Source: Actinomycetota bacterium
GTDB lineage: Bacteria > Actinomycetota > Acidimicrobiia > IMCC26256 > PALSA-610
Assembly: GCA_003134555.1 (NCBI GenBank)
Contig: PLBO01000074.1
Coordinates: 56,320 to 93,939 of the forward strand
Length of the DNA: 37,620 nucleotides
Reading direction: 5' to 3'
Below the pieces are notes generated by a model. That model did not search any database. It worked only from the letters and a program-made list of their open reading frames with translations, and had not been told where the DNA came from. A program made the translations under genes and the position numbers. Of the stretch, positions 1-37,620 are shown piece after piece (within the stretch, counting starts at the first letter, position 1; every line of letters starts with the position of its first letter).

Positions 1-1086
1 GGGAGCCGCATCGCCCTGTGGCACCAGCTCGACCCCGGCGACGATGCCGGCACCCACGCGGTGCACGCCGTCGAGCTCGCCCGCCAGTCGGGCGATCCGA
101 CCGTGCTGGCCGAGGCGCTGCGCACTGCCATCACCGTCGGTGCCTACCGGTTCGACCCCGCCGAGATAGACGCGCGGTCGGCCGAGGCCGTCCAGCTCGC
201 TCGCGAGGTCCGCAACGTGACCTTGATCGCCGCGACGATGACCGACCGCGTTCAAATGCTGGCGACCCTCGGCCGCTTGGCTGAGGCGGCGCGCGCCGGT
301 CTCGAATGTCTCCAGTTCGCCACCGACGTCGGCAGCGGGTTCAAGCTCGAGATCGCCTGGCACCTCAACCAGTTCCAGTTCATGGCCGGTCGCGTCGATG
401 TGTTCCGCGCCCGTTTGGCCGAACTCCTCGCGCAGGAGCGCCAGTCGGCCGGTCACGACGTGACGTTGTTCGGTCAGCAACTCTCGCTCGTCGACGTCAC
501 CGACCCGCCGGCATCCATCGACCTCTGGGTGCAAACAGACGCGGGACACAACCCGTTCGTGTTCGTCTTCCCGTGGCGCGCCGCCAACGCGGCGTGGGAG
601 GGGCGTGGCGACGACGCACGCGTTGAGTTGGCCGCGTGGCGCGAGTATGTGTACCCGTCGATGCCGGGCTTCATCGGTTGGTACGCGTCGACCTGGGCGG
701 CGCGGGTGGCGTGGTGGTCGAAGGATTCCGAGACTGCCGCAGTGCTGTACGACGCGCTGGTCCCGTTCCGGACGCAATGGGCATACGCGGCGGGCGCGGC
801 GATCGGGCCGGTCGAGACCGCCCTCGGCCAATGCGCGTATCTGAGGGGTGATCTCGAGCTCGCGCTTCGCCACTTCGAGGCCGCACTCGAGCAGACCGCG
901 CGGGAAGGCTGGGTCATCCAGCAGATCGAAGCCGAGCTCTACCTCGCCGCCACTCTCGGCGCGCTCGGACGCATCGACGAGGCTCGGGCGCACGACACGG
1001 TCGGACGCGAGCTGGCGACGCGCTGTGGCGCGTCGGCGTACCTCGAGCGGCGCGCGCTCGCGCCCTACTTCGACCCCACGCCCTAG
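1..1086 (+). CDS. TPR-rich C-terminal part of a large regulatory ATPase (5' end outside window)
   Basis: The reading frame is open from base 1, so the true start lies upstream; a GTG at 61 is only an internal candidate. The protein is helical and Ala/Arg/Leu-rich with degenerate TPR-like units: paired helices with small residues at packing positions and repeated phrases such as LAREV, LRHFEAALEQ and LGALGRIDEA. It resembles in style the C-terminal tail of the cyclase-AAA-TPR protein at 33883-37188 in this window, so I infer that the missing N-terminus carries an ATPase and possibly a cyclase or DNA-binding domain. No catalytic motif is visible in this part. It ends at TAG 1084-1086, 125 bp before the next gene on the same strand. 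A LuxR-type (MalT-like) regulator tail is the main alternative. Confidence 0.75.
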   Translation, partial: GSRIALWHQLDPGDDAGTHAVHAVELARQSGDPTVLAEALRTAITVGAYRFDPAEIDARSAEAVQLAREVRNVTLIAATMTDRVQMLATLGRLAEAARAGLECLQFATDVGSGFKLEIAWHLNQFQFMAGRVDVFRARLAELLAQERQSAGHDVTLFGQQLSLVDVTDPPASIDLWVQTDAGHNPFVFVFPWRAANAAWEGRGDDARVELAAWREYVYPSMPGFIGWYASTWAARVAWWSKDSETAAVLYDALVPFRTQWAYAAGAAIGPVETALGQCAYLRGDLELALRHFEAALEQTAREGWVIQQIEAELYLAATLGALGRIDEARAHDTVGRELATRCGASAYLERRALAPYFDPTP

Positions 1087-1211
1087 CGCAGACGTGGGCC
1101 GACCGGAACCTCGTGTTTCGGATTCGCCCGACGCGTCAGGTCTTCGAGGCGACCCGAACAAGTCGGCCCGGGGTGGGCCGGCCGCGTTTTGTGGTGCAGA
1201 CTTTCGTCGGT

Positions 1212-2552
1212 ATGGATCGTCCGCGGACGCAGTACGTCGGGGTGGGGGACGGCGAGGTCGCCTATCAGACGTTCGGTGACGGCCCGATCGATCTTCTGTA
1301 TTGCTATGGGCTCGGGAACCATGTCGAGCTGGTGTGGGATGTGTTGGGCCTCGGCCCGTTCTTCGCGCGGTTGGCGTCGTTTGCCAGGGTGATTTTCTTT
1401 GACCGGAGGGGAACGGGGGCGTCCGACGGAGTTCCGGCGAACGCCATCCCTACGTGGGAGGAGTGGACGGAAGATATGAGCGCGGTGCTTCGGGCATCCG
1501 GTTCGGAGCGGGCCGCGATCATGGCCGCGTTGGAGACGGGACCGATCGCCGTGCTGTACGCCGCGATGCATCCCGAGGTGGTGAGTGCGCTGGTGCTGTT
1601 CAATACGACGGCGCGGTATCTCGTCGATGATGACTACCCGATCGGTGCTAGCCAGGAGGAGATCGAGGCCTTGGTGGGGCTGATCGCGCAGAGTTGGGGC
1701 TCGTTGGAGTTCGCCCGTTTGGTCAACCCGAGTCTCGTGAACGACGACGACTTGCTGCGCCGTGCCGCGTTGTTAATGCGCGCGTCGGCGACGCCTCGCT
1801 CGGCGGCTGCGCAATATCGCGCGATGTTCGAGACCCTGGACGTCCGTGATGTCCTGCCGCTCGTGCAGGCGCCGACGTTGGTCCTGCACCGTAGCGAAGA
1901 CTCGTTTCTGCACCTCGACCACGGCCGCTATCTGGCGGAACACATCGAGCATGCGTCGTTCGTGGCCTTGCCGGGCGGCGATCTGGGGCTGCACCCGTTG
2001 GTCGGCGATCGGCTCGGCGACGAGGTTGCTGAGTTCCTCACCGGCGTGCGCGTCGATACCACGGTCGAACGTGTGCTCACGACGATCTTGTTCTCCGACA
2101 TCGTCGGGTCGACTGAACGCGCCGTGTCGCTCGGCGACCAACAGTGGAACGCGTTGTTGGACCGACATGACGCCACTGTTCGCGATCAGCTCCGGACCTT
2201 TCGTGGGCGCGAGATCAACACAACAGGAGACGGTTTTGTCGCGTGCTTCGATGGCCCCGCGCGAGCGATTCACTGCGCCCAGAGCATGCTCCGGGCAACG
2301 AGCGACTTGGGGCTTCGACTTCGAATTGGTCTTCACACGGGTGAGTGTGAAGTACGCGGCGACGATCTCGGAGGTCTCGCAGTTCACATCGCCGCTCGCG
2401 TCGGCGCGCTCGCGGGTCCGAACGAAGTTCTCATCTCTCGAACCGTGAAAGATCTTGTGGTCGGTTCCGGCATCGTGTTCGAGGACCGCGGCGCCCACAC
2501 GCTCAAGGGTGTTCCAGACGAATGGCAACTCTTCGCCGTTACTGACGCCTGA
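1212..2552 (+). CDS. alpha/beta-hydrolase-fold / class III nucleotide cyclase fusion, nucleophile lost
   Basis: This 446-residue protein joins an alpha/beta-hydrolase fold (about 1-280) to a class III cyclase catalytic domain (about 285-446), the architecture of mycobacterial Rv1900c-type cyclases. I chose ATG 1212 because its N-terminus aligns with the paralog at 31670; upstream codons in the open frame look non-coding. The hydrolase has the GDGPIDLL and FFDRRGTG motifs, but the nucleophile elbow reads AALETG where the paralog has GLSEGG, putting Leu107 in place of the Ser. The C-terminal His region (GHFH in the paralog) reads GGDL. The hydrolase part is therefore probably a non-enzymatic sensor or ligand-binding fold. 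The cyclase keeps both metal-binding aspartates (FSDIVGST, D296; TTGDGF, D340) and the Arg of HIAARV. The usual adenine-selecting Lys is Asn336, and the usual transition-state Asn is His. Likely a cytosolic homodimeric cyclase; the product nucleotide is not certain. Confidence 0.9.
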   Translation: MDRPRTQYVGVGDGEVAYQTFGDGPIDLLYCYGLGNHVELVWDVLGLGPFFARLASFARVIFFDRRGTGASDGVPANAIPTWEEWTEDMSAVLRASGSERAAIMAALETGPIAVLYAAMHPEVVSALVLFNTTARYLVDDDYPIGASQEEIEALVGLIAQSWGSLEFARLVNPSLVNDDDLLRRAALLMRASATPRSAAAQYRAMFETLDVRDVLPLVQAPTLVLHRSEDSFLHLDHGRYLAEHIEHASFVALPGGDLGLHPLVGDRLGDEVAEFLTGVRVDTTVERVLTTILFSDIVGSTERAVSLGDQQWNALLDRHDATVRDQLRTFRGREINTTGDGFVACFDGPARAIHCAQSMLRATSDLGLRLRIGLHTGECEVRGDDLGGLAVHIAARVGALAGPNEVLISRTVKDLVVGSGIVFEDRGAHTLKGVPDEWQLFAVTDA

Positions 2553-2626
2553 CTGCGACTCCGGCGTAGTTGGAGCGAACTGCCCCAACACCCCACCCAC
2601 GAGGTCGAGTGCCAAGGTCCGCTTTG

Positions 2627-2764
2627 CGCGCCGGGGTGACTTTGCATGTCGCCTACACGGTAGTCGGCGAGGGTCCGATCGACGTCGTTATGGAACGCGC
2701 ATTATGGGGCGGGTGCTTTGTCGTGTCGGCACGTGGTCGCGCGGATGGATGTCGTGTTGCTTGA
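2627..2764 (+). pseudogene. remnant of the N-terminus of another hydrolase-cyclase fusion
   Basis: About 75 bp after the previous gene, the frame reads LHVAYTVVGEGPIDVV (within 2630-2692). This matches the opening strand and turn of the two intact fusions here (VAYQTFGDGPIDLL, IAYQCVGDGPLDLL). Homology then stops and the frame ends at TGA 2762-2764. In the +1 frame, 2740-2790 keeps a hydrophobic-strand-plus-acidic phrase (VVLLDD) that could be the decayed next strand. No cyclase domain follows, because the opposite-strand TIR gene begins to occupy the DNA at 2832. I infer a third tandem paralog that was mostly deleted. The match is short, so confidence is moderate. Confidence 0.5.
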
Positions 2765-2831
2765 CGATGAGCAGTCGGTCGGCGGAGTTGGGTTCCGTGT
2801 GCGAGCGAGGCGATGGGGGTGACTTCCGCGT

Positions 2832-5726
2832 TCAGGGGAGTGGGTATTGCGCGCAGGTCGCGTGCTCGTGTCCGGCCCACGGGAGGTATTTCTGCCATTC
2901 CTGTGTTGTGAGGTTTCGGCCGGCGAGGGCGCATGCGGCGGCTTGGAGGCTCGTGGGAGCGAGGGTCCAGATCTGGCCGTCACCGTTGGTGGCTTGGGTG
3001 TACACGGTGGTGTTGTCCACGCCGAGGAATGCGAGAGATCCGATGGGGCCGGGGGTCCACGGCCCGATCAACTGTTGTGCGTCGAGGTCGACGAGTCGCC
3101 AGCCTTGGCTGCTACCGACGACGGCCGCGTGTCCGTCGGGGGCGCTGTTGACTGCGGTGATGTACGAACTGCCGAGTGGGATGATTTGCGTCACGGGTTG
3201 GAGAGTGTTGCCGTCGAACACCTGTACCGAGGTTTGGTAGGAGACCACGAGCCGTCGGCCGTCAGCGTCTGCCGAAATCCCCGTCGCGCCCGGGAACTCG
3301 ACGGTGAGCTGGGGTGTGCCATCGAGATCGGTGACGCGATAGACGCCGTCTGCGCCGGTGTGGGGTCCGCCGATCCACAAGGTGGTGTCGGAGCTGAAGA
3401 AGATGCTGGCGATGGCGATGTCTTGACTCGGACTTGCGACGACTCGCAGGGTCTTGTGCGCTACGTCGTATAGCGCTACCGAGACTGCACCGGCGGTGCC
3501 CACCAATATCGGGTTGGCGGAGATGGCGATCTGTCGGCCGTCGGGCGACCATGCACACTCGCTCAGTCCGGCGAGGTGGGCGGCGACGCCTGAGGCGGTG
3601 CTCAGGACTCGGAACGGTGGTGTCGCGTCGCGCACGATGATGTCACCGGTGGCGCGCGAGACGGTTGCGATGCGACCGATCTGTGCGTCCGAACATACGA
3701 GGGGCCCGAGGATCGCGACCGCGTGGCGGACGGCTGCGGGCAGCCCTTGCAGATCTTGTTCAATAGGGATGGGTGCACCCAAGGGCCGGTAACCCGGACC
3801 GAGGACGGTGACCGTGCTCTCGTTGCCGAGCGTCGATAACCCGATGGAGCTGTCAGGCACCCCGGTGGCGACCGCGGGCCCGAACCCGAAGTTGTACTGC
3901 GGGAGCGTGCGGGTGATCAGGACTGAGGCGCCGGTGAGGTCCCACGCGCTCACGGGCCCACCCTTGGAGGGCGCGGTCAACACGTTGCGGGTGTCGAGGA
4001 AGAGGAACGGACCGACGAAGGTGTTCGTCGGGAGCGCGGATGCGTGCGCGAGTGGTGTGAGGGTGTTGGCGTCGAAGATCCGGAAGCCGTTCGTGGTGTT
4101 GAGCCCGAGCCGGCTGTCGGTGGTGTCGTAACCGACGACTCCGTAACCGAGACCCGCAATCGGGCCCACATTGATGACGTGCGGCGTCGGATCCGGGGCA
4201 TTCAGGTCGTACCACACGGCATCGCCCGCGCCGTCAGGGGGTGTGCTCACGACGATACGCCGTCGGCTCCAGTCGAGCGCGAGTCCGTTCGCTGAGACCG
4301 CGGCGAAGCCGAACAGCGGCCGGCCGCTTGTGACGTCGCTGACCACGATGTTGCTGCCGCTCGAGGTCGGCGACGCTGTCGCGATCGCGCGGCCGTCACT
4401 GCTAAGAGCCATTGTTTCGACCCGGCCGCGCAGGCCGGTGAGGGGCGGGTCCGGTACCCACCGGTCGCCGAGGTGGGAAAAGACGTTGACTGACCGACCC
4501 GCGGTCGCTGCTGGTGACGTCACGGCGATTGTCTCGTCGTTCGGACTGAGCCAGATGCCGCTCGCAGGTGTGACGAACTTGCCGAGTCCGCTCGGGAACG
4601 CCGGGCCTTGCGGTCGGAGGGTGTGGCCCGAGTAGAGCTGGATCATGCTGTCGGTGGAAATGACTGCGAGGACCAGACCGTCAGCAGTCGTGGCGATGTC
4701 CAACGGTCCGGTGGTGGCGTCGCCGACCGGCGCGTCGCGCCAGACTTGACGCTGGCCGGTCTGCCAGTCCCACACTTGAAGGACGTTTCGATTGAGGGTC
4801 GCGCCCCGGTCCGCGCTCAAGACCGCAACTCGGTGCCCGACGAGCGCGCCCAGATTGCCGGCGGGACCTCCAAACGTTCGTTGTAAACGCGGGTCGGCCA
4901 GCACGGTGTTCAGGAGCGCGTCGCGACTCGCGCCGCTCGGCTGGCGGCGGTCGGCCTCGATCGCCAACAGCGTTGCCAACTGGCGGCTCGAACCGAGCAG
5001 CGCCTGCGACTCGGCCACGAGCAGTTCGTGCTCCGCCGTCGCCGCGTTGGTGTTGGCACGGCTGGCGTTCCTGTTCGCACGGTTCCGTTGTGCGACCGCG
5101 AACGCGCCGAACACAACCGAGATGACGAGGAGCAGAACGACCACGGTGGTGGCGGCGCGGGCGAGTCGGCGCGCCCTTCGGTGTTGGCGGATGTCCTCGC
5201 CCTCGAGTTCGTCCTTGGCGACGCCGTGCATCGGCGCAGCAAGGTCCGCAACCGCGGAACGGAATCGACTGTTACGCAGATCCAGGTCCGTCTCCGAACG
5301 CGCCCACCGCACATCCAAATGACGAGGCTCATCGCGGAGCGCGCCGCGTAACGCGTCCGGCACCGCCGACGAGCCAGCCGTGAAATCCCCGGCTGCGGGA
5401 TCCCACTCCCAAGTCCCATCCGTCAGAACCGGCAGCATGTGGTCGACCGACTTCGTCGCCAGCCAGTGCGCGATTTCCTTGTTCACCCACTCCGAACCCG
5501 CTGCTTCCGGAGAGGCAAACAACACGAACCATGCGGACTCGTCGAGCGCGCCCTCGATCGCCGACCACAAGTGCGGGTTTGTCGACAGGCCGGTCTCGTC
5601 CCGGAAGATCCGCAACGCGCGACGACTATTCCACGGCTTAGCTAACCGCTGCAGACCCCGCTGCAACGCCGGCGCCAGCCGACCATCAGCCGCATGGCTA
5701 TACGAAATGAACCCGTCGTAGACCAT
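2832..5726 (-). CDS. TIR-domain, single-span membrane, WD40-like beta-propeller protein
   Basis: This 964-residue protein starts at ATG 5726 directly with the TIR strand DGFISYSH. TIR domain about 1-150: a loop SPEAAGSEW leads to NKEI, whose Glu84 is in the position of the catalytic glutamate of NAD-cleaving TIR domains. A basic stretch (RRARRLAR) precedes one hydrophobic helix (about 192-212), then a short coiled coil (about 213-245) and the LATLLAIEA motif that usually introduces bacterial WD40 propellers. Residues about 285-940 are repeated beta-blades with GHR, WDW and LSSDGR-like phrases. The end (CALAGRNLTTQEWQKYLP) is the usual closing motif of these proteins. Predicted topology puts TIR in the cytoplasm and the propeller outside. 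TIR-propeller proteins occur in actinobacteria as stand-alone genes; a role in immunity or NAD+ signalling is inference. The gene is alone on its strand between two scar zones. Confidence 0.88.
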   Translation of the reverse strand: MVYDGFISYSHAADGRLAPALQRGLQRLAKPWNSRRALRIFRDETGLSTNPHLWSAIEGALDESAWFVLFASPEAAGSEWVNKEIAHWLATKSVDHMLPVLTDGTWEWDPAAGDFTAGSSAVPDALRGALRDEPRHLDVRWARSETDLDLRNSRFRSAVADLAAPMHGVAKDELEGEDIRQHRRARRLARAATTVVVLLLVISVVFGAFAVAQRNRANRNASRANTNAATAEHELLVAESQALLGSSRQLATLLAIEADRRQPSGASRDALLNTVLADPRLQRTFGGPAGNLGALVGHRVAVLSADRGATLNRNVLQVWDWQTGQRQVWRDAPVGDATTGPLDIATTADGLVLAVISTDSMIQLYSGHTLRPQGPAFPSGLGKFVTPASGIWLSPNDETIAVTSPAATAGRSVNVFSHLGDRWVPDPPLTGLRGRVETMALSSDGRAIATASPTSSGSNIVVSDVTSGRPLFGFAAVSANGLALDWSRRRIVVSTPPDGAGDAVWYDLNAPDPTPHVINVGPIAGLGYGVVGYDTTDSRLGLNTTNGFRIFDANTLTPLAHASALPTNTFVGPFLFLDTRNVLTAPSKGGPVSAWDLTGASVLITRTLPQYNFGFGPAVATGVPDSSIGLSTLGNESTVTVLGPGYRPLGAPIPIEQDLQGLPAAVRHAVAILGPLVCSDAQIGRIATVSRATGDIIVRDATPPFRVLSTASGVAAHLAGLSECAWSPDGRQIAISANPILVGTAGAVSVALYDVAHKTLRVVASPSQDIAIASIFFSSDTTLWIGGPHTGADGVYRVTDLDGTPQLTVEFPGATGISADADGRRLVVSYQTSVQVFDGNTLQPVTQIIPLGSSYITAVNSAPDGHAAVVGSSQGWRLVDLDAQQLIGPWTPGPIGSLAFLGVDNTTVYTQATNGDGQIWTLAPTSLQAAACALAGRNLTTQEWQKYLPWAGHEHATCAQYPLP

Positions 5727-5945
5727 TGACCGATCCCGGATCGTCGAAGCGGGCCAGTCTCACATGCTGGTCGGATCGCCGCTCAGACGCGTCCTCCCCG
5801 CAGCGCTCACGCCGTGGCGCACCGCAACGAGGTTCGACTCCGCCAACACTCCGATATCAGACAGGACCACCCAGATCTGCCCATACCGACGGCCCACGAC
5901 GTATCCCAATAACCCAGCCCAGAGGCGGAAACGCGCGTCCCAGTC
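5727..5945. other. stretch upstream of the TIR gene, no convincing gene
   Basis: This stretch should hold the promoter of the TIR gene. On the minus strand an 85-codon frame (5760-6017) ends 33 bp before the TIR start. Its first third is just the translated dispersed repeat; its later part has a plausible hydrophobic stretch (LLGYVVGRR) but no recognisable family. I see no clear -35/-10 pair. Confidence 0.4.
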
Positions 5946-6052
5946 GTGCCGATCTGGGATGCGGTCGGCTACGCCCGGCCGCGCGCCTGACGACATTGCC
6001 GAAGCAGCTGCGCGCATGCGCCGCTGCTAGAAGGTTCGGGTCCTTAGCCCAA
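5946..6052. repeat. dispersed repeat, copy A (107 bp)
   Basis: This block is nearly identical to 37429-37560. Shared order: GTGCCGATCTGGGAT, then a GGTCGGCTACGCC block, GACGACATTGCCGAAGC, GCGCGCATGCGCCGCTGCT and GGTTCGGGTCCTTAGCCC. Copy A lacks a 24-bp segment present in copy B after CTGGGAT, has a few substitutions (for example GCAGC for GCGGA), and has lost one G in the terminal hairpin arm, which breaks an 8-bp stem that is perfect in copy B. Copy A also has a small TCCCAG/CTGGGA stem at its left edge. It lies next to an IS110 remnant. Confidence 0.85.
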
Positions 6053-6069
6053 GGTAGGGAAGAGATCCC

Positions 6070-6108
6070 GGCGCGGGCTTCGGTCCGTGAGCCCGAAGAT
6101 GTCGCGCC
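6070..6108. other. two-part stem-loop in intergenic DNA
   Basis: GGCGCG (6070-6075) pairs with CGCGCC (6103-6108), and CTTCGG (6078-6083) pairs with CCGAAG (6093-6098). They are separated by a 2/4-nt internal loop and capped by a 9-nt loop. Both 6-bp arms are perfect. There is no T-tract, so it is not an obvious intrinsic terminator. It sits between repeat copy A and the IS110 left end and may belong to either. Confidence 0.45.
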
Positions 6109-6280
6109 GCTTCCATGCGCATTCGCGAACCGGAGCGGCGTTGATGAGATGCTGTGGCGTTCGCGCCCCGTGGGGGTTCACGTCGGCCCACCATCGCGGT
6201 GGTGAGTGTCAGTACGTTCCTGGCGGCCCGTGTGTTGAACGATGCGTGGGTGTGGAATTGGGCACGCCCCGTTCTGGAGG

Positions 6281-6317
6281 GTGATCGATCTTCCTGCGTG
6301 AACAGGTTGATCGTCAC
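6281..6317 (+). ncRNA. candidate bridge-RNA hairpin of the IS110 left end
   Basis: GTGA-T-CGATC-TT-CCTG (6281-6296) pairs with CAGG-TT-GATCG-TCAC (6303-6317). This gives stems of 4, 5 and 4 bp with a bulged T, a symmetric 2x2 internal loop and a 6-nt loop. IS110-group elements are known to encode a bridge RNA in the non-coding left end upstream of the transposase, with guide loops inside stems. Position and shape fit, but the full RNA fold and its guide loops are not resolved here. Confidence 0.4.
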
Positions 6318-6370
6318 GGTCTCCTTCCCGGGACGTGCGTGCCACCCCTTGACCGTTTGAGAGAGAAGGG

Positions 6371-6571
6371 ATGGCGATGACCATCGTAGAGAGCACGCGC
6401 CCGGTGACGGGGGGAGTGGACACGCACGCCGATGTGCATCTCGCGACGGCAACGGCGGCCTCTTGGGGGCCGTTTCACTTCAACGAGACTGGATGGGCCC
6501 TGCCGAAGCCAGCATCGGCAAGCTCCGCAAGTTCCTCTCGAACAACTTTGGGGATCCGCACCCCGGGTTGA
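6371..6571 (+). pseudogene. IS110-family transposase, N-terminal fragment
   Basis: ATG 6371 follows a good ribosome site (GAGAGAAGGG). The protein begins MAMTIVESTRPVTGGVDTHA then DVHLATA: the GGVDTHxDxH signature is the first catalytic block of the RuvC-like (DEDD) domain of IS110 transposases, with the first Asp present. After about codon 28 (near 6455) the match ends, and the rest (Ser/Ala-rich to TGA 6571) is unrelated sequence. A full transposase of this family is about 350-400 residues, so more than 90 percent is missing. Confidence 0.75.
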
Positions 6572-6681
6572 CGAGTACGGCGACCTCAATCCTTAAGGGC
6601 CTGCGAAAATTCAACTTCTCTGCCTTCGGCTTTGGCGCCGGGCTCGAACTCGCGGACCCGCGCCAGGAGCGCGGTTCGTGA

Positions 6682-7014
6682 TCACGAAGCGCCAGATACG
6701 ATCGGAGCAAAGCCGCTCGACGACGAAGGCGCCACGATCGGCTGCTGAGGCAGCGTTGCTTGGCCGTTGCCGTTGCCGTTGCCGTTGCCGCTGTCGTCCG
6801 TCGGCGTAGTCGCCACATTGGAACCACCACCTGACGTCGCGCCGGCGACGCGTGTCCGTCTGCTCGCAGTCACCGAGCCGCGGCCTGATTGCGATGCGAG
6901 ACCCGCGAACAGACCCGTCGCAGCGAGCGCGCCGGCCACGGCCCAACCCGTGATGCTCTGCACCTTTCGCAATCCGGAGTCACGGCTCTGCCGGCGAAAC
7001 CGCGTGGTTGCCAT
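6682..7014 (-). CDS. small membrane-anchored or exported protein with Gly-Asn repeat
   Basis: The 110-residue product starts at ATG 7014 (an in-frame ATG 12 bp upstream is an alternative). A basic N-terminus (TTRFRRQSRDSGLRK) precedes one hydrophobic helix (GWAVAGALAATGLFAGLAS, about residues 24-42). The remainder is low-complexity Ser/Thr/Gly/Pro with a run of alternating Gly-Asn encoded by a hexanucleotide repeat. There is no enzyme motif. The helix fits an N-in anchor or uncleaved signal, leaving the disordered tail outside. Similar small proteins sit beside ferric-reductase or FMN-transferase genes in actinobacteria, but no such partner is present here, so the role is unknown. Confidence 0.65.
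   Translation of the reverse strand: MATTRFRRQSRDSGLRKVQSITGWAVAGALAATGLFAGLASQSGRGSVTASRRTRVAGATSGGGSNVATTPTDDSGNGNGNGNGQATLPQQPIVAPSSSSGFAPIVSGAS
6763..6792. repeat. hexanucleotide tandem repeat GCCGTT
   Basis: Four perfect GCCGTT units (6763-6786) plus one GCCGCT unit. Read on the minus strand they encode the alternating Gly-Asn run of the small anchored protein. As 6-bp units they can expand or contract without shifting the frame. Confidence 0.9.
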
Positions 7015-7249
7015 GGCAACGATCATCGCCGCGGACGTTGTGAAGTCCCTTACGATTATGTGTGAACCGACTTTGCGTGAGGTTACGGTTTCGCGAAGAC
7101 GCCACCCCGCCGACGATCAGGCGCTCCGGACGAGGCAGTCGTTGACGCTGCGGCGCGCATGATCGCCGAACAAGCGTGTCGAGGGTGCCATTTCGCTGGC
7201 ACGTTCACATTGTTGTCGGAGGCGGCTTTGCCGTCTGCTTACACGAAGT
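7015..7249. promoter_or_regulatory. divergent intergenic region
   Basis: This region lies between the minus-strand anchored protein (start 7014) and the plus-strand FkbM methyltransferase (start 7250), so it should contain both promoters. It is locally AT-richer around 7045-7070 (CTTACGATTATGTG). I cannot assign defined -35/-10 boxes. Confidence 0.35.
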
Positions 7250-8356
7250 GTGGATGCTATGCGTGCGCAGGTTCGTTGGAGAGCGCGTTTGGAGGAGTTG
7301 GCGGCTCGGGCCGAACGGGGATGCAGGGGGATCGCGGAGCATGATGATCTCCGAACGGATCCGAATCCCGAGCGCCGAGCGAGGGACTTCGGGTACGTGA
7401 CGAGCGAGAGCGGTCGCTTCGAGCGCTGGCTTCGGCGCAATGGCAACAAGTGGAACGAGAAGCGGGGGATGCGCAGAGCCGCCGCAACGGCATGTTGGGC
7501 CGTGTGGAAACTGGTCTACCTCCTGCGTCATCCGATGGCGCGCGGGCGGCGGTTGCGTGTGCTGCTCATCGCTTATCGCTTCGAGGTCCAGCGACGTCTC
7601 TTCTCACGCGAGTTCACTGCGACGTTGCCTCGCGGCGCCACGCTGATCTGTCCTCCGTGGACCGGTAGCAGCCGCGAGCTGCTGTGTTTCGGCATCGTGG
7701 ATTTCGAAGAGCAGACGTTCCTGCTCGACACGCTCGGGCCGGGTGACGTCGCGGTCGACGTGGGCGCGTTCCTCGGTACGTATACGGTGCTCATGGCGGC
7801 CTGCGGCGCCACGGTGCACGCGTTCGAGCCTACTGAGCGAGTCTGTGACGTCCTCACGCGGAGCATCGATGCCAACGGTTTCGCGCAACCCGTGACCGTG
7901 AATCCGATCGCGCTCAGCGACTTCACCGGCCGCGCCTCGTTCACCACCGATTTCGACAGCGGAAACCGCCTCGCGGGCGGTAATGCCACGGACGTGCGCG
8001 CAACGTCGGAGGTCGCGGTGGACACGCTCGACCACTGGGCCGATCTCCACGACCTGAGCGGCTTGTTCGTCATCAAGATCGATGCCGAGGGCGCGGACGA
8101 AAGCGTCTTGTTGGGCGCCGCAGCTGTTTTGAAGAAGTTCGATCCGGTCGTGATCGTCGAGTACTGGGACGACGCGGGGGCTCTGCAGGCGTTGCTTCGG
8201 TCGCAGGGTTACGAAGCGTGCCGCTACGTTCCCGAAGAACGCCGGCTGGTCGCCCGATCCGACGCGGCCGGCACTGACGGGAACCTCGTGGCGTGCAGCG
8301 CCGAGCGCTTGAAGGACGTCCAACGGCGCTTGGCGGAACCGCCGCGGGTCCTGTAG
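7250..8356 (+). CDS. FkbM-family SAM-dependent methyltransferase
   Basis: The product is 368 residues from GTG 7250 (ATG 7259 is equally possible). A basic, helical N-terminal part (about 1-120) precedes the Rossmann-type methyltransferase domain (about 130-355). SAM-binding motif I is VAVDVGAFLGTYT (about 167-179). The acidic end of strand 2 is HAFEPTERV, and the later motif IKIDAEGADESVLLG is the hallmark of FkbM proteins. VVIVEYWDD follows as the next strand. Family members O-methylate sugars, polyketides or other small molecules. The neighbourhood (anchored protein on one side, IS scars on the other) offers no pathway, so the substrate is unknown. It looks monocistronic. Confidence 0.88.
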   Translation: MDAMRAQVRWRARLEELAARAERGCRGIAEHDDLRTDPNPERRARDFGYVTSESGRFERWLRRNGNKWNEKRGMRRAAATACWAVWKLVYLLRHPMARGRRLRVLLIAYRFEVQRRLFSREFTATLPRGATLICPPWTGSSRELLCFGIVDFEEQTFLLDTLGPGDVAVDVGAFLGTYTVLMAACGATVHAFEPTERVCDVLTRSIDANGFAQPVTVNPIALSDFTGRASFTTDFDSGNRLAGGNATDVRATSEVAVDTLDHWADLHDLSGLFVIKIDAEGADESVLLGAAAVLKKFDPVVIVEYWDDAGALQALLRSQGYEACRYVPEERRLVARSDAAGTDGNLVACSAERLKDVQRRLAEPPRVL

Positions 8357-8690
8357 GGGCACCTCAGAGCCTGTAGCAACCCGGGCGCGTTACCGCACCG
8401 TCACACGGGCCCACAACCAGGATGTGCCGTCCCCACCGCGAGCGCATAATGCTCTGGGCCGCTTATGCGACCGCCGGCCACCGAGTCGACGCCCGATCCT
8501 CAAGCAGTCGCATCCAGCCGCCAGTGTCCGGTACGAGATCGTGCACGACGCCCCTCCGACACGTCGCACATCTCTCATGTCGGTCGAGCCGCTTCAGCGA
8601 TCTCCGACCAGGGGAGTGCACGCCAACCGTCTTTCTCGAACGAACGCCCGCCGACTTCGGCGCACCGATCGGCAGATATGGCGCGGCGGC
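8357..8690. other. gene-poor stretch after the methyltransferase
   Basis: Several overlapping frames run through on both strands, none with recognisable motifs and most Arg/Ser/Pro-rich as expected of out-of-frame high-GC DNA. Its last bases contain the first copy of a CCGATCGGCAG motif (8665-8686). On the minus strand, 8575-8784 has a fairly protein-like sequence (MADAVALDSLDVYD) that could be the frameshifted continuation of the Cys-rich frame at 8691-8906. Confidence 0.4.
8665..8686. repeat. CCGATCGGCAG...GGCGCGG motif, copy 1
   Basis: The core CCGATCGGCAG is followed by ATAT and GGCGCGG. Related copies lie at 9544-9567 and 10690-10707 in the same orientation. The first two flank the IS30 fragment and the truncated membrane gene. 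The core is close to a perfect palindrome (GCCGATCGGC in the other two copies), so it could be an operator or a recombination footprint. Confidence 0.5.
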
Positions 8691-8906
8691 TCAATCTCGT
8701 CGAGTCGTATACATCCAGCGAGTCCAGCGCGACCGCATCAGCCATCGCCCTAACCACCAATCGGAATGTGAAAAATCCATCCAATCTGGAGGGTGACCCG
8801 TAAAGCAGTACGAGCAGAGTTCACCAGGGACGGTCGGTGTCCTCATGCTGCTGGATGTGTTGATCGGTCGACCGCATCGAGCACAACGGTCCGGGCCTTT
8901 CGTCAC
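8691..8906 (-). CDS. possible small Cys-rich (zinc-binding) protein
   Basis: GTG 8906 opens a 71-codon frame with CARCGRP near the start and ELCSYC about 25 residues later. This CxxC...CxxC spacing is typical of a treble-clef or ribbon zinc knuckle. The tail is Trp/Arg-rich (DWWLGRWLMRSRW) and less convincing. Codon use is less G/C-biased at third positions than in neighbouring genes. I do not recognise a family. It may be a real small gene, a decayed one (see the frame at 8575-8784), or chance. Confidence 0.3.
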   Translation of the reverse strand: MTKGPDRCARCGRPINTSSSMRTPTVPGELCSYCFTGHPPDWMDFSHSDWWLGRWLMRSRWTRWMYTTRRD

Positions 8907-8959
8907 GCTGCAAGTATGGCCCGATCTAGGAACGCCCGATCGGCTGCGAGATCAGGGGT

Positions 8960-9275
8960 TCAACGCAACACTTCGTCGAGTGCCTGCGATGGTGATCTCC
9001 ATCCGAGGGTTTGTCGAGGCCTGTCGTTGAGTTCTGCGGCGACATCGTCAAGGTCGGCCTGGGTGAAGTGCGCGATCTCGGTGCGCTTGGGGAAGTACTG
9101 ACGGAGCAGACCGTTGGTGTTTTCGTTGCTGCCGCGCTGCCAAGGGCTGCGCGGGTCGCAGAAGTAGACCGGGACACCGGTCTGCACGCTGAACTGCGCG
9201 TGGGCGGCCATCTCCTTGCCTTGATCCCACGTGAGCGAGCGACGCAACTGCGCGGGGAGCTCGACGATCGCTGAC
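8960..9275 (-). pseudogene. IS30-family transposase, C-terminal fragment
   Basis: About 105 codons on the minus strand match the C-terminal half of an IS30 transposase. LPAQLRRSLTWDQGKEM holds the second catalytic Asp of the DDE triad; VYFCDPRSPWQRGSNEN then NGLLRQYFPK holds the catalytic Glu; LNDRPRQTLGWRSP then QALDEVL is the usual ending. TGA lies at 8960-8962. Homology begins abruptly near 9275, at a perfect hairpin, so the HTH region and first catalytic Asp are missing. The open frame continues further upstream but translates unrelated DNA. Confidence 0.85.
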
Positions 9276-9290
9276 TCGGCCGTAGGCCGA
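9274..9290. other. perfect hairpin at the IS30 fragment junction
   Basis: CTCGGCC (9274-9280), loop GTA, GGCCGAG (9284-9290). This 7-bp stem sits where transposase homology stops and the truncated membrane gene begins, so it may mark the deletion or insertion joint. Confidence 0.5.
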
Positions 9291-9324
9291 GAAGTACGGC
9301 GCAGTCGCGTCTTCGTTCGGGTGG

Positions 9325-9528
9325 TTGCTGCTCCTCGCGGTGATCGCGCCCGCGTTGGTCTTCTGGGTCGCGACCCTCGCCGAGGTTCTGCGCACCGGAC
9401 CCGGGACGCAGCGCGACTGGTGGATCGCCTCGCTGGTCGTCGTCGTTCTCGGACCGATCGGCGCGCTCGCGTACAAGCTCGCCGCTCCCTCCTTTGCACG
9501 CGACAACAACGAGACGCTGCGAAGCTGA
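9325..9528 (+). CDS. small two-helix membrane protein, 5' end probably truncated
   Basis: The frame encodes two hydrophobic helices: about WLLLLAVIAPALVFWVATLA and WIASLVVVVLGPIGALAYKL, joined by a short polar loop (RTGPGTQRDW). This resembles the short membrane unit of PLDc_N-type small proteins. Only TTG 9325 is available as a start, and the frame stays open upstream (AAVASSFGW) into the hairpin at the IS30 junction. The original start was therefore probably removed. The stop is TGA 9526-9528. No enzymatic residues are visible. Confidence 0.55.
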   Translation: MLLLAVIAPALVFWVATLAEVLRTGPGTQRDWWIASLVVVVLGPIGALAYKLAAPSFARDNNETLRS

Positions 9529-9543
9529 CGCCAACAGCGCGAG

Positions 9544-9567
9544 CCGATCGGCAGAGATATGGCGCGG
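9544..9567. repeat. CCGATCGGCAG...GGCGCGG motif, copy 2
   Basis: This copy has GAGATAT between the core and GGCGCGG. It starts 16 bp after the truncated membrane gene and lies upstream of the pyridoxamine-oxidase-like gene. The preceding G completes the palindrome GCCGATCGGC. Confidence 0.5.
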
Positions 9568-9689
9568 TCCGGTCCGCTCATCCGCGCGGGTCGGGACCAA
9601 TGGCCCCTCGCCAGCGTTCTTCTGTCACTAGGGCTCGCCGACACGACCGCAGCATGATGGGCGACGATCGACCGTTCATACGGGGGGCC

Positions 9690-10104
9690 ATGGAGCGCTA
9701 CGAGTCCGACGAGATGACCAGCTCCGAGTGCTGGCAGATGCTCACCACCCAGTCCGTTGGACGGCTTGCGCTTTGCGTCGCCGCGTTGCCCGCGATCATG
9801 CCCGTCCAGTACTACGTCGACGGAGACGAAGTAGCGATCTGTCTCGGACACGACGAACTGCCGCGCCGGTCGTTCAACGACGCGATCGTCGCGTTCTCGT
9901 CTGACTTCCCCGGCTTCGGCACCCGGTCGGGCTGGAGCGTGCAAGTGCAGGGCCGGATAACCGTTCCTCGACAGCCCGCGAGTGCCAACCGACTGCGGCT
10001 CACCCACCGCGGGCCAGATCGTGCACCTCGCACCCGAGACCGTGAAGGGTTACCGGCTCAGCCTCTGCCCATTCGTGTCTGCACACGACCACATCACGCT
10101 GTAG
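9690..10104 (+). pseudogene. pyridoxamine-5'-phosphate-oxidase-like flavoprotein, frameshifted
   Basis: ATG 9690 follows GGGGGG with normal spacing (ATG 9654 is also in frame). The first 95 or so codons read as the split-barrel FMN-binding family: SSECWQMLTTQSVGRLAL, ALPAIMPVQYYVDGDEV, then VAFSSDF and SVQVQGRITV. Near 9970-9995 the frame becomes Arg/Pro-rich nonsense. In the +1 frame, coding resumes with GQIVHLAPETVKGYRLSLCP and ends at TAG 10102-10104, the expected C-terminus. The span is 415 bp, one more than a multiple of three, so a single inserted base explains it. It may be a sequencing error or real inactivation. The cupredoxin gene follows 46 bp later. Confidence 0.7.
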
Positions 10105-10150
10105 AGAGCCACGCCGCCGTCGGTCCGCATCAGCAGATATAGGAGAGCCC

Positions 10151-10654
10151 GTGTCTAAGCCGTCCTCACCCACTGGCACCAGTCTCAGCAGCACGTTCTG
10201 GTTCTCTGGCTCCGCACTTTTCGTTGTCGGCGTGCTCCTTCTCTTCGGCTTCTGGGGCGACAATCACACCTCTGGGACAAGCGCGGGTGCTGCCGCGCCG
10301 GAGCCGAAGAACGCGGTCGTGGTCGTCGAAACGGACTTTCACATCGCCATGAGCCAGACCGTTCTCCCGGCGAACGCCCGCATCTCTTTCGTCGTGCACA
10401 ACGACGGGCACGTCCCGCACGAGCTCATCATCGTCAAGGCCCCCAGCTCGGGGTCGAACCTCCCGCTCAAGCGCGACGCCGACGTGAATGAGGAAACGCC
10501 GGGGCTGACGTCCGAGCTGGACACGGGGAGCAGCCTCGCGGCGGGCGAGACCCGCACACTCACCGCCGACATTCCGGCCGGGCACTACATCGCCGTCTGC
10601 AACCTCCCGGGCCACTACAAGCTCGGGATGCGCGTCGATCTCCTCGTCAACTGA
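10151..10654 (+). CDS. membrane-anchored cupredoxin (plastocyanin/azurin-like)
   Basis: The product is 167 residues from GTG 10151, preceded by AGGAG at good spacing. One N-terminal hydrophobic helix (about 16-35) anchors it and a Gly/Ser/Ala linker follows. The cupredoxin fold (about 55-167) has all expected copper ligands: His90 in HVPHEL, then Cys150, His155 and Met160 in AVCNLPGHYKLGM, the type 1 copper pattern. It probably faces outside the membrane and carries electrons or binds copper. It is the only neighbour of the frameshifted flavoprotein on this strand; a shared redox role is inference. Confidence 0.85.
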   Translation: MSKPSSPTGTSLSSTFWFSGSALFVVGVLLLFGFWGDNHTSGTSAGAAAPEPKNAVVVVETDFHIAMSQTVLPANARISFVVHNDGHVPHELIIVKAPSSGSNLPLKRDADVNEETPGLTSELDTGSSLAAGETRTLTADIPAGHYIAVCNLPGHYKLGMRVDLLVN

Positions 10655-10673
10655 CACATATTGCCGCTCCCGA

Positions 10674-10690
10674 GCACTCCTGGCGAGTGC
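10674..10690. terminator. hairpin between convergent genes
   Basis: GCACTC (10674-10679), loop CTGGC, GAGTGC (10685-10690): a perfect 6-bp stem 20 bp after the cupredoxin stop and 18 bp from the stop of the converging gene. There is no T-run, so it is only a terminator candidate. Confidence 0.4.
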
Positions 10691-10707
10691 CGATCGGCAG
10701 GGCGCGG
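10690..10707. repeat. CCGATCGGCAG...GGCGCGG motif, copy 3
   Basis: Core CCGATCGGCAG joined directly to GGCGCGG with no AT spacer, overlapping the last base of the hairpin at 10674-10690 and abutting the stop codon of the minus-strand gene that ends at 10708. Confidence 0.45.
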
Positions 10708-11151
10708 CTACGCGTTGCCGCTCTGCGCCATTCGACCGGGAAGACTTCCAATCTCGGCAATGACTTTGCGAGTCAGCGGACACCGCCAGACAGGCCGCTC
10801 CGCGGCGACTGTCGGTCTAAGCGCGTGCGACTCCGGGTGCTCGGGACACTCGGGCCATACCTTGGAGAGTCCTTCGAACCAGAGAGCGTCCGTCGCAACG
10901 TCCTGCATCTTGTCCGCGAGGTCCGCGATGTCTTGCGGGGGCTTGCCGGTGCCCAGGAATGTCACGTGCGTTTCTGAACCGAGCGGGGCACAGACGGCGA
11001 ACGAGACCTCCATCGCCATCGCGCGAAGCTCGACTTTGACGTCACGAATCTCGAACGGGACGGCGCACGTTGCTGCGAGATCGTGCAGGATCGGCGGAAG
11101 AATCCGCTGCACCCACGGATGCTCGTCGGGGTCGAGTTTCGGCGCGGTCAT
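10708..11151 (-). CDS. hypothetical protein with Cys/His-rich C-terminus
   Basis: The product is 147 residues from ATG 11151; the open frame extends upstream but with low-complexity Ser-rich translation, so I took the internal ATG. It begins with an acidic/Pro segment (DPDEHPWVQRILPPILHDL), then an alternating hydrophobic core (FEIRDVKVELRAMAMEVSF) suggesting strands, then a helical part. Near the end, CPEHPESH and, further on, WRCP have spacing that could bind one metal ion. I do not recognise a family. It is 175 bp downstream of the aldo/keto reductase stop on the same strand and could be cotranscribed. Confidence 0.6.
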   Translation of the reverse strand: MTAPKLDPDEHPWVQRILPPILHDLAATCAVPFEIRDVKVELRAMAMEVSFAVCAPLGSETHVTFLGTGKPPQDIADLADKMQDVATDALWFEGLSKVWPECPEHPESHALRPTVAAERPVWRCPLTRKVIAEIGSLPGRMAQSGNA

Positions 11152-11182
11152 CCCGGACAGATTGCCTCGCTCTGGGACGCTT

Positions 11183-11314
11183 ATGCGAGCTGAAGTCGAC
11201 CCGCTTCGATGGACACTTGATTCTGGCGTGAGGCCAGAGGAAGGAGTCCCGAATGGGTCGCCCGTCGAGCTCGTCGAGGAGCTCGCCGTCGCCGAACGCG
11301 ACGACTCGCTCTGA
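11183..11314 (+). CDS. possible 43-residue acidic small protein
   Basis: ATG 11183 opens a short frame ending at TGA 11312-11314, lying wholly in the gap between two minus-strand genes. Its translation (VRPEEGVPNGSPVELVEELA) is acidic and more protein-like than most shadow frames, but it has no clear ribosome site and no recognisable family. Confidence 0.25.
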   Translation: MRAEVDPLRWTLDSGVRPEEGVPNGSPVELVEELAVAERDDSL

Positions 11315-11326
11315 GCGGAGCCCCGA

Positions 11327-12295
11327 TCAGTGCCGGACGCGGCGCTTGACCACCTTCGCGGCCGCAGCGGGCCCACGCACCGGATGGAACGCGTCCGACA
11401 CGGCCGTCAACTCGGCGATCTCCTCGCCACTCAAGACGAGATCGGCCGCGGCGACGTTCGATTCGAGCTGCGCGAGTGAGCTGGCGCCGGGGATCGCGAC
11501 GACGTTCGGATGGCTCACGACCCACGCGAGCGCGACCTGCGACGGCGTCGCATCGTGGCTCTTCGCGACGCTGCGCAACGTCTCGATCAGATCGCGCGCG
11601 GCGACCATGTTCTCGGGCAGGAACAACGGGTCGTTCGCGCGCGCAGAACCCTTCGGCAGGTTGGTCGCGTCGTAACGACCCGACAACAGTCCTTTGGCCA
11701 GCGGGCTGTAGGCGATCACCAGGCGATTGCTCGACGCGGCATACGGGACAAGCTCGGCATCGGGCTTGCGTACCGCGAGGCTGTACTGCACCTGGTTGGA
11801 GAGCACCGGCGAACCGAGCGCACGCTCGGCGGCGCGCCAACGCCCGGGCGAGAAGTTGCTGACACCGACGTGATCGACGATGCCGGCGTCGACGAGCCGG
11901 CGCATCCCGCGCATCTGCTCCGCGATCGGCACAACCGGGTTGGGGAAATGGATCTGGTAGAGGTCGATCTTGTCGATACCCAGTCGTTGCGCGCTCGCGC
12001 GTCCGTGCCGTTCGACCACCGGTGCGAGCGGCATGATCGGGAGCAGCTTCGTCGCGACGAACACTTCGGCGCGACGGTTCGCGATCGCGCGGCCGACGAT
12101 GCGTTCCGACTCGTGGCGGCCGTAGATCTCGGCGGTGTCGACCAGGTTCACGCCGAGATCCAGCGCGCGCGTCACGATCGGTCCCGCGTCGTTCTGCGCG
12201 TAGTCGGAGCCGTAGCCCCACTCCTTCGATCCGAACTGCCACGTCCCCAGACCGATCACCGACAGGCGGACACCGTTGACTTCGACGAATCGCAT
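11327..12295 (-). CDS. aldo/keto reductase
   Basis: The product is 322 residues from ATG 12295. The frame is open further upstream, but that part is antisense to the overlapping flavoprotein gene. The AKR catalytic tetrad is complete: Asp53 (LVDTAEIYG), Tyr58, Lys83 (VATKL) and His116 (YQIHFPNP). The VSNFS motif follows strand 5, SNQVQYS strand 6 and AYSPLAKGLLSG strand 7; VAIPGASSLAQLESN is the NADP-binding region near the end. It should be a cytosolic NADPH-dependent carbonyl reductase or alcohol dehydrogenase, in the YajO/Tas-like branch by general appearance. It starts 13 bp after the stop of the sarcosine-oxidase-like gene, so the two form an operon. Substrate unknown. Confidence 0.92.
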   Translation of the reverse strand: MRFVEVNGVRLSVIGLGTWQFGSKEWGYGSDYAQNDAGPIVTRALDLGVNLVDTAEIYGRHESERIVGRAIANRRAEVFVATKLLPIMPLAPVVERHGRASAQRLGIDKIDLYQIHFPNPVVPIAEQMRGMRRLVDAGIVDHVGVSNFSPGRWRAAERALGSPVLSNQVQYSLAVRKPDAELVPYAASSNRLVIAYSPLAKGLLSGRYDATNLPKGSARANDPLFLPENMVAARDLIETLRSVAKSHDATPSQVALAWVVSHPNVVAIPGASSLAQLESNVAAADLVLSGEEIAELTAVSDAFHPVRGPAAAAKVVKRRVRH

Positions 12296-12308
12296 GCGCG
12301 GAGCGTAG

Positions 12309-13307
12309 TCAGGCCCCGTCCAGGACGAGTTGGGCCAACTGCTCACCGAGGAGCGGGCCGAACTTGAAGGCGTGACCCGAGGTGCCCGCGCCCACGACGA
12401 TCCCGTCGACTCGCTCCACGACGAAGTTGTCGTCGGCGGTGTTGTCGTACGGGCACACGTCGACCTGCACGAGCTCGGCCCCGGGCAGCCACTTCTCGAT
12501 CGCGTGCTGCAATCCGGCAACCGCGGACGGGTCGGCGGCGAACTCGCGCTCGGGATCGATCGCCGGACCGCCGTGGTGTACCGCGAGCTTGTAGAGGTCC
12601 GAGCCAGGCGTCGGCAGGCCGTAGACCGCGGGCTCGGCAAAGTCGATGAAGATCGGTAACCCCGCCCCGGCGCGCACGCAGCCCGCGTGTTCCAACGTCG
12701 CCGTCGTCGGCACGCTCGGCACCAACGAACGCGTCCACGGTCCCGCGCACACCACCACCGCGCGCGCCTCGATGATCTCGTCCGCGGTCTCGACGTGGTG
12801 CGCGTCGACGCGCTCCACGCGTACGTGCTCGCGCAGTTCCGCACCGCAGTGCGCGCGCAACGTCGCCAAGGTGCGATCAGCCGCGATCACGGCCGAGGTC
12901 GTTTCCAACACCGCGTCCCCATGTCCGGCGAAGGCGGGAAACCGTGTTGCGATCGCCGCGGCGGTGATGCGCTCCGCCGGGGCACCGGCCGCGGCGAGGG
13001 CGGCGAACACCGCGTCGGCGCCCGGCCCGAACGTCAGCTGCGGGGTCGGGTGCAACAACTGCACGCCGGCTTCGGCCTCGAGCGCGCGCCACAACTCCGA
13101 AGCGCGCTGCGCCCTCGCGACGTAGCGCGGATCGGTGTAGCCCAGCCGGAAGATACGCGTCGACCCGTGCGAGCCACCACGCGCGTGCCCGACCGTGTCT
13201 CGCTCGAGCACCAGCACGTCGCGCCGCCCATGCAACGCGTGGGCGGTCGCGAGTCCGAGCAACCCGCCGCCGACGATCACGACGTCTGCCTGCGTCACCC
13301 CGCTCAC
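12309..13307 (-). CDS. sarcosine-oxidase-like FAD-dependent amine oxidoreductase
   Basis: The product is 332 residues from GTG 13307. The N-terminus has the dinucleotide-binding motif VVIVGGGLLGLATA (GxGxxG-like) followed by LVLERD. GSHGSTRIFRLGY matches the flavin-contacting segment of monomeric sarcosine oxidase and N-methyltryptophan oxidase. Near the C-terminus, CPYDNTADDNF puts Cys285 where family members form the covalent 8-alpha-S-cysteinyl FAD bond, and GAGTSGHAFKFGP is the closing FAD motif. It probably oxidises a secondary amine or N-methyl amino acid, giving H2O2 and an aldehyde or imine. The downstream aldo/keto reductase could reduce a carbonyl product (inference). Family proteins are about 370-390 residues, so this one is somewhat short. 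Confidence 0.9.
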   Translation of the reverse strand: MSGVTQADVVIVGGGLLGLATAHALHGRRDVLVLERDTVGHARGGSHGSTRIFRLGYTDPRYVARAQRASELWRALEAEAGVQLLHPTPQLTFGPGADAVFAALAAAGAPAERITAAAIATRFPAFAGHGDAVLETTSAVIAADRTLATLRAHCGAELREHVRVERVDAHHVETADEIIEARAVVVCAGPWTRSLVPSVPTTATLEHAGCVRAGAGLPIFIDFAEPAVYGLPTPGSDLYKLAVHHGGPAIDPEREFAADPSAVAGLQHAIEKWLPGAELVQVDVCPYDNTADDNFVVERVDGIVVGAGTSGHAFKFGPLLGEQLAQLVLDGA

Positions 13308-13482
13308 GCGGTCACGCTAACGGTGCCAGGTAAAGGGTGAAACGGTTGGGGATGATTCATTTCAGATCTCAGTCACACGGCGGGGGCCCCTGGCGCTGTC
13401 GTGACTGCGCTCCTACAGTCGCGTCGGCGTGGTGAGTTTCGGGTGTGATCTGCGGCTGCCGCGCCATCGACGGGGGGCGTCA
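13308..13482. promoter_or_regulatory. divergent intergenic region
   Basis: This region separates the flavoprotein/AKR operon (minus) from the secreted DUF11 protein (plus) and must hold both promoters. 13330-13365 is relatively AT-rich (GATGATTCATTTCAG). No defined boxes could be assigned. Confidence 0.3.
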
Positions 13483-15063
13483 ATGTACGCATTGCGACGG
13501 GCCAGGCTGGGGCTGGCGCCCCGGCTGCGGCGGTTCCTATCTGCGGCAGTCGTGTTGGGCATGGCGAGCGTGCTCGTCCCGGTGGGCGCGTCGTCCGCGG
13601 GAGCGACCGGTCCGGTGTGCCCGCCGTTGAACGCCGGGACCTGGGTGGGCACGTTCTCGGGGTCGGCGTCGGGCACGTGGTCGGCGAACTACGACTTCAG
13701 CGAGGGCCTCTCGGGAACGGTGAGCGTTCAAGGCTTCTTCAGCGACGCTCCGGCCACCGGCAGTGTGAACTGCGGTCAGATCCTGTTCGGCGACGTCGGA
13801 TCGCTGGTTTCGTTCACCGGCTTGATTGCGCCCGACGGCAACACCATGTCGGGAACATGGCAGGCGGGAGCCTCGAGCGGGACGTACCAGGGTTGGTTCC
13901 AACTCGGCGGGCTCGACATGTCGGGCTACTGCCAGAGCCTCGGGTACAACGGTCAGAGCGAGACGCCACCCGTGATCCTGGCGAAGGGTTCGAGTGTTGG
14001 GACCGGCTTCGCGTTCGACAATTGGGAGTGCGTCGGCAGCGAGAGCACGGCGCTTGTCGCGGCGACCGGCGCCGCGCCCAGCATGAATGATGCGTGCGTA
14101 TCGCAGTATCCCGGTTCCACGCCGTACGCGCATCCGTCGGATCCCAATGACGCGTTCTCGTGGAACTGCTATCCAATTTCGCTCGTCACGTCCCTCTCCG
14201 GCTCGCCGTCCACCGTCACCGCCGGCGCCGACGTTCAGTACGTCGCCACTGTCCAGAACAACGGGCTCGAGCCGGTCGCCGGCGTTCAAGTGGCCGACAC
14301 CCTGCCGTCGGGCACGACCCTCGTATCGGCGAGCGGTCCCGGGGCGTGCACTGGGACGACGACGGTGACCTGTTCGCTCGGCACTCTCGCCCCGTCGGGA
14401 TCGGCGGCCGCGACGCTCGTCGTCAAGACCGCGCCGGTCGTGCCGTCCGGTGGTGTCATCACCGACACTGCGACCGCGACGCCCGGCTCCAACAACGTCG
14501 CGAGCGTCGACACCACAGTCGTTGCCGCCTCGCCCGGCAGTGCGTCGGGGTTCGTGCCGCCCGGCGGTTCGATCGATACCGGCGGCAACAACCCGGCCCA
14601 TCTGACGTTGCCCAACACCGGACCGGGTGCGGCGATCACGATCACGCAACAGCCGACGGGAAACACGTTCTGCAACGGTCCGTGCAACGGAACTGCGACG
14701 TTCATCTCCGACTTCGGCGGATATAGCGACCCGCTCCATCCGATCGACCTCAAGCTCACCTTCGCGGACACTGGGCTGAGCACCGCACTCAAGGACTACG
14801 CGTTCTCGACGATCTACAAAGTCCGCGACAACCAGGTGGTCGGTGTGCCGGTCCCGGACTGCAAGGACAACCCCAACTGGACGCGAGCCCAGAAGCTGTT
14901 CGCGGCGCTCCGGCGTCTTCTGCGGCTCGGCACGCAGAGCGGGATCGCCAACCCGGCACCTTGCGTCGACAGCCGCAGCATCACGAGGGTCTCGAACACG
15001 CTGTACAAGGTGACCTTCGAGATCCTCTATGTCTCGGACGACGGTGGGTTCGCCAGGAGGTAG
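13483..15063 (+). CDS. secreted protein with DUF11 domain
   Basis: The product is 526 residues from ATG 13483, behind GGGGGGC. A basic N-terminus and hydrophobic core (FLSAAVVLGMASVLVPVG) end in SSAGAT, a signal peptide cleaved near residue 40. Residues about 40-130 are Gly/Ser/Thr-rich strands (GTWVGTFSGSASGTW). About 140-225 is a Cys-containing module with GFAFDNWECVG and, later, AFSWNCYP. About 230-320 is a DUF11 Ig-like repeat (VTAGADVQYVATVQNNGLE, VADTLPSGT), common in bacterial cell-surface adhesins. There is no LPXTG or obvious C-terminal anchor; the protein ends in a basic tail. It converges with the double-cyclase gene, with only 25 bp between stops. Confidence 0.85.
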   Translation: MYALRRARLGLAPRLRRFLSAAVVLGMASVLVPVGASSAGATGPVCPPLNAGTWVGTFSGSASGTWSANYDFSEGLSGTVSVQGFFSDAPATGSVNCGQILFGDVGSLVSFTGLIAPDGNTMSGTWQAGASSGTYQGWFQLGGLDMSGYCQSLGYNGQSETPPVILAKGSSVGTGFAFDNWECVGSESTALVAATGAAPSMNDACVSQYPGSTPYAHPSDPNDAFSWNCYPISLVTSLSGSPSTVTAGADVQYVATVQNNGLEPVAGVQVADTLPSGTTLVSASGPGACTGTTTVTCSLGTLAPSGSAAATLVVKTAPVVPSGGVITDTATATPGSNNVASVDTTVVAASPGSASGFVPPGGSIDTGGNNPAHLTLPNTGPGAAITITQQPTGNTFCNGPCNGTATFISDFGGYSDPLHPIDLKLTFADTGLSTALKDYAFSTIYKVRDNQVVGVPVPDCKDNPNWTRAQKLFAALRRLLRLGTQSGIANPAPCVDSRSITRVSNTLYKVTFEILYVSDDGGFARR

Positions 15064-15088
15064 TCACGCGTTCGCGGTTTGCTCCCGC

Positions 15089-18000
15089 CTAACTACTCGG
15101 CCGAACGAACGAAACGTCCGGCACCGCGTCGACGCCGAGTCGGGCGAGGATCGCGACCGCTTCGTCGTTGACATCGGGTTGCGGGTCTGAGCCGGCGAGC
15201 GCGTCGAGACGGCTCAACGCGACGAGGGTGAGCGCGATCTCGTAGCTCTGAGCTTGCTCGCGACCGAGCGTGAGGCTTTCGTGGAGCGCGACGCGCGCGT
15301 CGACGAGCTCTCCTATCTGCGCCCGCGCGTAGCCCGAGCAGCGATAGAGCGGTGGGCCGAGCAAGCCGATCTCGCCTCCCGAACGTGCCCCGGCGATCGT
15401 CCCCTCGAGCACCTGCAAAGCTGCGGTCGGATCGCCGGCCAACACCATGGCCTCGGCGATGAACGTCTCGACCTGGCGGACCTCGAACCCGCCCTCGATG
15501 GCGACGAAGCCCGCGCGTGCGTCCTCGAGCAGGGCCATGGCCTCGTCCGTCCGGCCCGTTCGTGCCGCGACCCGGCCGAGGAACGCGGTCGTGAGCGCCA
15601 GCCCGCCCCGGTATCCCGCCGCCCGATATACGCGGCGCGCGTCTTCCAGGAGGTCTTCAGCATCTTGGTAGTGGCCGCGCTCGAGGAGGATCTCGGCACA
15701 GTTCGCGCTCGCGAGCGCGGCTCCGACCACGTCGCCGGTCCGCAGCCGGGCATCACGGGCGCGCTCGAGGAGTGCGAGTGCGTCGTCCCAGCGTCCGCCG
15801 TAGTACGCGAGCTGGCCGAGGTTGTTGGCGACCGCAGCCTGGCCCCCGAGGTTGCCGAGCTGCTCGTAGAGCGCGAGCGCCTCGACCGAGTTGGTGGCGA
15901 GGTCGAGCCGACCCAGTCCGATGTACGCCCAATCGAGAAGGAACTCCGCATGAGCGAGCGCGTCGAGATCTCGCGCGGAACGAGCGAGCTCGATCGCCGT
16001 CTCGCACCACGTAATGGCCTCGTGATGGCGGCCTTGTGCCTGGCGCACCGCCCCGTACCACGCGGCGAGCTGCGCGCGCGGTCCCGCGGTGGCGTCCGCA
16101 TCGTCGAGCTCATCGAGCCGTCGCAGCCCACGCCGTAGCCACCGAATCGCTTGCGAGTAACGCCCGAGACGTTCCGCGATCCACGCCTCCTTCAAACATA
16201 ACTGCGCGTCGTACACGGGCTCGTCGGCACGCATCCGGCGCGCGGTGCGGTAGGCGTCGCGCGCCAAGTCGTAGACGCCGATGTTGTCGCGCACGTCGCC
16301 CAACGCCTCCGCGACGACCGCCATATCCACCGCATCGACGTCGGGGAGGCGGCGGGCCGACGCCAGCGCGCGTTCGAGGAGCTCGGCAGCCTCGACGTTG
16401 GCGTACTCGGCGCGAGCCCGATCGGCCGCGATGCGCGCGTACCGCCACGCGTCTGCGTGCCGATCACCGTGGAAGAAGTGGAGGGACAGCAGCGCGGCAT
16501 TCTCTTCGAGTCGCTGGGCCGATGCTTCCAGGACCTCGGCGACTCGCTGATGCAGTGCGCGACGGGTGCCGTAGGCGAGCCCCTCGTACGCGACATCGCG
16601 GAGCAACGCATACCGGAAGCGGAGCCGGCCGGGACCATCAGCGACGAGCAGACCGTCGAGCGTCGCGGCCGGCGACTCACCGTCCGAGTTGATAACCGCC
16701 GCGAGCAAGGGCGCGTCGAACGCGTGGCCCAGCACGGCCGCATGACGCAGGCGGCGGCGCGTCTCTGCTGGAAGCCGGTCGATCTGGGCCGACACGAGCG
16801 AGTCGATCGAGTCGGGCAGGCCGCTCACCCCGCCCGCGGCGGTGGCCTCCCGAGCAAGCTCCGTGAGAAATCGCGGGTTGCCACCCGCACGCGCGATCAG
16901 CAGCGCGACCTCGTGGGGGCGAAGGGGTTGAGCCTCGGTCGCGCGTCGCACGAGCTCGGTCGCATCGGTGTCAGCCAGCGGCTCGAGCGTGAGCACACGC
17001 GATTGGGGGCCCGAGGCGTGGAAACCCTCTTCGTCGTCATTCCGAGTGAGACACACGAGCCAGGGGCCGCTTGCGATTCCCGTTTGGACGTGACGCAAGA
17101 TGTCCGCCGACGCTTCGTCCATCCAGTGCGCGTCCTCGATCACGATGAGGGTCGGAGCGCGCAGCATCGCGGCAACGAATGCCGCACTGGTCTCCTCGAC
17201 TCGCCGCTTGCGGAACCGGGGCTCGAGCGCGACCGTCTCGAGTGTGTCGGGAACGTCGAGCTGCAACGGTGTCGCGAGCAGCGGCAGCCAGTCCAGCAGT
17301 TCGGGCGCGTCGCGCGTCACCAGATCTCGCAGCCGCTGTTCGACGGTCGTGGTCGGCGAGTTGTCGGGGATCCGCATGATCTGCTGCAAAATTTCACGGA
17401 ACGCCCAGTACGGGTTCGCAGACTCATAGGGCACGCACGCGACGCGCACGAACTCCAAATCGGACTCCTCGCGTCGCATCTCGTGCACCAATCGCGACTT
17501 GCCGATCCCGGATTCGCCACAAAGCTCGACGACCGAGCCCGAACCGGACCGCGCGGCCGCGACCGCCCCGCGCAGCAGCTCGAGCTCGTCGTGCCGTCCG
17601 ACGAGAGCCAGGGACACGTCCTCGCCTCCGGGAACCGGTCGAAGTCCGCCGACGGCGTACGCCTGTACCGGCCGAGCCTTGCCTTTGACCATGAACGGTG
17701 GGAGCGGTTCGGTCGCGAAGGGGCTGCGCGCCGGTTCGAGCACGCCGGCGGTCGCGAGGATCTGTGCGGGCGCGGCGGCGGCCATGAGCCGCGCGGCGAG
17801 ATTCACGGTGTCGCCCATCACGGTGTACGTACGGCGAAAGAGTGGACCGATCTCGCCGGCGAACACGTGTCCGCGGTTCACGCCGATGCGCACGGGCAGC
17901 GTGCGATCGTGTTCGACGATTCGGCGCAGGGTCCGCAGCATGCGCTCTTCGTCCTGGCCGGCCGCCCGCGGTACACCCGCCGCAAGGATGATCTTCCCGC

Positions 18001-18907
18001 CGTCGCGATCGATGTCAGTGCCCAAGAAGGTGACGTCGTGCTCCTCCGCCGCGGCCTGCGCGGCGACGATCAGCTCGTCGAGCGCATCTGCCAGCGCCGC
18101 CGGACCGGCGCGTTCGGCGAGCTCGTCCACGCCGTCGAAGTGCACGAACGCGACCGTCGCGACGCGGTGCTCCGGATCGTCACCGCCCGCGAGCAGATGA
18201 TCCCGCAGGCGCGTGGGTAAACCGACCGCCAAACGCGCGCTCGTCGGCTCGATCCGCTGCGGGTCCTCGTCCCGCGAGCCAACCGGCGCGTACCGCAGGA
18301 GCACACCGGGCCCCTTGGCGGCACCCAGCGCCGCGGCGCGAATCAGCGCGGCAGTGGCCGGGCTGACGACGATCTCGCCCGCGTCCGCGGTTGCCTCCAT
18401 CGTCACGGTCTCGGTGACTGCCGGACCGGTGATCACGAGCTCTCGATGCGATCCCCCGACGAGAAAGGTGAGGAACCGGCCACTGTGCACACCGACCGAC
18501 ATGCGCAAGCGCACACCGCGGCCTGAGGTCTCGATGCGACCAACCGCGCGGAGCCGGGCGCGCATCCCCGTTGCCGCTCGACATCCCCGTCCCGCATGGT
18601 CTTCACCGGTAAAGAAGATGAGGAGCGCGTCGCCGCCAAATTTGAGAAGTACGCCGCCCTCGTCGTAAGCGACCGCGAGTAGCTCGGCGAAGCAGGAGCC
18701 GATCACATCGCTGAGCTCCTCGGCACCGACGCGGCCGTGCCGGGCGAGCCGTTCGGACAGGCGTGTGAAACCCGATATGTCGACGAACACCGCCGTCGCG
18801 TCGACGGCGCGCCAGCGGCGCTCGGGCTCGTGGGCGAGCCACTCCTGGACAAGGCGAGGGAGGAACGGGGCCAGAACCTCGAACTCCCTCTCCGCGCGCG
18901 CCGACAT
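15089..18907 (-). CDS. soluble-adenylyl-cyclase-like protein: two cyclase domains, AAA ATPase, TPR
   Basis: The product is 1272 residues from ATG 18907. C1 (about 30-200) has metal-binding Asp43 (VFVDISGF) and Asp93 with Lys89 (LLKFGGDALL), but the helix that should supply transition-state Asn and Arg reads GPAVTETVTME. C2 (about 245-420) has lost the clear metal motif (FVHFDGV) but keeps Lys305 (GGKIIL), Asp366, Asn369 and Arg373 (MGDTVNLAARL). Together they make one complete active site, the arrangement of mammalian soluble adenylyl cyclase. The ATPase follows: LVGRHDEL, Walker A GESGIGKS (464-471), Walker B LIVIEDAHW (about 587-595). From about 800 to the end is TPR-like helical repeats. 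Likely a cytosolic cAMP-forming sensor; family precedent allows bicarbonate or ligand control, which is inference. Confidence 0.9.
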   Translation of the reverse strand: MSARAEREFEVLAPFLPRLVQEWLAHEPERRWRAVDATAVFVDISGFTRLSERLARHGRVGAEELSDVIGSCFAELLAVAYDEGGVLLKFGGDALLIFFTGEDHAGRGCRAATGMRARLRAVGRIETSGRGVRLRMSVGVHSGRFLTFLVGGSHRELVITGPAVTETVTMEATADAGEIVVSPATAALIRAAALGAAKGPGVLLRYAPVGSRDEDPQRIEPTSARLAVGLPTRLRDHLLAGGDDPEHRVATVAFVHFDGVDELAERAGPAALADALDELIVAAQAAAEEHDVTFLGTDIDRDGGKIILAAGVPRAAGQDEERMLRTLRRIVEHDRTLPVRIGVNRGHVFAGEIGPLFRRTYTVMGDTVNLAARLMAAAAPAQILATAGVLEPARSPFATEPLPPFMVKGKARPVQAYAVGGLRPVPGGEDVSLALVGRHDELELLRGAVAAARSGSGSVVELCGESGIGKSRLVHEMRREESDLEFVRVACVPYESANPYWAFREILQQIMRIPDNSPTTTVEQRLRDLVTRDAPELLDWLPLLATPLQLDVPDTLETVALEPRFRKRRVEETSAAFVAAMLRAPTLIVIEDAHWMDEASADILRHVQTGIASGPWLVCLTRNDDEEGFHASGPQSRVLTLEPLADTDATELVRRATEAQPLRPHEVALLIARAGGNPRFLTELAREATAAGGVSGLPDSIDSLVSAQIDRLPAETRRRLRHAAVLGHAFDAPLLAAVINSDGESPAATLDGLLVADGPGRLRFRYALLRDVAYEGLAYGTRRALHQRVAEVLEASAQRLEENAALLSLHFFHGDRHADAWRYARIAADRARAEYANVEAAELLERALASARRLPDVDAVDMAVVAEALGDVRDNIGVYDLARDAYRTARRMRADEPVYDAQLCLKEAWIAERLGRYSQAIRWLRRGLRRLDELDDADATAGPRAQLAAWYGAVRQAQGRHHEAITWCETAIELARSARDLDALAHAEFLLDWAYIGLGRLDLATNSVEALALYEQLGNLGGQAAVANNLGQLAYYGGRWDDALALLERARDARLRTGDVVGAALASANCAEILLERGHYQDAEDLLEDARRVYRAAGYRGGLALTTAFLGRVAARTGRTDEAMALLEDARAGFVAIEGGFEVRQVETFIAEAMVLAGDPTAALQVLEGTIAGARSGGEIGLLGPPLYRCSGYARAQIGELVDARVALHESLTLGREQAQSYEIALTLVALSRLDALAGSDPQPDVNDEAVAILARLGVDAVPDVSFVRPSS

Positions 18908-19117
18908 CGCCTACCTCACGATCTCCGCTTATAGCCCGAGATGCGAGTCCTCTTCCGAACACGGGTGCGGCACGGAACCCAGATGATCGCGCGACCTGGC
19001 CGCGACGGCACATCCACGGTGGCGCCGGGTCGAGATCGGCGCGGCAAATGGGCCGGGGTGGGGGCGCGGGTGGGAATGCAGCATCTACAACCCTCGCGCA
19101 CCTGACTGCCGATTGAT
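18908..19117. promoter_or_regulatory. upstream region of the double-cyclase gene
   Basis: About 210 bp between the double-cyclase start and the terminator candidate of the upstream operon. It should contain the cyclase promoter. No coding frame of note and no assignable boxes. Confidence 0.3.
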
Positions 19118-19135
19118 GCGCCGCCGAGACGGCGC
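19118..19135 (-). terminator. hairpin after the LPG-synthase-like gene
   Basis: GCGCCG (19118-19123), 6-nt loop CCGAGA, CGGCGC (19130-19135). It lies 15 bp beyond the stop of the minus-strand membrane protein at 19150. No T-run follows, so it is a candidate only. Confidence 0.4.
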
Positions 19136-19149
19136 GTGTCCGCTGTCGC

Positions 19150-20229
19150 TCAGCCGGCGGCGCGCGGCGCGTCTCTTCTTCGTGTTTCGGCGAACGCGGC
19201 GGGATGCGCGAGTCGGAGTCGTATGAGGGCAGCGATGCCGCTTATGGCGGGTAGGAGGGTTCCGAGGGCGCGAAACGCGAGAACGCCTGCGAGCGCGGTG
19301 GCGAGTGGCACGCCGCGGTAGTGCAGAAGAGCGGGTACGACCGTTTCGACGAGTCCGAGGCCGTTCGGCAGGAGCGGAACGAGGGCGGTGATCATCCCGA
19401 TGGCGTAGGCAAGCAGGAACATAGCGGGCTTGAGGGAGATTCCGACCGCAAGGAGCGCACACTGGAAACACGCGGCGTCCGCGAGGCACGAAGCCAACGC
19501 AAGCGTGACGATCGCCGCATGCGCGCCGGGTGATCCAAGAACTTCGTGCATCTCGGTATGCCACCGGGCGCCTTGTGCTCGCGCGTCGGTTGACGTTCCC
19601 GAGTCGCGCCAGAACTTGAGCCTGTTGACCGCAACGGCAGCGATCTCCATTGTCCGGCGTCGGCCGGCCAGCCAAGCCGTGGCGGCGAGGACCGCGAGGA
19701 TCAGCACCGCGACGGCGCCGACCGTGACGCGTCCGGGCGCGTGTTTCGGGTAACGACGGCTCACGGCCGTGACAACGACGAGGGCGTCCAGGGCGGCGAC
19801 GGCAAACAACGTTCGGACCCAGATCCACTGCATGAGTCCGAGCGCGATCCATGTCCGCTGAGCCTCTACATTCCGTCGCCGCAGTTCGGCTCCGGCCATC
19901 GTGATTCCCTCCGCAGGGGCCGCCGGAAGAACGTTTCCGAGCCCCGAGACGACGAGCCCGAGCTCTATTGCAGTGCGCCGGTCGATGCGGGCTCCGACGA
20001 GTCGGCGGAGCAGAAGGCCCAACGCCAGGTAACTGCTCGCTTCGGCGAGCGCGCCGGCCGCGAGCCAGCTCGGTTGCGCGCTCTGGAGGACGCGGAACGA
20101 GTCGTCGAAACCGCCGGCTGCGGAGACAACGACGTACAGCGCGCCAACGCCGATCATGAAGCCGATTGCGAGTCGGATCCTGCTCGTTCGTGTCGTGCGT
20201 CGAGAGGGGCTTTGTGCCGCGGGCGTCAT
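19150..20229 (-). CDS. LPG-synthase-like (UPF0104/AglD-type) membrane protein
   Basis: The product is 359 residues from ATG 20229, with about seven or eight hydrophobic helices starting with IRLAIGFMIGVGALYVVVSA. Family features include the small-residue motif LGNVLPAAPAEGITMAGAELRRR after helix 3 and LLPNGLGLVETVVPALL in the later part, resembling the PGGLG-E motif of MprF/AglD flippase-like domains. The soluble aminoacyltransferase domain of true MprF is absent. A role in lipid flipping or transport is likely from family knowledge; the substrate is unknown. The gene begins 10 bp after the stop of the larger kinase/LPG protein and is paralogous to its C-terminal half, so the pair form an operon. 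Confidence 0.85.
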   Translation of the reverse strand: MTPAAQSPSRRTTRTSRIRLAIGFMIGVGALYVVVSAAGGFDDSFRVLQSAQPSWLAAGALAEASSYLALGLLLRRLVGARIDRRTAIELGLVVSGLGNVLPAAPAEGITMAGAELRRRNVEAQRTWIALGLMQWIWVRTLFAVAALDALVVVTAVSRRYPKHAPGRVTVGAVAVLILAVLAATAWLAGRRRTMEIAAVAVNRLKFWRDSGTSTDARAQGARWHTEMHEVLGSPGAHAAIVTLALASCLADAACFQCALLAVGISLKPAMFLLAYAIGMITALVPLLPNGLGLVETVVPALLHYRGVPLATALAGVLAFRALGTLLPAISGIAALIRLRLAHPAAFAETRRRDAPRAAG

Positions 20230-20239
20230 CTCAAAATAC

Positions 20240-22663
20240 CTAGACGAAGTCCTCGCGGCGGAGATGCTTGAACGCGAACCAGCCGGGAAGGATCGGGAGC
20301 CAGTAGGTGGCGAGCCGGAACAGAAACACTGCGGATACTGCCGCGGTGCTGTGCATGCCGGCGCTGACGAGTCCAGCGATCACCGCCGCCTCGAGCGCGC
20401 CGAGCCCGCCGGGTGTGGGCGCGACAGTGGCGATGGCGGAACCGACGAGGTACGCGGCACCGACCTGAGCCAGGTCGAGGCCGCCTCCAAAGGCGACGGT
20501 CGAGAAATAGACGGCCAAGACGTAGCTCAACGTGAGCACCGCGGAGCCACCGAGCAGCAGCGCGATCTTGCCTGGACTCCGCATCACCGCGGCCAGGCCA
20601 CTCAACGCACTCCGGAGCACCGGTACGAGCTTCGTGGCGAGCAGCTTGCGGGTGGCCGGGATCGCGATTGCCGTCGCGAGGCACAACGCGATTACGGCGA
20701 CGCCGATGGCGACGACCGACCAACTCGGAAGGGAAATTGAGCCGAGACCAGACTCTCCGGCCCACGCGAAGAAGACGAACAGGAGCACGATGTGCACGGC
20801 GAAGCCGGCCACCGAGTTGAGCCCCACGCTCGACGCGGCCACCGGGGCATCCACGCCCGACTTCTGCAAGTACCGCGCGTTGAGTGCCATACCGCCGACG
20901 CCCGCGGGCGCGAGGTTGCTCGCGAACGAGGCTGCAACTTGCGCCAGCAAGGTCGGGACGGCGCGCAGGCGCGCAGGCACCGCGCCGCCGATGCCGAGCG
21001 CGGCGCCGACGTAGGTCAAGGCCGAGAACAGCACCACGAGCGGAACCCAGTTCCAGTCGGCAGCCCCAATCTCGCGCAAGACGCCCGGCAGGTCGGCGAG
21101 TTGGGGCAGGAGGAAGTAGGTGACCGCTACGAGCATCGCCGCGGTGAAGACGCGTTGCTTGCTGATGCGCTCGAGAGGGACATAGCTCGGCTCGCCGACC
21201 GCGCACTGTTGCGCGACGGTGTCCTGTAGCTCCTCGAGGAGACCCGGGCGCTCCTCGAGTTCGGCCCGGGTCGAGTCGCTGAGCGCGTTGGGCTGCAACC
21301 GTGCGAGCGCGGCTCCGACTGTGTGCGGCCCGAGTGTCGCGACCGCACTGGTCACGGAACGGTCCGCCCCGACCGTGACGGACAGGGCGGCGAGGAGCTG
21401 CGCGACGTCACCGTCGATCTGGTCGTCACTCGCGGCGACCTCGCTGAACGCGAAGCCGGTGAGCCACGGCTCGCCGTTGTCGTCGGCGAGAACGTTTGCG
21501 CGCCGCAGGTCGCGATGAGCGATGCGGTGCTCTCGCAGACACGCGACCTGCGCCCATAGGTCGCGCAGGAGCCGATCCGAGACTTCGTGGCCGTGCATAT
21601 GGTCCAGGCGGCGGCCCTCGATCATCTCGTAGGCGATGAGCATCGAGTCCTCGCCGGCTTGGGCGATGGCGCGCATGCGGGGTGTCGCCACGCCGATATC
21701 TCGCGCCTGGAGGGCGACGAAGGCCTCGTGCTCGACCGATCGGCGCAGCGACAAGAACGGCCGCTCGTCGCCGACATTCTTCAAGCGCAGGTAGCGGTAG
21801 GTGCGATACAGCAGATCGATCGAACGTTCGTCGGGACTGAGTACCTTGACCAAGAATCGGGTGCCGTCGGCGCCGGTCGCGAGGTACCACCGTGCACCAC
21901 GCACGCCCATGGCGTACGGCTCGAGCGCGATGCGAGGCAACGCGCTCGACGCGAGCGCCGCTTCCACCGCGGCGACGGTCGGCCGCCGATCGGGGCGACC
22001 GAAGGCGAGGAGCACCGCGACTCCGACTGTCGCGCCGATGGCGACGACGAGGAATATCTCCGCGGGCAGACCGGACACGAGGACGATGCGGCCGAGCACG
22101 AAAGTTGCAAGGATCACGATGCCGGCCTGCCGCCACCGCCGGCCGACGAACGGGGCCAGGATGACGAACGACGACGTGAGTTGGGCGAGCGTCCAGAGGT
22201 TGAGTGAGCCGTTGGCAGTCGCGCCGAACCGGTCGACGACCGTTGCCAGCAGCGATGAGGGGGCCGCCTGGTTCAACCACCACGTCGCCGCGCCCACGAG
22301 CAGCGCGGTCGCGAGGTTGGCCACGACGACATAACCGATCAGTCGATAGCGCTTCAGGAGGAGAGGCGGGACGTATGCCGCCAGACCCAGGATGCCCGCG
22401 GTGACCGAGAGTGTTTGGCTGAGAGCCCGCTCGACCGACGGGTTCAGGCCGCCGAACAGCGCGACGACGTCACTCTCGAACGCGCGGACGGTGCCCTCTG
22501 CCCACCTCGTGAGCGCGAGCAGTCCGACGGTCGCGAGGCTGAAGAGGATCAGCCGCAACACGTCGCTCGGCGAGCGCCGGTAGCCGATGATGTCGTCGAA
22601 ACCGAAGACCTCGAGTGCAGTGGTCTGCGGCGTACCGCGGACGGCTGCGGACGGGCCCATCAT
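20240..22663 (-). CDS. membrane protein: kinase-like domain fused to LPG-synthase-like region
   Basis: The product is 807 residues if ATG 22663 is used; an in-frame GTG at 22735 would add 24 basic residues and neither has an ideal ribosome site. Order: N-terminal membrane part (about 35-225), cytosolic kinase-like domain (about 250-490), LPG-synthase-like membrane domain (about 515-807). The kinase-like part has a strand-3 Lys (FLVKVL, Lys273) and the catalytic loop HRDLRRAN (383-390). The expected DFG is GFA (LTGFAF, 403-405), so the Mg-binding Asp is missing. The membrane domain ends with GSAIATVAPTPGGLGALEA, the conserved proline/glycine motif of the family. Probably a regulated lipid flippase or transferase whose kinase-like part is a sensor or pseudokinase. 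Confidence 0.85.
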   Translation of the reverse strand: MMGPSAAVRGTPQTTALEVFGFDDIIGYRRSPSDVLRLILFSLATVGLLALTRWAEGTVRAFESDVVALFGGLNPSVERALSQTLSVTAGILGLAAYVPPLLLKRYRLIGYVVVANLATALLVGAATWWLNQAAPSSLLATVVDRFGATANGSLNLWTLAQLTSSFVILAPFVGRRWRQAGIVILATFVLGRIVLVSGLPAEIFLVVAIGATVGVAVLLAFGRPDRRPTVAAVEAALASSALPRIALEPYAMGVRGARWYLATGADGTRFLVKVLSPDERSIDLLYRTYRYLRLKNVGDERPFLSLRRSVEHEAFVALQARDIGVATPRMRAIAQAGEDSMLIAYEMIEGRRLDHMHGHEVSDRLLRDLWAQVACLREHRIAHRDLRRANVLADDNGEPWLTGFAFSEVAASDDQIDGDVAQLLAALSVTVGADRSVTSAVATLGPHTVGAALARLQPNALSDSTRAELEERPGLLEELQDTVAQQCAVGEPSYVPLERISKQRVFTAAMLVAVTYFLLPQLADLPGVLREIGAADWNWVPLVVLFSALTYVGAALGIGGAVPARLRAVPTLLAQVAASFASNLAPAGVGGMALNARYLQKSGVDAPVAASSVGLNSVAGFAVHIVLLFVFFAWAGESGLGSISLPSWSVVAIGVAVIALCLATAIAIPATRKLLATKLVPVLRSALSGLAAVMRSPGKIALLLGGSAVLTLSYVLAVYFSTVAFGGGLDLAQVGAAYLVGSAIATVAPTPGGLGALEAAVIAGLVSAGMHSTAAVSAVFLFRLATYWLPILPGWFAFKHLRREDFV

Positions 22664-22851
22664 CCTGTTGGCCGTAGGTCGTCGGGAACAGGATCGTCGG
22701 ACTCGATGCCACGACCGTAACCGCGTTGAGGACACCTTGTACCACGTCCCTGAGCGGCGCGTAGGCTGGGAGCGCGGCGGTCGGAGAGGGGATCCGAATG
22801 CGTGTACCTGCGCAACACCGCGGGCTGTTCTCGCGGGCGCCGGCGTAGCTG

Positions 22852-23724
22852 TCAGAGATTGTGGTGCGGTGGGAGTGAGCCTTTTGCGATCGCGTCCGCG
22901 CGGGTGTGAAGGAGCCGGCCCGCGTCGTCGAGGTCGTGGCCGATCACGAAACTGCCCGCTTTGACTTGCGCGACGACGAAGCGGCCGAGCTCCGAAAGGT
23001 CAGCCAGCTCCGCGTTCATGCCGGCGGCGCGCAAACGCTCGCGAAATTGGTCGAACGTGAGCACGGGACCGGGCGTGTGCTCCCGTTCGCGCTGCAGTTC
23101 CGCCGGCCGGTTGCGTTGCGCGGTCCACAGTCCCGTGTCGAGCAGGCCGCCCGACGGATAGAAGACGGCGGCGCGCAGGTTGGTGTTGTTGTCAGCGAGT
23201 TGATGGGCCAGTGACTCCGTGAAGCAGCTGATCGCGGCTTTGCTCGCGGCGTATACCGACGCGTAGGGCACGGGCGCGATGCCGCCGTCGCCCGACGACG
23301 TGTTCACGATCACGCCCGGTTCGCCGGAGTCGATCATGCGGGGCACGAATGCGAGTACGCCGTTCGCGACGCCGAACACGTTCACGCCGAAGCACCATTT
23401 CCAGTCGTTCGGTTCTTGCTCCCATGGCAGGCCGCCGCCGCCCGACGTGACGCCCGCGTTGTTGAACAGCAGATGGCACGTGCCGTAGCGGTCGAACACG
23501 GTTTTCGCGAGTGACTCGACGGAAGCGAAGTCCGTGACGTCGGTCTGCACGCCGCTGACCTCGCCGCGGTCCTTTAACTCCGTCACTGTTTGTTCGAGCA
23601 CGGGCGCTTCGATGTCGGCGATGATGACGCGCGTGCCCTCGTCGAGCAACGCTTCGACGATGCCGCGCCCGATGCCGTTGGCGCCACCGGTGACGACGGC
23701 GACCTTGCCTTTCAGATCACGCAT
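22852..23724 (-). CDS. short-chain dehydrogenase/reductase (SDR)
   Basis: The product is 290 residues from ATG 23724; the open frame extends upstream, but that part overlaps the preceding gene and lacks SDR features. The NAD(P) motif TGGANGIG is at 12-19, NNAG at 88-91, the catalytic Ser in NTSSGDGG (143-144) and YAASK with Tyr158 and Lys162. Asp37 at the end of strand 2 (VIIADIE) favours NAD(H). It begins 2 bp after the stop of the upstream amidohydrolase and is the last gene of a four-gene operon. It probably oxidises or reduces a hydroxy/keto intermediate of the same pathway. Substrate unknown. Confidence 0.92.
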   Translation of the reverse strand: MRDLKGKVAVVTGGANGIGRGIVEALLDEGTRVIIADIEAPVLEQTVTELKDRGEVSGVQTDVTDFASVESLAKTVFDRYGTCHLLFNNAGVTSGGGGLPWEQEPNDWKWCFGVNVFGVANGVLAFVPRMIDSGEPGVIVNTSSGDGGIAPVPYASVYAASKAAISCFTESLAHQLADNNTNLRAAVFYPSGGLLDTGLWTAQRNRPAELQREREHTPGPVLTFDQFRERLRAAGMNAELADLSELGRFVVAQVKAGSFVIGHDLDDAGRLLHTRADAIAKGSLPPHHNL

Positions 23725-23726
23725 CT

Positions 23727-24989
23727 CTATCCACCCCACCGCACTTGGTATTCGTCCTTCCACCATTCGCCCGCGCGTATCTCCTCGGGGGTCGTGACGA
23801 GCGTGAGGTCTTGGCCGAGGTCGGTGGGCGTCGGCCCGATGCGTTCTGCGATCGGGTGCAAGGGCGCGAGGTCGAAGCCGTAGCAACGCGCCGCGGTCTC
23901 ACAGAGCATCTTGCGGGTGTCGCCGACGGGCACGTCGCCGAAATCCTTGCGCAGCCGTTCGACCGTGTTGGGCCACGTCCCTTCGGGATGCGGATAGTCG
24001 GTGCCCCACATCGCGACGTCGCAACCGATGCTATGACGCCGGCGGATCTCTTCCTTCGACATCGTCGACGCGCCGACGAAGATGTTCTCGCCGAAGTATT
24101 CGGACGGCAGCTTCGACAAGATGCCTTTCATCAGCGCGGCCATCTTCTTCGTCGTGTGGCCGCCGCCGAGGTACTGATCCCACTTCCATTTCATGTCGGC
24201 GACCCAGTACGAGGCGCCTTCGGTCACCACGAACTTCAATCCCGGGAACCGTTCGAACGCACCACTGAACAACAGGTGCGCGATCGGGCGATGGGTCCAG
24301 AACACCACCTCGGCGAGATAGATACCGATGAACTCGCCCATCTCTTCGCGCGGCGCTTCGCCCGAGTGCACGTGCACCGGCAGGTTCGCGGCTTGGCACG
24401 CGGCCCACACCGGGTCGTAGGCGGGGTCGTTGTACGGACGGTGGTCGCGCCACATCGTCGGGATCATGATCCCGCGGATCCCGGGCTTCTCCGCGAGCCA
24501 TTCGATCTCGGCGACTGCGCGCTGGACATCGTGGGTGATCGGCACGAGCCCGACCCCCGCGCGCCGTTCGGGACTCGTCGCGCACAGCTCCTCGAGGAAC
24601 CGGTTGTGGGCTCGTGCGCCGGCGAACGCGAGCTCGGGGTCTTCGATCATGCCCGCCGACAGCCCGGCGCCGAACGGCGGCGACTCCATGCCGGTGATGG
24701 CGTCGGCGTCGGGGAAGATCACTTCGGCCGCGACGCCGTCGGCGTCCATCTCCTTGTCGCGCTGATTGGCGTCGTACGCGCCGCGCAGCCCCTCTTCGTG
24801 CGTCGTCTCCCACTCGTTGATGTACTCGTAGTTGAGCTTCATCGCGAGCTCGCGCTGTTCGTTCTTCTCGGCGAGGAACGCGTCGAACTGCTCGTGATAC
24901 TGCGCATCGAGGTACGGGCGGTACTGCTCGCACGGCAAGCCGGCGTGCGCGTCGGCCGAGATGATCGTGTACCGCGTGTTCTCGTTCAT
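23727..24989 (-). CDS. amidohydrolase-2 family metal-dependent hydrolase or decarboxylase (I)
   Basis: The product is 420 residues from ATG 24989, whose ATG overlaps the stop of the decarboxylase-like gene (ATGA), indicating translational coupling. The TIM-barrel amidohydrolase-2 fold begins with YTIISADAHAG, with a D-x-H in place of the usual H-x-H. Further on are HVHSGE, a metal His after strand 5; WTHRPIAHL and VVTEGASYW; and MWGTDYPHPEG, carrying the late metal-binding Asp. Relatives include ACMSD and gamma-resorcylate-type decarboxylases and ring-cleavage hydrolases. A closely related paralog is two genes upstream (25791-27035). Likely cytosolic; substrate unknown. Confidence 0.9.
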   Translation of the reverse strand: MNENTRYTIISADAHAGLPCEQYRPYLDAQYHEQFDAFLAEKNEQRELAMKLNYEYINEWETTHEEGLRGAYDANQRDKEMDADGVAAEVIFPDADAITGMESPPFGAGLSAGMIEDPELAFAGARAHNRFLEELCATSPERRAGVGLVPITHDVQRAVAEIEWLAEKPGIRGIMIPTMWRDHRPYNDPAYDPVWAACQAANLPVHVHSGEAPREEMGEFIGIYLAEVVFWTHRPIAHLLFSGAFERFPGLKFVVTEGASYWVADMKWKWDQYLGGGHTTKKMAALMKGILSKLPSEYFGENIFVGASTMSKEEIRRRHSIGCDVAMWGTDYPHPEGTWPNTVERLRKDFGDVPVGDTRKMLCETAARCYGFDLAPLHPIAERIGPTPTDLGQDLTLVTTPEEIRAGEWWKDEYQVRWGG

Positions 24990-25762
24990 GACTTCTTGCC
25001 CAGCACCGACAGGTCGTCGTAGCGCTGGTGCGCGAACGGCAACAGCCAGTCGGCCGGAACGCGCTCGACCACTTCGCCCTCCTGGGTCGTCGCGACCTGC
25101 GCGTATTGCATCGACACGATGCGGCCGACGGGGATATCGGCAATGGGATCGATGGGGGAGTCGCCGAGGGTCAGCCGGCCGTCGATCGCGAGGCCTTCGC
25201 GTGCTTCCTCGTGGCGGCGCACGTGTACGAGCGCGGGTTCGGTGTCGAAACCTTTGCCGTCGGGCGACGGGCTGCACTTGAAATAGAAATCGACCTTGTC
25301 GCGCGGCGGGATGTCGATCTCGGCGCCCAAGGTGCCGGTGACCTCGGCGAGCGTGAAGCCCATCCGCTCGAAGCGCGCGGTCAGGTTGTTGCCGTCGACC
25401 GCGATCGACACGGCGCCGATCTTCTTCGGTTCGCCGTACGTCTCGCGGCCACCAACCGTCGCCTGTTCGGTCGTCATCGGCATGAACAGCGCGTACTCGC
25501 CTTCGACGCGGCCGTGGCGCGCTCGCACGCCGAACCAACCCGCGCCGAACACCGGGATCCCCGTACCCATGTCGACGGTGGCGAACCGGATGCGCGCCGT
25601 CGCTTCCGACGGTTCGAGCGGCGGCGGCAGCACCGCCTTGATCACGTCGAGGTCGGTCTCCCATACGACGGTGACCGCGGTCGACCAGATGCGCGCCGAC
25701 GTCGCTTCGACCTCGCGGTTGCGCTGCTGTTCGGGAGCCCGAGCGCCGTAACGGATCGTCAT
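24986..25762 (-). CDS. acetoacetate decarboxylase family protein
   Basis: The product is 258 residues from ATG 25762, behind a GAGAGGAA stretch. The fold has the ADC features: the segment PMTTEQATVGGRETYGEPKKIG contains Lys113/Lys114, the Schiff-base lysine region of acetoacetate decarboxylase, and GEYALFMP supplies the upstream acidic residue. IRFATVDMG and VDFYFKCSP are typical strands. The family includes true decarboxylases and also Schiff-base hydratase/aldolase-like enzymes, so decarboxylation is not certain. It sits between two amidohydrolases, 28 bp after the first and overlapping the second by 4 bp, so it probably acts on the same compound class. Confidence 0.88.
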   Translation of the reverse strand: MTIRYGARAPEQQRNREVEATSARIWSTAVTVVWETDLDVIKAVLPPPLEPSEATARIRFATVDMGTGIPVFGAGWFGVRARHGRVEGEYALFMPMTTEQATVGGRETYGEPKKIGAVSIAVDGNNLTARFERMGFTLAEVTGTLGAEIDIPPRDKVDFYFKCSPSPDGKGFDTEPALVHVRRHEEAREGLAIDGRLTLGDSPIDPIADIPVGRIVSMQYAQVATTQEGEVVERVPADWLLPFAHQRYDDLSVLGKKS

Positions 25763-25790
25763 GTTCTCGTTCCTCTCCCGCGCCGGAGCG

Positions 25791-27035
25791 CTACCACGAC
25801 TTGATGACTTGTTCGGGGTCAAACGCGTTGCACGTGGAGTCGGCCGGATAGTCGGCCGGATCGAGCGGCACCTCGACGACGCCGACGCTCGGGCCGATCT
25901 CGTCACCGACCTTGCGCAACGCGTCCAGGTCGAAGCCGTACAGGTTTGCGGCCGTCGTCTCGAGCATCATCTTCGTCTCCGGCGCGGGCACGTTCGCGAA
26001 CGCGGCTCGGAGCGCCTCGGTGGTGTAGGGGTAGGTCCCCTCTGAGTGCGGATAATCGGCCCCCCACATCATCCGGTCGACACCGATCTCGTACCGCAAT
26101 GGGCTCTCCGACGGACGCAAGAAGCTCGCACCTACCCAGAAGTTGCGCTGGAAGTACTCGCTCGGCGTCAACGACATCGACTTCGCGACCGCACCGAAGA
26201 ACACGGCCTCCGCTGCGCCACCGAGCGTCATCCGGCGGTGGAACCAGTCGAGCGTCTCCAGCCCGCGCGGAATCCAACTCGCGCCCTGTTCGGTGAGCAC
26301 GACGCGCAGGTGCGGATGGCGTTCGAGCACGCCCCCGAATGTCAGGTGCCAGACGGCGCGGTGCGCGTACCAGGCGAGCTCGATCAGCATGATCGCCCGC
26401 GCCGCCTCCGCATTGCCGAAGTCGGGCAACCCGCTGCCGGAGTGGATGTTCACCACAACGTCGAGCTCGTCGCACAACTCCCACAGCGGTTCGTAGTGCG
26501 GATCCCAGAGCGGCAACAGCGCGGAGTTCGGCGGAACGTTGGGAATGAGCACACCGCCGAACACGTCGATGTTCTCTTTCGCCCACCGCAATTCTGCGAG
26601 CGTGTCGTCGAGGTTGTTGAGGAACACCTGCGCGCAACCGGCCCGCCGGCCCGGCGCGGCCGCGCAGAAATCCGCGAGCCAGCGATTGTGTGCTTGTACG
26701 CCGGCCCACCGGTGCTCGTAGTCGGCGTCGGTCGGTTCGAGCGCGGTGAGGTTGCTCTGCGTGAAGAACGGCGGGATGGTGTTCGGGAACAACACCTCGG
26801 CGACGAGACCCTGCGACTCCGTTTCTTGCAGACGGCGATCGCTGTCCCAGTTGCGATATGCAGTCGACGCCAACAAGTCGGAGTACGGATTCACGTAGGC
26901 GTCGGCCCACGCGTCGAACTCGTCGTGCCAACGGGCGGCGAGATACGGCTTGTACGACTGCACGTCGGCACCGGCGTGACCGTCGACCGAGATGATCGTG
27001 TACCGGTCGGTACTGGCGAGGGGGGCAGGCGTCAT
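25791..27035 (-). CDS. amidohydrolase-2 family metal-dependent hydrolase or decarboxylase (II)
   Basis: The product is 414 residues from ATG 27035, with GGGAG upstream. It is clearly paralogous to the gene at 23727-24989: YTIISVDGHAG at the start, VVNIHSGSG, WYAHRAVWHLTFGG, VLTEQGASWIP and MMWGADYPHSEG with the late Asp, and LYGFDLDALRK near the end. It again has D-x-H rather than H-x-H at the first metal site. It is the first intact gene of the operon. The two paralogs differ substantially in the loops around residues 40-110, suggesting different substrates or a heteromeric enzyme. Confidence 0.9.
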   Translation of the reverse strand: MTPAPLASTDRYTIISVDGHAGADVQSYKPYLAARWHDEFDAWADAYVNPYSDLLASTAYRNWDSDRRLQETESQGLVAEVLFPNTIPPFFTQSNLTALEPTDADYEHRWAGVQAHNRWLADFCAAAPGRRAGCAQVFLNNLDDTLAELRWAKENIDVFGGVLIPNVPPNSALLPLWDPHYEPLWELCDELDVVVNIHSGSGLPDFGNAEAARAIMLIELAWYAHRAVWHLTFGGVLERHPHLRVVLTEQGASWIPRGLETLDWFHRRMTLGGAAEAVFFGAVAKSMSLTPSEYFQRNFWVGASFLRPSESPLRYEIGVDRMMWGADYPHSEGTYPYTTEALRAAFANVPAPETKMMLETTAANLYGFDLDALRKVGDEIGPSVGVVEVPLDPADYPADSTCNAFDPEQVIKSW

Positions 27036-27043
27036 CGGTGGGT

Positions 27044-27226
27044 TCACTCCCAGGGGTCGAACAGACCTTCGAACTCGAGTGTGCCGCCCGTGGCGCGGCC
27101 GTACAACAGCCAATCACCCCGGAACATCCCGTGCTCGTGCGGCGAGTACCCGATATGACGGCTGACGCGCTCCTCGGCGGGGCTAGGAACGATCGGCGAG
27201 ACGCCGCATCGACCGTTGATACCCCG
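27044..27226 (-). pseudogene. C-terminal remnant of an unidentified protein ahead of the amidohydrolase operon
   Basis: The minus strand between the HDOD stop (27227-27229) and 27044 is open without a usable ATG or GTG start. Its second half reads like a real protein ending: GYSPHEHGMFRGDWLLYGRA then TLEFEGLFDPWE and TGA, only 8 bp before the amidohydrolase start. Spacing and composition suggest the 3' end of a former first operon gene whose body was deleted. I do not recognise the family. It shares a reading frame with the HDOD gene just upstream. Confidence 0.35.
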
Positions 27227-28063
27227 TCAGCGGATGGCGGAGCGGGGGGTCATGAAGTCGGCGAGGAAGTTGAGGAGCGCCGATCGATCGCCTTCTGCCT
27301 GACCGACCAAGTGTTCGCCGACCGCGGAGACGCCCGCCGCGCGCAACATCGCGTCCAAATCGACCCGAGCGTTGCCGTCGACGATCTCGGCGATGCAGTC
27401 CGCGACCTGCACCACCCGCGTCAGCGGATCCGCGGACGCGCCCGCGACATGATGGTCGCGCACGACGTTCGTGATCGTGGTCGGCAAACCATTGCTCGAC
27501 AGGACCTGTGCTCCGAGCGTGGCGTGGTCGATGCCGAAGAGCCGTTGCTCGATCGCCCGGCGCGCTTCGGGGGACTCCCCGGAGGCCGATCGCAGCATCT
27601 CGTCGAACTGTTCCGGACCGCGCCGGTGCAGCAGCGGTTCGCCGAAATCGTGCAGGAGGCCCACGGTGAGTGCGTCAGCCGGATCGACGTCGAGGTGCAC
27701 CGCAACCCGCGCCGCGGCGACGCCGGCCGTTATCGCATGGAGCCAGAAGTGGTCGGGTAGTTCGGTCCGATTCGAGAACAGATCGAAAACCGCCGTGCTC
27801 GCGACCGAGTGCACGGTGTTGGCCCCGAGGAGAGACACTGCGGCCGGGAGCGCCGCGGTGCCTCGCCCGTTGCGGAAGAACGATCCGTTCGCCAGCGCGA
27901 GTATCCGTACCGACAGCGCGGGATCGGCCGAGATGACGCGAGTGATCTCGTCCAACGGAGCGTACGGGTCGTCGAGAAGCCAGAGGAGTCGAAGCGCGAC
28001 CCGACGGTCCGTCGGGATCTCGTTCAGCTCGTGAACCTGCTCCGGCGTGTCAACGTGCAGCAT
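27227..28063 (-). CDS. HDOD-domain signalling protein
   Basis: The product is 278 residues from ATG 28063, whose start overlaps the end of the zinc-ribbon gene by 14 bp. The HDOD domain fills most of the protein: LRLLWLLDDPYAPLDEITRV and ISADPALSVRILALANG at the start, AVSLLGANTVHSVA, then VGLLHDFGEPLL, which holds the HD-like pair, and a later IDHATLGAQVL. HDOD proteins are HD-GYP relatives, usually without hydrolase activity, that act as scaffolds in second-messenger, motility or stress signalling. No receiver or GGDEF domain is fused. Given the cyclase genes in this window a signalling link is attractive but not shown. Confidence 0.9.
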   Translation of the reverse strand: MLHVDTPEQVHELNEIPTDRRVALRLLWLLDDPYAPLDEITRVISADPALSVRILALANGSFFRNGRGTAALPAAVSLLGANTVHSVASTAVFDLFSNRTELPDHFWLHAITAGVAAARVAVHLDVDPADALTVGLLHDFGEPLLHRRGPEQFDEMLRSASGESPEARRAIEQRLFGIDHATLGAQVLSSNGLPTTITNVVRDHHVAGASADPLTRVVQVADCIAEIVDGNARVDLDAMLRAAGVSAVGEHLVGQAEGDRSALLNFLADFMTPRSAIR

Positions 28064-28304
28064 TGCCGGCGGTCTCCGTCGCAGCCGTTCGCTTACTGCT
28101 CAGGATCTCCGGCGGGAACAGACGCTCCCGGACTGCCTTGAGCGTGTCGGCGTCGGGAGCGCGCAATCGGCGCAGCGACGAGCCGTGCATCTCCCACGCG
28201 GCACCGCATGCGTCGCAGGAGATGACAGACGCATCGCCGCCGCGACGGATCGAGATCGGCGACGAGTCGTACGGGCACCGTTCGAGTTCCACCACATGTG
28301 TCAT
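28050..28304 (-). CDS. small zinc-ribbon protein
   Basis: The product is 84 residues from ATG 28304. It starts MTHVVELERCPYDSSPI with a Cys followed by basic residues, and SCDACGAAWEMHG supplies a second CxxC pair. Three cysteines plus nearby His/Asp residues suggest a ribbon-like metal site in the first half. The second half is helical and charged (PDADTLKAVRERLFPPE). It overlaps the HDOD start, so the two genes are translated together and may work together. I do not recognise a named family. Confidence 0.7.
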   Translation of the reverse strand: MTHVVELERCPYDSSPISIRRGGDASVISCDACGAAWEMHGSSLRRLRAPDADTLKAVRERLFPPEILSSKRTAATETAGNAAR

Positions 28305-28740
28305 CGACCAAAGGAGCGCGATGCCTTAGCGCCGTCGACGGAAAGGAGGCATCGGTCAGCGGGGTCGGGTGGGCGTTCGACATGATGGAGCCGTGACGGG
28401 CTCGAGCCTCGTGGTGCCGGCGGCCGGGCGCGGCCTGCGTTTCGGCGTTGGCGTTCATCGCTGGGCGACGATGGGGAGTGGTAGATTTCGCCCCGGCCCG
28501 AGCAGGCAAACGGCCATCTCGGACGTATGACGGGGGCGTGCCATGTCGGAACTCTTTGACAGGGTGCTCGTGCTCCACGACGATGCCGGCAACGTCGTGC
28601 TCGTTCCCCACGCGGGATACGCGTGAAGTCAAGGACTTCCTGTCGCGGCGGAGCGAACGAGACCACCAAACTCGACACTCGCCGCCGTACCGTCGGCTAC
28701 GGCTTCGTCGTCGCAGTGCGGGCCTGCTGTACGCCGACGT
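28305..28740. other. intergenic stretch with a possible micro-ORF
   Basis: Between the zinc-ribbon/HDOD operon start and the stop of the exported protein (both minus). Apart from the short frame at 28543-28626 I see no gene or strong structure. The operon promoter should lie near 28305-28400. Confidence 0.35.
28543..28626 (+). CDS. possible 27-residue micro-ORF
   Basis: ATG 28543 follows GGGGGCGTGCC and encodes MSELFDRVLVLHDDAGNVVL then VPHAGYA before TGA 28624-28626. The sequence has a regular strand-turn-strand look and good codon bias. In the +1 frame just after the stop, REVKDFLSRR could be its continuation, so this may be the start of a decayed gene. No family recognised. Confidence 0.25.
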   Translation: MSELFDRVLVLHDDAGNVVLVPHAGYA

Positions 28741-29235
28741 TCAGAGTGCGATGTTCACGAACCGCACGGTGACGTAGTCGGGGACCCAGCCGTAGGCGCA
28801 GGGCGCGAGGTATGGGCACGAGCTGAACTCGACCTGTCCGGTGCCGTCGCAGGGAACCGCCACTGACGTGGGGATCGCCTGGGGCGCGTTGTACGAGGTG
28901 AACTTCAGTTGCGTGGGTGGGGTCGTCGTCGCGGCGCTGCGAGGAACGAACCAGGCGTAGACCTGGGTGAACAGCCCGGTATAGCCGTGGCCTCGCGTTG
29001 TCCTCACAACCGAGAGTGTCTGACCACCCGCGACTGGCCCGGTGCGGCCCGCCCAGATGGGACCCGCACAGACGGTGTAGACGACCGCCGAGGTCCTCGT
29101 ACCGTTCACACGTCCAGCAAAATGCTGGTTCGGGCCGATTGGTTGTGGGGCGGCGCCGGCCGGCGCGCCGGCGAAGGCGAACGCCGCCACCGTCATCGCG
29201 ACTGCGGCGAGGGTTCGCGTCATGATGCGCACCAT
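28741..29235 (-). CDS. secreted protein of unknown function
   Basis: The product is 164 residues from ATG 29235, preceded by GAGGAG at ideal spacing. The signal peptide is clear: MVRIMTRTLAAVAMTVAAFA then FAGAPAGA, with probable cleavage after AGA near residue 28. The mature part has conserved-looking Cys pairs (YTVCAGPIW; VPCDGTG with SSCPYLAPC) and is rich in aromatic and Thr residues, as in small beta-sheet exported proteins. It lacks a lipobox and catalytic motifs. It appears monocistronic. Confidence 0.75.
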   Translation of the reverse strand: MVRIMTRTLAAVAMTVAAFAFAGAPAGAAPQPIGPNQHFAGRVNGTRTSAVVYTVCAGPIWAGRTGPVAGGQTLSVVRTTRGHGYTGLFTQVYAWFVPRSAATTTPPTQLKFTSYNAPQAIPTSVAVPCDGTGQVEFSSCPYLAPCAYGWVPDYVTVRFVNIAL

Positions 29236-29542
29236 CGTTCGCTCCTCGTTCGGGACGCTGCGTTATCCAGCTTGACCCTCCGCGCCAACGAAAACCACCC
29301 CCGCCCGCGAGACTTTGCCGGAAATTCTCTGGGCCCGTTCCGCGCGTTGACGCGCTTGCTCGTCGGGGAAGTGTCCCGGGCTCGCGTCGCGCTCAGGAAC
29401 TCGCGGTCAGTCGATACGCGAATGCCGCAGTCCCGGCGATCTAGGGGAGTAGGTGCAGCGCGTTATGGGGCGCGCGTTGTGCGATGCCCGGCCTGGTCGC
29501 TGTGCGGCGGCGGTTCTGGCGGCTGGTACGCGGTCGCCCGTG
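29236..29542. other. gene-poor stretch between two exported-protein genes
   Basis: This contains the promoter of the secreted protein (minus) and the downstream end of the lipoprotein gene. Frames on both strands are short and Arg/Ala-rich; nothing recognisable. A GC-rich run of CCCCCGCCCG type lies near 29300. Confidence 0.4.
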
Positions 29543-30058
29543 TCACGTTGTTGGAGTGACTTTGCACACCTGCGTGATGTACTGCCGGATAGCGGTCCCC
29601 GCGGCCTTCACCTGCGGCGAACTGAGCGCTTGGAAGACGGTCGGCGACACCTTGGTGAAGTCGTAGTTGGCCGCAGCGATCGCCTTCAGGAATGGATCGA
29701 ACGCCGCCACGAAGGTGTCGTAGTCACTCTTGATCGCGCCGGGTATCACGGAACCGATCCGCTGCAGCTCGGGTCCGAGGTTCGCGTACACCTTCTTGAA
29801 GTCCACGGGAGTGGTCGGCGACGCGCTGGGGGCAACAAACGCATTTTGCGTACGGGCGAGGTCGCAGAACCTGCTGCTTCCGGAGCCGCTGAGCGAGCCG
29901 GTGGTCGGCGGCGCGGTCGACGCGGTCGAGCCCGGCAGCGACGTCTTCGCGGATGTCGTCGAAGTCGCGCTGCCCGCCACGCTCTTCGACGAAGAGCCAC
30001 AGGCGGTCGCGCCAACCAAGACGATGACGATCACGACCATGAGTCTGCGAGTACGCAC
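29543..30058 (-). CDS. lipoprotein of unknown function
   Basis: The product is 171 residues from GTG 30058, chosen because GGGAGA lies just upstream and the signal then begins immediately (MRTRRLMVVIVIVLVG). A lipobox-like ATAC with Cys20 follows, then a Ser/Thr/Ala linker (about 21-65) typical of actinobacterial lipoproteins. The mature helical domain (about 68-171) has one Cys near its start (RFCDLA) and one near its end (ITQVCKV), which could form a disulfide. The phrase FDPFLKAIAAANYDFTKV suggests a helical bundle. Probably anchored on the outer face of the membrane; function unknown. Confidence 0.75.
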   Translation of the reverse strand: MRTRRLMVVIVIVLVGATACGSSSKSVAGSATSTTSAKTSLPGSTASTAPPTTGSLSGSGSSRFCDLARTQNAFVAPSASPTTPVDFKKVYANLGPELQRIGSVIPGAIKSDYDTFVAAFDPFLKAIAAANYDFTKVSPTVFQALSSPQVKAAGTAIRQYITQVCKVTPTT

Positions 30059-30317
30059 GTTGTCTCCCACGAGGCCCTTGCCCGCGCTGTGGGCAGATTC
30101 GCACCCATCCGCTCGCACCGCAAGCGTCCCGACGAATCGATGGACGATTTGCACACTCGTCGCGAGTCGGCGGACTCGACCCCGAGATCGTGCTCAGCGG
30201 CACCTCCCAGCCGCGCCCGGCGCCATGCTCACTGACGCGCGTCTCATAATCGCGGCTGCCGGGTGTCCCCTACCGCCGGGTGGGTGGCACGACCCCAGCT
30301 CCCTGATCACGGCCCGA
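30059..30317. promoter_or_regulatory. upstream region of the lipoprotein gene
   Basis: About 260 bp between the lipoprotein start and the stop of the prolyl-peptidase-like gene, all on the minus strand. It should hold the lipoprotein promoter and possibly the hydrolase terminator. No clear box or hairpin identified. Confidence 0.3.
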
Positions 30318-31268
30318 TCAGTCGGCGAGGTCGTGCAGGAACTCGACGAGGCCGGCGAAATACCGCTCTTGGTCGTCATACATTGCTAGGTGACTGCCGT
30401 TAGGGCAGTGAAGGTAGCGGCCCTTGGGTAGTTGCCCGGCCATCATCTCCAGGTGCGAAGGGTCCATCGAGTCGTAGCGGGCGCCGATCACGAGGGTCGG
30501 CACCTCGATCGAGGCCAGCCGGTCGGTGCATTCCCAGTCCGCGAGTTTGGCCTCCTTGCTGATCCCGAGTTCGCTGGGGCCTTGCATCGACACGTAGATC
30601 GAAGGGTTGATGTGGGCGAAGGCGCGTTGCACCGGATCCGGCCAGTCCTCGACCGGCATGCGCAGGATGTGGTGGACATAGTGCTGTTCGTTCAGGAGCT
30701 CCATGTAGCGCGGGTTCTCGGTAGTGCCACTCTCCTCGAGTGACAGGATCTCCGCGAGCGCGGCCTGGTCCATCTCGGGCATCAATACCTGCTCGGCGTA
30801 CGCGCTGTAGGCCGGAGCGCTGGACATCATGTTCGAGACGACAAGTCCGCGCAGGTGCTCCTGGTAGCGAAGCGCGTACTCCATGGCGAGAATTCCGCCC
30901 CACGACTGTCCGAAGAGCACGAAGTTGTCGAGGTCGAGACCGAGCGCTTGACGGACCTGTTCAACCTCGTCGACGAAGCGGTCGAGCTCCCACAGCGATG
31001 GCTCATCGGGCTGATCGCTGCGGCCCGAGCCGAGCTGGTCGTAGTAGTAGTACTCGATGCCCGCAGCCGGAAGATAGCTGTCGCACGCCTCGAGATACTC
31101 GTGTGTACAACCGGGGCCGCCGTGGAGCAGCAGCAACTTGAGATCGGGGTTGTTGCCGATCCGCTTCGTCCATACCCGAAAGGCGCCGGCCGGTGTACTC
31201 ACGGGGATCATGCGAGCGCCACCACTCAGCGCGTCGTCCCGTCCTGAAGAGTCGAGATAGTCACTCAT
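30318..31268 (-). CDS. proline-iminopeptidase-like alpha/beta hydrolase (S33)
   Basis: The product is 316 residues from ATG 31268, with GGGA upstream; the open frame extends further but the start fits family length. It has the oxyanion motif LLLHGGPGCTHEYL (HGGPG at 49-53), YYDQLGSGRSD, and the nucleophile elbow LFGQSWGGILA with Ser122. The later VIGARYDSMDP carries the acid, and CPNGSHLAMYDD the catalytic His. This matches proline iminopeptidase and related tricorn-interacting F1-type peptidases. Cytosolic and without a signal peptide. It is divergent from the hydrolase-cyclase fusion at 31670. It may release N-terminal proline from peptides or act on another small amide or ester. Confidence 0.9.
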   Translation of the reverse strand: MSDYLDSSGRDDALSGGARMIPVSTPAGAFRVWTKRIGNNPDLKLLLLHGGPGCTHEYLEACDSYLPAAGIEYYYYDQLGSGRSDQPDEPSLWELDRFVDEVEQVRQALGLDLDNFVLFGQSWGGILAMEYALRYQEHLRGLVVSNMMSSAPAYSAYAEQVLMPEMDQAALAEILSLEESGTTENPRYMELLNEQHYVHHILRMPVEDWPDPVQRAFAHINPSIYVSMQGPSELGISKEAKLADWECTDRLASIEVPTLVIGARYDSMDPSHLEMMAGQLPKGRYLHCPNGSHLAMYDDQERYFAGLVEFLHDLAD

Positions 31269-31669
31269 TCCCGCGTCCCTTGTCATCGCTTCCGCCAACC
31301 GTAAGCCGCGCGAGGCTCGGGATGCACCGTGCTCGCCGACCGGGACCAACTATCCCCGAACACGCGTCCCCGAAAACCGGCCATCCACTGCCACTGACCC
31401 GGCGAACTAAGACACCGTGGACGCAATATTCGGGGGCGCACGTTTGGGGACGGAACCGGAGGAGGGGTGAGGTGAGGCACGGTCGTCGCGGGTGTCGGTC
31501 GTCTCGTTTCGTTCCGCCGCTCCTTCGGGACCGCGACGCTTTTGCTGACGGATATCGAGTGCTCGTCCCAGTTGTGCGAGCCGGTGCAGGTTTGCGATGC
31601 CGGCCCACGCTTGAGCGGCCGAGATACGGCAGGCGCGGGCCGAGGAGCAAGGGTTACGGTTGGGGTTCG
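31269..31669. promoter_or_regulatory. divergent intergenic region, 400 bp
   Basis: This separates the peptidase-like gene (minus) and the hydrolase-cyclase fusion (plus). The frame of the fusion is open through much of it, but translation is Arg/Pro-rich and does not align with the paralog. Around 31365-31380 (CGTCCCCGAA) and 31430-31460 (TTCGGGGGCG, TTTGGGGACG) there are imperfectly complementary G-run/C-run segments that could form a structure or bind a regulator. Confidence 0.35.
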
Positions 31670-32992
31670 ATGCCTGAGACGCAGTACGCGCAGAGTGGCG
31701 AGTTGAGCATCGCCTACCAGTGTGTGGGCGATGGTCCGCTCGACTTGTTGTTCATCCCGGGGTTCGTGTCGAACGTCGAGTTGATGTGGGACATCCCGAA
31801 GTGGGCTGACCTCTTCACCCGGTTCTCGGAGCTTGGCCGGTTCGTATTCTTCGACAAGCGGGGAACTGGTTGTTCGGATCGCACGCTCGGTACCGGAAGC
31901 GCCGAGGACCGGATGGACGACGCCCGAGCGGTCGCCGACGCCGCCGGTATCGAGCAGGCGGTGGTGATTGGCCTGTCCGAAGGCGGTCCGCTCGCCGTCT
32001 TGTTCGCGGCCGCTTTTCCCGAGCGAGTCCGCTCTTTGGTCTTGTGGGGAACCTTCGCGCGTATCTTGCAAGGCCCCGACTACGAAGCCGGAGCGGATCC
32101 GGAGTTTGTCGAAGCGTTCATCACGGGCGTTCGCGACCAGTGGGGTACGGGTCATGCGCTCGAAGCCTTCGTGAGCGGCGTGGATAACGACATGTTGCCG
32201 GTTCTCGGGCGTTTTGAACGCCAGACCGCGTCACCCGGAGCAGCGGCAGAGATCCTGCGCCACAACGTGAATATGGACGTCCGCTACGCGCTTGGTGCCC
32301 TGCGCGTACCGACGCTCGTTGTGCACCGCACCGACGATCCGATCGTCCCAGTCGTTCACGGGCGATACCTCGCTGAGCACATCGCGGAGGCTCAACTCGT
32401 CGAGATCCCGGGCCACTTCCATGTCGGAGGCCTCCCCGGTGACGACGACCCGATCATCGACGCGATCGCCGAGTTCGTCACCGGCGCGCCGACCCACCGC
32501 GAAGTCGAAATCGACCGAGTGCTCACGACTGTGCTCTTCACCGACATCGTGGAATCCACCGCCCGCGCCGCCTCGATCGGTGACCGAGCCTGGCGCACGC
32601 TGCTCGAACAACACGACACTGCCGCGGGAAAAGCAGTCGAGCAGCACCGGGGCGTCGTGGTGAAACGCACCGGCGACGGCTTGCTCGCCACCTTCGACGG
32701 ACCGGGCCGCGGCGTCCGCGCCGCACGCGCATTACAGACCGCAGTCCGACCACTCGGTATCGAAGTACGCGCCGGTCTGCACACCGGTGAGGTCGAACGG
32801 CGAGCCGACGACGTCGCCGGAATCGGCGTGCACATCGGCGCGCGCGTCAGCGCGCTCGCAGGACCGGGAGAAGTGCTCGTCACGAGCACCGTCAAGGACC
32901 TTGTGATCGGCTCGGAACTCCAGTTCGACGACCGAGGCGCCCAGACCCTGAAGGGCGTCCCGGGCGACTGGCACCTCTGGGCTGCGAACTGA
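31670..32992 (+). CDS. alpha/beta-hydrolase / class III nucleotide cyclase fusion, triad intact
   Basis: The product is 440 residues from ATG 31670. Hydrolase-fold part about 1-275: YQCVGDGPLDLLF, FFDKRGTGCSD, nucleophile elbow GLSEGG with Ser103, Asp222/223 in VHRTDDP, and His249/His251 in PGHFH, so a complete triad is possible. Cyclase part about 283-440: Asp292 (FTDIVEST), Asp336 with Lys332 (VKRTGDGLL), His388 and Arg392 (VHIGARV), ending with LKGVPGDW. Compared with its paralog at 1212-2552 this copy keeps the adenine-selecting Lys and the Ser nucleophile. Likely a homodimeric adenylyl cyclase whose hydrolase domain senses or cleaves a ligand. Gene order with the downstream gene suggests separate transcription. 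Confidence 0.92.
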   Translation: MPETQYAQSGELSIAYQCVGDGPLDLLFIPGFVSNVELMWDIPKWADLFTRFSELGRFVFFDKRGTGCSDRTLGTGSAEDRMDDARAVADAAGIEQAVVIGLSEGGPLAVLFAAAFPERVRSLVLWGTFARILQGPDYEAGADPEFVEAFITGVRDQWGTGHALEAFVSGVDNDMLPVLGRFERQTASPGAAAEILRHNVNMDVRYALGALRVPTLVVHRTDDPIVPVVHGRYLAEHIAEAQLVEIPGHFHVGGLPGDDDPIIDAIAEFVTGAPTHREVEIDRVLTTVLFTDIVESTARAASIGDRAWRTLLEQHDTAAGKAVEQHRGVVVKRTGDGLLATFDGPGRGVRAARALQTAVRPLGIEVRAGLHTGEVERRADDVAGIGVHIGARVSALAGPGEVLVTSTVKDLVIGSELQFDDRGAQTLKGVPGDWHLWAAN

Positions 32993-33206
32993 TCTTCGAC
33001 CCAAGTCGGCCACCAACGCGGACAACGCGCCCGAAGACTCCAACGCCAGCGTGATCGACGTGTCGATCGGTCCCGTTCGAGAACGCCTCGGTGCCGACGC
33101 CCGCGCCGGTCGCTGGCTCGGCGCGGTAAGGGACCTGCGCGAGCCTCGATGGATGTGTGGTCTACTCCGTCGATCAAGGAGTGCGGTCCGTCTACAGGAA
33201 GAGGTA

Positions 33207-33482
33207 GTGAAGGTGGCTCACGCCGTTGTGATGCAGGTGAATCTCGTCGGTGATCCTGGCGAGGGAATCAAGATGCTCGACGAAGTTGTGATCCCGCAGG
33301 CGAAGGCACAACCTGGCTTCCAGCGTGGAACATGGATGCATAGCAAAGCAATGACCGGGACTGGCGTCATGGTGTTCGATAACGAGGACCACGCAAGCGC
33401 TGCGATGGAAGCGCTGCAGCCGCCGCCGGGTGGACCGACGGTCATCAACTGCGCAGTTTTCGAGATCGCACGGGAAGCCTGA
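33207..33482 (+). CDS. small dimeric alpha/beta-barrel protein (ABM-like)
   Basis: The product is 91 residues from GTG 33207, preceded by AGGAAGAGG. It starts VKVAHAVVMQVNLVG, a beta strand, followed by GEGIKMLDEVVIPQAKAQPG, a helix ending in the PGF turn typical of antibiotic-biosynthesis-monooxygenase (ABM) and ferredoxin-like barrels. MVFDNEDHASAAMEAL is the second strand and helix, and INCAVFEIA the last strand. Family members act as small monooxygenases without cofactors or simply bind ligands. There is no motif here to choose between them. Confidence 0.75.
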   Translation: MKVAHAVVMQVNLVGDPGEGIKMLDEVVIPQAKAQPGFQRGTWMHSKAMTGTGVMVFDNEDHASAAMEALQPPPGGPTVINCAVFEIAREA

Positions 33483-33882
33483 AACGGTCGGGGCGGCTCC
33501 CGATGTCGGCGGGTCGCCTCAAAGGGTTGGCACTAACGCCACGAGGCTCGTGTGCCCGCCAGGAACTGCCGTTCGGCGCTCGTCATGCCCGCGCCGCCGC
33601 ACAATCGGCGCACATGACTGCGCCCCGGTGCCGGCAGCCTGGGAACTACAGGGAGAGGCGCTGCGAGCAGCTCGCGGCGACGATGGTCCGCGGGGGCTCC
33701 CACACCGCGCTCGGCCCTCGAGTTCGAGCGGGCCAACCTGGCGGTACGCGATCGCCGCACTCTCGCTGCCCTAGCGCATGCTCAGCGAGTCGTGGAGCGT
33801 CTCGCCGACGAGCCGGACGCCACGCTCCACCGCGACGCCGCCGACCTCCGAACTACGCTCCGACCGTGGGGCGCGGGGTTCT
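33483..33882. other. gene-poor stretch before the cyclase-AAA-TPR gene
   Basis: Only Arg/Ala/Pro-rich overlapping frames occur, with no family resemblance. The cyclase frame is open back to 33778, but its extra 35 codons are Ser/Thr/Arg-rich and lie outside the normal cyclase start. The promoter of the next gene should lie here. Confidence 0.4.
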
Positions 33883-36800
33883 GTGACATCTTCAGGTCTG
33901 ATCACGATCTTGTTCACGGATCTCGTCGGTTCGACCGAATTGGCGTCCGACATCGGCGACGCCGCGGCCGACGAGCTGCGGCGCGCGCACTTCGCATCGT
34001 TGCGCGAAGCACTCGCGGCGACGGGTGGTACCGAGGTGAAGACGATGGGCGACGCGCTCATGGTGTCGTACCCGGGCGCGGCCGACGCGCTGGCGGGCGC
34101 GGTCGCGATGCAGCGCGCGGTCGAGCGTCACAACCGGCGCCTCGAAGGACGACGACTGGAGATGCGCGTCGGGATCAGCGTCGGCGACGCGACGTTGGAG
34201 GATGACGACTGGTTCGGCACGCCCGTCGTGGAAGCGTCGCGGTTGTGTGCGGCGGCCACCGGCGACCAGATTCTCGTGAGCGACCTCGTCCGGGCGCTCG
34301 CCGGATCGCGCACCGAATTCGACGTCATTTCCTTGGGCAGTCGTGAGCTCAAGGGCCTGCCCGCACCGCTCATGGTGTGCGAGGTCGAGTGGCGTGCGCC
34401 GGTCGATTCGACCGCGGTACCGCTTCCCGCGTTCGTCGACACATCGCCCGCCTTCCCGTTCGCGGGACGCAACGAGGTGTACCAGACGGTGCTTGCCGCG
34501 TGGAAGGAGACTGTCGAGGGCGCACGCCGCGCGGTGCTCGTGTCGGGCGAGCCCGGTATCGGCAAGACGCGCTTGGTGTGCGAACTTGTGCGACACGCGC
34601 ACGAGTTGGGAACCACCGTGTTGTGGGGCCGCTGCGACGAGGAGCTCAGCGTTCCGTTCGAGCCGTTCGCCGAAGCGTTGCGGCACTACGTCGCGTGCGT
34701 CCCCGCCGATCGCGTCAAGTCAGAGCTCGGTTCGCTCGGCGGCGAGCTCACGCGCATGCTTCCCGACCTCGCGGCGCGCGTCCCCGGGCTCGCGGCGCCG
34801 GTGCAGACCGACCCCGAGACCGAGCGCCACCGGCTCTTTGAGGCTGTGTGCGACTTCCTCGCGGCGATGTCGAACACCGACGCGGTGATCCTCGTGCTCG
34901 ACGACATCCACTGGGCCGACAAGCCGTCCCTGCTCATGTTGCGACACATCCTCCGTTCGGGCTCACCGATGCGGCTGTTCGTCCTCGCGACCTATCGCGA
35001 CACCGATCTCGACCGGTCGCATCCGCTCGCCGACGTGCTCGCGGACCTCCGACGCCAGGCCGGCGTCGACCGGGTCGACCTAGGTGGTCTCGGCCCGGCA
35101 GAGGTCGCGTCGTTCATGGAGGCGGCCGCGGGCCACGATCTCGACGAGCCCGGTGTTGCGCTCGCGCAGGCCGTCTTCGCGGAGACGCAGGGCAACCCGT
35201 TCTTCGTAGGCGAGGTGCTGCGCCACCTCGCGGAGTCGGGCGCGATCGTGCAGCGCGACGGCCGCTGGACGAGCGACATGACGCTCGAAGAGGTCGGCAT
35301 CCCCGAAGGCATCCGCGAGGTCCTCGGCCGCCGGCTCTCGCGTCTCTCGGAAGCCGCGAACCGCGCGCTCGCCGTCGGCGCGGTGATCGGCGCCACGTTC
35401 GACCTCTCGACGATCGAAGCGGCGGGTGGCCCGACGGGCGACGAGCTATTCGACGCGCTTGACGAGGCCGCAGTCGCCTCGATCGTGCGCGAGGTGCCCG
35501 GCACCATCGGCCGCTATGCGTTCGCGCACGCCCTCGTGCGTTCCGCGCTGTACGAGGAGCTCACGACGAACCGCCGCGTGCGCATGCACTGGCGGATCGG
35601 CGAAGCGCTGGAGGTTCGCTACGAGCGACATATCGACGCGCACCTCGACGAGCTCGCGTACCAATTCGTCGAAGGCGCGCTCGCCGGTGATCCCGCCAAG
35701 GCCGTCGATTACTGCCGCCGCGCCGGCGAGCACGCCGAGAGCGAGCTGGCGTTCGAGGCCGCCGCGTACCACTTCGAACGCGCGCTCGGCACGCTCGAGC
35801 TCGTCGACGACGACGATCCGCTGCTTCGCTGCGACCTCCAGCTCGCGTTCGCCACGGCGTTGAATAACGGAGGCGACGAGCGCCGCTGGGACGCGATGTA
35901 CGCGGCGGCGGCGAGCGCCCGCGCGATGGGCGACGCTGAACGGCTCGCCCGCGCGGCGCTAATCCTCTCCACCGTGCCATCGGGCACGAGCGTCGACACG
36001 AAACTCGTGAGCGTGCTCGAAGAAGCCCTCCGAGCCATCGGCAACGAAGCGACGGGGCTGCGCGCTCGGCTGATGATCGGGCTCGCGATGCAGTTGCAAT
36101 GGGGCCCCGAAGTGGAGCGACGCATGGTTCTCGCGCGCGACGCGCTCACGCTCGCGCGCGAAACCCGCGACCCCGAAGCCCTCGCCTTGGTACTCGCGCG
36201 CGGCTGGGTGCTCATCGACGGTTCCACGCCCTTCCTTGCCGAGCTGCAAGCCCTGACCGACGAAGGCGAATCAGTCGCTCGCGACATGGGTAACCCGGCC
36301 CGGCTCGCCGACGCACTGCACGATGGCGCGTACTACGCCGCATGTCGGGGCGACCGGGCGACTTTCGAAGCGAAGCTCGACGCGGCGGCGCGGATCTACG
36401 GCACGCTGCGCCGCCCCCTCTCCGACTGGGTGGTCAATAATGATGCGACCAACCGCGCCGAGCACCTTGGCGAGCTGGAGCAGGCCGAGCACTTCGCGGC
36501 GCAGACAGTCGACTTAGGCCGCCGTGCGGATGTCCCCGAGAACGGCCTCTTCGTCGTGGTCGGCGGCCAGCTGTACCAGATCCGCCGCGCGCAGGGCCGG
36601 CTCGACGAGATGGTGCCTACCCTCGCCGCCCTGTCCGAGTCGACGCCCGACATCCCGTTGTTGCGCCTCGTGTACACCGGGGCCCTGGTCGAGACCGATC
36701 GACTCGACGAGGCACGCCCGCACTTCGCATGGCTCACCGACAACAACTGCGCGAACGTTCCGCCCGACCTTGAGTACGCCGTCACGCTGTGCGCGCTCGG

Positions 36801-37188
36801 GCGCTTCACCTACGACCTACGGCCACCCACAGAAACCCTGCACTACATCTACGAGCATCTGGGACCGTTCGCGGGCACTTTCAACTGGAGCGGACAGACA
36901 ATTACCGACGCCAACGACCTCGGGCTCGCGGTGCTCGCCGCCACGCTCGGACGGGCCAATGACGCCGACGGCCACTTCAGCGCCGCGATCGCGCTGTGCG
37001 AACTCGCAGGCTCGCGCGCCAACCTGGCCCGCACCCGTTTCTGGTGGGCGCGCGTCCTCGCCGGCCGCGGCGACGGCTCGGCCGCGCGCGAGCACGCCGA
37101 GATTGCGATCGCGCTCGGCGAACAGCTCGGGATGGATGGACCATTCGGCGTCGTCCCGCGCGGGCGTGCACTACTGGAGTCGCTGTGA
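33883..37188 (+). CDS. class III adenylate cyclase - AAA ATPase - TPR regulatory protein
   Basis: The product is 1101 residues from GTG 33883, with GGGG at good spacing; ATG 33778 would add 35 unlikely residues. The single cyclase domain (1-170) looks complete: Asp13 (LFTDLVGST), Lys53 and Asp57 (EVKTMGDAL), Arg120 in VVEASRL, where Glu replaces the usual Asn. The AAA/STAND ATPase follows: FAGRNEVY, Walker A GEPGIGKT (222-229), Walker B VILVLDDIHW (335-344), then FVLATYRDTD as the sensor region. About 600 to the end is TPR-like repeats. A single cyclase domain needs a homodimer, so ATPase oligomerisation may control activity. Its stop overlaps the start of a truncated P450 (GTGA). Confidence 0.93.
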   Translation: MTSSGLITILFTDLVGSTELASDIGDAAADELRRAHFASLREALAATGGTEVKTMGDALMVSYPGAADALAGAVAMQRAVERHNRRLEGRRLEMRVGISVGDATLEDDDWFGTPVVEASRLCAAATGDQILVSDLVRALAGSRTEFDVISLGSRELKGLPAPLMVCEVEWRAPVDSTAVPLPAFVDTSPAFPFAGRNEVYQTVLAAWKETVEGARRAVLVSGEPGIGKTRLVCELVRHAHELGTTVLWGRCDEELSVPFEPFAEALRHYVACVPADRVKSELGSLGGELTRMLPDLAARVPGLAAPVQTDPETERHRLFEAVCDFLAAMSNTDAVILVLDDIHWADKPSLLMLRHILRSGSPMRLFVLATYRDTDLDRSHPLADVLADLRRQAGVDRVDLGGLGPAEVASFMEAAAGHDLDEPGVALAQAVFAETQGNPFFVGEVLRHLAESGAIVQRDGRWTSDMTLEEVGIPEGIREVLGRRLSRLSEAANRALAVGAVIGATFDLSTIEAAGGPTGDELFDALDEAAVASIVREVPGTIGRYAFAHALVRSALYEELTTNRRVRMHWRIGEALEVRYERHIDAHLDELAYQFVEGALAGDPAKAVDYCRRAGEHAESELAFEAAAYHFERALGTLELVDDDDPLLRCDLQLAFATALNNGGDERRWDAMYAAAASARAMGDAERLARAALILSTVPSGTSVDTKLVSVLEEALRAIGNEATGLRARLMIGLAMQLQWGPEVERRMVLARDALTLARETRDPEALALVLARGWVLIDGSTPFLAELQALTDEGESVARDMGNPARLADALHDGAYYAACRGDRATFEAKLDAAARIYGTLRRPLSDWVVNNDATNRAEHLGELEQAEHFAAQTVDLGRRADVPENGLFVVVGGQLYQIRRAQGRLDEMVPTLAALSESTPDIPLLRLVYTGALVETDRLDEARPHFAWLTDNNCANVPPDLEYAVTLCALGRFTYDLRPPTETLHYIYEHLGPFAGTFNWSGQTITDANDLGLAVLAATLGRANDADGHFSAAIALCELAGSRANLARTRFWWARVLAGRGDGSAAREHAEIAIALGEQLGMDGPFGVVPRGRALLESL

Positions 37189-37394
37189 CCGAAAATGCCG
37201 TCGCCGCCGAAGTAGTCGTGCGCGAGTTGCTCTTCACGCCTGAGAGCCGCGCCGATCCATACCGGCGCTATCACCGGCCGCGCGAGCTCGCTCCGGTGTT
37301 CCGCAGCGACGAGCTGCAAGCGTGGCCGCTGGCACATCTTCACGGTCGGAGGGCTCGGATCGCCGATTCGCGCAAAGCCGCAGGTTTCCCCTAA
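37185..37394 (+). pseudogene. cytochrome P450, N-terminal fragment
   Basis: GTG 37185 overlaps the cyclase-AAA-TPR stop by 4 bp (GTGA). The first 46 or so residues match the start of actinobacterial P450s: VVVRELLFTPESRADPYRRY, then HRPRELAPVFRSDELQAW. Normally the next phrase is a W-V-L-T-R-Y-like strand, but here the sequence turns into PLAHLHGRRARIADSRKA and ends at TAA 37392-37394. A real P450 is about 400 residues and needs the Cys heme ligand, so this is a broken copy. It lies 34 bp before repeat copy B. Confidence 0.6.
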
Positions 37395-37428
37395 CGCGCG
37401 ACCGGCGCTCCAGAATCGCGTGGCATAA

Positions 37429-37560
37429 GTGCCGATCTGGGATACGGGGGCGGGTTCGCGAAGTCGCGCGGTCGGCTACGCCCGGCCGCGCGCCTGACGA
37501 CATTGCCGAAGCGGATGCGCGCATGCGCCGCTGCTGGAAGGTTCGGGTCCTTAGCCCGAA
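37429..37560. repeat. dispersed repeat, copy B (132 bp)
   Basis: This is the second copy of the repeat at 5946-6052, in the same orientation, about 31.5 kb away. It carries a 24-bp segment absent from copy A right after CTGGGAT (37444-37467) and otherwise matches almost base for base. It begins 34 bp after the broken P450 frame and runs to near the window end. Confidence 0.85.
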
Positions 37561-37562
37561 CC
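37540..37562. other. perfect terminal hairpin of repeat copy B
   Basis: GGTTCGGG (37540-37547), 7-nt loop TCCTTAG, CCCGAACC (37555-37562): an 8-bp perfect stem at the right edge of the repeat. In copy A one G is missing from the right arm, so only part of the stem can form. A perfect terminal hairpin suggests a functional end of a small mobile or structured element. Confidence 0.65.
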
Positions 37563-37620
37563 CGGGTGACGAGATCTGCTCGATGGTGAGCGTCCCGGAA
37601 CGAATCCTCTTTGTGTCAAG

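Follow-up and report, generated by a model that had tools for sequence, protein, structure and literature searches.

A bacterial cyclase with the single-chain layout of soluble adenylyl cyclase, lacking its bicarbonate switch residue and joined to a predicted STAND-TPR module

The cyclase gene, its relatives, and its surroundings

The DNA analyzed here (the window, the whole stretch of 37,620 nucleotides) carries on its minus strand a single gene for a 1272-aa protein that combines two class III cyclase domains with a large C-terminal NTPase and tetratricopeptide repeat (TPR) region. The domain structure of soluble adenylyl cyclase (sAC) is, according to a paper from 2004, reportedly conserved in bacteria and eukaryotes. 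The features of the gene, in window coordinates, are as follows.

15089..18907, minus strand: whole gene, C1-C2-STAND NTPase-TPR, 1272 aa, a single open frame with an ATG start
18263..18880, minus strand: C1 cyclase domain, residues 10-215, from PF00211, the sAC alignment, the AlphaFold2 model, and conservation
17645..18178, minus strand: C2 cyclase domain, residues 244-421, from PF00211, sAC alignments, and the AlphaFold2 model
17993..18016, minus strand: β2-β3 hairpin of C2, DIDRDGGK, residues 298-305, from conservation and the modeled strands
16508..17614, minus strand: STAND-type NTPase, residues 432-800, from AAA_16, motifs, and model matches
15128..16360, minus strand: TPR region and presumed sensor, approximately residues 850-1260, from TPR_12 (four stretches, E = 2.9e-25) and a weak TPR_MalT match

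Pfam placed two PF00211 domains first, followed by AAA_16 and then TPR_12 (E = 2.4e-24, 1.8e-21, and 2.9e-25, respectively), in agreement with the first-pass annotation, which had read AAA and then TPR parts behind C1-C2 in the order of sAC. In animal sACs, the C1-C2 pair is likewise N-terminal, with the NTPase and TPR parts behind (PMC10668965). The cyclase homology domain scored 86.4 bits against a curated cutoff of 21.9 and was found in two stretches. Among all solved structures, the top sequence match was human sAC, to which both cyclase halves matched (E = 2.5e-17).

Full-length relatives of approximately 1250-1400 aa are collinear with the protein end to end at 37-64% identity, and related genomes, a scan of public genomes, and the phylum all yielded relatives that match it in length and layout. 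The public-genome scan yielded 80 loci, mostly from Acidimicrobiia and other Actinomycetota, with some Chloroflexota, Burkholderiales, and one Planctomycetota metagenome-assembled genome (MAG) as minor hosts. A second copy with 40% identity is present in the window's own genome (C115, locus L031). In genome G006, a relative (L036/L110) is split over several reading frames, through decay of the copy or through errors in sequencing. No plasmid relative covered 80% of the window protein, and a promoter scan at the gene returned nothing.

The flanks of the 80 loci held no conserved operon or partner gene. Recurrent flanking clusters consisted of the gene's own shadow frames, near-copies in a few close relatives, or families present in at most 11 of the 80 loci. 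As to a role in defense, the sole matches were weak ones to the PycC cyclase of Pycsar, such as any class III domain may give, and the flanks contained no recurrent neighbor. The window's own genome (G000, 4.6 Mb) is rich in cyclases, with 30 matches to class III cyclase domains and 14 to cyclic nucleotide monophosphate (cNMP)-binding domains.

Several other genes of the window were recorded. A convergent DUF11 gene (13429-15063, plus strand) adjoins the cyclase, and frames similar to it occur in the regions of four relatives (L038, L039, L051, and L075). Two plus-strand genes (1113-2552 and 31193-32992) each encode a fusion of an alpha/beta hydrolase with a class III cyclase domain at the C-terminus. 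The product of 2832-5726 (minus strand) has an N-terminal TIR-like domain and a C-terminal WD40-type propeller, with a weak match to a SAVED-TIR defense model, while that of 20240-22735 (minus strand) has a lysylphosphatidylglycerol synthase-type membrane part behind a weak protein-kinase match.

Pairing of C1 and C2 and the catalytic residues

Residues 10-426 were modeled with AlphaFold2 from a 75-row alignment, giving a pLDDT of 94.1 and a pTM of 0.93. When the C1-C2 model was searched with Foldseek, ranks 1-24 were all human sAC. VIA-align 2 superposed positions 1..416 of the model on residues 14..468 of sAC with a Z score of 42.1 and 2.3 Å over 395 residues; the same program gave a Z score of 37 for membrane adenylyl cyclase 9. 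Because the superposition on sAC runs along the whole length, C1 and C2 are placed as they are in sAC, head to tail in one chain, and the model thus shows the two domains folded against each other. A single-chain design of the sAC type had been proposed in the first-pass annotation, which left the head-to-tail packing of C1 and C2 to structure prediction and named unpaired domains as the contrary outcome; in the model, the domains are paired.

Catalytic positions were compared with those of human sAC using residue roles from PMC12867704 (Table 1) and PMC12250328, and conservation was counted over 76 sequences. Both metal aspartates lie in C1, where D43 and D93 correspond to D47 and D99 of sAC and are each kept in 76/76, and K89 aligns with sAC K95. 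The transition-state pair lies in C2, with N369 at the place of N412 (75/76) and R373 at that of R416 (76/76). Each half lacks what the other supplies: C1 has T165 and T169 where the Asn/Arg pair would be, and C2 has H256 and G304 at the metal positions. The retention of D43, D93, K89, N369, and R373 and the reciprocal losses had been recognized beforehand from the sequence, and conservation across the 76 sequences rules out that the metal/Asn/Arg pattern arose by chance. Since the residues are split between the two halves, the mirror-image site cannot work, and alignment and model together show one predicted site, with the metal aspartates from C1 and Asn369/Arg373 from C2.

Other contacts of sAC are changed. 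T362 occupies the place of T405 on the adenine side (Thr in 66 and Ser in 9 of the 76 sequences), the residue that contacts adenine in sAC (PMC12250328). The pyrophosphate lysine K144 is replaced by S137. At the place of the base lysine K334, the protein has G296, and its relatives have A, G, E, S, Y, or R, with Lys in 0/76; K340 of the FDKG loop falls on D302 in C2. The position of K334 was mapped via bacterial sAC-like relatives that keep NKV..GDKG, such as L128, in which FNKVDFGDKGG aligns gaplessly with INKVFMFDKGC of sAC. In the wider alignment bridged by these relatives, K305 aligns with sAC S343; because L128 and other GDKG relatives bridge the alignment without a gap, K305 is ruled out as a shifted K334 at the level of sequence. 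D366, in turn, aligns with sAC Q409, the T405 place being T362. Therefore, of the four C2 residues singled out earlier, N369 and R373 were correctly assigned, whereas K305 is not the base lysine and D366 is not the base-contacting residue. The description of the two halves as making one complete site must be amended in the same way: there is a single site common to two unequal halves, but K305 and D366 do not play the parts given to them, and neither K334 nor K144 has an equivalent. Without these lysines, to judge from the alignment, the protein could be a poor catalyst or could act on another substrate.

Overall, the protein resembles mammalian sAC (ADCY10) in being a C1-C2 single-chain pseudoheterodimer of the same fold over its whole length (Z 42), in drawing its metal ligands from C1 and the Asn/Arg pair and Thr405 equivalent from C2, and in carrying the NTPase and TPR parts behind. 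It differs in its identity of approximately 21%, in the loss of R176 (V168), K334 (G296), K144 (S137), and the FDKG lysine (D302), and in a new D298/K305 pair.

Substrate base, bicarbonate, and pH

The retention of T362 makes cAMP the likeliest product, and we regard cAMP as probable, while the missing base lysine leaves the substrate base uncertain. The combination G296/T362 fits neither textbook base pattern. In guanylyl cyclases, Glu stands in place of the base lysine, and the second place can be occupied by Ser, among other residues (PMC4215837). A relaxed or altered base specificity (GTP or another NTP), in which recognition at the K334 place has been replaced by a pocket including the D298/K305 hairpin, is possible but doubtful. 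It would account for the absence of Lys at 296 from all 76 sequences alongside a fixed D298/K305 pair, and some members combine E296 with S362, which is the guanylyl cyclase pattern (PMC4215837); this pairing departs from chance in 89 rows with kinship ignored (Fisher p 0.003). The window protein itself, however, is G296/T362 rather than E/S, and T362 corresponds to the adenine-contacting T405 of sAC (PMC12250328). Seven relatives (L096, L098-L101, L140, and L147) carry E296 and S362 together with Trp at position 90 and are possible guanylyl cyclases.

The D298/K305 pair is nearly invariant in the clade (D298 in 75/76 and K305 in 74/76). In the model, strands 293-300 and 303-310 form a hairpin that places the two residues on facing strands. 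They are kept or lost together: in 89 rows, counted with kinship ignored, both were present in 80, Asp without Lys/Arg in 4, neither in 5, and Lys/Arg alone in 0. The plainest guess is that they form a structural salt bridge. A calcium-binding reading of the DxDxDG motif at 298-303 was discarded, as D300 (49/76) and D302 (57/76) are too variable.

The history of this hairpin was followed on a quick, midpoint-rooted tree in which several outgroup branches are long. A branch with an SH-aLRT of 97 sets apart the rows in which K296 and K302 are each absent. L150, close to L116, still has a lysine at 302, so the two lysine losses need not have been a single event. It is possible, though less likely than not, that this bacterial sAC-like branch gave up both base recognition at the K334 place and the R176 switch and fixed D298/K305 as the lining of a different base or effector pocket, with the STAND-TPR part setting activity and with a product that may not be cAMP in every member. 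Bacterial sAC-like tandem cyclases that retain the NK..GDKG hairpin, L128 for example, share the tandem C1-C2 and a long chain of similar size but lie on the other side of the branch (97% SH-aLRT, in the same midpoint-rooted quick tree). L128 itself comes from a Chloroflexota MAG (G062, also the genome of L115), keeps NK..GDKG, and matches human sAC at an E value of 1e-25, closer than the window protein does; we consider it the better bacterial model of sAC.

Bicarbonate sensing is the textbook property of sAC and is often assumed to extend to its bacterial relatives. In the human enzyme, D99 is kept off by R176 as long as no bicarbonate is bound (PMC12250328). Of the bicarbonate-binding pair, the equivalent of K95 is present (K89) and that of R176 is absent: its place is taken by V168, relatives have V, T, A, L, C, or M there (Arg in 0/76), and residues 161-175 contain no Arg or Lys that might stand near V168 in its stead. 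Sea urchin sAC, in which R176 is replaced by Asn and K95 is kept, is controlled by pH and unresponsive to bicarbonate, and animal sACs with a neutralized R176 are more generally reported to be pH controlled without a bicarbonate response (PMC12867704). With the sAC switch absent, bicarbonate is probably not the signal, and the earlier suggestion of bicarbonate control by family precedent is not upheld, given V168 at the R176 place, the absence of a basic residue at 161-175, and the behavior of R176-neutral animal enzymes. Some bicarbonate effect via another site may exist, given the retained K89. The clade thus has the layout of sAC without its switch residue, in line with recent results on animal enzymes that this layout can occur apart from control by bicarbonate.

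An active cyclase under intracellular pH control, as in the R176-neutral sea urchin sACs and with the STAND/TPR part as a second input, appears unlikely. The protein does share with echinoderm sAC a lysine/neutral genotype at the two bicarbonate residues, but the analogy is with a very distant enzyme, and no pH-sensing residue was identified. Even less probable is a true counterpart of mammalian sAC, that is, an ATP-specific cyclase switched directly by bicarbonate. The same single-chain layout and domain order, along with K89 in the place of K95, would suit such an enzyme; against it stand V168 for R176, the lack of Arg or Lys at 161-175, the absence of Arg from the switch place in all 76 sequences, the reported pH control and bicarbonate unresponsiveness of R176-neutral animal sACs (PMC12867704), and the missing base lysine. 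We consider it just as improbable that the cyclase part is catalytically dead and has no role beyond nucleotide binding or assembly, as the missing contacts at the K334 and K144 places might suggest, since such a domain would be expected to lose the metal aspartates and Asn/Arg that are kept almost without exception in relatives down to approximately 35% identity. With the bicarbonate arginine and the ATP-recognition lysine both missing, the control and exact chemistry of human sAC are not to be assumed for this protein.

The STAND NTPase, the TPR region, and the proposed gating

The NTPase part has an intact Walker A motif (GESGIGKS, residues 464-471) and Walker B motif (LIVIED, residues 587-592). 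Modeled with 58 sequences, it reached a pLDDT of 93.7, and the model matched MalT (Z 25.2), the STAND-TPR protein 6mfv (Z 22.3), and Apaf-1 (Z 22.2). As modeled, this part is a STAND NOD fold. The protein shares with MalT and 6mfv, as STAND NTPases with TPR-type sensors, the NOD fold, the Walker A and B motifs, and a C-terminal TPR region, but its output is a tandem cyclase rather than a DNA-binding domain, and the NTPase parts are only 13-16% identical. Two papers on STAND proteins describe a closed ADP form that passes to an open ATP form on inducer binding and then assembles (PMC6468293, PMC4381067), and full-length animal sAC shows autoinhibition (PMC3838963).

The STAND fold with its intact Walker motifs, taken with STAND precedent, makes control by a TPR ligand or partner acting through the STAND switch the likeliest arrangement. 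Overall, we favor, as the probable reading, a cytosolic, signal-gated nucleotidyl cyclase with a single C1-C2 site, governed by a STAND-TPR switch and without bicarbonate control of the sAC type, whose product is probably cAMP. The STAND switch and TPR sensor, built like those of MalT and Apaf-1, would most likely keep the predicted cyclase off at rest. Binding of a ligand or partner to the TPRs would then lead to exchange of ADP for ATP and assembly of the protein, upon which cyclase output would rise; CRP-like cNMP-binding proteins encoded in the same genome could then read the cAMP produced. An sAC-type cyclase is here joined to a STAND switch of the MalT/Apaf-1 type whose fold could be confidently assigned, which offers a testable model for how the C-terminal part of full-length sAC, itself poorly understood, could act.

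Single-domain cyclase-AAA proteins resemble the window protein in having a class III domain followed by AAA_16 but differ in that they contain one cyclase domain and must dimerize to make a site. One of these is encoded in the window itself by a second large cyclase gene (33778-37188, plus strand; 1136 aa), with its single class III domain and then AAA_16.
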